Shown piece by piece: positions 1 through 64,000 of a stretch of 64,000 nucleotides of DNA. The notes under the pieces are model-generated. The model saw nothing but the letters and a program-made list of their open reading frames with translations, made no database searches and had not been told where the DNA came from. How positions within the stretch are numbered: the first letter of the stretch is position 1; every line of letters starts with the position of its first letter. This stretch comes from Chondrosia reniformis. Lineage: Eukaryota > Porifera > Demospongiae > Chondrillida > Chondrillidae. The stretch spans positions 62,001-126,000 of the forward strand of contig OX359195.1 of NCBI GenBank assembly GCA_947172415.1, in the 5' to 3' direction. Position numbers and translations under genes: made by a program.

Positions 1-82
1 AGACATCTATAAAGCATGTCCAATGAGTTTTGGAAAATTTTGATTTCTACATAAATTTGCCCTATCTCTCTCAATACATTAA

Positions 83-1150
83 CTAACCCTAATTGCGTAA
101 TACTATAAATGGCCGGCCTTGAGTAGGTGTAAGAGTGAAAATGCGGTACTTTATATATTTCTGAAAAAATAGAACTCTTTGAAAGATTTCTTATACATAT
201 GGATATGCACTCTGTAGTACTTGATTGTTGTTGAAGCAGTATCTATCCACATATATTATATGGATGTCGTTAAAGTGAAATTTTGCCGATCGACGGCTAA
301 CGAAACTCCAAAGAAAAAAAGTTGGACCATACCGAACGCTACCATCCACGACGCTCAGAGGCCGGGATCGGTGGTAACGCTCTGCCGAGTTGAGCTTTGG
401 GTGTCACTTGCGTGAGAAGAACCAGTTCTTCTCGATATGGCCGACTCATATGAATCCTAAGATATCAGATGCCAATCCCACATTACGTGGAACCCCCCCG
501 AAATCCGGATTATTGGTGAGCACGTCTCTATGGCACCAACCGATTAGGAGACAGCTTCAGAGTCTAAGCGCTACCAACCTCTATGGGAACCGCAACCACC
601 ATAGAGATGTGTCCAGGTAGGCCTACTTTATAAGGTTTTGCGCTTCTATTTAAACAAGAAAATTTCAAAAGGAAACGATTGTGGTTGGCGCAATTCCATA
701 CTTAAGAATAGGGTATTTGCGAGAAAAATGTAATCAAATTATATCAAGTTAATTCGGGATGAATACATCGTTCCAAGCCATTTTAAAGGTATATCCAGTA
801 TTCGTGGTTCATCTAGAAACTGGGAAAAATGGATAGAATCCTGTAAGTGTCTTGATTGGCGGAGGAGACCAACTTTTCTGGTCCCATGTAGAAACGATTT
901 TAGCTAGAGGTGTTCCGATATGAACGTAAACTAGTATAACCAGCCACACTCAATCTCAATTACAGTAATAACGTAATGGCTACCTGTCTCTATGTAAAGA
1001 CCTTCTGACAGCTGCGTTCTGGACTGTCCCTGCGTGTTTCTAGTTGCCCAATTCATGACAAAACATTTTAATTTGGTATGCCGATAATTTGCATAATAGT
1101 ATCGCACGATATATATGCTACACCATTTATGGTCGTATAGTAGAAATTTA
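83..1150. repeat. 1.07-kb unit embedded in satellite, copy 1
   Basis: A non-satellite block begins at CTAACCCTAATTGCG inside a satellite monomer and ends where satellite sequence resumes near 1150. The central ~280-640 is clearly less AT-rich than its surroundings. Positions 1 to about 1280 match 5629-6908 essentially base for base. No coding signature, terminal inverted repeats, or tRNA, 5S or U-snRNA match was recognised. It may be an old insertion amplified together with the satellite. Confidence 0.85.
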
Positions 1151-4100
1151 AGGTACATTAAAGTGCTGTAGTTCTGTTAAATGGAGAGATATGAAGCTGA
1201 AACATTGTGTAAGTATTCACAGAGATGTATGAAAGGCTTCCAAAGAATTTTGCAAATTTTCATTTCTACTCAAATTTGCCCTATCTCTCAACATACATTA
1301 ATTTATTATACCATAATTTAATGTACATTGAGGGCTGTAACTCTTTCAAAAGGAGAGATGTGAAGCTAAACCTTTGTGTCAGCATTCACAGACATCTAAA
1401 GAGCATGTCCAATGGGTTTTTGAAATTTTGCTGGAAATTAAAATTTTGACCTATCTCTCACAATACATTAATTTTGTATACAAGAATTTAATGTACATTG
1501 AGGGTTGTAACTCTTTCAAATGGAGAGATGTGAAGCTAAACCTTTGTGTCAGCATTCATTGACATCTATAGAGCATATCCAATAAGTTTTTGAGATATTG
1601 TTGGAAATTAATATTTGCCCTATATATTTCTCACTATACATTAACTTCGTATACCAGAATTTAATGTACATTGAGGGCTGTAACTCTTTCAAATGGAGAG
1701 ATGTGAAGCTAAACCTTTGTGTCAGCATTCACAGACATCTATAGAGCATGTCCAATGGGTTTTTGAAATTTTGCTGGAAGTTTAAATTTGCCCTATCTCT
1801 CACTATACATTAATTTATTATACCAGAATTTAATGTACATTGAGGGCTGTAACTCTTTCAAATGGAGAGACATGAAGCTAAACCTTTGTGTCAGCATTCA
1901 CAGACATCTATAGAGTATGTCCAATGGGTTTTTGAGATTTTGCTTGAACTTAATATTTGCCCTATCTCTCACAATACATTAATTTTATATACCAGAATTT
2001 AATGTACATTGAGGGCTGTAACTCTTTCAAATGGAGAGATGTGAAGTTAAACCTTAGTGTCAGCATTCACAGTCATCTATAGAGCATGTCCAATAAGTGT
2101 TTGATATTTTGCTGGAAGTTTAAATTAGCCATGTCTCTCACCATACATTACTTTTATATACCAGAATTTAATGTACATTGAGGGCTGTAACTCTTTCAAA
2201 TGGAGAGATGTGAAGCTAAAACTTTGTGTCAGCATTCACATACATCTAAAGAGCATGTCCAATGGGTTTTTGAAATTTTGCTGGAACTTAAAATTTGCCC
2301 TATCTCTCACCATATATTAATTTTATATACCAGAATTTAATGTACATTGTAGGCTGTAACTCTTTCAAATGGAGAGATGTGAAGCTAAAACTTTGTGGCA
2401 GCATTCACAGTCATCTATAGAGCATGTCCAATGGTTTTTTGAAATTTTGATGGAACTTAAAATTTGCCCTATCTCTCACAATACATTAATTTTATATACC
2501 AGAATTTAATGTACATTGTAGGCTGTAACTCTTTCAAATGGAGAGATGTGAAGCTAAAACTTTGTGGCAGCATTCACAGTCATCTATAGAGCATGTCCAA
2601 TAAGGTTTAGACATTTTGCTGGAAGTTTAAATTTGCCCTATCTCTCACAATACATTAATTTTATATACCAGAATTTAATGTACATTGAGGGCTGTAACTC
2701 TTTCAAATGGAGAGATGTGGAGCTAAAACTTTGTGTCAGCATTCACATACATCTATAGAGCATGTCCAATGAGTTTTTGAAATTTTGATGGAACTTAAAA
2801 TTTGCCCTATCTCTCACAATACATTAATTTTATATACCAGAATTTAATGTACATTGAGGGCTGTAACTCTTTCAAATGGAGAGATGTGAAGCTACACCTT
2901 TGTGTCAGCATTCACAGACATCTTTAGAGCATGTCCAATGGGTTTTTGAAATTTTGCTGGAAGTTTAAATTTGCCCTATCTGTCACTATACATTAATTTA
3001 TTATACCAGAATTTAATGTACATTGTAGGCTGTAACTCTTTCAAATGGAGAGATGTGAAGCTAAAACTTTGTGGCAGCATTCACAGACATCTATAGAGCA
3101 TGTCCAATGGGTTTTTGAAATTTTGATGGAACTTAAAATTTGCCCTATCTCTCACCATATATTAATTTTATATACCAGAATTTAATGTACATTGTAGGCT
3201 GTAACTCTTTCAAATGGAGAGATGTGAAGCTAAAACTTTGTGGCAGCATTCACAGACATCTATAGAGCATGTCCAATAAGGTTTAGACATTTTGCTGGAA
3301 GTTTAAATTTGCCCTATCTCTCACAATACATTAATTTTATATACCAGAATTTAATGTACATTGAGGGCTGTAACTCTTTCAAATGGAGAGATGTGGAGCT
3401 AAAACTTTGTATCAGCATTCACATACATCTATAGAGCATGTCCAATGAGTTTTTGAAATTTTGATTGAACTTAAAATTTTGCCCTATCTCTCACAATACA
3501 TTAATTTTATATACCAGAATTTAATGTACATTTTAGGCTGTAACTCTTTCAAATGGAAAGATGTGAAGCTACACCTTTGTGTCAGCATTCACAGACATCT
3601 ATAGAGCATGTCCAATGGGTTTTTGAAATTTTGCTGGAAGTTTAAATTTGCCCTATCTGTCACTATACATTAATTTATTATACCAGAATTTAATGTACAT
3701 TGAGGGCTGTAACTCTTTCAAAAGGAGAGATGTGAAGCTATAACTTTGAATCAGCATTCACAGTCATCTATAGAGCATGTCCAATGGGTTTTTGAAATTT
3801 TGATGGAACTTAAAATTTGCCCTATCTCTCACCATATATTAATTTTATATACCAGAATTTAATGTACATTGTAGGCTGTAACTCTTTCAAATGGATAGAT
3901 GTGAAGCTAAAACTTTGTGGCAGCATTCACAGACATCTATAGAGCATGTCCAATAAGGTTTAGACATTTTGCTGGAAGTTTAAATTTGCCCTATCTCTCA
4001 CAATACATTAATTTTATATACCAGAATTTAATGTACATTGAGGGCTGTAACTCTTTCAAATGGAGAGATGTGGAGCTAAAACTTTGTATCAGCATTCACA

Positions 4101-5640
4101 TACATCTATAGAGCATGTCCAATGAGTTTTTGAAATTTTGATTGAACTTAAAATTTTGCCCTATCTCTCACAATACATTAATTTTATATACCAGAATTTA
4201 ATGTACATTTTAGGCTGTAACTCTTTCAAATGGAAAGATGTGAAGCTAAACCTTTGTGTCAGCATTCACAGACATCTATAGAGCATGTCCAATGGGTTTT
4301 TGAAATTTTGCTGGAAGTTTAAATTTGCCCTATCTGTCACTATACATTAATTTATTATACCAGAATTTAATGTACATTGAGGGCTGTAACTCTTTCAAAA
4401 GGAGAGATGTGAAGCTATAACTTTGAATCAGCATTCACAGTCATCTATAGAGCATGTCCAATGGGTTTTTGAAATTTTGATGGAACTTAAAATTTGCCCT
4501 ATCTCTCACCATACATTAATTTTATATACCAGAATTTAATGTACATTGTAGGCTGTAACTCTTTCAAATAGAGAGATGTGAAGCTAAAACTTTGTGGCAG
4601 CATTCACAGTCATCTATAGAGCATGTCCAATAAGGTTTAGACATTTTGCTGGAAGTTTAAATTTGCCCTATCTCTCACTATACATTAATTTTATATACCA
4701 GAATTTAATGTACATTGAAGGCTGCAACTCTTTCTAATGGAGAGATGTGAAGCTAAACCTTTGTATCAGCATTTACAGACATCTAAAGAGCATGTCCAAT
4801 GGGTTTTTGAAATTTTGCTGGAAATTAAAATTTTGCCCTATCTCTCACAATACATTAATTTTGTAAACAAGAATTTAATGTACATTAAGGGCTGTAACTC
4901 TTTCAAATGGAGAGATGTGAAGTTAAACCTTAGAGTCAGCATTCATAGACATCTATAGAGCATGTCCAATAAGTGTTTGAGATTTTGCTGGAAGTTTAAA
5001 TTAGCCATGTCTCTCACCATACATTACTTTTATATACCAGAATTTAATGTACATTGAGGGCTGTAACTCTTTCAAATGGAGAGATGTGAAGCTAAAACTT
5101 TGTGTCAGCATTCACATACATCTATAGAGCATGTCCAATGGGTTTTTGAAATTTTGCTGGAAGTTTAAATTTGCCCTATCTCTCACTATACATTAATTTA
5201 ATATACCAGAATTTAATGTACATTGAGGGCTGTAACTCTTTCAAAAGGAGAGATGTGAAGCTAAAACTTTGATTCAGCATTCACAGACATCTATAGAGCA
5301 TGTCCAACGGGTTTTTGAAATTTGGCTGGAAATTAAAATTTTGCCCTATCTCTCACCATACATTAATTTTGTACACAAGAATTTAATGTACATTGAGGGC
5401 TGTAACTTTTTCAAATGGAGAGATATGAAGCTAAAACTTTGAGTCAGCATTCACAGATATCTATAGATCTTTTCCAATGAGTTTTTGAAATTTTGATGAA
5501 ACTTAAAATTTGCCCTATCTCTCACTATACATTAACTTCGTATACCAAAATTTAATTTAATGTACATTGAGGGCGGTAACTCTAACAAAAGTAAAGTTAT
5601 AAAGGTAAACCTTTTTGTCAGCATTCACAGACATCTATAA
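1150..5640. repeat. Tandem satellite array, ~169-bp monomer
   Basis: About 26 head-to-tail copies of a monomer of roughly 169 bp, AT-rich. Each holds the landmarks GAGGGCTGTAACTCTTTC, GGAGAGATGTGAAGCT, CAGCATTCACAGACATCTA and CCCTATCTCTCAC in the same order. Landmark positions (for example 1329, 1499, 1673, 1842, 2010) step by 168-174 bases. Monomers differ by scattered substitutions and small indels. Short open frames occur here only because the repeat happens to lack stops in one frame; they have no coding signature. The monomer is nucleosome-sized, as in many centromeric satellites, but function is not shown by the sequence. Confidence 0.95.
2395..5070. repeat. Higher-order repeat: four-monomer (~676 bp) unit
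   Basis: Inside the satellite the same variant monomers recur every four units. The variant GTGGCAGCATTCACAG begins near 2564, 3240, 3917 and 4595, spacing 676, 677 and 678 bases, or four times 169. The intervening monomers also match their counterparts one period away (for example the diagnostic CTATAACTTTGAATCAGC at ~3735 and ~4415). This shows amplification of a tetramer as a block after the monomers had diverged. Confidence 0.85.
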
Positions 5641-5710
5641 AGCATGTCCAATGAGTTTTGGAAAATTTTGATTTCTACATAAATTTGCCCTATCTCTCTC
5701 AATACATTAA

Positions 5711-6778
5711 CTAACCCTAATTGCGTAATACTATAAATGGCCGGCCTTGAGTAGGTGTAAGAGTGAAAATGCGGTACTTTATATATTTCTGAAAAAATAG
5801 AACTCTTTGAAAGATTTCTTATACATATGGATATGCACTCTGTAGTACTTGATTGTTGTTGAAGCAGTATCTATCCACATATATTATATGGATGTCGTTA
5901 AAGTGAAATTTTGCCGATCGACGGCTAACGAAACTCCAAAGAAAAAAAGTTGGACCATACCGAACGCTACCATCCACGACGCTCAGAGGCCGGGATCGGT
6001 GGTAACGCTCTGCCGAGTTGAGCTTTGGGTGTCACTTGCGTGAGAAGAACCAGTTCTTCTCGATATGGCCGACTCATATGAATCCTAAGATATCAGATGC
6101 CAATCCCACATTACGTGGAACCCCCCCGAAATCCGGATTATTGGTGAGCACGTCTCTATGGCACCAACCGATTAGGAGACAGCTTCAGAGTCTAAGCGCT
6201 ACCAACCTCTATGGGAACCGCAACCACCATAGAGATGTGTCCAGGTAGGCCTACTTTATAAGGTTTTGCGCTTCTATTTAAACAAGAAAATTTCAAAAGG
6301 AAACGATTGTGGTTGGCGCAATTCCATACTTAAGAATAGGGTATTTGCGAGAAAAATGTAATCAAATTATATCAAGTTAATTCGGGATGAATACATCGTT
6401 CCAAGCCATTTTAAAGGTATATCCAGTATTCGTGGTTCATCTAGAAACTGGGAAAAATGGATAGAATCCTGTAAGTGTCTTGATTGGCGGAGGAGACCAA
6501 CTTTTCTGGTCCCATGTAGAAACGATTTTAGCTAGAGGTGTTCCGATATGAACGTAAACTAGTATAACCAGCCACACTCAATCTCAATTACAGTAATAAC
6601 GTAATGGCTACCTGTCTCTATGTAAAGACCTTCTGACAGCTGCGTTCTGGACTGTCCCTGCGTGTTTCTAGTTGCCCAATTCATGACAAAACATTTTAAT
6701 TTGGTATGCCGATAATTTGCATAATAGTATCGCACGATATATATGCTACACCATTTATGGTCGTATAGTAGAAATTTA
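5711..6778. repeat. 1.07-kb unit, copy 2
   Basis: Same block as the copy at 83-1150, offset by 5628 bases, with no difference noticed by eye. It is flanked by satellite monomers on both sides. With the next copy it forms a direct duplication of 1394 bases (about 5511-6904 repeated at 6905-8299). Confidence 0.9.
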
Positions 6779-7104
6779 AGGTACATTAAAGTGCTGTAGT
6801 TCTGTTAAATGGAGAGATATGAAGCTGAAACATTGTGTAAGTATTCACAGAGATGTATGAAAGGCTTCCAAAGAATTTTGCAAATTTTCATTTCTACTCA
6901 AATTTGCCCTATCTCTCACTATACATTAACTTCGTATACCAAAATTTAATTTAATGTACATTGAGGGCGGTAACTCTAACAAAAGTAAAGTTATAAAGGT
7001 AAACCTTTTTGTCAGCATTCACAGACATCTATAAAGCATGTCCAATGAGTTTTGGAAAATTTTGATTTCTACATAAATTTGCCCTATCTCTCTCAATACA
7101 TTAA

Positions 7105-8173
7105 CTAACCCTAATTGCGTAATACTATAAATGGCCGGCCTTGAGTAGGTGTAAGAGTGAAAATGCGGTACTTTATATATTTCTGAAAAAATAGAACTCT
7201 TTGAAAGATTTCTTATACATATGGATATGCACTCTGTAGTACTTGATTGTTGTTGAAGCAGTATCTATCCACATATATTATATGGATGTCGTTAAAGTGA
7301 AATTTTGCCGATCGACGGCTAACGAAACTCCAAAGAAAAAAAGTTGGACCATACCGAACGCTACCATCCACGACGCTCAGAGGCCGGGATCGGTGGTAAC
7401 GCTCTGCCGAGTTGAGCTTTGGGTGTCACTTGCGTGAGAAGAACCAGTTCTTCTCGATATGGCCGACTCATATGAATCCTAAGATATCAGATGCCAATCC
7501 CACATTACGTGGAACCCCCCCGAAATCCGGATTATTGGTGAGCACGTCTCTATGGCACCAACCGATTAGGAGACAGCTTCAGAGTCTAAGCGCTACCAAC
7601 CTCTATGGGAACCGCAACCACCATAGAGATGTGTCCAGGTAGGCCTACTTTATAAGGTTTTGCGCTTCTATTTAAACAAGAAAATTTCAAAAGGAAACGA
7701 TTGTGGTTGGCGCAATTCCATACTTAAGAATAGGGTATTTGCGAGAAAAATGTAATCAAATTATATCAAGTTAATTCGGGATGAATACATCGTTCCAAGC
7801 CATTTTAAAGGTATATCCAGTATTCGTGGTTCATCTAGAAACTGGGAAAAATGGATAGAATCCTGTAAGTGTCTTGATTGGCGGAGGAGACCAACTTTTC
7901 TGGTCCCATGTAGAAACGATTTTAGCTAGAGGTGTTCCGATATGAACGTAAACTAGTATAACCAGCCACACTCAATCTCAATTACAGTAATAACGTAATG
8001 GCTACCTGTCTCTATGTAAAGACCTTCTGACAGCTGCGTTCTGGACTGTCCCTGCGTGTTTCTAGTTGCCCAAATTCATGACAAAACATTTTAATTTGGT
8101 ATGCCGATAATTTGCATAATAGTATCGCACGATATATATGCTACACCATTTATGGTCGTATAGTAGAAATTTA
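7105..8173. repeat. 1.07-kb unit, copy 3
   Basis: Third copy, offset 1394 bases from copy 2. The only difference noticed is one extra A near 8073. The near-identity indicates very recent duplication or gene-conversion-like homogenisation. Confidence 0.9.
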
Positions 8174-8663
8174 AGGTACATTAAAGTGCTGTAGTTCTGT
8201 TAAATGGAGAGATATGAAGCTGAAACATTGTGTAAGTATTCACAGAGATGTATGAAAGGCTTCCAATGAATTTTGCAAATTTTCATTTCTACTCAAATTT
8301 GCCCTATCTCTCAACATACATTAATTTATTATACCATAATTTAATGTACATTGAGGGCTGTAACTCTTTCAAAAGGAGAGATGTGAAGCTAAACCTTTGT
8401 GTCAGCATTCACAGACATCTATAGAGTATGTCCAATGGGTTTTTGAGATTTTGCTTGAACTTAAAATTTGCCTTATATCTCACCATACATTAATTTTATA
8501 TACCAGAATTTAATGTACATTGAGGGCTGTAACTCTTTCAAATGGAGAGATGTGAAGTTAAACCTTTGTGTCAGCATTCACAGTCATCTATAGAGCATGT
8601 CCAATGAGTTTTGGAAAATTTTGATTTCTACATAAATTTGCCCTATCTCTCACAATACAATAA

Positions 8664-9734
8664 CTAACCCTAATTGCGTATTACTATAAATGGCCGGCCT
8701 TGAGTAGGTGTAAGAGTGAAAATGCGGTACTTTATATATTTCTGAAAAAATAGAACTCTTTGAAAGATTTCTTATACATATGGATATGCACTCTGTAGTA
8801 CTTGATTGTTGTTGAAGTAGTATCTATCCACATATATTATATGGATGTCGTTAAAGTGAGATTTTGCCGATCGACGGCTAACGAAACTCCAAAGAAAAAA
8901 AGTTGGACCATACCGAACGCTACCATCCACGACGCTCAGAGGCCGGGATCGGTGGTAACGCTCTGCCGAGTTGAGCTTTGGGTGTCACTTGCGTGAGAAG
9001 AACCAGTTCTTCTCGATATGGCCGACTCATATGAATCCTTAAAGATATCAGATGCCAATCCCACATTACGTGGAACCCCCCCGAAATCCGGATTATTGGT
9101 GAGCACGTCTCTATGGCACCAACTGATTAGGAGACAGCTTCAGAGTCTAAGCGCTACCAACCCCTATGGGAACCGCTACCACTATAGAGATGTGTCCAGG
9201 TAGGCCTACTTTATAAGGTTTTGCGCTTCTATTTAAACAAGAAAATTTCAAAAGGAAACGATTGTGGTTGGGGCAATTCCATACTTAAGAATAGGGTATT
9301 TGCGAGAAAAATGTAATCAAATTATATCAAGTTAATTCGGGATGAGTACATCGTTCCAAGCCATTTTAAAGGTATATCCAGTATTCGTGGTTCATCTAGA
9401 AACTGGGAAAAATGGATAGAATCCTGTAAGTGTCTTGATTGGCGGAGGAGATCAACTTTTCTGGTCCCATGTAGAAACGATTTTAGCTAGAGGTGTTCCG
9501 ATATGAACGTAAACTGGTATAACCAGCCACACTCAATCTCAATTGCAGTAATAGCGTAATGGCTACCTGCCTCTATGTAAAGACCTTCTGACAGCTGCGT
9601 TCTGGACTGTCCCTGCGTGTTTCTAGTTGCCCCATTCATGTCAAATCATTTTAACTTGGTATGCCGATAATTTGCATAATAGTATCGCACGATATATATG
9701 CTACACCATTTAAGGTCGTATAGTAGAAATTTAA
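8664..9734. repeat. 1.07-kb unit, copy 4 (diverged)
   Basis: Fourth copy, with visible substitutions relative to the first three (for example around 8815, 8861, 9041, 9130, 9270, 9544 and 9640). It is preceded by two to three ordinary satellite monomers (8300-8620) and followed by one or two more (9735-10030). It is older than copies 1-3. Confidence 0.9.
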
Positions 9735-10029
9735 CGTACATTAGAGTGCTGTAGCTCTGTCAAATGGAGAGATATGAAGGTGAAACATTGTGTAAGTATT
9801 CACAGAAAGGCTTCCAATGTATTTTGCAAATTTTCATATCTACTCAAATTTGCCCTACGTATCTCTCATCATACATTAACTTTATATACCAGAATTTAAT
9901 GTACACTGAGGGCTGTAACTCTTTCAAAAGGAGACATGTGAAGCTAAAACTTTGTTTCAGCATTCACAGACATCTAAAGAGCATGTTCAATGGGTTTTTG
10001 AAATTTTGCTGGAACCTAAAATTTGCCCT

Positions 10030-10440
10030 TTGTATGTATATGTATATATGTACGTATATACGTATACTTATATGTATATACATATGTATATGTATATACG
10101 TGCCAGTATTTTAATGTACATTTGATTCAGTAACTCTGTTAAATGAAAAGATATGGCTTAAGCTTGTTGTGAGCATTCACAGACCTGTTTGGAACATTTC
10201 CTATGAGTTTACGAAATTTTTATATTAACCCTATCACTCACCGTCCAAAATTTCCAAAGAGAATAGTAAATTAGATATCTGCCTGAAATAGCCTATATCT
10301 GGACCTAAATTTATGTTCTATATATATATGGTTATTATTGCGTAATAGTAAAAATGTCTGACTATGAGAGGTACACAAATTCAGGGTATATATATATAGC
10401 TTGGCATAGCTATTTATGTGTTGTTATATATCTTTGCTTA
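10030..10440. other. AT-rich gene-free stretch with TATA/TACG microsatellite
   Basis: Satellite sequence ends in an alternating GTATAT/ACGTAT microsatellite (10,030-10,100), followed by a degenerate satellite-like monomer and low-complexity AT-rich DNA. No gene or RNA was recognised. Confidence 0.6.
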
Positions 10441-10545
10441 TAATTATGTTCACTCACATGTGTTGGTTCTACATTGGACCAGTATCGGTCCTAATGCCCT
10501 CGGACATGGGGCACCTTAATCATTGAATTGAATTGAATTGAATAT
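10440..10545 (+). repeat. Dispersed-repeat 3' end with GAATT tandem tail
   Basis: The block ending CTCGGACATGGGGCACC is followed by TTAATCATTGAATTGAATTG and further GAATT units. A short unique block ending in a small tandem-repeat tail is typical of the 3' end of a non-LTR retroelement (LINE or SINE). The family cannot be named from this fragment. Confidence 0.4.
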
Positions 10546-10675
10546 ATATTTTCCATTTTGTTTCTAAGTCATTTCTTGGAGCCATATGAATTATTTGATT
10601 ATTTTTTATTATATTTTTATTATATTAGATTAGAATAGATTACCTTAGTATATTGTGACTTGCACTGTATACGTA
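10545..10675 (+). repeat. Dispersed repeat, inverted relative to the copy at 14,405
   Basis: The block with CATTTTGTTTCTAAGTCAT, GGAGCCATATGAATTA and ACCTTAGTATATTGTGACTT is the reverse complement of 14,405-14,505, with substitutions and length differences in the AT-rich core. It is a non-coding interspersed repeat of unknown class. Confidence 0.7.
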
Positions 10676-10870
10676 GTACCGTCTAGTACTTGATTGTTGT
10701 TGGAGTGTACGTAGTATATATCCATATATAATATGTGGATGACTTGCACATGCATGGATATGTCTATATAGATATCTTCTGATAACTTTGTTCAGGACTG
10801 TTTATGTGTTTGTAGTTGACCAATGTAGAAAATATGAGATGTTCCGATATTTACTGGATAATGATTTAGC
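10676..10870 (+). repeat. Diverged relic of the 1.07-kb satellite-associated unit
   Basis: Contains TAGTACTTGATTGTTGTTG, then a CATATAT-rich segment with GTGGATGAC, then CTTCTGATAACTTTGTTC and GGACTGTTTATGTGTTT. The same landmarks, in the same order, are found at 212-275 and 1003-1045 of copy 1. Much of the intervening sequence is missing. This is an old outlying copy. Confidence 0.6.
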
Positions 10871-11226
10871 GCAGTATACATATATACTGTTAATCAATAT
10901 CATATGTATTTATCTATCTATTTATCTATATACAGTGAGTTTCAGTGAAATATTTGGAAATGCATATGTTCAAATTAGTATTATGCAAAGGAACAAAGAA
11001 TACGACTGTAACATGCTATACACTAATAAGTAAGCTATTCATTGGAACTTTGGCAAACTTGATACTATCTGCAATTACCTTTTTGCATATTTGCATACAA
11101 TTTTCTGTAAAATGTATTATTATTAAAGCAATATAATGTAAACCCTTTGTATGATGATTTCATAATCAACATGATTCTAACACATACTGTGAAATGAAAA
11201 GCTCATAGAAATTGCACAATTGAAAG

Positions 11227-12118
11227 TTACAACATTTTTACATAATTTGCAGGGAAAATCCCTGTTTTCTCATTAACAGTCCCCTCCCACCAATCATTCT
11301 GTGATTCAGTTCTTGTTAAAATGGCTATCCGCTGTCCCTTACGAAACTCCAGGTCACATGACTGCTCTGACTTGTAGTGATACAGAGCCTCACACATCGG
11401 AACCTTATCCCAGTCAGCTCGCAAAAGGGAGGTCTTCACTCTGTTGCGCCGCAACCTCTCTTGAGCATGCTTCTCAGCACTCTCTCTCGTTTGGGTTGGA
11501 CCTATACACAAATCAGTAGAAGTGAGTTGCAAGGAGAGCTAATTACAGGGTGTGCAAGGAGAGCTAATTACAGGGTTTTACCAGTATATTTGTGTTCATT
11601 TGATATTTTCCAGTTATAATGTCCAACTTTGGATTTAAATTTGTCTCCAAATCCACCCTGAGACTGTTCACGAGGTACAGTTGCTCCTGAAGATTCACGT
11701 GTCTCCGACTGACTTGGAGCAGGAGGCTTTGTTAGAGAAGTCTTTTTCTCTTTAGTTGTCTCTTTAGGGGTAGCGCTTGCGGTAGGGGTAGGGGCTGGGG
11801 TCTGTGGTTCGCTTGGACCAAAATATCTTTACACGAAAAATACAAATATATAACGGTAACTTAATAACTTAAACTCATCGTACCTGTCAGACATTTCATT
11901 GGCCGCCCCTTTAACGGCGGCTCGACCAGCAGCACGACCCGCTTCGCTTTGGGCTGCCTTCTTCCCCATTTTCGCTCCAAATTTGGCCCCCATCACTCCC
12001 ATCTTACCCATATTTCCTCCGACGTCTTCATCTAGAAGAAGAGGGGGACAAGAACATGAATTTACCTTTGATGGATGACCTTGGAGAAGGAACGTTAAAA
12101 AAGAATCCTACCAGCCAT
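11227..12118 (-). CDS. Small SH3-domain protein (4 exons, 224 aa)
   Basis: Model: exons 12118-12112, 12031-11884, 11826-11582 and 11501-11227, all with GT-AG introns. They add up to 675 nt, which keeps one frame to the stop. The N-terminus is Gly/Ala/Lys-rich (begins MADEDVGGNMGKMG, with repeated GRAAGRAA). The middle (~52-133) is Pro/Thr/Ser-rich and disordered. The C-terminal ~55 residues form a typical SH3 fold: ALYHY, DLEFRKGQRI, DWWEG and a final GIFPANYVKML supply the ALYDY, RT-loop, WW and PxNY positions that bind proline-rich peptides. It is probably an adaptor. I do not recognise a named orthologue. Its start codon is 73 bases from that of RSPH14 on the other strand, so the two probably share a promoter. 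Confidence 0.8.
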
Positions 12119-12168
12119 TTTTTCTTTGCTTTAACGCCAACGGTGTCGACGCTAACGCATAACTAGAT

Positions 12169-12182
12169 ATTTCCATGGTAAC
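12169..12182. promoter_or_regulatory. X-box-like (RFX) motif between divergent genes
   Basis: ATTTCCATGGTAAC fits the X-box consensus RYYNYY-N(1-3)-RRNRAC bound by RFX factors, the master regulators of cilium genes. It lies 9 bases before the RSPH14 start codon and about 50 bases before the SH3-protein start on the other strand. Placement beside a radial-spoke gene supports it being functional. Caution: similar palindromes are common elsewhere in this window. Confidence 0.5.
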
Positions 12183-12191
12183 CACAAAAAG

Positions 12192-14173
12192 ATGGCTCTT
12201 CCTAGAGTTCCCGTTTATCCTTCCCCTTCAATTGATGTGACTCGTGCAGAGCAAGCGTTTGGAAACAGAGCACTGCCCAAGTTGGTAAGCCATTTGACAA
12301 AATATAAACGCCTCGACAAGACGTTTGCTTAAACATATCAGAGGTAAAATAATCGAATTGCATTTTGTAGAATCGCGAGTTGGCCGGCTCTTCTGAGGAG
12401 TTGCGTTTAAAGGCTGTCTTCACTCTGACAGATATGCTTCACAATTCAGAGAACATTACAAAGGCCATCGAAGAAGGTGTTCCAGCTACACTCCATAGGT
12501 TGCTGAGAGATGGCAGTCCTGTCATAAGAGCGCGTACTGCTGAAGTTGTGACCATCCTTGCATCCCATTCAATTGGGAGAAGTTCCATTCTCAAAAATGA
12601 AATGATACCAACTTTAGCATTACTCGTAAGTACCTACTTTAGGGATATATGGACATACTCCTAGACACACCTCCCCTCTCCTAGACACACCTCCCCTCTC
12701 CTAGACATACCTCCCCTCTCCTAGACATACCTCCCCTCTCCTAGACATACCTCCCCTCTCCTAGACACACCTCCCCTCTCCTAGACATACCTCCCCTCTC
12801 CTAGACACACCTCCCCTCTCCTAGACCCACCTCCCCTCTCCTAGACACACCTCCCCTCTCCTAGACACACCTACCCTCTCCTAGACACACCTCCCCTCTC
12901 CTAGACATACCTCCCCTCTCCTAGACATACCTACCCTCCCCTAGACACACCTCCCCTCTCCTAGACACACCTCCCCTCTCCTAGACACACCTCCCCTCTC
13001 CTAGACATACCTACCCTCTCCTAGACATACCTCCCCTCTCCTAGACATACCTCCCCTCTCCTAGACATACCTCCCCTCTCCTAGACACACCTCCCCTCTC
13101 CTAGACATACCTACCCCCCAATAAATATATTTATTGCATGCAGTTTTCTGATGACCACTTTGAAGTTCGTTTCAACTCGCACGCTGCAGTGGAAATGTGC
13201 TCCAGAATTAGGCAAGGTACGTACATACACATTGCAAAGGCTCAGTGCTCTCAAGTATGCACGCACGTGTCTGTTCAGGTGCTGTATGTGTAGTCACCAA
13301 TCAACTGGTGTCCCAACTTGTGGAGAAAACCAAATGTGAAGAAGATGCTTTGTTAAAGGGTGTCATCTTGGACACTCTTCACTGGTGTTTGAATGAGGAC
13401 ACAGAACAGGCACTGGTCTGTAGTGCAATGGGCGTGTTTACTGCCCTACTGACACACCCACTTACAGAAATTAGGAGAAAAGCAGCGAGGAATGTCATGG
13501 AATTAAGGTACCCGCCCACACACATTTAGCCCTCTGTCCATTCCAATGGACTCTTTCCCAACTCTCCAGTTTTCCTCTTGAAGGTAAGCGACAGGCATGT
13601 GCCGAAGGGACAGTCCCCAAAATGGTGCAGTTGCTAGGTGACACTGACTGTATTGTACGTGCACAAGCGGCTGGAGCCCTCATGAGGTGAGACTGTTGTC
13701 ATGGCAACCCTAGCTACTCCCACACACAATAACAAAGTTGCTTGAAACTCCTGTTTTGTATACACGTATGTAGTATTGCAGTAACCACTGAAGGAAAGTA
13801 TTGTGCAATAAAATGTGGAGCACTAGAAGGGTTAAACCCTTTAATTGAAGATCAGTCAACAGAAGTCAGATTAAATGCAATTAAGGTAAACAATACTAAT
13901 GCATATTGCCACACCTCCTTACCCTTCAACCACACCTCCTTACGTTCTCAGTGCTTGACATTACTGTCTGAAGCTCCTGAAGGTCGAGTAGCTCTTCAAC
14001 ATGTTGTACCTCGAGTGAGTGTCATGGCCTGTCTGATTGTATGATAACAAGACTTGTTGCACGAACTTGTCGTTCTCTCCAATTCAGTTGGAAACAGTTT
14101 CGAGAGAAGATTTAGAAAACATTTCAAGAGCTGCCAATACAGCCATACAAGTCATTACATGGAGACCTTGAAT
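12192..14173 (+). CDS. RSPH14: RSPH14 / RTDR1 homologue, radial spoke head 14, armadillo-repeat protein
   Basis: Exons 12192-12284, 12371-12625, 13143-13216, 13279-13507, ~13569-13687, ~13772-13887, ~13949-14011 and 14088-14173. The N-terminal TRAEQAFGNRALPKL followed by NREL matches vertebrate RSPH14 (RTDR1), with TRAP.AYGRRALPKLNEEL at the same place. The rest is an ARM/HEAT alpha-solenoid: LHRLLRDGSPVIRARTAEV, ALLTHPLTEIRRKAARNV, MVQLLGDTDCIVRAQAAGA, LIEDQSTEVRLNAIK. It ends ...AIQVITWRP. RSPH14 is linked to axonemal radial spokes, so a role in motile cilia or flagella is likely. Intron 2 is almost entirely a minisatellite, and donor 3 runs into GTACGTACATAC. A second copy of exons 4-8 lies at 15,917. 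Confidence 0.88.
12663..13117. repeat. Intronic minisatellite, 20-bp unit (RSPH14 intron 2)
   Basis: About 22-23 tandem copies of CTCCTAGACACACCTCCCCT with ACA/ATA and CTC/CTA variants. It fills most of the intron between exons 2 and 3. It is strand-asymmetric (pyrimidine-rich on the coding strand), so it may resemble a polypyrimidine tract to the splicing machinery. Confidence 0.95.
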
Positions 14174-15916
14174 TAGATCTGCTTGCATTTATATACTGTT
14201 CATGTTCATACAGTTAATATTCTGATCAATTTAATACGTACCTGTCTCATAAACATTTTGAAGTCACAATCAATACATACGTACGTATGTACATACGTAA
14301 ATAATTTAAGGAAATCATTTTAATATCTGTGCTGTTAATTTGACATAGCAAAATGTATGTATATATATATGTTTTAAAATGATAATAATAATAATGATAA
14401 TATATACAGTGCAAGTTACAATATACTAAGGTAATCTAATATAATATAATATAAATAATATAATTAATTCATATGGCTCCAAGAAAGGACCTAGAAACAA
14501 AATGGGCATATCATCATAAAGTTTAGGGTATAAAACTCATTTTAAAAGAAGGGATTTTTTATTTAGGCCTCCGTTTGTTAGAAAACGGAGGACAAAGTTT
14601 GCATATAAAAGGCCATAGGACTATAGAAAACCTATGGGAAATTTATATGCAAACCATGTGTTATATTTATAAAAAATTTCAATTTGTCAGATAACTGTGA
14701 AATCAACATATATCATGGTACATGTGTATAAGAAACGTCTGGCGAAGTTTTGCTTAATTAAATGAGCAAAATAATCAAGATATAATGAAGAATTCAAAGT
14801 TACGATTGCGCAAGCTGGTGATGTATTGTGATGTTTTTCTAATGCGTCACCAACACCTTCGTATGTCGCTCCGTACACACATTTTGTGAATCATGTGACG
14901 TTGCGTAAACGTCACCGACTCGTTGCTAAAGAAGATCATCCTTTCGAGAACGGCTATGACAAGTCGACGCTCTCCTACGAGAAGGAGCTACCGAATAAGC
15001 GAGTTGTAGCGAAGGTTAGATAAAACGTATTTGTATACGTTCATGCTAAGTTTAAGCCTAAAGTGTTGCTATATATATTGATGTAAAGAAATAAAAGAAA
15101 TTCGTTTAGACGACCGTAGTAAAACTGTGGTACTTTAAGCTCCGTCATAATCTGCTTATGTTTTCTATTACTTATCCATGTGTGTACGTGTGCAGGAGTG
15201 TAATTGGATACGTAGGGGTGGATTTGGATAAATATGCGTGCGTGCAAGCTCATGAGTTGAGTTGAGATGAGTTGAGATAACGAGTTTCACTATAATGAGA
15301 TTCCACTCTATATACAGTGCAAGTAAATTCATGTACACATTCATCCATGGGCTCCTGTGTACCTATTTCCTCATTTAGAGCATTATATATATAAATATAT
15401 AAAATATTAAATTACAATCAAGTACTACACAGTACAAGTTACAAATTTAAGAGATCCAAGTGACTATGTAATATTAAAATTACAATCAAGTACTAGCTAC
15501 ACAGTGCAAGTTACAAATTTAAAGAGATCCAAGTGACCCCTAGGATAATCAGTATTTTAAACAGTACAAGACTTTAGTCACACTAGTACTGTTGCAGGCT
15601 TTGAAATCCTCAACTACTGCATAGAGAGTAGTAGTTGATACAGATCATCCAATTGCAAGGTAGAACACATGGCCTACCAATTACCTTTTCACACCTTAGT
15701 ATAGACTGAAGATGATGCATCTGCATGCCATATATCAACAAAGGCTTCAGTATTAAAGGGGTCTCAGCTAATAACCACAGCAGATTTGATTTGCCTTGTG
15801 AGGGAGCTAAGAACACCGACGGTTGGTTGCATGCATTGGCATAATCAACAGGGTTAGAGACCATTTTGTAACTTGTACACAAGGGACATCATATACGTAT
15901 ATAAAGGCCTTGGCCT
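14174..15916. other. Intergenic DNA with dispersed repeats
   Basis: No gene was recognised. Contents: the RSPH14 3' flank with a TACG/TATG microsatellite (to ~14,406); the inverted partner of the 10,545 repeat (14,405-14,505); a short inverted motif near 14,560-14,650 (GGCCTCCGTTTG / AAAACGGAGG); GAGTTGAGATGAGTT repeats (15,250-15,285); and a ~60-bp direct duplication (15,417-15,475 and 15,478-15,540, each with CAATCAAGTACT and TTACAAATTTAA). Open frames here show no protein signature. Confidence 0.6.
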
Positions 15917-17213
15917 TTTATGTCCCAACTTGTGGAGAAAACCAAATGTGAAGAAGATGCTTTGTTAAAGGGTGTCATCTTGGACACTCTTCACTGGTGT
16001 TTGAATGAGGACACAGAACAGGCACTGGTCTGTAGTGCAATGGGCGTGTTTACTGCCCTACTGACACACCCACTTACAGAAATTAGGAGAAAAGCAGCGA
16101 GGAATGTCATGGAATTAAGGTACCCGCCCACACACATTTAGCCCTCTGTCCATTCCAATGGACTCTTTCCCAACTCTCCAGTTTTCCTCTTGAAGGTAAG
16201 CGACAGGCATGTGCCGAAGGGACAGTCCCCAAAATGGTGCAGTTGCTAGGTGACACTGACTGTATTGTACGTGCACAAGCGGCTGGAGCCCTCATGAGGT
16301 GAGACTGTTGTCATGGCAACCCTAGCTACTCCCACACACAATAACAAAGTTGCTTGAAACTCCTGTTTTGTATACACGTATGTATGTAGTATTGCAGTAA
16401 CCACTGAAGGAAAGTATTGTGCAATAAAATGTGGAGCACTAGAAGGGTTAAACCCTTTAATTGAAGATCAGTCAACAGAAGTCAGATTAAATGCAATTAA
16501 GGTAAACAATACTAATGCATATTGCCACACCCCCTTACCCTTCAACCACACCTCCTTACCCTTCAACCACACCCCCTTACCCTTCAACCACACCCTCTTA
16601 CCCTTCAACCACACCCCCTTACCCTTCAACCACACCCCCTTACCCTTCAACCACACCCCCTTACCCTTCAACCACACCCCCTTACCCTTCAACCACGCCC
16701 CTTACCCTTCAACCACACCCCCTTACCCTTCAACCACGCCCCTTACCCTTCAACCACACCTCCTTACGTTCTCAGTGCTTGACATTACTGTCTGAAGCTC
16801 CTGAAGGTCGAGTAGCTCTTCAACATGTTGTACCTCGAGTGAGTGTCATGGCCTGTCTGATTGTATGATAACAAGACTTGTTGCACGAACTTGTCGTTCT
16901 CTCCAATTCAGTTGGAAACAGTTTCGAGAGAAGATTTAGAAAACATTTCAAGAGCTGCCAATACAGCCATACAAGTCATTACATGGAGACCTTGAATTAG
17001 ATCCGCTTGCATTTATATACTGTTCATGTTCATACAGTTAATATTCTGACATTTTCCTGTCTCATAAACATTTTGAAATCACAATCAATACATACGTAAA
17101 TAATTTAAGGAAACCATTTTAATATATGTGCTGTTAATTTGACGTAGCAAAATGTATGTACGTATGTATATATGTTTTAAAATGATAATAATAATAATGA
17201 TAATATATACATG
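15917..17213 (+). pseudogene. Partial duplicate of RSPH14 (exon 4 to 3' flank)
   Basis: Matches 13,308-14,406 almost base for base. It starts in mid-exon 4 at TGTCCCAACTTGTGG and includes exons 5-8, their introns and ~230 bases of 3' flank. Exon sequences look identical. Differences are an extra GTAT before exon 6, a much longer minisatellite in the intron after exon 6 (11 or more copies versus about two), and a few flank substitutions. It lacks a promoter, exons 1-3 and the first part of exon 4, so it cannot encode RSPH14 alone. It could provide alternative 3' exons by read-through, or reflect a haplotype or assembly artefact. Confidence 0.9.
16525..16765. repeat. Minisatellite in duplicated RSPH14 intron, ~21-bp unit
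   Basis: Tandem copies of CCACACCCCCTTACCCTTCAA; a few units lack bases (ACGCCCCTTACCC). The parental intron at 13,908-13,945 has only about two units, so the array expanded in the copy or contracted in the parent after duplication. Confidence 0.95.
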
Positions 17214-17288
17214 TATATATGTACATGTTTTCATTTTAAATTACAATTGTTATATACATATATGGAAGTGGGTTAAAATGGTGGATCC

Positions 17289-20200
17289 CTAATGAGTAGG
17301 GTCATACCCACTAACATAGGAGGCCATAGAAGACTCAAGATTGAGTGAGTCTTCTCTAGTAGTACTGTTGCTGGGTTCAGGAAGGAGGAAGGTCATATCA
17401 GCACCAGTTTGACCAGGTAGTGAAGTGGGTGTGGTCATCAACTCCTCTCCCACGGGAATACTCCTTATTGGAGGGTTACACTCAATCCTATTCTCAATTT
17501 CACTTTTATTGTCACAAACACCAACACTTCCGACTGGAGACACTCGGTTTGTGTCCATTCTACACAAACACACAAAGATTTTAAAGATTAGCATTATAAG
17601 CAGATCTAGAGTGTCAAGGACATACGTATACATATATAGAGTTAAGGACATACGTATACATATATATTAATATATAGCAGTCACATATGTAAAATATATG
17701 TGAAATGTAATTTTAGTTGCGTTCATTATGAAAGATAAGTTTATTGTAACTGCTGATGAAGACCTACGGGTCGAAATGTTCAATCTAGCTCAATTTTGTT
17801 GCCGATAGCTCCAATAAACTTATCTTTCGTAAAATATATGTATATGTTCACATGTGTGTATATAGACAATGGGTAGAGTATAATTAAATATCTATGTATG
17901 TTTTCATAACTGACTTGGCAGATTCCAGTTCCCGTTTCCCTTCTAACCAGTAACTGGAAATGGAACTCATGCTCTTCCACTCAGTAATTCCTCTGTATTT
18001 GACATTGTACTCCTTATAGATATCCAACAATGCCTTTGTAGTCTCTGATATCTGGATCTGCAGAGCTGAAGACGGAGAGCACACACTCACATTCATACAT
18101 ACGTACATTCGTACATATGTACGTACGAATATAAGAATCTCACAAACATAGGCATTCATGGGATGTGAATATACACACATGCTGGATAGCACACAAGGTC
18201 TAATGTCTACATGTCATTTACCTTCTCAATAAGGTCATGGTTTAGAAGGGCTCTTAATAAGGGTCATGGTCTAGAAGGGCTCTTATTAAGGGTTATGGTT
18301 TAGAAGGGCTCTTATTAAGGGTTATGGTTTAGAAGGGCTCTTAATAAGGGTCATGGTTTAGAAGGGCTCTTATTAAGGCTCTTAAAATGAAAACCTGAAG
18401 CACATTCTATATAAGGGGACCCATGTCATGCTTACGTTCTCCAGTAGACTCCATTTTTGATGCAATCAGAACAGACTCTCCAAACAAACAGTACCGAGGC
18501 ATCTTCAGGCCGACCACACCAGCCACACACGGACCTGAATGGTTACCATAGCAACACATGGACAAAGAGGGTTACCATAACAACACATGTGGACCTAAAG
18601 GGTTCCATACCAGAATGAATTCCAATTCTGATTTTTATTTGAGTGTGAGGCATGTGAGGTATAATGTAGTTCTTTGTGGTCTTGAGAATGTCGAGAGCTG
18701 CATCGCAGACCTCCACCGAGTGCCGGGTTCCATTGCTCTCTGGCAAACCCGACACCAATATGTAGGCATCTCCTATAGTCTCCACCTGGGGTAAAGAGAA
18801 GAAAGGGAGGTGGGAGAGGAGAGGGAGGTGGGGGTAGAGAGTTGCATATGGTGGAAAAGAGATGTCATACATACGTATATATACTCACTTTGTAAATGTT
18901 GTATTCAGCAATAATTCTATCAAACTGAGTGTACAAACCATTTAACATGCTAACAACCTGAAGAGATTGGAGAAAATGTGTGAAAGTCATGTGACCATCA
19001 TGTGACTACCATGTCACTATCATGTACCTGGAAGGGAGAGCTCTTTGAGCAAATGCTGGTGAACCCCACAATATCACTGAAGTAGATGGTGACTGAAGAG
19101 AAGTGCTCAGCAGAAATGGACTCTCCCTTCTTCAAAAGATTAGCCACTTGTCTAAGAAGATACTTACATAAGTAACTTGATATTAATAATATGGCATGTA
19201 CGTATGTACATATGTATGATAAGTACATCTCATTCCTCTGATCCCCTCCCACCTCAACCTCTGCCCCTCCCACCTCAACCTCTGCCCCTCCCACCTCAAC
19301 CTCTGCCACTCCCACCTCAACCTCTGCCACTCCCACCTCAACCTCTGCCCCTCCCACCTCAACCTCTGCCACTCCCACCTCATTCTCCGCCCCTCCCACC
19401 TCAACCTCTGCCCCTCCCACCTCAACCTCTGCCCCATCCCTTACTTGGGTAGCAGTCTGTAGAGCAGTATCTCTGCTCTCTCCTTCTCAATGGCCAGTTG
19501 GAAAGTCTTCTCCTCCACTGCCTCCTCCAGGTTGCTGGCATACCTCTCCATCAGGCCAAGCATGTGATCTACAATGTTGCCTTTCCTACATTGGGAAGGG
19601 AGAACCCTTGATTAAAGGTCCTGACCACGCCTACATGCCACACAAACCTTAACTTTGACAGCTTTTTAACTTTCCTCTTTACGGCTAGAGCACTTGGTCT
19701 GTTGCTAGGCAACTCATTCCAGCAAGATTCAATTATGGAACACCAGCTGTAGTTGCAGTCCTCAGATGACAGTTTTGGGCGGAGCTGAACAGGGTCACAT
19801 GACCTCAGCTGTTGGATGACCACTGCAATGTAATCAGGTAATTCATTCAGACACAGCACACCACATGTGACAGCAGATGAGAGCTGTAGCTACTAACCTT
19901 TTGGATTGCTCTGTTCTCCGTAAAGGTGATGGCGAGTGAATATTTCTGTCAAAATCATTGCATAGCTGTACACATCAGCTGATTGCATGGTTGGCAGGTG
20001 TGGCTTGCGCAATACTTCTGGAGCCTTCCATTGCCAGTCTACAGAATATGTTCAGGTTAATTCAAGTTCCCCTCCCACCCAGCTCTAGTTCCCCTCCCAC
20101 CCAGCTCTAGTGCCCCTCCCACCCAGCTCTAGTTCCCCTCCCACCCAGCTCTAGTGCCCCTCCCACCCAGCTCTAGTGCCCCTCCCACCCAGCTCTAGTG

Positions 20201-23200
20201 CCCTCCCACCCAGCTCTAGTTCCCCTCCCACCCAGCTCTAGTTCCCCTCCCACCCAGCTCTAGTGCCCCTCCCACCCAGCTCTAGTGCCCCTCCCACCCA
20301 GCTCTAGTGCCCCTCCCACCCAGCTCTAGTGCCCCTCCCACCCAGCTCTAGTGCCCTCCCACCCAGCTCTAGTTCCCCTCCCACCCAGCTCTAGTGCCCC
20401 TCCCACCCAGCTCTAGTGCCCCTCCCACCAAGCTCTAGTGCCCCTCCCACCCAGCTCTAGTGCCCCTCCCACCCAGCTCTAGTGCCCCTCCCACCAAGCT
20501 CTAGTGCCACTCCCACCCAGCTCTAGTGCCCCTCCCACCTACATACGTACGTACCTTGGAATTCCATGTTTGGTTTCTCAATATACTGGTCATCCATGAT
20601 GCTCTTCAAATGAATTCCAGACATACGAACTACCCAATGACTGTCTACATAGCATTCCTTTGAAGTCAGGTTGCCATGGATACCAAAAAAGGAGGAATGT
20701 ATAAAATCCAATCCCTATAAAGAAGACAATATGAAAGCTTTACATACAGTACACCAGTTGATTGAGTTAAAGTCTCTTGCTCATGGGGCTCTTAAATAAA
20801 AATCTTCTAGTGAGGCTCTTAAATAAGGATTCTTCTAGTGAGGCTCTTAAATAAGAGCCCTACATACGTACATATACACCTACCCTGGCAATGTCCAGTG
20901 CAAAAGACACTTTAAACGAGTCGTCCAACTTCTTTAGTGGATCGTGAATCACTTGGTGCAGGGACCCAAACACAAAGTCTTCCCGAACAATGTAGAGAAG
21001 AGTGGGCTCCACTGATATTCCAAGAAACTTGACCAAATGCTTGTAGCTCATCATATAGATCTGAAGACATACAAATGGAGTAACTGAGGGCAGCCTGCAA
21101 GATGGCTGCTGTAAATCCTCACTCCCAACTGGAATGAACAAGAGCACTGGTGGACCAAACATGCTCTATTGGGTTCAACTCCCCAATACCACATTTTATA
21201 TTATTATCTCTTCACGATATGTAAACACTTGTGTTTGGTTATCAATGCACATCCAGTATCACATACAAGTGTACAACAAGTGCTGTTGCTATCCAATGAC
21301 AGATGTGATGCAGTACTCACCTGCCTCAGTTCCACCAGCTGCCCTCGGGTGAACTGAAGACACTTCCGGTAGACAGTCTCCAATTGGACATTCTGCGACT
21401 GAAACAAGCCATCAAATATAATAACACTCTTGTTCAAATGGGACCCACTTACATACACAATCACACAGCCTGAGGAGGGGAACCTATTCTAGATCATTTG
21501 TGCACTGAATATGTATGTACCAGCTCATCTGTATGTGGCATGTGACCTTTGACCTTTAGGTCCTACATACGTATGTACATACGTACGTACCTTGTACTTT
21601 CCCTTCAGTCTCCTAGCAACCAGTCCCATGTGGGTGGAGGGTCTACCTTGTATGGCCTCCCACTGGTCCACCTTGCTCAGTAACTTTGCTGTCCTCTCAT
21701 CGTCAATGAGTACCTCCTCGGGAGGAATGTTCCATGGCATTGAAGTGAGCTCTCTGTTGTAGCGATGCCATCTGAAGAGAGAGGACATTTAATATCTACG
21801 TATATCTTGTTGCCATGGTAATATGCATACACTGCTACATACATGTAGGTACGTAGGATTGCATTGTATTAAAAACACATACAGTCCATATAAGTATATC
21901 TATGTACGTACTTGAATAGAATGGCTCCTGTTGTTATGACAACCAAAAGTACCATTGCTATGGCAACAGCAACTGGTACTGCAACAGCTACTATTGGTAC
22001 ACCTAAATATATACTATAATCAGTGCCACAGGAACATGTATAAATAACAAAGACTAACTTTCTGGCAAAGGACAGTTTTCTCTTTGGAAACCACAAATGG
22101 GTGTGTCAGTAGGCGGAGTCATCAGTCCATTAGCCCACACAAAAGGGTAAGACCCTATAATATAATCGGTTGGTGGATTTCCATTTGGGGATATATCTGC
22201 CACTAATGATAGGGAGTTCCCCGTTCCACTGTATCCCAGGAGGCTGAAGGAGGTCACTCGTGTCAAAGTAGAATCAACCATTACTTGTCCAGTCAAACCT
22301 GAAAAAGAGACCAATGAGAGAAGAGGCCGGTGGGAGGGGCAGGTGGGATGGAAAGTGGGAGGGGCAGGTGGGAGGGGAAGTGGGAGGGGAAAGTGGGAGG
22401 GGCAGGTGGGAGGGGAAGTGGGAGGGGAAAGTGGGAGGGGAAGTGGGAGGGGAAGTGGGAGGGGCAGGTGGGAGGGGAAGTGGGAGGGGAAAGTGGGAGG
22501 GGAAGTGGGAGGGGAAAGTGGGAGGGGCAGGTGGGAATAAGTACATTGCTCAGTTCTTCTAACCTGTAAAGTTGACACTTGTAAGATACCTCAGAGCATC
22601 TGCAGCAGTACCATTGGCTCTGATTGCCATGGCAACAGCTGAAGCATGCAGCCATACCGCGTCATGAAGCAAGGCAGCCTCCAACAAGTACTGGAGAAGG
22701 AACGAGATGTACACAATTAGTATCAGATTGTGAATAACTACAGAACACAATCCCTCATTTAAAGCTAAAGTGATTTAAGAGAATAGTGACAGTGACAGAG
22801 AAAAAGAGAGAGAGAGGATGTTGATAGCAATGATATCTCTTTAAAAAGAAATATGCATTGTGGACTATACTATACAATCTATTATACACACATACGTACG
22901 TACGTACAATAATGGACATTGTGAACTTACTTGACTAAACTGAGTGGCTACCTGAGTTCCAGACCCATATGCACTTTGCACTAAATCTGAAATGAAACTG
23001 GAACCATCTTCCTCCAGGATTGGGAATCTGCTCACCAGAAGCACCGATCTCAGGGCCTGTTTGAGGTGGGCGGGGACTTGGAGACCTTCCAAGTGGGAGG
23101 GGCTGAGGGTGGGGATGATGAAGACAAAGTTACCATCAGTCAACCCAAGGAGGACTAGATGGTGCAGGAAATCAGTCAACCAGTTCCTAAAGTCATCTTC

Positions 23201-24080
23201 TTCTAAGACACTTGTTAGAGAAGATACTTCAATATTTGGCATCACAACCACAACTGTAGATAAGGAACATGCAACCACAACTGTAGATAAGGAACATGCA
23301 ACCACAACTGTAGATAAGGAACATGCAACCACAACTGTAGATAAAGAACATGCAACCACAACTGTATATATGCAGACACAACTCACTTCTGCAACAAGTT
23401 TGCAACTGTTCCAACTGTGACAGTAGACTCACTCCATTACTACCAAATACTAAATCTGTAAAATTGACCATATCAGTGGCTGCCACACTGAGAGAAGTCC
23501 TCAAGGTGGACCAGGGCCTCACTGCAACATCGGACAGGACACCCACATGGGTCCAGTTGTAGTAGACTAGTACTGATGCTGTTACCATGGCAACCTGATC
23601 TATATGTCCCTTTGCTGCAACTGAAGTGGTCAAGTGCGATGAACGAGAATACTGAAATGGAAATGTGTTGGACAATATGGCAGTGCTGTAGACTGCCACG
23701 CCCATGGACCTGCCCATCATTCCTACCCCATCGTGAGCACCAGCCACAAATGGACCCAAAATGACTGAAACACTCTCGCGAATCACAAGTTTCTCAGACT
23801 GCGTCATTATGACGTCTGGTTCGGGAAGGCAGGTTGGGCAGTGCTGAATAACAGCGAGTCTAAAGGTCGTTTCATTGTTGACTGCTACACCAATGGTTGC
23901 GTTGTCCAATCGCGCTATGGCAAGCTGCGCCGCGTGATACATTAACCGACTAAACACATCCTCACTCCGAGCGATGCTGGCAGTGGTGAAATCTCCCACA
24001 CTGATTAATCCGATTGCAACCTCCTCACCAACGCACTGGTCGAGTGTCGCGAGACAGACCAGGAGGAGCGATAGAATCAT
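17289..24080 (-). CDS. Receptor-type (membrane) guanylate cyclase, catalytic residues altered
   Basis: About 18 exons. Signal peptide [18 protein letters not shown]; an extracellular ANF-receptor-like ligand-binding region (exons ~24080-22565); a second extracellular exon (22299-22064); one membrane helix rich in Val/Ala/Ile (~22000-21912); a kinase homology domain (~21771-19648) with the HGNL motif in place of HRD and [10 protein letters not shown], a pseudokinase as in all receptor cyclases; a dimerisation helix (~19585-19443); and a cyclase domain (19155-17916). In the cyclase, both metal-binding Asp ([16 protein letters not shown]) and the guanine-selecting Glu and Cys (VETIGD, RYCLFG) are present. 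The segment that is normally VNTASRMES reads VLIASKMES (minus strand, ~18,460), so the transition-state Asn is Leu and the Arg is Lys. Catalysis is predicted to be weak or absent. A ~90-residue Ser/Thr-rich tail ends the protein. Confidence 0.85.
17730..17828 (+). repeat. Foldback element with hammerhead-like core
   Basis: The 17-bp terminal inverted repeat GAAAGATAAGTTTATTG / CAATAAACTTATCTTTC encloses CTGATGAAGACCTACGGGTC followed by GAAATG. CUGAUGA, a short GACC/GGUC hairpin and GAAA are the conserved parts of a hammerhead ribozyme core; a clear stem III was not found. Related cores lie near 55,273 and, on the minus strand, near 56,500. Such motifs are known from Penelope-like elements and retrozymes, so this may be a small fossil of that kind. 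Confidence 0.4.
18225..18395. repeat. Intronic minisatellite, ~29-bp unit
   Basis: About six copies of TTAGAAGGGCTCTTATTAAG plus GGTCATGG or GGTTATGG, in the cyclase-domain intron. Confidence 0.85.
19236..19440. repeat. Intronic minisatellite, 18-bp unit
   Basis: Copies of CCTCCCACCTCAACCTCTGC with CC/CA variants, in the intron between the dimerisation helix and the cyclase domain of the guanylate cyclase gene. Open frames on both strands here are repeat artefacts. Confidence 0.95.
20060..20540. repeat. Intronic minisatellite, ~21-bp unit
   Basis: More than 20 copies of CCCCTCCCACCCAGCTCTAG followed by T plus TC or GC. It is the longest array in the guanylate cyclase gene, in an intron of the kinase homology domain. 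Confidence 0.95.
22318..22540. repeat. Intronic G-rich minisatellite, 10-16-bp unit
   Basis: Repeated GGGAGGGGAAGT and GGGAGGGGCAGGT. The plus strand carries dense GGG/GGGG runs that could form G-quadruplexes. It lies in the intron between two extracellular exons of the guanylate cyclase gene. Confidence 0.9.
23229..23370 (-). repeat. Tandem array of splice acceptors, 27-bp unit
   Basis: On the coding (minus) strand the unit is CTTATCTACAG then TTGTGGTTGCATGTTC, repeated about five times just upstream of the real exon, which begins TTGTGGTTGTGATGCC. Each unit therefore carries the acceptor CTACAG and the first bases of the exon. The unit is 27 nt, a multiple of three, with no stop in the coding frame. 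Using an upstream acceptor would add VVVACSLST nonapeptides to the ligand-binding region. Confidence 0.8.
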
Positions 24081-25065
24081 TTCTAAACGAGCTCCTCACA
24101 GATCGATTTCTGTTTAACAAGTACTAGTTAAATTAACAGCATTCTTGCGTTCTGTATTAGCAAAACAGGTGCAAATTAACAGGCTCTGCAGGCGAAAGGG
24201 AAGGCGAGACACATGTTGAATCATTTTATGCGCTTGAATCGCATCACTCATACTTGCTAGTAGCAGATATGACAGTTTTTAAGCTATGTCGGGAACAAGC
24301 TGCAGTTATATAGAATATAGAAACAAGTATTGTTTATAAATACTAACGATCGGCCATTTTTGGCTTGCTTTTCACGTGGGTTGCTATGAATATAATTAAC
24401 TCATTTAGGGTGGTCCCGAAGTTAGCTAGCTAAAGCTACGCCCATCGATCGAGCTAGTCGTCGGAACAAGAATACGCAGGACCACATGGTAAGAGCAGTT
24501 CGAAAGATTGTCTGACATTTCCCGAAGACACTACCTTACGCTTAAATACAACCTTGCTCGTTTAACAGCTCTTTCTTCTCTCTCCCCCTCCTCCTCTCTC
24601 TCAATCCTTCCCTCTCTCTACAAAGGGTCAAGGTATCAGTAGGTAAGCGATGTGTTATACACAATTACAGCTGCTGTATTATATTGCACCTATGAACATT
24701 ATTAGAATAAGGATTTCTTCTATGTAACATTGTTTGCTAACATTATAGCCGGCGATACCTTAGCGACTGCTCTACTGTATTACGAGTGTTCATTGTGTTG
24801 TACAAAGCAGTTGTGGCTGCGATATCAGTTACTGATAGTATACCCACTAGTGAGTGATACAGTGTGTAAGAAAGTTCGCAGTTAATGACTGAGGAGACCT
24901 TGCAAATGCTATTAACTGAACAGATATAACCTTAATGGGACCACTGATGGCTTGTATGGGTGGGGTGGAATGTTGAGTTGATGGTAATAATTTAATAATG
25001 AATTGAAAAAAAAATACAAATCCTATATATTAAGGTTTTGATGATCGTCACCGCTTACTGTGGAT
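24081..25065. other. Divergent upstream region of guanylate cyclase and EPS8 genes
   Basis: Non-coding, between the start of the cyclase gene (minus) and the first recognisable EPS8 exon (plus). It probably holds both promoters and one or more EPS8 5' exons, which I cannot place. A CT-rich run (24,575-24,625) and a possible donor GTAAGC (24,652) are seen. No TATA box is convincing. Confidence 0.4.
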
Positions 25066-25226
25066 TTCCCATTGTTCGTGTCTCCTGAGGAATGCCCTTA
25101 ACTAAACCAAAGCTTACTTAATGGGAGCAAGAATGAGAAACTTGTCACTCAAAATGGATAACCATTAAGTGAACTTTAGTTCCTCCCATTAGCTCATTGT
25201 GCTCCTCCGGAGACACGAGTGGCTAG
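25066..25226. mobile_element. Foldback / MITE-like element with ~60-bp inverted repeats
   Basis: The left arm starts GTTCGTGTCTCCTGAGGA and runs to AAAGCTTACTTAATGGG. The right arm reads CCATTAAGTGAACTTTAG ... GCTCCTCCGGAGACACGAGT, its imperfect reverse complement, around a ~35-base loop. It has no coding capacity. A single-arm relative lies at 54,478-54,546 in an ACTL6A intron. It resembles a miniature inverted-repeat DNA transposon; the superfamily is unknown. Confidence 0.6.
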
Positions 25227-25302
25227 TCTAGAATATTATGATGATACATGTTTGTAAAAGTTTCATTTTACTGATTTTACTCAAATTCATGTGTAGTGAC
25301 GA

Positions 25303-28300
25303 TTATAAGGAGAATTTAGAGAATGCTTGGACTCTGGAGCCGGGTGAGGGTATGAAAAGGAGAAGAAATGGTTACCGTGACGACAAGACTGGACAGAGGA
25401 CTCCTAACAGAAGTCAGCTCTTGGATGACCAAGACATTCTCACTCTTACACGCAAGGAAGGCAGACAACACCTGACCTCAGTCAACCAAGTAGGTCCACT
25501 ACACATGAGCTGTACCAAGTAGGTCCACTACACGTGAGCTGTACCTAGTAGGTCCACTACACGTGAGCTGTACCTAGTAGGTCCACTACACGTGAGCTGT
25601 CCATTGCTAACAAGGCTAGCAATATGGTTAGCATTGAAGTGACTACCTTTTGGATGGATGTGGGTTGTGTGTGGCAGTGACTGCTCTTGTGTGTGGTTGA
25701 CCACATTCCATATGTAACCTTTATCTTTTGGCTAATGATATTCATTAAACTGTTTATCTTATTAATCTTATTCATTTGATACTATATATAGTAGCACTGC
25801 TATGACATCATTTCTTCAAATACTGCAGTTGCCAATAACAAGTTTGCTCTGACATTCCTGTAGATTGATGGTCCTGAAGGTGCTGTTTCCCCGGCAACCA
25901 GGAGAAGAAGGAATTCAGTTGAGGCAGATGAGGTTTTGACAGGTGGCTCTGTTCGTGGGAGTCTCCATCACTATGGCAACATTCTCCCTTCCCAGACAAA
26001 CTTTCCTGTCCAAGTAAGTCAAAACATGACTAGTTTCCATTCCAATTGTCACTTTCCCATTTCCATTTCTATTCATTTATTTAGTATATCACTAGTGTAA
26101 GTGTGGATGTACCAATTTCTAAAGTGACACCACAAACTACAAACAAGAAACTGAAGGAGCTTCTGGATGACGGCCATTTTACGGTCCGAGACTCCATTCT
26201 CTGTATTACAGACCATAATGTAATCATCAAAGATGGATCTACACGAACTGCTCTCAGCACTTTTCCACTCAGCACAATTGCTCTCGTACAAGTGAGTCCC
26301 TTTAGAGCAAGTCTCACAATCCAGACCTCTTAGTATAGCATGCAGTGGGGAAGTATGGGTTAATATGGCCGCTACTATTAGTGATTATTGGAGTAAGTGA
26401 AGATAACATAAAGGTCAACAATCGTTATTACATGTAATGTATTCATCTCCTAACATTACCATTTCACTCTATCCCAAGTCTTCTAATCTGTTGAACTCCA
26501 TCTTATCCTCACTTGCTCCAATAATCACTAACAGTGGCAGTCTACCTCTCCCAAGTCTTTTAAAGAGTAGTTTGTGAGGCTATCGTGTATTCCTCACCTC
26601 AGATATGCACAGTATTATGCAGTTAACCTTTTTATACAGGTAATACCGGGTGGGAATAATAAAAAATACCTAAACTTTTACACTGATGAAGGAAGCCATT
26701 CAAAGTGCCGCCTTCATGTGTTTCACTGCCAAGGCAATGATGTGGTTACCATAGCAGCCAAACTGGGATATGCATCACATGAGCATGCCAAGAATAAACT
26801 GGAACAGTCACATAAGGTAATTAAAGGAAATTCCTCCTCTATTCCATCTCATTTTATGTAGAGTAAAATGTAAATTTATAGAGCATTTTTTTTCATTTCA
26901 TTTTCCTCTAATATAGTGTAAACGTCTATTGATTTGTGTCAGTAATTGACTGTAGCACACACACTTACACATTATCTCTTCTTTGCATGGTTACCATAGA
27001 AACACAAACTCAAGAGGAAGGAAGAGTTACTGAGTAACAACTGGATCCTGTCCAACTCCAATCATCACAGACACAAGACCACGCCCACCACAATGGAAAA
27101 TGAACTGCGTAGAAAAGCTTCTCAGCTGAGACGTGTCAATGACTCCGCCTCCTCCATCACTGGTAGCACTGAGAGCCCCATTTCCCCTCAAATGACTGAG
27201 GCCTCCTCCAGAGTGGCTGCCCAGAGGGGAGGGAGAGAGAAGGACGTCAGAGAGACCATTAAGGGAGCCAAGATCCAGCACGATGTGGACCTGCTGAACC
27301 ACACTCTGGACGACATTGAGCAGTTTGCTAAGGATGTGAGGAAGAGAGCCAAAGCTTACAAGCTCTACGAGGAGCAGAAGAAACAAGCCAAGAAACATGG
27401 CAAACACGAGAGTGAGTTGATTTAGCACATAAAGAGATAAGGGGATGAGGGGATGAGGGGATGAGGAGATGAGGGGATGAGGGGATGAGGGGATGAGGGG
27501 ATGAGGGGATGAGGGGATGAGGTGATGAGGAGATGAGGAGATGAGGGGATGAGGAGTTGAGGGAGAAGAGGAGATGAGGGAGATGAGGAAAGGTATAGTT
27601 ATACAGTCATCTAGTTGTATTCCTAGTAATAGTTAATTAGTTAATGAACAATTTAATGGTGTGGGCAGAGCATTGTTGGATAGTACCTGTTGTGTTCTGT
27701 TATGTTCTCTTTCTCTTCATTCTACCAATTTCATTAACATAAACGGTTGTGGTTTGGTTGGAATGATGTATAATGTCTAATATTTGACTGGTAGATTTGG
27801 ATGCACTGAAGGACAAGGCCATGCCTCCCAATGAACAGGCTTTTGTAGAGATTTATCAAAAGTGCAAGTTTGCTCTGAATCTGATTGCCAAGTTGGGACA
27901 CCATTTGGCGGACCCTCCTTCGAGGAAACTCCTCCAGTCCCTATTTGCCATCTTGGAGGAGCTGATTGGGAGAAATAGAGGGTGAGGGTGGTCATGTGAC
28001 ATGGCCATGTGACTGTCATGTGACTTGTGTTCCTTTCACCAGTCTGTCCATAGCCTCATCAGTACTGACTCCTCTCATTTCAAAAAGAGCAGTCACGTTT
28101 CTGGAAAAGTTTTTGGATGCAAAGTACCAGTCACTTTGGAAGAGTTTAGGGGAAAACTGGAGGATGACTTAGTAAGTTGTGGGTGGAACTTGCAGTTGGT
28201 TACTATGGCAATGCTCTTGAAACATTTTTTCACCATAGCAATCAATGGCCAAAGAGGAAATCCCTTCCTGAATACCAGCTGGTGTTTACTGATGGCTGTA

Positions 28301-31300
28301 CAGACACAAAGTTGCACTTTATAAGTGACCGTCCGGCCAACTTCCCTTCTCTGGAGTACATTCCCATCAACAGGAGGGGGCCAGACTATTCCGATGCATA
28401 CGATGACGACTATCAGGTAGAGCATATACAGTACCCACTGCATCCGCTGTTTGCAGCATGTCACTACTTCATCACCTGTCACTACTTCATCACATGTCAC
28501 TACTTCATCACATGTCACTACTTCATCACATGTCACTACTCATCACGTGTCACTACTTCATCACATGTCACTACTTCATCACATGTCACTACTTCATCAC
28601 ATGTCACTATTTCATCACATGTCACTACTTCATCACATGTCACTACTTCATCACGTGTCACTACTTCATCACATGTCACACGTCTGTCATGTGACACGTC
28701 TGTAGGGTGATCTTGATGTGACCAGCAACTCTCCGCAGAAACTGGCCATTAACCCTGGAGTACAAGCTGCCATAGCTTCAAGTGCTGCCATGGTAACCAA
28801 GGGTCCCATTCCAAAGAAGCTGCAGACAACCAAATCTGGAGTGAGATTGGAAAGTATTCCACAAACTGCTCAGTCCACTCATGCACTTGTTTCCTTTCCT
28901 CAGGAACTCAGTCTCAATGAGATGCGACAGCAGATCCCTCATTTTATCCCAATAGGCTCAGACACATCCAGTAGCCCGGAAAGTGACAGAAGGGGAGGGG
29001 CAGGTGGGTGTGGCCATATATGTAATGCATGTATCCAGTCTGGAGGTTGTAATGGTAGTATATACGTACTATATCACATCACTTGAGTACATTTTCTTTC
29101 TGTCCAGTTAATACCAGTTCCCCTACAGCAGTTGGAATTAGAACAGTTGCCACGCCCCCCAACCAAAGTGACCCGCCCCTTCAGAGGCAGCCTCCCTTCC
29201 CAGTGGCTATGGTCACTTCAAAGACAGGTACATATGATTATTTGCACATGTAATGTATAAATTACAGATCAATAACTGTTGCTATGGTTACAGGCAATAA
29301 TATCAATAACCAAAGTAGGCTGGTCCCACCCCCTCCCAGCCAGCCCCCGCCCCCTCTCCCTATAGAGTCAGATGACATTGTAAGTCCCAAACTGGTCATA
29401 TGATGTCTGTTTTTTTAATGTTCAAATGGTTGCCATAGATACCTGTGGTGTCCCCCAGTATGAGGTGGAAGGCCAGTGCAGCCATGGGCCTGCCACGCCC
29501 ACAACTGCAGCTGGACGATGTTCCAGAGGAAGAGATGGACTTTGATGAGCACTTGATGAGGAGACGCTCCACCATTGAGAGGGAAGAGTCAAGGGCTGGA
29601 GTACTCAACCAGATGCTCCCTCCCATGCCCCCTCCCACGCAGTTTGGGGCAGCTCGAGGAATACCTCCCCCACTGCAGCCAGTGGGGAACAGGTATCGGA
29701 AGGGATCAGTCCCGCCCACACTCTATGAGTTGCCTCCCCCTAGAATGAATATGGAATTATCTGCTCCTCCCACAACTGCCACATCCATCCACAGTCTCCA
29801 CCAAACCACACCCCCTAAACTGTCTCCTCAAATTCCTGCTCAACCTGAACCTTTAGCCCCACCCACTGTTCCCTCCGAGGATGCAGCCCCTCCCCCTGCT
29901 CCCCCTGGAGGTGCTGTTCCACCGCCCCCTCCCCCACCCCCTCCGGGACCTATGAAGAATATTAGGGAGCTCATTGAGGAGACTAAAGAACAAGCCAGTA
30001 AGTGTGACTGCATCTCAGAGTGTTCCATCGCATGCTGTCAGTGAACCTCTCTCTTTGCTGTAGAGCGTAAGCCATCCAGTGCGCTCCATGGAGGAGGATT
30101 TGACAACCTTTTATCAGAACTGAAGAATGCCTCCAACAGATCTTTAAGGAAAGTCAGTCAGTCAGTTGATATAAGTAAGTTAAGGGAGCAAGTGTTACCA
30201 TGGCAACATATAACTAGTGTACCATCACATCTGGTGACATGCTATTGTGTATTGTTAGATATTGGACGAGACAACTTTCAGAATGAGCTTCAGCGTCGGC
30301 TGCAGATCAGAAGGGAGAGTGAGGCTGGCATTCAAGAGGAGGTGGACGGAGAGGAGCAAGAGGAGACTGTCAAGCCACTACTGGCTCTCGACAAAGATGC
30401 AGAGTACACTGCAAGATGGCTGACCACTTACGGATATAAGAAGTGAGTTCAAAGGTCACTCTAATGTATACAGTGAAGGGGAAACTTGGAAAATGTATTT
30501 AACATCTTCCATTTCCATTTTAAAATGTAAGTTGTGTTTCAAAGTTGGAAGGCATCACTGCTCGGGAGCTGTACCGAATGCCTAAAGAGCAGTTGAAGGA
30601 GATAATTGGAGTTGGGAGTAGTGCTCGACTGTACAGTCAGCTACAGAGGGATTTGGCTGCAGTAAGTAGGGTGATTGGTTACCATGGTTACTAGACTTGT
30701 TACTATGGTAACAACTACTTATAGGCAGAGTCTGCTTCTGGTCACAAGTTCCGTCAGACACTGTCCAACAGAAAGGCGACAGCTGAGAGAGCTCAGAATG
30801 TTGTAGCAAAGTGGAAGAACCTCACAAGTATCTCTAAAGCTAACGTGAGTGTGCTCTTACAGCTACAGTTTTATGTCCTCTAATGAGTGTTCTATATTTA
30901 GTAACAGCACAAATATATAGAGAGAGATTCCACTTGTTAAGGATCTCGTACAACTTGTGATGAGATTGTGAAATAGAAGACTTTGACTCAAACATCTGTC
31001 TCTATACACTAGTTCTGATCTACTGATATTTTCGTCACGTTCATCATTTTAGAAAGTTAGATATACGTAGACCTTATTTAGAGTGTGTGTGTATGAGATG
31101 CTATAAAAATGTTTGTATATATACGTATAAGATGCTCTAGAGATGTCACCAGTTGATTGTGTGTTGTGTAGAATGCTGGAGGTGTTGAGGGGACCAGAGG
31201 AAGGCTGACACCGATTAGAGAGGATTCGGGAAGGAGGCGGTACGACAGCGATGATGAGAGGAGGAGAAGCAGGAGATATGATGATGTGGATGAGAAGGGC

Positions 31301-33199
31301 AGGAGGCGGAGTCGTAGCCGTGACAACCGTGATCATAGAAGGAAATATGACTCAGATGACGAAGATTGGAGGAGGAAATCTCGTGGTGGTCGCCATAGTG
31401 ACTCAGATGGCGATTACAAAAAGAGGCGTGGCAGGCGTGATGACTCCTTTGACAGAAAGAAGAGACGTGATCGCAACTCTGATGATGGAAAAAAGAAGAA
31501 AGGACACAGACATGACAAACGTGATCAGAAAAAAAGACACAAGCGTGATGACAGCAGTGACAGGAGACACAAGCGTGATGACAGCAGTGACAGGAGACAC
31601 AAGCGTGATGACAGCAGTGACAGGAGACGCAAGCGTGATGACAGCAGTGACAGGAGACGCAAGCGTGATGACAGCAGTGACAGGAGACACAAGCGTGACC
31701 AAAGAGACAGAGCAGAAAGCGAAGATGAAAAGAGAAAGAGAAGACATAAAAGTAGAAGGAACAGTTCTGACTCTGAATCCAGTGATACAGAATCAGATTC
31801 AAAATCAGAATCAGAATCAGACCCTCCCAAAGAAGATGTAGATGGAAAGTGGGCCCTGGGAGATGGTGATCTGATTGGTCTCATAATGGAGGACCCAAAG
31901 GAGCAGATTCGCAAGCAGCAGGCACAACTACAGAAACAGATGGGCCAACTGCAACAGCTTCAGAAGCAGTTGAATATCAAGGCACTTCCGGCTGAACAGC
32001 AAGCCATCCTGCAGAAGGACCTCCTGGAGCTGCAGAGACTGCAAATGTTGCTACAGAAGTCACCAGACGACAGAGATATGCAAGTCAACCTCGTCAAGCA
32101 GCAGCAAGTTCTTCAGCAGCATCTCATTGACCTGCAGCAGGAACTGGTAACCATGGTGATTGAGAAGAAGGTCCAAATTGGTTCTGACCCCAGTCCTCTC
32201 CAACTACCCCAGAGCCGTTCTCCAGTCATCCCCTCCCCCACCCCCTCTCCCGTTGCCATGGCACCCAAGACACTTAGACTGGATGACAAGCAGCACTCGC
32301 TCTCTAAACTTGTAAATCAAGCAGCTGGTCCTCTTAAAACACCACCTGTGATAGCACCAATAGCAGCCCAGGCTCTTAACCCAGTAGTAGCCCAGATTCC
32401 TATTCCAGTGAGGCCCCAGGCTCTTAATCCTGTAGCAGCCCATGCTCCTATTCCAGTGAGGCCCCAGGCTCTTAATCCAATAGCAGCCCATGCTCCTATG
32501 GGTCCTTTAGGTTCCAGACCTTCTGACAACATGGCTCAGCTGCATCTTGCATCACACCTGGTCCAGCAGAAGGAGGCGGAGTTTGCTGCCCTGAACGCCC
32601 ACCTCCAGGCCCAGCACGCCGCTCAGTCAGAACTGCTCAACCAGAACCAGAAGCAAGCGGAGCTCATAGCTCAGCAGCAGGACCAACTGAAGGTGCAGAC
32701 GCAGTCACACGCAGAGATCCTCTCCAAGACACAGATCCAGGAGTACCTCTTGCAACAGCAGCTCGCTCAGGCCGAGAGCTGGTCTCAAGAGAGAGCTCAT
32801 TTGGAGGAGGTTATCAAGCAGCAGACGGAGGCTACCAGCCACCTCCAGGAGAAGCTACTGCAGGCCAGCCAGCAACAGGAACATCTGATGAGCTCTCTCA
32901 ACCAACCACAGATGGCAGCACAACTGAGATACATCAATCAACAAGCCCCACCCCCACAGCTGCAGCAAGCCCCGCCCCCACAGCTGCAGCAAGCCACGCC
33001 CCCTCAGATGCAACAAGCCCCGCCCACTCAAATGCAGCAAGCCCCACCCACTCAAATACCACAAACTCAGTATGTGTTGCCCCACCAGAGCTACCAGGAA
33101 TTACAGGGAGATCCTCCCTCAATCCCCCAACGAGCTTACCCCCAACACTACAACATGTATCAGCATGGAGAAGTGGCCAATCAGATTTCTTTCATATGA
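25303..33199 (+). CDS. EPS8: EPS8-family actin regulator with RS-rich and Q-rich C-terminal extension
   Basis: About 16 exons; the 5' end is uncertain (first recognised exon begins near 25,303, start codon possibly in an upstream exon). A PTB domain (~26,090-26,815) shows LKELLDDGHFTVRDSILCI, FPLSTIALVQ and CRLHVFHC, as in EPS8. A helical region follows (~27,000-28,170). Then comes the EPS8 signature WKSLGENWRMT / WPKRKSLPEYQLVFTDG, joined through an intron (28,174-28,238). Pro-rich segments (29,300-29,995), a basic WH2-like helix region, and a SAM-like domain (AEYTARWLTTYGYK ... VGSSARLYSQLQRDLAA) come next. Known EPS8 caps and bundles actin. No SH3 domain was found, although vertebrate EPS8 has one. 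The last exon (31,171-33,199) adds ~670 residues: an RS/KR/D-rich part with six HKRDDSSDRR-type decamers, then Q-rich coiled coil and PPPQLQQA repeats. Confidence 0.8.
27438..27590. repeat. Intronic minisatellite, 10-bp unit
   Basis: About 14 copies of GATGAGGGGA with GATGAGGAGA variants, in an EPS8 intron. Confidence 0.95.
28458..28690. repeat. Intronic minisatellite, 18-bp unit with E-box cores
   Basis: About 12 copies of CATCACATGTCACTACTT. Each unit contains CACATG (variant CACGTG), an E-box hexamer. It fills an EPS8 intron. Confidence 0.95.
31537..31705 (+). repeat. Coding minisatellite, 30-bp unit (EPS8 tail)
   Basis: About five and a half copies of a 30-base unit (AAGCGTGATGACAGCAGTGA then CAGGAGACAC/CAGGAGACGC), encoding a basic-acidic-serine decapeptide. 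The multiple-of-three unit keeps the frame, so copy number can vary without breaking the protein. Confidence 0.95.
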
Positions 33200-33443
33200 A
33201 CATTCATAATTACTTTGTATGCAAACAGTTTCTAATATTTCAAGCTTTTCAACTTATTTTTGCGTTTCATTAAATATGACACTTTTGAAGTTTGTAATTG
33301 AAATTAAACAGGCGCCGGCACTAAATGGCTTTGATGTCAATTGAATGATTCATTTATATATCATTAGCTCCCGAGGAGGTACTCATTGATGATGTTAATT
33401 GAGTGCAAACAATAACAGTTTAACTAAAGAATAACCATCTGTT

Positions 33444-36400
33444 TCACAAGTAATCTTCTCCTAAATGGTCAAAAAGAGAAGAATTACATAACAATATGTA
33501 TACAACACATTATTACACGTACATGCAGAGAATGAAAGATATTCACTTACCTATATTAACAATGAGTCGCAATTTCTGGTTGACTTTTCTTACATCATCA
33601 ACCACTTCTTGTTTAGGAAGATATTCTTTGTCTTTCTTATATTTCCAATTCATCATCAGTTTTAACTCTCTGAGATTCTGATTGGCTGCTGTTCCCTTTA
33701 GAATTCTCTCTGCAACGTTCCACCAGTTTATTGCACTCCCACTAAAACATCTATTACTCACTTCCAACCTCTCTAGTGTAGTGTTCTCCTTGACAGCTTG
33801 TTCAACTGATGTCAAGACATCTTCTTCAGTGACATCCTGGATATTCTGTACAAGTGTATCCGGAACAGTCAAATACATGTACTACAGTATAAGTGATTAC
33901 CTAATCTAAAACACTCAGAGGCCATAGACTGGAACAAGTAAGAGAAAGTTATATTAACTAGTCAAGTGTACCTCAGACTGTTTTGTTTCAGTACTGATGG
34001 TGAGTTCTTTCAATGAAGTATTGTCACGTAGACATACTATAACATTAGCAATGTCCCTCGGTGTGATATTGGAACACGATCGTAAAAAGGTTTCACCAAG
34101 TGTAATACTCTTCAACTGTTTCCTCTGTAGCAGTTTCACTAGTAATGCTCCATTTCCTGCCAGTTGAAGGAACCAATCAGATTACAGTTCATCAACACAC
34201 TGCAACTTTAAAATAAATGTGTAATAGTTTTAAAATGTTGAGAGGCTATGCATTGGCTACTAATCACTTGAAAGAGACACTTTACTGAACACAACCATTC
34301 TATTGAGATGACTGTATAGAGTATGTGATCCTCGAAAATTAAGTCCATAATGTTATAAAACCTACCTTTAAAGTCACATCCTATCAGTTTAACTTGTTCC
34401 AAAGAAGGATTCTGGATCATTCCCTTCAATATACTGGAGGTCAGTGTTTGATGTCCACAAGCATCCATGGTGACCTTCCTGAGTGTCTTGCACTGTCCAA
34501 CTCCACATTCAACAAGATCAGTGAGACCTTTCTCCCAACATAACAGAGATGTGTATGACATGGGAATACACTACACAAAAGTGTCAAATATATCAGCTAT
34601 GTAGGTCACAATTGAATGGAAGTAACAATGAAATGTCAAAAATAAACTGCTGAACTCTGGATTTACCCACACAATGAGCAAAAAGAGAAATCTTTAGAAA
34701 TAGAAATCATTTCAGATACACATACAAGGGCTATATAGTCAGAGTGGTGAATGGGGAGAGTGAAATGGAGAAGATAATATTCTATATATGGTCATCACAC
34801 TCACAGGTAATGGAGTATTGTGCTTCAGTCCAAACTCAAACTCTTCTATTTCACTGCTTCTAAGACAGTCAAACACTTCATAACATTGTGGCACTCCCAT
34901 CATCTCCTTGAGACAAAGTGTCTTTAAGCTCTTCTTCATACAACTCACAACACATGTTACTAACTCTACAGTATCAGCATAATCTTCATCTACAAGAAGT
35001 GACAAAATATATTAGCTACTACAAACACACCACCAGGTTATCAGGACTAGACCTCATAAGTTAACAAGTTATAACAACTCTACAACAATATTCACACAAA
35101 ATGTATAAAAACATTCACAAAAAATCAATAGACTTTAATATTTCGATAACACTACACTTACATGAGCATTCAGAAAAGTCAACATTTACTTTCTTCATGT
35201 TTAGTTTGTCTTTGATACCAAACAAGAACACTTTCTTCAAATTCACACTACACCTCCAATCCAATGTCACATCTTCCAGACTGGGGTGCCTCCTAATGCA
35301 CTAGAGTATAAAGATGTTGCTTGATCACTCAAGAATAACAATATAATACAAGTACTTATCTAAATGGAGAATTACTGTAATTACTGTAATTAATATGAAG
35401 ACATATCTCAACATTCACACTTAACACTGCACACAAGTGTCATACAGTGACCAATCACATGCAGTGACTACAGCTGATTATAGAGGTATCCCATTCACTG
35501 GTTTGTGTCACATACATGATACACTATACAGCTGGATAGAATGAACACATGTTCGTGGAATGGAACGAATACAAAGTGATCAAATTCAATATATTCATGC
35601 ACTATTAATATGACTGTCCATAAAGATTTACATTTCTCAACTAAAATGGAGATTTTACTGAACATTACACTTGTATCTATTCCACAACTCACATTGACAA
35701 TGTCATCAATAGCACCTCCTTCATATTCACATGCCCTCATCTCAATGGTAACCAACTTGGTTAGGTTGTCTAGTAAGACCTTTAAGTCTTCATGTGAAAA
35801 GTTGACTTTCCCCAGACTAAGTGATTTCAACTGACGACAAGTAACTACAGAGCTTATTAGTTCACTTGCCTTCACCTCAACTACATAAGGCAATATACAT
35901 ACATAAGAGAAAGGGTATATGTGGTATCATTTCAACTCTTGAATAATATTCACACAATACTAACAAGAAGATATGACATTCAACTGACATGACTCAGCCT
36001 TGAAATATATGCCGAAATGTATCTTGAGGTGTTCAAGTCTCTCTGAATGAACTGAGACAATGTCAGACATCATCGACATGTTATTATCATTCCACTGAGT
36101 AGGCTGTACACTCTCCACTATATTCTGTACACATGTAAATGTAACATAATTGAACAGTACTATATTGATATAACAATCACGTAACATTACATTACTACAT
36201 TTATTTAATTTGGTTAATTAAGAAATGTTTAAACACAAAGAAGCCATAAAACTACTTATTAGGCTGCAAACTTACCAAATCATGAAAGGTCAGCTTATTT
36301 AGTGAACTTTGCGACTTTAGAAAGTCTCGAAGTGAAACCAAAATTTTCCCGAACGCTGAGGGAAATACAAGTGATGAGTATCATTAGTCAAGTTGATTTA

Positions 36401-39400
36401 AAAAATAGTCACCCTGATGAGCAATCAATACACACTGTATCGGATCTATTAATTTGTAACTTCTTCCATATATGGCATGTCAACAGTCAACAAGTGTTTT
36501 ATTCACACATCTCTACTTACAAGATCAACTCACATTTAAAGGAGACTGTGACGTCTTCCAAAAAAGTCACTTTTTCAGATATTTGTGGAATGACGGTATT
36601 AATTGGATCCCAAACTGAAAGTCGTTTGATGTGTCTGCTGATGGTCATCAGGTAAGCTAAACTGTTGCGCTGATTGGGACTGAGATTAATGTCAGGATCA
36701 CTGCAACATTCCATGAACTTTTGACACAGCTCTTCAGTTCTGCTCTCTGCTACTGCTGTAGCAATCTCAGCGAAAGGGGTCCTTCTAGCAAACCTGTGAT
36801 CATTGGTATACGCAAGAGGCTCAAACAAGAGGTCTCTCACGGCATCATTCTCTAGTCCTCCAATGCCGCAGAAGAAAAGGAATGGCATCTCGTAGTTGGA
36901 GTTTGACAAGATAAACGCTCCTCTCTTGTTGTACCCAAGAACAAGCTTCTCTTTCCAGAACTTTCTCTGTTCCTCGGCAGGTAACTGCTTGATTGCACAA
37001 GCTGCAAGGAACTCTTGAACTGTTCTGTGAAGAAAGTGGTACGATCTAGTGACTCCACCAAAGGCACTTTGATAAGAGATGCAATTCATTAGACCAAAAT
37101 GCTCAACTTTTGACAGGTCCAGATGATCATCTTCTGACAGCTTCAGCTTCTGATCGAAAATGATGACATTATTCAGCACACCATATAAGGCAACTTTACT
37201 CAGATCGATCAAATGGGGACTGAATGAGTGATGTTTAGTGTTGACTACAAATACACATTGTCAAATATCAAGTAAAGTATCACATCAAAATGGAATGGAT
37301 GTGACAAATAACAAATTGGATTTAGAGGTTCCTTTATGTATGACTAACATGTACATAGCATTGCATTTTGAGGGTGCATAAAGAGGTTGTTGCCTTTATA
37401 AAGTAGATTACATTTCACAAATGCGAATAAACATATTTTTATATTCTTTCTTTGCAATTTTTGTAGAAGATGCACAAATTTCCTTATTATTTGGTCGTAC
37501 CACACTTCGGATATATAGACATACAGTAAGCTTAATTAATTATAGGATCTTGTTTTATCTCCATATATTAAGTATTTAAGACTAACTTGGATATTTGTAG
37601 GCAGGTCTGGACATGAATGGACAGAGTCGCGGAAAATCCTCAAGATTGCCAATTTCCATTTCCACTCCATTCTTCTCAAAGTATTGTTTCACTTTGAGGC
37701 ATATGATACTTTTAAATAGATCACTTATTGTATCAGGAGGGGCACCAAGGACATAATTGACATAACATGTCATCAGCAGGATCAGAGGGATGAAGCACAT
37801 GGCTTTGATTCGAGGCAGGGTAGAGTTCAGCCTTTCTATTAATGTAGCTGCAGAACCAGATGACTCTCCGTAGTACTTTCTTATGAACTGCTCAATATTT
37901 TCCTTTTCAAATCCACTCACCACGATACGTCTGTCTATCTTGCTGTGTAGAGGGGCTGATGCTCGTGGTCGGGATGTGATGATGAAGGATGACTGAGGGA
38001 GGGTCTTGCCATTTATAATGTCTGCAACCAGAGATTCCTTCTGTAGCTTTTCAGGAAACTCATCGTAGCCATCCATGATGAACAGCGTTTTATCTCCATC
38101 TGTTGAGGAGATGAACTGACTCAAGAGGGAAGGAATTTCTTTCTGCAGTGAAGTCCCAACATCACTGGTACAGCTACGAACTAGGTCCTCTACACTCAGT
38201 GTAGTATGGACAGGAAGACCTCGGAGTACTACTCTAATGACTAGCTTGTATTCCCTGGCAAATGTACCCTCAGCAAACTGGTAGCACAGCTGTTTGGTCA
38301 GAGTGGACTTGCCTATACCAGGCTCTCCTTCCAGCAGGACGCATTTCCTTGGAGGTTGTGCAGGCTTGTACTCCAAGATCTCCTGCAGGCCAATGGGTTT
38401 TCCTTTGATGTCATGTGACTGACCAGTAGCTGATGCTAGAACTACAGATGGAGCATACTGTAGCTTAGCTTGTGTCGTTTTCAATTCTGGTGACTCTACA
38501 AGTTGGAGCTTGACAAAGTCCATTTTAGCTTCCTTCAGTGTCCAGTGTTTTGATATGATCGGACATTGGTACACCAACTTAAGCTTGGTCAGAACATTCT
38601 GTACACATATTAGGAAGAAGAATTTTACATACATAGGAAGCATTGAACATGCAACTTAAAAATTTAACCAGGAAAATATTTTGTGTCGAATTCTTCACAA
38701 AAATAAGGTTATAAAGAAACAAACAATTTCCTCTAATGACTTGCTGTATGAAGTATACATTATAAGTGTTTCTTATGTGAATACACTCACCTCACTTAGA
38801 CCAGGAGTAACAGGAGGAGGAGAGGTAGGGATAACAAGATGTCTTCCTTGATCTGAAGAGGGACAATGACATAAAAAGGTAACATTTATGACCATGACGG
38901 GAATCATTAATAGTCTTGTCTCTATGCATATAATGCAGCTCCACAACTTTCTTAGTCTAATGATGATGAAATTTAAGTTCAGATCTTGCTTAGTTAGCCA
39001 ATCCAGCAATGGTGAGGTTGCCTAGCAATGGTGAGGTTGCCTAGCAATGGTGAGGTTACCTAGCAATGGTGAGGTTGCCTAGCAATGGTGAGGTTACCTA
39101 GCAATTGTGAGGTTACCTAGCAATGGTGAGGTTGCCTAGCAATGATGAGGTTACCTAGCAATGGTGAGGTTGCCTAGCAATGGTGAGGTTACCTAGCAAT
39201 GGTGAGGTTACCTAGCAATGGTGAGGTTACCTAGCAATGGTGAGGTTACCTAGCAATGTCTGAAATTAACAGAAACCCAGTGCTACTGACAATTGATGGT
39301 ATTCCACAAATAGGCCTTCTAGCACACTGGCTTTGTGACATCGTTTATAAAGACCATCATATTATTTCACTCATTAATGTCCATGGTTCAATGTATAAAT

Positions 39401-40620
39401 TTAATTGGATAGACGGTTTAAAGAATTCCTCTAGTCATATATGCTTACTCTATATAGCATGCCATACCATGGGCAACATGCATTTATAACGTATAAACAC
39501 TTAGTTGGATGCCCATTATATAGACGATCTGGGGCACCTTTTAGGAGGCATACCAAATAAGGTAAAGAATTGAAATCTAAACAATAGTTTCACACTTAAT
39601 CAACAGGGTTTCATTGGTTGAAATCTCTGCTCCAAAATTGCTCACAGCTCCTGTTCGGTGCATTTATATACTAAGGAATACTGATCATCACATTCATACC
39701 TGATGAGGTATCTTTGAGAGATAAGAAATCTTCAATAACCTTTCCAAACCTCTTATTCATGTTTGTAGTATTAGGAGCTTCCTTTAGTACATTAGCAGCT
39801 GCTTCAAGTGTCTCTGGAGCTGGGTCATTGTGAAGGAACTGGTAGAACAGGTCATTTGCAGCAGCTGCATTTGAAGCTTTGTCCAACTGTTGTCTCTGTC
39901 CTTGAGATATGACATGCTCACGTTCAAGATCAAAACGTATTGCTTGAGCATTACAGTATTTTATATGACTATCCCTGTGTTGGTCCAGGAACTCAATGAC
40001 CTCATCTGGTGTCCTTTCTACAACATTTAAAGCCTTACTTCATCACAGATCAGTAATATCTACTTATTGTAGCATATAAAAGGATAACTGTAAGCTGCTG
40101 TATACACAAGTTACAAAATGGCATTTACAGTAACTTTTTAATGTTGATCCTGCGACTTTTAAAATCTTTGCAATATAGATTAGTGATTGCATGGACATTC
40201 ACTGGCATTGATATATTATAAAAATAAAAAGGTTTAATGTGACATTAATAGAACCAACGGCTATAATGATTATAGATGTGACACTCACCATTACTGCATT
40301 CATTATACTTTGATTTCTTAGAAGGTGGAACAGAGTTATCTAAAATAAAATTTTGTAGTCATGTGAATCAATAATACAAATATAGCCCATGGCCAGATTT
40401 TTGGTACATTTAATTTTGCGATAATTATAAGGTACAGTTTTAATACACACCACAGTTTCTAAAGGGCAGCTCGTTTTTCCGCCAGTAAAGACTTTACTCC
40501 CTACGAAGCCATGTGGTAACCACACTGATTTGATGTAACATTTAGCTCTATATTTGAATTACGCGTTTTTTCACTTTCATGTATAAAACATTATTTCATA
40601 CAGAAAAACTCACTTATCAT
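33444..40620 (-). CDS. NLR1: CARD-NACHT-LRR innate immune receptor
   Basis: Exons 40620-40614, 40339-40289, 40017-39700, 38852-38791, 38598-37587, 37244-36534, 36355-36276, ~36125-35998, then LRR exons to the stop at 33444. The third exon encodes a CARD-like death fold (starts ERTPDEVIEFLDQHRDSH). The NACHT NTPase has Walker A GEPGIGKST and Walker B LFIMDGYDEF. A helical region with SYHFLHRTVQEFLAACAIKQ follows, then LRRs. NACHT proteins of this form are intracellular sensors that oligomerise on ATP binding. It differs from NLR2 by an extra intron (37,586-37,245) with ~19 extra residues. Its donor after the second LRR exon reads CTGAGT where NLR2 has GTGAGT, so the remaining LRR exons may not be joined in frame (a stop follows at ISSC). 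It is either a truncated NLR or alternatively spliced. Confidence 0.8.
39010..39258. repeat. Minisatellite in NLR1 intron, 19-bp unit
   Basis: About 13 copies of GGTTACCTAGCAATGGTGA with TTGCC/TTACC variants. NLR2 has only about four copies at the equivalent place (57,536-57,612, opposite strand). The core GTTACCTAGCAA resembles the X-box-like palindrome seen throughout the window. Confidence 0.95.
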
Positions 40621-41174
40621 CGTTTTACTTTAAAATTGTAACGAACTCAATTAACATGTATATGAGAGCTTAAGATCTAAAAAGGAAGGAAGAGATGAGT
40701 TTGATCAGTTTGTAAGCAAACATAAAGCCATATAGTATTAAGAGGTTGTCTACCTATCTGATCGATCATGATCAGTAGTCGAACAGCAATCCTCAGTCAC
40801 TCGATGGAAAAGGTGTACTTGATTCAACTAACCTCCGAATCAAATGATGAAAGACAGGAATAGTAAAGCAAGTCGAGCGATCCAACTATCAAATGAGCTC
40901 AAACGAGTAAATCTTATCATGCAACTCTACGCCCTCCTTCTGCTGGTCAACGCGCTCTTCTACGTACGATCACGAGATGGTGGTACGAAACTTGATGATG
41001 TAGTACACCACACGAGAAAATCCCCAATATGACCTCGTGCTATTTCATTGTGTGCTAGTTTCTCTGTTAAAAACATTTGTTAACAACATTAACACATACA
41101 TGTGCATGTACATTTGTACATACAAACAGTTACTACTAAATACAAATAACAAACAGTTGTGGTCTGGAGTTGTT

Positions 41175-44100
41175 CTACAGTCCTGACTTGCATTCGTATT
41201 GATGAATCTTCCAATCAGCTTGCTGGCAGGTGGTGGAGCAGTAACCATGGCGACCACACCCACTGCACTCGTACACAGCCAACATTCCACAAGTACACAA
41301 GTCCTGAGTAAACAGAAGGAACAGTGACACCACTTTTAAGAGCCCCCGGGCCTCTGTGAGCAATGAATATTGGGTTAATATCCTATCCTGACCATCATGT
41401 TTCACAATAGTATATAACAATTTAAAATCATGGGCTTCTTCTAAAAGGCACCTGTTAACCTGTTAACCTCTAAAGGCCTCTAAAACTCCCTAAGTCTCTG
41501 GACATGTAAGTTGTGATGTGAAAGTGAACTGACAGTGTCCAGTGATCTCAGTGCAAGAGATCTCTTCTGTTCCTCTTTAAGTCTTCTTTTCATCTCCTTC
41601 CTCTTGCGTCTGATATCTCTGCAGAAAGACTTGTGGTTGGGCCAGTCCTCCTCCTGACATGTCTCTGAACAGTACCCCACCTCCTCACACTTGGCACACT
41701 CCCATTCTGAGACACGCCCACAAACACACAAGTCCTTCATCACAAGACCTTTGCACATAAACAACAAATATATCATACAGTATATCCTTTAGAGATCCAA
41801 ATATTATACAGTGATCAGATAATTATAGCTGGAGACTATCACAGAGCAGTAATATAACTCTACTTCCTTACCACACCCCTCCCTCTAATACCACACCCTC
41901 CCTCTAATACCACACCCCTCCCTCTAATACCACACCCTCCCTCTAATACCACACCCCTCCCTCTAATACCACACCCCTCCCTCTAATACCACACCCCTCC
42001 ATCCAATACCACACCCCTCTCTCCAATACCACACCCCTCTCTCCAATACCACACCCCTCCCTCTAATACCACACCCCTCCCTCTAATACCTCACCCCTCC
42101 CTCTGATACCACACCCCTCCCTCTAATACCACACCCCTCCCTCTAATACCACACCCCTCCCTCTAATACCACACCCCTCCCTCTAATACCTCACCCCTCC
42201 CTCTGATACCACACCCCTCCCTCTAATACCACACCCCTCCCTCTAATACCTCACCCCTCCCTCTAATACCACACCCCTCCCTCTAATACCTCACCCCTCC
42301 CTCTAATACCACACCCCTCCCTCTAATACCACACCCCTCCCTCTACCATCTACCTACAAACCTGTTCTTTCTACTGTCTTTATGTAAAATGTTCTCTTCT
42401 CGTGTTGTGTCAGTTCAAAGTCTTTCAGACAAAACCGATCTTCATCATCTACTGCATAAGTATCTTCAGAGTCCATGGCCACCAGGAAGAGGAAAATCCT
42501 GTCATTAGGATCAGCTTGATTGCTATCTATGAACAGAGCTCTCAAGTCTTTGAGCGTTGCAGTTTCCTCAAGGTACACTCCGCATGAATAGACCTTCTTC
42601 TCAATACCTACCAGAGAGGTGGGTGTGGCAGCCTTTGTAGGGGGTGTGTCTACTTCCTTAGTGGATGTACCTTCTTCAGTCCTTGAGCTCCTACTATGAG
42701 TGGGTGTGGCTTCTGCAGTGGGTGTGTCCTTACTAGTGGGTGTGGCCTCTGCAGTGGGTGTGTCCTTACTAGTGGGTGTGGCTTTACTAGTGGGTGTGGC
42801 CTTACCAGTGGGTGTGGCCTCTGCAGTGGGTGTGGCCTTACTAGTGGGTGTGGTTTCTGCCATGCTCTTATAAATGTGCACTACTTGCCATCTTAGTTTG
42901 TGGTTGATCTCGTGAGGTTCGTTAAAGGTCTCCTCCTCCTCGCCACCTTCCTTACTAACAAACATGTCTTGAAGACGAGACCCTATTTACAATACAGGAT
43001 ACCTGTATACTGATTTATATTGTAACTATTGCTAGTGTTACTATAATAATGTTGGCACTCTGACTGTGTATAAAGTATCTCACAAATGTTTAGCTAATTC
43101 TAGTATGGCCCAACATTTGTATACATAATAATCAGTATGTAACATGTATAAATACCTTTTGGAATTATTACTTTTAAAGATTCTGTCCTAGTAATGTTTA
43201 GTCCATCTTCCTCTTCCAGCCCCTCCTCCTGCCCCACCCTCTTTAGCTCAAAGGAGGCAGTCTCGTCCTCTGGGTGTATCCTTGCAATGTCTGCCTTTCC
43301 TCTCTTCTTGCGCCATCTTATCACCATGGCAACAATAACGACTACTAATATGACTAATATCAATAGAACAGCCAAAACAGCTCCGACTGCTGCCCCAGGG
43401 AAGGGGGGAGAGGTAGGAGGGACAACTAAATGATGCAATAGATGTGATGTTATTATAGACACTTAACTGATGTGGATATGTATTGTATTGTATTGTATTG
43501 TATTGTATTGTATTGTATTGCATTGCATTGCATTGCATTGTATTGTATTGTATTGCATTGCATTGCATTGTATTGTATTGTATTGTATCGTATTGTATTG
43601 TATTGTATTGTATTGCATTGCATTGTATTGCATTGTATTGCATTGCATTACATTGCATTGCATTGTATTGTAGTGTATTAATTATATGAAATGAGGAGGA
43701 GTATTTGCTGTGATCATGATGAGCTAGAAAGTTATTGAGTGTCAACAACTTTCTAGCTCAAAATATATTACTATGCACATACAGTAAATCTCTTTAACAA
43801 GTATGTACAATAATCAGTGTGCCCTAACCACGCCCTAGCCACGCCCACCTTTCATCTGACACACCCCTCCTTTCCACCCACTCTTGCATGTACAGGAGCC
43901 ATTGATGTGATGGCATGACTCAGTCCCTTCAGAGTTACACGGACACTGCTCAGAACATCCCTCTCCATACACCAAACCTTCACACACTATACAACAGAAC
44001 ATTATAACTTTGAAAAGAAAGACATTTCACACAATCAAATTGTCTTTGAGTATCAGTAAAGTTAAGTTACACCTTCAACTTCAATACACCTACAAATACA

Positions 44101-47100
44101 CCTTCTGCAATACCTCAAATATAAATAAATATAAACTATAAAATACATTTTAATAAATACCAGAAAAATGGTGATTCACATTTAATTTATTATTTGGGAT
44201 TGTAGACCTACCTTGGCTACATGTGTTGCCACGGTAACCAGGATCACAGTCACACTCTCCAGTAGCCTTTACACAGAGGCTATCCTCTCTACAACTGCAT
44301 TGTCCCTGGCAACCATTACCATAGTAACCATCTTGGCACTCTAAAAAGACAGATCAGCTGCCATTAACCAAATATGGTTAAAGCACATGTACATACCTGT
44401 GTTGCATGTGGGCCCCTCCCACCCAGGTTGACAGGTACACGCCCCTTTCACATGATCACAACTGACTACATTGATGCATTCACATACTTTACTGCACAGG
44501 TAACCATAGTAACCGTCAGGACAAGCTACAGGCAAGGTAGAAATAAAAGAAGTATTTCTCAGAAGTTAACGTACATTATCTAATCTCATTAAAAAAGATA
44601 CATTTTTCAATCTATAAACTGTCAAGTGCATGTGACTGACATGTGACTGACATGTGACTGTCATGTGACTGTCGTGCTATTACAATATTCAAACTACAAC
44701 ACTGAGTTAAAGATGTATTGGACTAGATCAACATATTAACCTACTTTGTTCACATGATTCTCCAATGTACCCGTCAGAACAGTTGCATATCCCAGTGGGT
44801 GGAGCACATAAGCCACGCCCACTACACTGACACACCTGCCTACACTCCTCCCCCCAGGAGCCATCTGGACACACTACGCAACATGAGCAGACAGAAGGAT
44901 CTGTCACTGAAATTAAATAATAAATTATCATCACATTATTATCTTATAAACTTTTCAACTTACAAGTAGAGCAGCTGTTTCCATAGTAACCACTCAGACA
45001 TGCATCCAGGACTGTAAATTCTGTGAGGTGATCACAGGTACAGGTCACACTTTCATTCTAAATTTGAAAATTGGGAATGAAAATGGAACATCAACGAATG
45101 GTAGATCAACTCACTCCAGCAACTGTAGTGCAACCATCAGTTGACCATTTCAGGTCAGATTTGTCCCAATAGACACAAGTGAGGGTGCCTGGGAGAGATC
45201 CCTTCAATGTGAGAGGAAATTCTAAGGCCACACCTCCCTGAATATCACCAAGCTGGAGTATAGTACCATCAAGTCGATCAAGTAGTAGAAGGGAGGTGGG
45301 CGTGGTCTTTATAATGGAGGCGGGGTCATGGCCATCCCAGTGGAGGTCCTTCTTGTACTGCACAGACAATAGACATTGTCCAAGTAGACATTGCGACACT
45401 GATGTAGGGCATCCATCAGTGGGGGAGGAGTTTGGTTGCCATGGAGACCAGTGTACAAATACGGGGGGAGGAGTTGGACCATCAGATGTCAAATAAATTC
45501 TTGGAAAATGCGTCCATGTGGACTTGACAATGAGATTGCCCCCTGTCGATGTAATTACGGGGTTCTCCTCTCCTATTCCTTGTTGAATACAGAGTGTATG
45601 ACCCAGTGACGGTAGTATCAGGTCAAAGTACATGTCACTAAGTGCTGTTGCTAGGATACGACTATTGATAGTAGATTCAGCTCCCTTGAAGAGAACATTA
45701 TTGATAATTTCAACCACAAGTGTTGCCTCTTGAACAGACATTCCAGGTTTTGAATATACAGAATGTTTGTAAAATCGTGTATAGATATTGATAATGTCAT
45801 GTGACACTATAAACAGCTTTTCCTTTGTAGTAACATCCAATACATCCCATGAACTGGCTTCTTTTAGTTGCCATAGTAACCAGTCCAAATATGGCTTTGT
45901 CTTTGGGAGGGTGTCCTCAAACATTGAAAGCAACAAATTTACAACTTTTAATTGAAACTGAGATGGGTCCACTTCCAAGGGTAACCACTCACTAATGAAA
46001 GGAATTACCCCAGCAAGATTAACCAAAACATTTCCATAGTCACTTTCAGGGTTGCTATGGTAACCATCAATCAGGTCACTAATGCTACACTCTCTTCCAC
46101 CAATTATCTCAAGTGGAGAGGCTATCACTTGAGTGTATGCTCCTAATGTATTGTATACCCTTAGCACTCCATATATAGCTATCCTAGTGTGGTTGCTAGG
46201 ATACAGAGTCACATGATGCCACTGAGAGTAGGCAGGTGTATTTGACCATACAATGTTACTATCAGCAGTGTCTTTATTGACCACGCCCCCAGCCACATAG
46301 CCAAATTGATGTTGCAAGGGAAGGAGATGTGGTCTCTCTGTCCAGTGTTGAGCTCTTAGAGAAAGGCGTGTCCCACAAGAGAGGGGCTTTAAGTGGGCAT
46401 GAAGTGAGCCACTAGAGGGGCGTGGTGCCACTCTAACAGAAGTGCTACCCTTCACAGCCCCGCCCACCTGGCTGGTGTAGGTGAGCCCAAAGTGGTACTC
46501 CTCCTCAGGCTGCAGTACATTTCTCTGAAGCACAAGAGAGAGGACCTGCCAAACTGACTGGTCGGTCACAAGGTATCGCTGATCTTCAGTGGACACTGCC
46601 TCCGAGTACTCTTCATTGCTGAGCACTGCATAGTGGAGAGGTGAGCGAGCAACCAAAGGGGTGAGGGGGAGGTGGGCGGAACCGGGCACAAACAGCCCCT
46701 CCCACTTGACCACACCCACTTTAGGTGTCAGGACTACAGCTGATATAACAACCTCATCAGTTGACAAAACAAAGGATTCTCCTCTTCCAACTGAGAGTAT
46801 TCTAACTCCACCCACTTGGGCTGCTGTTGCCATGACAATCTCAACTACAGTTTCTATAGAAATTGTTCTATTAGTAAATCTGTTATATATCTGAACAGAA
46901 AACATATACTGCCCCACCCCCAGGGTGCCAGGGGGGAGTGTCACTACAGGAGCTGAGGGAAGGGACACGCCCACACAAGGTTGGCAACATGTCTGATTAA
47001 TACAGGTCCAAGTGATTTGAATTTGATTTTCATAAAATTGAATATTTACTGATTCACTGATATCCAGTACAATCTCTTGATCTGATGGGAGGAGCTGATA

Positions 47101-49207
47101 GTCTCCACCCACAAGTAACAACTCTATTTCAGGATGCTCTGCATATAGAGTGACGTCTATAGTAGCTTCTTCAGAAAGGAGACTGGCTGTCATGGTTACC
47201 AAGTATATGTCTCCTGCACTGAGAGTACCAGGCGGTATCCATAGCGATGGGGTTGCCAAGGTGATTATATCTAAGATGGAGGTAACATCGGTTTGTTGAC
47301 CATTTGTGATATTCAATGCTTTCCACAGAAATGACAACTCAGTCGACTGCACACTGCTACAGTTGGACACCTCGTAGTGGACTGTAATGATGATATCATC
47401 TAGGGGGTTTACCTCTCTGAAGGGGCTTCCCCTCAGGTCAAGCTGAATAAGAGAGGGCAAATCCATCACTTTCAAGGTTATGGATTTGGGTTCACTAGAT
47501 AAATTGAGGAAGTTCCTAGTAATTAAGGTGAAATGATACTCTAAGTCTTGGTAAAAGATATCTGCAGGAATGACTAGGTTGCTATAGTAATTAAATCCAT
47601 CAGGGATATAGGATTGCAACATTGTCATGGCAACAGTCATGTCATCAAGTGTCATGTTAGAGGTATTTGTAATGTCAACAGTCCAGCAAAACTCAAGTGG
47701 GCGTGGTCCAGAATTATATGAGGAAGCTCCTGTTATGATTAGATTACCACAGGGTGGAATAGAAGAATGACCTGTAAAAGTGTAATGAAATCCAGTGATA
47801 CCAAAGGAACCTCAAAAACAAACTATCAGATATAGACGAATATGACATGTACCTGTAATTATAGCCACTGGGTATAAGGGAGGTCCCTCTGTATTGGTTG
47901 CTATGGTAACTGCCTCCACCTTACTAAGACGAGAATATTCTACACTTCTTGTTCTGAGTATACCACTGTTGATGCCAATTTGGTAACCAGGGGCAACAGA
48001 TGATTCTTGTGACAATAAAATTGTAACTTGCCTTTGTCTACTGTTTTTCCATTTGCATTTTGAAGTTGAACTCAGAATGGAGAGAGTGGGAGGATCAAAG
48101 AGTAAGGCACATGATGGGGGTGTGGTTGTATTAAAGTCATGTTCCCCTCCCACCTCCACCTCTCTGTCAAACTGGACCCACAGCTCAGCATAGGAAGGAT
48201 CAAACATGACCGACATCAGGGTGGGGGCAGTGGAGTAGAAAGTAAAGGTTAATGGTCTTGATAAGTATGGTAGTATACCAGATTTTTGTCCATTTATGGT
48301 TATCATGACAACCTGTGATGAAGGCACTGGATATGTTGGCAGGTTGCACATCAGAGAACTACTGTTGGCATGGCAACACACTCCCTTATACTGGTCTGAC
48401 CCCACCCACACCTCATAGCCTGCTACCTCGGGGAAATCCCTTCCTGTGATGACCACTGTATTGCTAGTAGTGTTGAGGCCTTGTTCCGGTTGAATGAGAT
48501 GCAGAGGAGAAGTGGAAGTGTTAAAGTATACAAATGAGAGAGAGTTGGTGCGAAAAGCAGTTCCAGATATTGTTAGTGTGAACATTACTGAGTGTCCTCC
48601 AGTGACATCTATTGGAGCTGCAATAATAGAACATGTATATAGAGAACATGTATATAGAGTGTCAATTACACAACGATATTAAATTTTCTACTAATTATGA
48701 CAAACATTCAACAACTAAAATCTCATACCTCAACTGCACATACTGTATTGGACCATGTATACATAACACTCACATTTATCATCATGAATATCTAAACACC
48801 ATTTTTAAAGACATGGCTGACACGAGGAAAAGGAAAACACTAAAATAGACTGTGTTCCTATAGTTTGGCAAAACCTAGCTTTTGGTGAGTAAATACTTCC
48901 TCTTTGCCACATACATTAGCTAATACTCACTTCCATCGTCATATCTGAGAAAGTTTGCTTCAGGAACACTGCACTCCAGTTCTGTGTCGGACAACACATG
49001 GACATCTGAGGTATTGCCTCCTTGAAGAGGATCAGTAAAGGAGCAGCTGGTGGTTGCCATGGAGACACTGGTAAACCCTACTCCAGTAACGTGGATTACA
49101 GATCCACCATTCACAGATCCACTTGCTGGACTTACAGTTGCTATGGAAACAGGACTAACTGCCCTCACTAGTCCCAACAGGACACTCAATAAGAAACTAA
49201 ACTCCAT
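41175..49207 (-). CDS. Single-pass receptor: IPT-REJ-GPS-EGF-TM-MYND
   Basis: Exon 1 (49207-~48930): signal peptide MEFSFLLSVLLGLVRA and an IPT/TIG domain (SPASGSVNGGSVIHVTGVGF). Exon 2 (~48617-47845): further IPT-like folds (NTVVITGRDFPEVAGYEVWV). A long exon (~47770-45112): REJ-type region as in polycystin-1 and sea urchin REJ receptors, ending in a GPS site (CVYWDKSDLKWSTDGCTTVA) completed by the next exon (VTCTCDHLTEF), where autoproteolysis falls at HL/T. Then 4-5 EGF-like repeats (45,055-43,845), a TM exon (43,426-43,156) followed by WRKKRGK, a Thr-Pro repeat, a ~90-residue folded region of unknown type, and a MYND finger (CVCGRVSEWECAKC ... CQEEDWPNHKSFC). Splice phases match across the TM, Thr-Pro and first MYND exons. 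The second MYND exon (~41,307-41,175) has no strong donor before it, so the protein may end at the stop near 41,480 in some transcripts. Confidence 0.75.
41870..42348. repeat. Intronic minisatellite, 20-bp unit
   Basis: About 24 copies of CCACACCCCTCCCTCTAATA with CTC/GAT variants, in the intron before the first MYND exon of the receptor gene. Confidence 0.95.
42690..42865 (-). repeat. Coding minisatellite: Thr-Pro repeat of the receptor tail
   Basis: Eighteen- to 24-base units read on the minus strand as ATPTSK, ATPTAE, DTPTAE and ATPTGK. All keep the frame. It lies between the membrane segment and the MYND part, and is probably a flexible, phosphorylatable linker whose length could vary between alleles. 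Confidence 0.9.
43473..43677. repeat. Pentanucleotide microsatellite (TATTG/CATTG)n
   Basis: About 40 perfect pentamers that switch between TATTG and CATTG in blocks, with one CGTAT-type variant. It lies in the receptor-gene intron before the TM exon. The long frames on both strands are artefacts. Confidence 0.97.
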
Positions 49208-49231
49208 TAATCTGTGGGAGGAGAAGTGCAC

Positions 49232-52200
49232 GTTATTGAAGCCATACCGATAGCAGCTAGTTACACAGTCCTGCGACCTTAATAACAGTCTTAGCAGTCT
49301 TGAAACAACATTTCTACTTTTAATTATACGTTCCAGTTTAAGTTCGAGTCATATGGACAAATTTAAGCCAAATCGAGCCCAATGCTAATACGAATCCGGA
49401 AAACTATATTTAAAATGTACTTTTCAAATGGATCACTCTAACTTACTGGTTATCCGCTAGACCACGTGAGGCAGCTGTAGGTGGTGACTGTACTATTAAC
49501 AAGAAGGCACTTTAGACTATTTCTGTTAGCTTCCCGCCGGTCATAAAACAAACTTTTAAACAATATTCATTACCTGATCTCACGACCCAAGCTGACTACC
49601 TCTGCGCCTAGCAATGTAAACAATAAACATTGCACTTTGTGACACTTGTACTGTAGACTTTATGCTGGTAAATATGTATGTCTTATTGAGCGTCAGTAAC
49701 ATGAATTTAATAATTCTGGACGTTTCAACCCAGAGCAATATTTATGAAGAATGGGAAAACAAGCCAGTCCTTCATGTATATATGCATATATCATCTCTGC
49801 ATAATAGTTTCAGCTACATATTAAGTGTGCAATATCTTACGCAGGGACACTTGATATGCGACAATTTACGAGAGTATACTGAATGCGTATAGGTAGTTTT
49901 TAAACATTCAACAACATCAGCATTGATAAAATAACTAATACACAATTACATTTTTGTTTGACAATTTCTGAAATCTAAAAAAGAAAAATGTTCAAACAAT
50001 GTAGTTCCAATTCTTTGCTTTCTTTCTTTCTTCTCCCTTTGAGTGGTTACTGGATTGCTGCTGTAGTACTTCGCTTCGCATCGCTTTACTGAGTGTAAAG
50101 TCGATCCCAGGGCACACCACGAGGAGGTAGAAGTACTTCGTGCCCCAAAAATTGTTTACAACTCTGTTTGACACTTCCACTACTGGCGTCGTAAGAGAAG
50201 CTGCTCGGGAACGGTCCGGCGTACCTGACCGACCTGTGACCAGTTACTAGTCCTGCACTGCCTCACGCTACGGACAGAACAAGCCCGACCCTGGCGGACC
50301 ACAAACTCCCACCAATGAGAATCATCATGTGCACACAACGCAGCTTAGGAACACTGTACACAGACTTTAGCTCATTGGGATCGGCCAGGTTGCTTTAGAG
50401 TAGGGACCCATCGATGAACTATAAGAAAAGAATTAGAGAATATCATGTGAAATTGCAATTGTAACAAATTTTAAATGTCTTCAAAACCAACCTGATGCGG
50501 CAGCCTACAATAGCTTCCTGACCGACTACGTAGTGGCACTGGACCCACGCTCCTCCAGGTACGGGTCGTATAGCAAGAATCCGCAAGTGCCAATTTAAAC
50601 ACACAAGCAGGATTAATAGTGAGATACATCTCCAGGCACTAACCCATAATAGAGAGACCACCCCACTATACGAACACCGATGACCCTTTGTCGCATGGTA
50701 CCATGGTCGTGCTCCTACCACGGTTGGCGCATCGATCTACGCAAGCATAGACCTCCAGAGTTGATGGCCCGGAGGCCAAAGACTGAAAATTTCCTTGTCT
50801 ATTTATAAGAAATTGTCGGCGGGAAATGTCATGGACTTGGCGGAAAATCATGGAATCAAAATTTTGTTTATTGCTTTTCCAGGTCATGTTCGAGAACAAT
50901 AGATAATATGTAGTACATGCCCCGGCTTATTCAGCAAGTTGTTATTGTTGCTGAGTTTAGACTCGAGAACATGTATGGCTATTCAGCGAAGCAAATCATA
51001 ACACGTCAATTAACCCTTTGAGTAGAGGCGAACCTCTAATTGTTTTTGCAGTAATTAATTTTTATTTTAAACATACATGTATGCACAATCTCTTGCGACC
51101 GCATGAATTGACATGTCAAGCGACATGCAGAATAGAACAAGAACCACAGGTTCCTTATAGATTGTGGGACAATTTTTTTAACTTTTACAATTTCAATAAA
51201 TCGTGGCTTATAACTCGTTGACATTTATGTTCAATCAATCAATTTGTGCATTGTGAATCCAAAATGGCCGGTGCTACTGTATTGGCTTGAGGAACTTTGA
51301 CGTTGTGAATCATACAGCCTTTCGAAAGGGCGTGCATTACAAACTGGAATGTTCAACATTTAACACGCCTGTACATTAATTAATGAAGGCACCGTATATC
51401 ATGTACACAATATGGATGTCGTACGTGAAGCGATTTGATGAACAAAATGGTTGCTGTGAAGTAATCCTTTAGGATTATAATTTGTTATTCCCTTCTTGTT
51501 CACTTTTAAATTTGTACCAAGCTCCCAGCTTTGTAGACTTATTTGTCTAATGTTTTCACTGATTTTGATTATGAACTTTTAGCACTATTTGCAGGCTGTA
51601 AATTGAATGAGGAGTTTGACTAAGAAATTGTATGACAGCTATAGCAGATACATGGATAAGATGATGAGAGATGCGAGATGCGATATATATACAGTGAAAC
51701 TACAACTTTGTTAGTTTTTATTGTATATCAGCAAAGTTTAAACAGTAAATTAGTTGGCCCATCTAATTTGATGAATGCTTGGAAAAATGTAAAACTATGA
51801 CTGTATGTTCATTTATATGTTAACAATAAAATGAGGAGATTCCTCTTCATGTACATCTGTGATGTTTTTGTTATTGCTATGCTAAAGTACATGGTTCATG
51901 TAGCCTATTGTCTAATTCCTCTCAATGACTGTCAATTGTAGAATAATGGATATTTTAAAGATAACTTTTTTTATGAATGATGAGTTTCCATGGTAGCCAG
52001 TTCCATGGCAACAAGTCTAATTAAGGGTGCCATACATAAAATTCTAGTAAAGTGTTTACTTAATAATGACACAACTCATGGACAACCTGTTATATTCAAA
52101 GAGACTTTAGAACGTACTCTTTATATACTAAACCAAGTATTAGAGGTGTACACATTTTATCATTTTATACACAAAACTTGATTTATTATCACTTAAATAC

Positions 52201-52413
52201 TCAAGTCTGTGTCACCTCATGGCTGAGTTACATTCAGTTAGATGAGTTATGGATCAAAACAATCAACTTTCAATATAGCCAGAAACATTGGCAGAATATA
52301 TGCATTTAAACTATTAAGTAAAAGAAAGTTAATATATAGTGATTACAGTACACATGAAATCAGAAAAGATATAATCAGTTAATGTGCAGTTAAGAGTTCC
52401 ATTCTCAGTCATA
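49232..52413. other. Gene-free stretch between receptor and ACTL6A genes
   Basis: No supportable gene. Seen: a ~50-base motif at 49,680-49,731 (with CTGGACGTTTCAACC) shared with 56,459-56,511; a relatively GC-rich block at 50,020-50,420 and another at 50,500-50,780, unlike the AT-rich surroundings; and otherwise AT-rich DNA to 52,400. Minus-strand frames at 49,992-50,180 and 50,666-50,899 show no family signature, though the GC-rich block could be a relic of a gene or element I do not recognise. Confidence 0.5.
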
Positions 52414-55400
52414 TTAGGGACACTTTTTATCTACAATACCCTTTCCTGATTCATCAAACTCTTGTTTTGAAATCCACATTTGCTGAAAGGTACCCTAAAA
52501 TAGAATGGAAATGGGAATGGGAATGAGTGGAATTGATATGGAATTTGAAATGGGAGTAAATATGGATGGAGTTTGAAATGGGAGTAAATATGGATGGAGT
52601 TTGAAATGGGAGTAAATATGGATGGAGTTTGAAATGGGAGTAAATATGGATAGAGTTTGAAATGGGAGTAAATATGGATGGAGTTTGAAATGGGAGTAAA
52701 TATGGATGGAGTTTGAAATGGGAGTAAATATGGATGGAGTTTGAAATGGGAATAGGATGTCTGAAGTTGCTGGTACATGTTTTAGTTGACTTACTAGTGA
52801 TGCAAGTATAGAGCCTCCCACCCATGAACTAAATCTTCGTTCTGTAGTTGTAGAGTTTTGCACAACTTTGACTTTCATACTCTGAGCGACACATTTCAAA
52901 CAGATACTCATTTCAACTATTTAATGCACACAATATCAGCAGACATACATACACACACACAATGAGAACTGAGTCATTATTAATATGTACATCATAAAAT
53001 AGCAATCTTTTCCATGGTTGGAATTGAAATGGGAATAGACATGAATGGAAATTGAAATGGGAAGAGACATGGATTGAAATTGAAATGGGAATAGACATGG
53101 CTGGAAATTGAAATGGGAACAGACATGGCTGGAAATTACATCAATAGCATGTGCTATATACTCACTGGAGGTGTGTTCATGTTCAGTTCTCTAGTCAACC
53201 TTTCAGTGTAGCCCTTCAACAGTGAGTTACCTCCGACCATTATAGTGTTGGCATACATATTCTATAGGCAAACCATTATAGTGTTGGCATACATATTCTA
53301 TAAGCAAACCATTATAGTGTTGGCATACATATTCTATACAAAGAGCAAAGGTGAACTGAAATTGTCTCAAATTCCTTGTAATAAATTTCTAAACAGCAGC
53401 ATGCATCACATGTTGTTTTATATTATACCTATGCACAGTATTGGTACTAAATACTTACTGGTCTAATGTCCACATCCACCATATTGGCACTGGCTATGAC
53501 AACCTTTGGAATGGCCAAAAGGTCCCCACCGTGTACCCCCTGGGATGAATAGACAGATATGATGCAATCTGATTGGCTAATCCAAATGGTGAAACTGACC
53601 TTCAAATTTGAAGTCGAAGAATCAAAGAGACCTTCGCAGAGTTTGAACTTGTCTATCACAAAGCTGTCATTGTAGCCATTAGGGAACTCGTAAGAGGTGG
53701 GCTGGATGCTGGAGGCATTCTTGATCCTACACGCAAGAAAAGTGTCAAGGACTCATGAAATGTCGGCAATAACTTCTCTCAAATGTGAGAAGTGAAGTTA
53801 TGGATGATCGCTAGACACAGCTGACAAGTTATGGACAACTACTAGACACAGCTGACAAGATATGGACAACTACTAGACACAGCTGACAAGTTATGGACAA
53901 CTACTCGACACAGCTGCCAAGATATGGACAACTACTAGACACAGCTGACAAGTGGATAGTGACTCACTCCTCTCCAAGACAAGTTTCAGAGACCTGGAGG
54001 ACAGAGGAGGCAAAGTCTTGTAGCATGAGCTTCTCTGTGTAGGCACTGAAGGACTTTGTCACACTTGGAACATTCTTCTTTCTACTCCACACTGGAGCAG
54101 CCTTCTCCTTAACAGCATCCTATGTCATGTGACAGTCATGTGACAGGAGCAGCTATAGGGAGTGCTCTCTTATCATACATGAACATGTATATAGACTCAC
54201 AATAGATTAAGAAGAAGACAAAGATTTCTGGTCACTGATGAAGCGATCCCATTACTCCCTCAAATTTTAATCTCTACAAATGAGCCACACCCACCTTGGT
54301 TGCTATAACCACACCCACCTTGGTTGCTATGAGATACGGAGGCACAAGTTCCAGTCCTTGCTCCTCAAAGTACAGTCTGCACTGAGCAGTCACAAAGTCT
54401 CCCGCTAGAGGAGTGCGCACTACAGCTGATGGAGAGAGGAGGGGACACTATCATCACATGACTTACCCCGCCCACTCATGTCTCCGGAGGAGTACAATGA
54501 GCTAATAGGCCAAAGTTCACTTAATGGAACCAGAGTCTCCCCCTATCCACTCAAAAGATGGTCAAGCCATAGATCACATGATATCAAAGCTTCAAGATTT
54601 GTTCTACATATAAAGTTCCCTAATATTTTAATCCTCTAAAGATTGCAAATACAGTGTAGTCTTCTCAATGTGTCATATCTGTTGCTTTAGATGACTATCA
54701 TCATAATATTATGACTCTGGATTACCGGAATGTCATAAAGAGAACTTTAACTGCTGACTACAGTAAAACTACAATCTTATACTACCCTATGTTGCCATGG
54801 CAACAGGTTCTGCCTAGTCCCTCCACTAGCAGAGTGTGTGGTTGCTCACTTTGAGTGAGAGCATATCCGTCATAGACAGGACAGCAGACAGTCTGAGCAG
54901 CTCCCGAATCAATCACCAGACCAGAGGCCTTTCCATTGGCAAACCTGTTTAGCAGAAGATATACTGTATATTGTACTGTATATTATACTGTATATTGTAC
55001 TGTATATTGTACTGTATATTGTACTGTATATTGTACTGTATATTGTACTGTATATTGTACTGTATATTGTACTGTATATTGTACTGTATATTGATAATGT
55101 TGCTTACGCTGACAGAACTGCAGTCTTGCACATGAACATAGCTGGGACCTTGTACTTCTCAAACATGATCTCCGTCAACCTCTCTCTCTTTGCCTTCACA
55201 ATCCACTACACCAGAGGACATGGAACATACCAACAATGTATTACATGTGTACATCATCACTCGTTTCATTGCAGTTGATGAGGACATTCAGGTCGAAATG
55301 TTTTGCATCCTATTAATAGAGAGTTGTGATTTGTTTGAAAGTGTATATCAGTGAATACTTGACATATTCAAATTGTACAGTCCAGTAAATGTGAATAAGA

Positions 55401-56211
55401 TGTACAGATAGCAAGTGGACCTCAGATGGACCAGCACTGTGACCACGCCCCCAAATAGCACTCACTGGAGCATCTAACACTCAATATAACATTCTAACAT
55501 TCACTATAGTAGGCCTACCATATTTGGGCGTGTGTAGCAGGGACAGTGTAGCACTCACTGGAGCTTCAGAGAAGAGAACGGGATGAAAGTCAGAATCTGT
55601 TCTGAAGTTCTTTTTGTAAAAGTAGTCCATGACCTGCTCAAACAGGTCCCAGTTCTCCACTAAACCAATACAGAGGAATCATGTGACTATCACATGATCA
55701 GCGTGTGACTGCCCACTTACCCATTCCATCATTCAGAATTGGTTCCACTTCCATTCCATCTCTCGCAACCGGAAGGGACGTGCTTCCAATGTAGTACTTT
55801 TTGTGAGATGGCCTGTCATCTGTTTCCATAGCATCAGAGGTAACCATGGCAACACCAGACCCCACCAAAGATGGGATGTCAGCCTAAATGCACACTTAAC
55901 TTAAGTAAAAGAGCAACATATCACGTGACAGGGCAATATAGCACAAAGTGCTCAAGACATTGCTATACAATACACCACAATCTATGAATACACCACCAGC
56001 TTTGCGTTACTGAACGTCCTAACCGCATAATTATTTACTCACTTTGGGCATGTCTTCTCCAGCATATCCCGCCCTCAGAGAAGAAGATCCGAAATCAAAC
56101 ACTAGAGCGCCAACTTCATCTGTGAACGTTGTGAAACTCTTAAATAATGTTATCGCCAGTTACGTGCTGTTTACGTCTGTTCTTACCTCCACCGTACACA
56201 CCGCCAGACAT
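52414..56211 (-). CDS. ACTL6A: ACTL6A / BAF53 (Arp4), nuclear actin-related protein
   Basis: About 12 exons, from 56211-56187 (MSGGVYGG) to the last at ~52493-52414, which ends GIVDKKCP. Matches to vertebrate ACTL6A run along the whole length: [125 protein letters not shown]. This is the actin-related subunit of SWI/SNF (BAF), INO80 and NuA4/TIP60 chromatin complexes. Actin-type subdomain order and length fit an intact gene. Introns carry several minisatellites, and one has tandem copies of its own splice acceptor (53,245-53,340). The start codon lies 70-115 bases from the NLR2 start on the opposite strand. Confidence 0.92.
52540..52752. repeat. Intronic minisatellite, 28-bp unit
   Basis: About seven to eight copies of TTTGAAATGGGAGTAAATAT followed by GGATGGAG, in the last ACTL6A intron. 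A similar but distinct array lies at 53,022-53,135 (GAAATGGGAATAGACATGG). Confidence 0.95.
53245..53340 (-). repeat. Tandem copies of an ACTL6A splice acceptor, 36-bp unit
   Basis: On the minus strand, CTATAG plus the exon start AATATGTATGCCAACACTAT occurs three times, 36 bases apart; only the copy nearest the exon body continues into GTCGGAGGTAACTC. Although 36 is a multiple of three, each upstream unit contains an in-frame TAG, so use of an upstream acceptor would truncate the protein. Confidence 0.85.
53790..53955. repeat. Intronic minisatellite, ~30-bp unit
   Basis: About five copies of a unit with TATGGACAACTACTAGACAC then AGCTGACAAG, in an ACTL6A intron. Confidence 0.9.
54478..54546 (-). 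mobile_element. Single-arm copy of the 25,066 foldback element
   Basis: ATGTCTCCGGAGGAGTACAA ... GTTCACTTAATGG is the reverse complement of the right arm of the element at 25,066-25,226. It lies in an ACTL6A intron. Confidence 0.6.
54957..55100. repeat. Intronic microsatellite/minisatellite, 12-bp unit
   Basis: About 12 copies of TGTATATTGTAC, in an ACTL6A intron directly before an acceptor. Confidence 0.95.
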
Positions 56212-56325
56212 CTTGTCCCACTGCTTTGAGGTCAGCCGAGGGGAATCCCCATGTCTGAAGTACGCCCGTCCTTCCGGAAGATGGCACGTCGACTTGTTCG
56301 ATCTTCTCTTCCTTGTGTACGAAGG

Positions 56326-59300
56326 ATGGCTTCCAGGGACTCTGTTCCACCTTCTAAGAAATCAAAGCACAATCAATACAGTGATGGTGAGTGTCACATC
56401 TCTTTTAATTGCATTAGCATGTTACATCAAATCAGTGTATATGTACTGGTTATGAGAGCTTATTGAGCATCAGTAATATAAATTTACTAATTCTGGACGT
56501 TTCAACCGGGGGATCTTCATCAGCAATGCATATTATAATGATTGCAACAAGCACTCCTAAGTAAGGTGTTTACTGGTGGAAAAACGAGGTCCCTCTAGAA
56601 ACTGTAGTATATAAAAACTGTAGTTTATCACAAAAATTAATGTACCTAAAGTATGGGTTATATTGCATTATTACAGCAACTTGATTCAAATGACCTTTGC
56701 AGAAATGTGGGCAATTAGATGGTTGCTTACCTCACCACACACAAAATGATTTACTGTCCTGGCATGCCTACAACTATTTTTGCACAATCGCCTCGTATGG
56801 GTGAGACTGGCCAGGGTTTTGTGTCCTCAGCAGGAATGTGGGTAGACAGATTGCAGGAGCAGGTGTTTGACATAAGACATAAGAGATTATGTCTTGCAAC
56901 TTGTACTTCAATGAATGCATACTTGTGAAAACCAGTAGAGTATATACTCTCTGATAAGAGTGTTTTTATACTGTTATTCTCTGCATGTAGAAGAGGACAC
57001 CTCAGTGAAGCCAGATTTAGAGAAGCCAACCATCCTAGACCTCCAGTATGTGGCAGAATCTGTAGCACTTGATCAATCAGATGGGATCTGTAGACGATTA
57101 GGGGTCAGTGAGGCAGTGCTCAGCCATGCTAAACAAACCTACCCTACCAACACCCCTGGAGCTCCAGCAAAGAGGTTCATGTATGGCTTGCAGGACTGGT
57201 ACAATGGAAATGGAGTCCTTGGTGGTAGAGCTGTACCGGTGACATATTCAGTTCTCTGTAAGGCACTCGAGGATAGCAGGTGTAGAGATGTAGCTGATAA
57301 ACTGAGGAAACAAGGTAAATATACACACCATAGAATGTACTAAGAATACAATAAACCACAAGTGTTTAGATATGCAGAGTAAGCTTTATACATAGAACCA
57401 TTGTAATGAATAAGAGAAATAAAATTCACCTAAAATGGTCTTTATAAACGATGTCATGAAACCAATGTGCTAGATAGCCTTTTAGTGGAATACCACCATT
57501 TGTCAGTAGCACTGGGTTTCTGTCAATTTCAGACATTGCTAGGTAACCTCACCATTGCTAGGTAACCTCACCATTGCTAGGTAACCTCACCATTGCTAGG
57601 TAACCTCACCATTTCATTATTCATGCATCTAGTCTAAGGAAGTTGTGGAGCATTATATAGAGACAATTAACGATTCCCGTCATGGTCATAAATGTTAATG
57701 TTATGTCTTGGTCCCTCTTCAGATCAAGGAAGACATCTTGCTATCCCTACCTCTCCTCACAGTGATGTTACTTCTGGTCTAAGTGAAGTGAGTGTATTCA
57801 CATAACAAACACTTATAATGTATACTTCATACAGCAAGTCATTAGAGGAAATTGTTCCTTATCTTTTATGAGGAATTCAATATCAAATATTATTTATGTT
57901 AAATATACTTTAAGTTGCATGTTCAGTAGATTTATGTTACGGCTAATGCTTCCTACGTATGTAATAATTCTTCTTCCTAATGTACAGAATGCTCTGGCCA
58001 AGCTTAAGGAGGTGTACCAAAGACCAATCATAGCAGATCACTGGTCACTGAAGGAAGCTAAAATGGACTTTGTCAAACTCCAACTTGTAGAGTCACCAGA
58101 ATTGAAAATGACAAAAGCTAAGCTACAGGACGCTACATCTGTAGTTCTAGCATCAGCTACTGGTCAGTCACATGACATCAAGGAAAAGCCCTTTGGCCTG
58201 CAGGATATCTTGGAGTATGAGCCTGTGCAACCTCAAAGGAAACGCATCCTGCTGGAAGGAGAGCCTGGTATAGGCAAGTCCACTCTGACCAAACAGCTGT
58301 GCTACAAGTTTGCTGAGGGTACATTTGCCAGTGAATACAAGCTAGTCATTAGAGTAGTACTCCGAGGTCTTCCTTCTGATACCACGCTGAGTGTAGAGGA
58401 CCTAGTTCGTAGCTGTACCAGTGATGTTGGGGCAAGTCTTGATGAAAAAGATGTGTCCACTTTGAGTCAGTACATCACAGCCAACAAGGGAAAGGAAACA
58501 CTGTTCATCATGGATGGCTACGATGAGTTCCCTGAAGAGCTACAAGAGAAATCTCTGGTTGCAGACATTATAAATGGCAAGACCCTCCCTCAGTCATCCT
58601 TCATCATCACATCCCGACCACGAGCATCAGCCCCTCTACACAGCAAGATAGATAGACGTATCGAGGTGAGTGGATTTGGAGAGAAAGAGATTGAGCAGTT
58701 CATAGGAGAGTACTACGGAGAGTCATCTAGTTCTGCAGCTACATTAATAGAAAGGCTGAACTCTACCCTTCCTCAAATCAAAGCCATGTGCTTCATCCCT
58801 CTGATCCTGCTGATGACATGTTATGTCAATAATGCCCTTGGTGCCCCTCCTGATACAATAAGTGATCTGTTTCAATGGATTGTCTGCCTCACTGTGAAGC
58901 GACACTTTGAGAAGAATGGAGAGGAAATGGAAATTGTCAGTTTTGAGGATGTCCTGCGACTTTGTCCCCGTTTGATCAAACTGAGTCAACTTGCCTTGGA
59001 TGGTGTGCTGAAAGATGTCATCATTTTCCACAATCTGGAGCTGTCAGAAGATGAGCATTTTGGTCTAATGAACTGCATCTCTTATCGAAGTGTCACTGGT
59101 AAAGTCACTAGATCATACCACTTTCTTCACAGAACAATTCAAGAATTTCTTGCAGCTTGTGCAGTCAAGCAGTTACCTGCCGAGGAACAAGGAAAGTTCT
59201 GGAAAGAGAGACTTGTTCTTGGGTACAACAAGTATGGAGAGTTTATCTTGTCAGACTCCAACTACGAGATGCCATTCCTTTTCTTCTGCGGCATTGGAGG

Positions 59301-62300
59301 ACTAGAGAATGATGCTGTGAGAGACCTCTTGTTTGAGCCTCTTAAGTTTACCAATGATCGCAGGTTTATTGGAGGGACCCCTTTCCCTGAGATAGCTACA
59401 GCAGTAGCAGAGAGCAGAAATGAAGAGCTGTGTCAAAGGGTCATGGAATATTACGAAAATAAAGTTGTCATTAATGGTGATATTCGCCTCAGCCCTTATC
59501 TCAGCTCAACAGTTTAGCTTACCTGATGACGACCTGCAGCAAACACATCAAACGACTCTCAGTTACGGATCCAACTGATTCCTTTATTCAACAAATGGTT
59601 GGAAAAGTGACATATTTGGAAGAAGTCACAATCACTTGTGAGTTGAGATGTAAATAAACAACTTTCCATTGATATTTCATTTGAACATTGACCTACAAAA
59701 TTAAAACAGTTACAAACCTTTTCTAACTCGTGCAACAAATTAATATTCTCAATACAATTAAAAAGAATATTTTTGATAACCACTTCTAAACTACAAACTT
59801 GTTTGAATATAACTAAAAACACTTTTTTGACTGTTGACATACCATATATGGAAGAGGTTACAAATTAAAAGATGTGTATTGATTGCACCTTGTGATAATC
59901 TTTGAAGTGTGAATATGCAACTGATGACCTGTATGACACTCATCACCTGTATTTCCTTCTATAGCTTTCTCGAAGATAGACTCTAGACTAGAGTATATAG
60001 GCTCTGGACTACAGTATATAGGCTCTGGAGATGTAATAAGCAGTGCACAATTGGCTAAACTCTGTGTCTTACAACTTTCCATTGATAATTCATTTTAACA
60101 TTGACCTACAAAATTAAAACAGTTACAAACCTTTTCTAACTCGTGCAACAAATTAATTCAGTCACTCAATACAATTAAAAAGAATATTTTTGATAACCAC
60201 TTCTAGTCACTATATATATACTAAACTACAAACTTGTTTGAATATAACTAAAAACACTTTTGTTAATTGTTGACATGCCATATATGGAAAAGGTTACAGA
60301 TTGATGTGTATTGATTGCAACTTGACTGATGACCTTTATGACACTCATCACTTGTATTTCCTTCTATAGCTTTCTCGGAGAGAGAGCTAGAGTCTGTTCT
60401 ACTTAAAGTCTTTCTAAAGTCGCAAAGTTCACTAGCTAAACTGACCTTTAACGATGTGGTAAGTTACACATAAGTAGTAGTTTTATGACTTCTTTGTGTA
60501 ATGTGTTTTAGTGAATTGAATGTCTTTCTAATGGTATACTGTTCAATTAAAATGTTACATTTTACATATGTACAGAGGGGACACTTTAGAATGTCTGACA
60601 TTGTCTCAATCCATTCAAAAAGACTTGAACACCTTGGAATACACCTCGGGATTACATCTAAAAGAGCTCGAATGGGTGAGTCATGTAAAGTGTGTATGTC
60701 ATTTTATCTTCTTTTAAGAGTTTGTGTGAATATCGTGTATGTCAATGGAATGTAATATCTTCTTGTTAGTATTGTATGAATATCACTGAAAGTGTACATC
60801 TAAAGAGTCACATGTGACAGTATACAGTACACAAGTTCGTGTCACTTGTGTTGTCATGCACTGCACAAGTCATGAGTTGTGAAGTTACTAACTTGAAATG
60901 ATACCACAAACCTTGTCCTTGTTTACTGTGTACGTAGTTAAGGAGCCAAGTGAGCTAATGAGTTTAGTAGCTACTTGTCATCAGTTGAAATCTCTTAGTC
61001 TGGAGAGTTATAGTGACAGTTTTATACATGAAGACATAAAGGTCTTACTAGACAACCTACCACAGTTGGTTACCATGGAGATGATGGACTGTTATTATGA
61101 AGATGGTGATATTGATGCCAGTGTCAATGTGAGTTGTGGAATAGATACAAGTGTAAAACCTCTATTCAGAACAGCATTTTAGTTGAGAAATATGAATCCT
61201 CATAGACAGGTCTATTAAAAGTAAATATTGTATTTGGTCATTTTATATTTGTTCCGTTCCACGGACATGTGTTCATTCTATCTAGCTATATAGTGTATCA
61301 TGTATATGTATGACACAAACCAGTGAATGGGACAACTCTATAATCAGCTGTAGTCACTGCATGTGATTGGTTGCTGGTCACATGAGATCTCACTGTATGA
61401 TACTTGTGTGCAGTGTTAAGTGTGAATGTTGAGATATGTCTTTATGTATAGTAATTCTCTATTTAGATAAGCACTTGTATATATTGTTATTCTTGAGTGA
61501 TCCATCAACGTCTTTATACTCTAGTGCGTTAGGAGGCACCCCAGTCTGGAAGATGTGACATTAGATAAGAGGTGTAGTGTGGATTTGAAGAAAGTGTTCT
61601 TGTTTGGTATCAAAGACAAACGAAACATGAAGAAAGTAAATGTTGACTTTACTTTCTGCTCAGGTAAGTGTATTGTTATCAAAATATTACAGTCTATTGA
61701 TCTCTTGTGAATGCTTTTATACATTTCGAGTGAATATTGTTGTAAAGTTGTTATAACTTGTTAACTTGTCAATATGAGGTCTAGTCCTGATAATCTGTGT
61801 TGTGTGATTGTACATAGCTATATATTTTGTAACTTTCTGTAGATGCTGATCTCGTAGAGTTACTATCATGTGTTGTGAGTTGTATGAAGAAGAGCTCACT
61901 AAAGACACTTTGTCTCGGGAGAATGGAAGGAGTGCCACAATGTTGTGAAGTGTTTGACTGTCTTAGAAGCAGTAAAATAGAAGAGTTTGAGTTTGAACTG
62001 ATGCGCAGTACTTCATTACCTGTGAGTGTGATGATGATATATAGAATATCATCTTCTCCACTTCATTCCCCATTCACCACTCTGACCCTAACACTATATT
62101 CCCTCATTGCTATATAGCCCTTGTATGTGTATATGAAATGAGTTCCAAGTATATGTAGACAGGATCTGTGAAAGGCTGTGCAGAAGCTACTGACTAGTAT
62201 TGCTTCTCAAGTATATGACTTATCTTTGAACCTGTTTAAGTGATAATTTATATGCCTGTCTTATGGCTATCCCATAGTTGGTCTTAGTTGTTCTGCATAC

Positions 62301-63579
62301 TATCTGTTTATCAGTGAATTTTAAAGTGTTCATTTGAGAAGAGATATCTTGTGTACCTATAGTGCAAATTAGTTCCAATGGTCAATCCTAATGACCAATC
62401 AAATCCATTTTACAGAAAGGTTTCACTGATCTTGTTGAATGTGGAGTTGGACAGTGCAGGACACTCAGGAAGGTCACCATGAGAGCTGGTGGACATCAAA
62501 AACTGACCTCCAGTATATTGAAGGGAATGATCCAGAATCCTTCTTTGGAACAAGTTAAACTGAAGAAATGTGACTTTAAAGGTAGGTTTTATAACATTAT
62601 GTACAGAATGTATTGCCTATGGACTTAATAAGTTTCATCAACTATGAGGATCATGTACTCTATACAGTCATCTCAATAGTCAGAATGGTTGTGTTCAGTA
62701 AAGTGTCCCTTTCAAGTGATTAGTAGCCAATGCATATCCTCTCTCTACATTCCCTCTCTATGTTCCACATGCTAGTAGCCATCATAAATACATGGTGTAT
62801 TTTAAAACTAATACACAAACATTTATTTTAAAGTTGCAGTGTGTTGATGAACTGTAATCTGATTGGTTCCTTCAACTGACAGGAAATGGAGCATTACTAT
62901 TGGAACTGCTACAGAGGAAACAGTTGAAGAGTGTTACACTTGGTGAAGGATCGTGTTACAACATCACACCGAGGATCATTGCTAATGTTATAGTCTGTCT
63001 ACGTGACAATACTTCATTGAAAGAACTCAACATCAGTACTGAAACAAAACAGTCTGAGGTACACTTGACTAGTAAATATAACTTTCTCTTACTTGTTCCA
63101 GTCTATGTGTGTTCCAGTCTGAGTGTTTTAGATTAGGTAATCACTTCATATTGTAGTACATGTATTTAACTGTTCCGGATACATTTGTACAGAATATCCA
63201 GGATGTCACTGAAGAAGATGTCTTGACATCAGTTGAACAAGCTGTCAAGGAGAACACTACACTAGAGAGGTTGGAAGTGAATAGTAGACTGAGTGAAATG
63301 AACTGGAGGAATGTTGCAGAGAGCATTCTAAAGGGAGCAGCAGCCAATCAGAATCTCAGAGAGTTGGAACTGGTGATAAATGAGAAATACAAAAAATATC
63401 CTCCTAAACAGGAAGTGATTGAGATTGTAAGAAAAGACAACAGGAAATTGAGACTCATTGTTAGGATAGGTAAGTGAATGTCTTTGATCATCTGTTTGTA
63501 CATGTAATACGTAGTTTGGTTAACAGTATATAGATTTATAAATTCTTCTCTTTTTGTTCCAGGAACTGATTACTTGTGA
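56326..63579 (+). CDS. NLR2: Death-NACHT-LRR innate immune receptor (LRR part out of frame)
   Basis: Exons 56326-56384 (MASRDSVPPSKKSKHNQYSD; in-frame ATGs also at 56,281 and 56,251), 56991-57314, ~57722-57787 and 57988-59516, then LRR exons (60,371; 60,577; 60,940; 61,526; 61,844; 62,415; 62,881; ~63,172; last 63,563-63,579). The second exon is a Death-like fold (LQYVAESVAL ... ICRRLGVSE ... GLQDWYNGNG). NACHT: GEPGIGKST and LFIMDGYDEFPE. The rest parallels NLR1 throughout, including the last exon coding DYL-stop. At ~59,490-59,505 a net +2 relative to NLR1 shifts the frame and gives a stop at 59,514, before the LRRs. The LRR exons themselves look open, so the lesion may be recent, or the gene may now encode only Death-NACHT. 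Confidence 0.8.
59650..60400 (+). repeat. Tandem duplication (~410 bp) inside NLR2 intron, with part of an LRR exon
   Basis: 59,655-59,990 and 60,068-60,400 share long matches (CATTGACCTACAAAATTAAA, CCTTTTCTAACTCGTGCAAC, ATTTCCTTCTATAGCTTTCT). Each copy ends with the acceptor TTCTATAG and the start of the first LRR exon. Only the second copy continues into the full exon; the first is a partial exon remnant. Confidence 0.85.
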
Positions 63580-63817
63580 AACAGACTGTTATTCTGCAAA
63601 ACTGTTGTTTGAACTATTATATCTATATATATCGAATAAAGGTTATCAATTAACTTTACATGTTAGTTGTAAAGGAACTGAGATAAGAGTATAGGGAACT
63701 GACTAGACTTTTACGTTACTTCATTTCAATTCATTACAGCTTGCAATTACATGTATTCAAAGATAAACCAGATATTAAAGTTTATATATATTATAACTTG
63801 TAAAATAGTACAACTGG
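63580..63817. other. Short intergenic spacer downstream of NLR2
   Basis: AT-rich. A possible polyadenylation signal AATAAA at ~63,634 lies shortly after the NLR2 stop. Nothing else was recognised. Confidence 0.5.
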
Positions 63818-64000
63818 TCATTGTGTTGAAGGTGTGTCAAATTGACTAGTTTCTCTCGGCTTCCTCATCCACTTTCCAAATCCTCTCTCAGCAGCTCCTT
63901 CTACAAGAGCCTTCTTTGCCAACTGGTACTCCACTGAACTCAACTTGACTTCTCCGTAACACTCTTCTCTCTCTTCAAACTTTCCCAATTTCACAACATT
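63818..64000 (-). CDS. 3' end of an unidentified gene (partial)
   Basis: An open minus-strand frame runs from the window edge to a TGA at 63,818-63,820. It encodes about 60 residues that start VVKLGKFEEREECYGEV, contain VEYQLAKKALVEGAAERG and FGKWMRKP, and end QFDTPSTQ. Codon use looks protein-like (charged, helical), but no family was recognised. It converges tail-to-tail on NLR2. Confidence 0.5.
   Translation of the reverse strand, partial: NVVKLGKFEEREECYGEVKLSSVEYQLAKKALVEGAAERGFGKWMRKPRETSQFDTPSTQ

Follow-up and report, generated by a model that had tools for sequence, protein, structure and literature searches.

A sponge gene predicted to join a REJ-GPS ectodomain and EGF repeats through one membrane helix to a cytoplasmic MYND finger

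Introduction

In the available text of PMC1934368, the PKD1/REJ family is described with C-type lectin, PKD and PLAT domains, and no MYND finger is mentioned there. A PLAT domain follows TM1 in 5 of 10 SpREJs, and PKD repeats and C-type lectin domains are likewise frequent but not universal. Three sea urchin members, SpREJ1, SpREJ8 and SpREJ9, are predicted to have a GPS and one transmembrane (TM) segment (PMC1934368), and a single-pass isoform of Cirl has also been described (PMC13197933). In polycystin-1, REJ is followed by a GPS with an HL*T site (PMC4810088, PMC9672506).

Here we analyze a gene in a 64,000-nucleotide stretch of DNA from the sponge Chondrosia reniformis (the window). Compared with the PKD1/REJ family as described, its predicted product has a TIG region in front, EGF repeats behind the GPS and a MYND finger in the tail. 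Single-pass REJ-GPS receptors being already known in sea urchin (PMC1934368), what is new is the MYND tail together with the EGFs that follow the GPS. Among the matches listed from titles and opening abstracts of the open-licence PMC literature, none describes a GPS or REJ receptor that bears a MYND finger.

Results

Gene model and domain order

The gene model, rebuilt by script, runs along the minus strand from 49207 to 41480 and comprises 11 exons, with GT-AG at 10 of 10 introns and an 1825-aa open reading frame without internal stop (Table 1). The protein reads TIG, REJ, GPS with an HLT site, EGF-like repeats, one TM helix, a Thr-Pro tail and a MYND finger; this order, the HLT site, the zinc ligands and an open frame that runs unbroken across consensus splice sites are read from the sequence, and splicing is predicted to follow the model. 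The initial annotation had used splice phases to connect the TM exon to the Thr-Pro exon and the latter to the MYND exon, and both junctions match the sequence as claimed: AAA G/gtattt...aaatag/GG TCT between exons 9 and 10 (43156/42982) and ACA G/gtttgt...gcaaag/GT CTT between exons 10 and 11 (42362/41748).

Pfam scans matched TIG, REJ, GPS, laminin-type EGF (9.1e-14) and both MYND fingers. The REJ match comes from exon 3 scanned alone, with 2.6e-14 in a genome search, and goes unreported when the whole 1825-aa protein is scanned at E up to 1. Pfam EGF matches in the stalk were to laminin-EGF, Teneurin-EGF and PEAR1-like EGF. In codon scoring the true frame of exon 10 was the best of six, and the linker of about 90 residues encoded there is therefore probably coding; the MYND exons were not singled out, nor was an EGF control exon.

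Table 1. Predicted features of the window gene and the neighboring second finger (all on the minus strand)
Feature	Position	Details
Exon 1: start codon, signal-peptide-like segment, first part of IPT/TIG region	48931..49207 (-)	best TIG stretch 22-123
Exon 2: remainder of TIG region	47853..48617 (-)	TIG 1.5e-11, 2 stretches
Exon 3: REJ domain, first half of GPS	45115..47771 (-)	REJ PF02010 E 1.9e-16
Exon 4: second half of GPS, half EGF-like repeat	44964..45057 (-)	GPS PF01825 E 2.4e-12 across exon 3/4 junction
HLT tripeptide, residues 1243-1245	45022..45030 (-)	predicted cleavage HL^T
Exon 5: EGF-like repeat	44745..44873 (-)	129 nt, phase 1-1; an alternative acceptor 33 nt upstream also keeps the frame
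Exon 6: EGF-like repeat	44397..44525 (-)	129 nt, phase 1-1
Exon 7: EGF-like repeat	44212..44340 (-)	129 nt, phase 1-1
Exon 8: EGF-like repeat	43849..43986 (-)	138 nt, phase 1-1
Exon 9: stalk, membrane helix, juxtamembrane RKKR, acidic stretch	43156..43425 (-)	
Membrane helix, residues 1457-1475	43319..43375 (-)	hydropathy 3.78
Exon 10: Thr-Pro tail, ~90-residue linker	42362..42982 (-)	
18-bp tandem repeat encoding Thr-Pro array in frame	42699..42860 (-)	
Linker, residues 1650-1736	42363..42623 (-)	no recognised domain
Exon 11: MYND finger 1, basic clusters RRKRK and KRR, stop codon	41480..41748 (-)	Pfam zf-MYND 4.8e-7
MYND finger 1, residues 1744-1779	41621..41728 (-)	first zinc pair C-x-C
MYND finger 2	41175..41303 (-)	Pfam 8.3e-10

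The finger as part of the receptor

The window alone would be compatible with a separate MYND gene. Two adjacent genes, one a REJ-GPS-EGF receptor that goes no further than the TM exon or exon 10 and the other a small MYND-finger gene, would fit the stop codons found soon after the donors of exons 9 and 10 (exon 10, left unspliced, runs into an in-frame stop at 42354), the ATG codons that the MYND1 exon has of its own before the finger, the weak-looking exon 10 donor, CAG/gtttgt (42362), and the 24-copy repeat held in the last intron. Against this, the minus strand contains no AATAAA or ATTAAA from the TM exon to the end of MYND2, and the genome makes a separate gene unlikely, since a MYND exon lies on the same strand at most 5 kb downstream at 3 of 3 REJ loci. 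These are the loci matched by the REJ model (three candidates scored): the window gene, a full-length paralogue, L049 (C7:429-432 kb, C7 being probably chromosome 7), and its truncated duplicate (L051), the last two counting as one event and L051 as no independent case.

In the paralogue, REJ (PF02010, 1.7e-16), a GPS-like site and the TM segment share a single 1596-aa open frame, which a phase-0 intron with a GTAAGT donor and a CAG acceptor would join to the MYND exon. That exon, in contrast to the one in the window, has no ATG before the finger, the first in-frame ATG coming after the finger's first two cysteines. The order TIG-REJ-GPS-like site-TM-MYND is that of the window gene, which has EGFs after the GPS, and the alignment of the two proteins is collinear over the ectodomain (2e-30; 25% identity at 690 aligned positions), the GPS (0.004) and the finger (4e-10), to which the tail homology is due. 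The tail intron is in phase 0 and 39 residues before the finger in the paralogue, and in phase 1 and 7 residues before it in the window gene. Because the paralogue keeps the order though its tail intron sits elsewhere, the finger very probably belongs to the receptor, as first proposed, and we consider two genes improbable. None of the eight other MYND loci in the genome lies within 130 kb of a listed GPS exon; by a rough, post hoc estimate, the chance that 2 of 10 MYND genes fall within 5 kb of a GPS exon is 1.7e-4.

GPS, EGF stalk and membrane helix

The REJ domain that marks the PKD1/REJ family (in the available text of PMC1934368) is present in both the window gene and the paralogue, and in the window gene, as in SpREJ1, SpREJ8 and SpREJ9, REJ (partial in SpREJ8 and SpREJ9) and GPS lie upstream of a single predicted TM segment (PMC1934368). 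Hydropathy in the window protein exceeds 1.6 only at residues 1457-1475, besides an N-terminal signal-peptide-like segment (5-23), and with this one peak the 7TM domain that follows the GPS in adhesion GPCRs is lacking. The Pfam scan of the whole window protein found no PLAT domain after TM1, the genome's three PLAT matches sitting elsewhere. PKD repeats and C-type lectin domains are not among the Pfam families matched in the window protein and the paralogue, and the PKD channel domain is absent from the scans of both. Polycystin-1 resembles the window gene in having REJ and then a GPS with HL*T, but it has 11 TM segments where the window gene has one and a MYND finger.

The HL^T scissile site appears in both sponge genes, as CDHLTEF in the window gene and YTHLTQF in the paralogue. 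The paralogue's GPS gave no Pfam score; it seemingly has a single disulfide, as does that of polycystin-1. A GAIN fold has no Pfam match, and the AF2 model of the paralogue's region reached a pLDDT of 33.

The succession of a GPS, EGF repeats and a single helix had at first been singled out as unusual. In the window gene the EGF repeats do lie between GPS and TM; a GPS with only one helix behind it, on the other hand, is already known from SpREJ1, 8 and 9 (PMC1934368) and the Cirl isoform (PMC13197933). The EGF stalk, absent at this place in the paralogue, puts 211 residues between HLT and helix, versus 55 in the paralogue. EGF repeats followed by one TM segment, as in the window gene, are also the arrangement of MEGF10/PEAR1/SCARF-type receptors, which to our knowledge are without GPS or REJ. 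A spacer introduced into an adhesion GPCR construct lowered cleavage from 45% to 10% (PMC12488864), which suggests that the EGF insert would make GPS cleavage of the window copy less efficient. The window gene and its paralogue would form a natural pair for how membrane distance governs GPS cleavage.

That distance may itself vary. Exons 5-8 are all in phase 1-1, and splicing exon 4 directly to exon 9 leaves the frame open, which would fit transcripts that skip exons 5-8. MYND1 and MYND2 might likewise end different transcripts, so that tails and GPS-to-membrane distances would both be varied; the junction that could carry MYND2 onto exon 11 (phase-0 donor after 41534, acceptor before 41303) is only weak-looking, although a tandem two-finger form is also conceivable. 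We hold such alternative splicing, which is compatible with the single receptor gene favored below, to be possible, if somewhat doubtful. MYND2 is possibly a tandem finger, an alternative last exon or a remnant.

MYND fingers and cytoplasmic tail

MYND fingers are known chiefly from nuclear and cytosolic regulators. In MYND1, MYND2 and the paralogue's finger, the zinc ligands are seven Cys and one His (six Cys positions checked, the final His and Cys taken from the translated sequence), as in the fingers of DEAF-1 and ETO (PMC3555993), which were the top sequence matches (PDB 4a24 and 2jw6). The first zinc pair differs, being C-x-C (CVC, CTC, CPC) rather than C-x-x-C in all three, which nonetheless exceed the Pfam cut-off. 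DEAF-1 and ETO are transcription regulators, whereas here the finger is placed on a predicted membrane receptor. Residues with which DEAF-1 binds corepressor peptide (Met512, Glu514, Thr516, Gln529 and Trp533; available text of PMC3555993) are kept, in a hand-set alignment, at 5 of 5 positions in the paralogue and at 3 of 5 in each window finger, MYND2 having V and S at its two differing positions. The PxLxP motif is absent from the window gene's own tail, and the paralogue's tail carries one. Basic clusters follow the finger in both genes (KKRR in the paralogue).

The region of about 90 residues before the finger had been thought a possible further domain, a view that our results do not bear out: it has no Pfam match and does not significantly resemble the linker of the paralogue (global z 0.3, local z 0.6), and its AF2 pLDDT of 39 provides no usable structure model. 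A ubiquitin-like domain, an idea from inspection of the sequence, was set aside on the same grounds. NCBIfam gave no match on the tail.

A proposed receptor and its relatives

We lean toward a single gene for a type I single-pass receptor with a TIG-REJ ectodomain, GPS, EGF stalk, Thr-Pro tail and cytoplasmic MYND finger, perhaps two. Displayed at the surface, the ectodomain would bind a ligand on a neighboring cell or the matrix in an adhesion or contact role, the flexible tail would keep the finger at the membrane, and the finger may recruit a partner with a proline motif of the PxLxP/PPPLI type. Mechanosensing and gene regulation, both raised in the initial annotation, are conceivable functions. 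A MYND exon behind 3 of 3 detected REJ matches suggests a direct link, made in an early-branching lineage of animals, between a REJ-GPS ectodomain for adhesion and the recruitment of proteins, with neither a G protein nor a channel domain involved.

Signaling could instead resemble that of polycystin-1, whose tail fragments are reported in the nucleus (available text of PMC9672506): GPS cleavage and loss of the ectodomain would be followed by release of the tail by a membrane protease, entry into the nucleus by way of the basic cluster and binding of corepressors. The clusters behind the finger in both genes and the DEAF-1-like peptide-binding residues are consistent with this route, but basic clusters are common and the stretch of 211 residues that separates HLT from the helix (55 in the paralogue) would, from the spacer result (PMC12488864), disfavor the first step, and we think it unlikely. 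We would put no more trust in a broader proposal, a sponge receptor class in which a REJ-GPS ectodomain is connected to a membrane-held MYND finger of corepressor type that becomes exposed or free under force or contact, the GPS-to-membrane distance, and with it how readily autoproteolysis occurs, depends on how many EGF exons there are, and the finger is selected through alternative last exons.

This sponge appears to have a small REJ-GPS-TM-MYND family, of which two full-length members were found, the window gene and the paralogue. L051, its frame broken, and L066 hold fragments of the paralogue, and a broken relative of the window REJ exon, with stops, lies at C7:2896377-2897107; copies of this family therefore decay. 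On these grounds the window copy might be decaying or unexpressed, with the paralogue alone at work, but its 1825 open codons, HLT site and zinc ligands are in place, and we give this little credence. A sequence search with the ectodomain returned the window gene and one broken fragment, L049 being too distant and missed. Pattern matches in GTDB genomes and IMG/VR (63 and 12) included no confirmed relatives. In a dN/dS comparison of L049 with L051, each of two tail stretches has 0 nonsynonymous and 2 synonymous changes, and the MYND exon gives 0.012 versus 0.039; these values count for little, L051 being a truncated duplicate with a broken frame, and the 900-nt value is distorted by gaps. Around residues 850-890 the paralogue's frame contains a low-complexity hydrophobic stretch, which may be an unspliced intron.

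Gene model and domains

The initial annotation had described a receptor with an REJ-GPS ectodomain, EGF repeats, a single helix and a MYND finger, and this was confirmed by an open gene model and by Pfam. Eleven exons, all with GT-AG borders, join into 1825 stop-free codons, with phase 1 introns throughout except for a phase-0 intron within GPS. Pfam recognized TIG (1.5e-11), GPS (2.4e-12), laminin-type EGF (9.1e-14 for the segment, three stretches) and the exon 11 finger, MYND1 (4.8e-7); REJ scored 1.9e-16 when exon 3 was scanned alone, but was absent from the output for the whole protein. The EGF-like units comprise exons 5-8 (n=4) together with a half-repeat from exon 4. The sole strong hydrophobic segments are 1457-1475 and an N-terminal signal-peptide-like one, and an 18-bp tandem repeat within exon 10 encodes a Thr-Pro array. 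A second finger, MYND2, lies beyond the exon 11 stop and outscores MYND1 (8.3e-10); a predicted phase-0 junction (41534 to 41303), with a weak-looking donor, would produce a tandem pair.

Features of the window and related loci (window coordinates unless a contig is named)
Feature	Position	Strand	Remarks
Predicted receptor gene	41175-49207	minus	
Intron between exon 10 and MYND1	41869-42345		mostly 20-bp minisatellite, 24 copies
Intron 8	43479-43679		5-bp repeat, 40 copies
Inverted duplication flanking receptor gene	33402-39399; 57385-63615		contains NACHT genes; four longest pieces 81-86% identical
NACHT gene	37585-38655	minus	E 3.8e-26
NACHT gene	57787-59514	plus	E 1.3e-26
Open frame, 122 aa	39674-40039		ahead of NACHT exon
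169-bp satellite	1145-5710; 8168-8663		26.9 and 2.9 copies
Exons of candidate receptor guanylate cyclase	18998-24095	minus	
Cyclase-like stretch	18998-19486		judged by eye
GPS exon clusters (examples)	C2:7.72-7.93 Mb; C7:7.06-7.10 Mb		many equal-scoring
Broken relative of window REJ exon	C7:2896377-2897107		56% identity over 216 residues; internal stops

The MYND finger as a probable part of the receptor

Taken alone, the window is compatible with a separate MYND gene beside the receptor. The exon 10 donor is CAG/gtttgt, exon 10 meets a stop if its intron is retained, and ATG codons lie close to MYND1. The ~90-residue linker before the finger in this gene and the linker of its paralogue also lack significant similarity, which leaves a further domain proposed there by the initial annotation unsupported. 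The rest of the genome argues against a separate gene. In the full-length paralogue, L049 (C7:429-432 kb), a single 1596-aa open frame carries TIG, REJ (Pfam 1.7e-16), a GPS-like site (CHYTHLTQF, with no Pfam score), a membrane helix and the first part of the tail. From here a GTAAGT donor leads in phase 0, through a CAG acceptor 343 nt on, to an exon of 424 codons that contains the finger and a proline-rich tail. In that exon the earliest in-frame ATG falls past the first two cysteines of the finger, so the exon must splice to upstream sequence to encode a whole one. A hydrophobic, low-complexity stretch inside the long frame may be an unspliced intron.

The two proteins share 25% identity over 690 positions (2e-30), with GPS aligning at 0.004 and the finger at 4e-10, and their tail introns differ in phase and in distance from the finger. 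Independent full-length cases number two, since L051 and L066 hold only parts of L049: L051 matches only ~5.2 kb of it (96.6%) and has a frame break separating two open frames, whereas the fragment in L066 is smaller still. The broken REJ-exon relative lies on the same chromosome as the window, 2.8 Mb off.

Within the genome (117,379,552 bases, 15 contigs) the window occupies C7:62001-126000. Genome-wide, 12 MYND exons were matched, of which the window gene has two, C7:387 and 429 kb account for another two, and eight lie elsewhere. None of these eight lies within 130 kb of any of the at least 93 GPS exons listed (nearest, 134 kb), and 10-kb searches at four of them found no receptor match, one finger excepted. 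A post hoc estimate puts at 1.7e-4 the chance that two of 10 MYND genes would each have a GPS exon no more than 5 kb away. GPS exons far outnumber REJ matches, which occur at only three places (window gene, L049 and L051; three candidates scored). Because the profile search scores only the best candidates, REJ genes interrupted by introns may go unseen; a sequence search with window exon 3 failed to recover L049. With the backing of L049, fusion of finger and receptor, as the initial annotation proposed, is very probable.

Predicted GPS cleavage and comparison with known receptors

GPS ahead of a single helix, which had been taken as unusual, is already known: sea urchin SpREJ1, 8 and 9 are described as REJ-GPS proteins with a single predicted transmembrane segment, like the window gene (PMC1934368), and a review describes a single-pass Cirl isoform (PMC13197933). 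What is new is the MYND tail where some relatives have PLAT, the EGFs behind GPS, and a C-x-C first zinc pair, common to all three fingers. Among the matches listed, mainly open-access literature, no title or opening abstract indicated MYND on a GPS/REJ receptor.

Polycystin-1 is reported to be cleaved at the tripeptide HL*T (PMC4810088), and in an adhesion GPCR construct a spacer that separated the ectodomain from the ER membrane reportedly cut cleavage from 45% to 10% (PMC12488864). The predicted HLT site lies 211 residues from the helix in the window gene vs 55 in L049. By analogy with this spacer effect, we expect cleavage to be more efficient in L049 and less so in the window copy as long as its EGF exons 5-8 are not skipped. 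Each of these is phase 1-1, and splicing exon 4 directly to exon 9 keeps the frame open.

Possible functions of the tail

The simplest reading is that the finger would recruit a proline-motif partner at the membrane, and fusion and recruitment together are, on balance, favored. Five residues implicated in the binding of corepressors by ETO and DEAF-1 (Met512, Glu514, Thr516, Gln529, Trp533; PMC3555993) are all kept in the L049 finger, and three of five in both MYND1 and MYND2, by a hand-set alignment. The L049 tail contains one PxLxP and the window-gene tail none. With a basic cluster behind the finger in both proteins, the tail might also be freed and enter the nucleus, as that of polycystin-1 reportedly does (PMC9672506), though we consider this unlikely. 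The rival readings are partly compatible with one another.

Other features of the window

The 122-aa open frame, with no Pfam match at 0.01, appears by eye helical and death-fold-like. The minus-strand exons at the left may encode a receptor guanylate cyclase; their ANF_receptor match is weak (0.0041) and under the curated cut-off.
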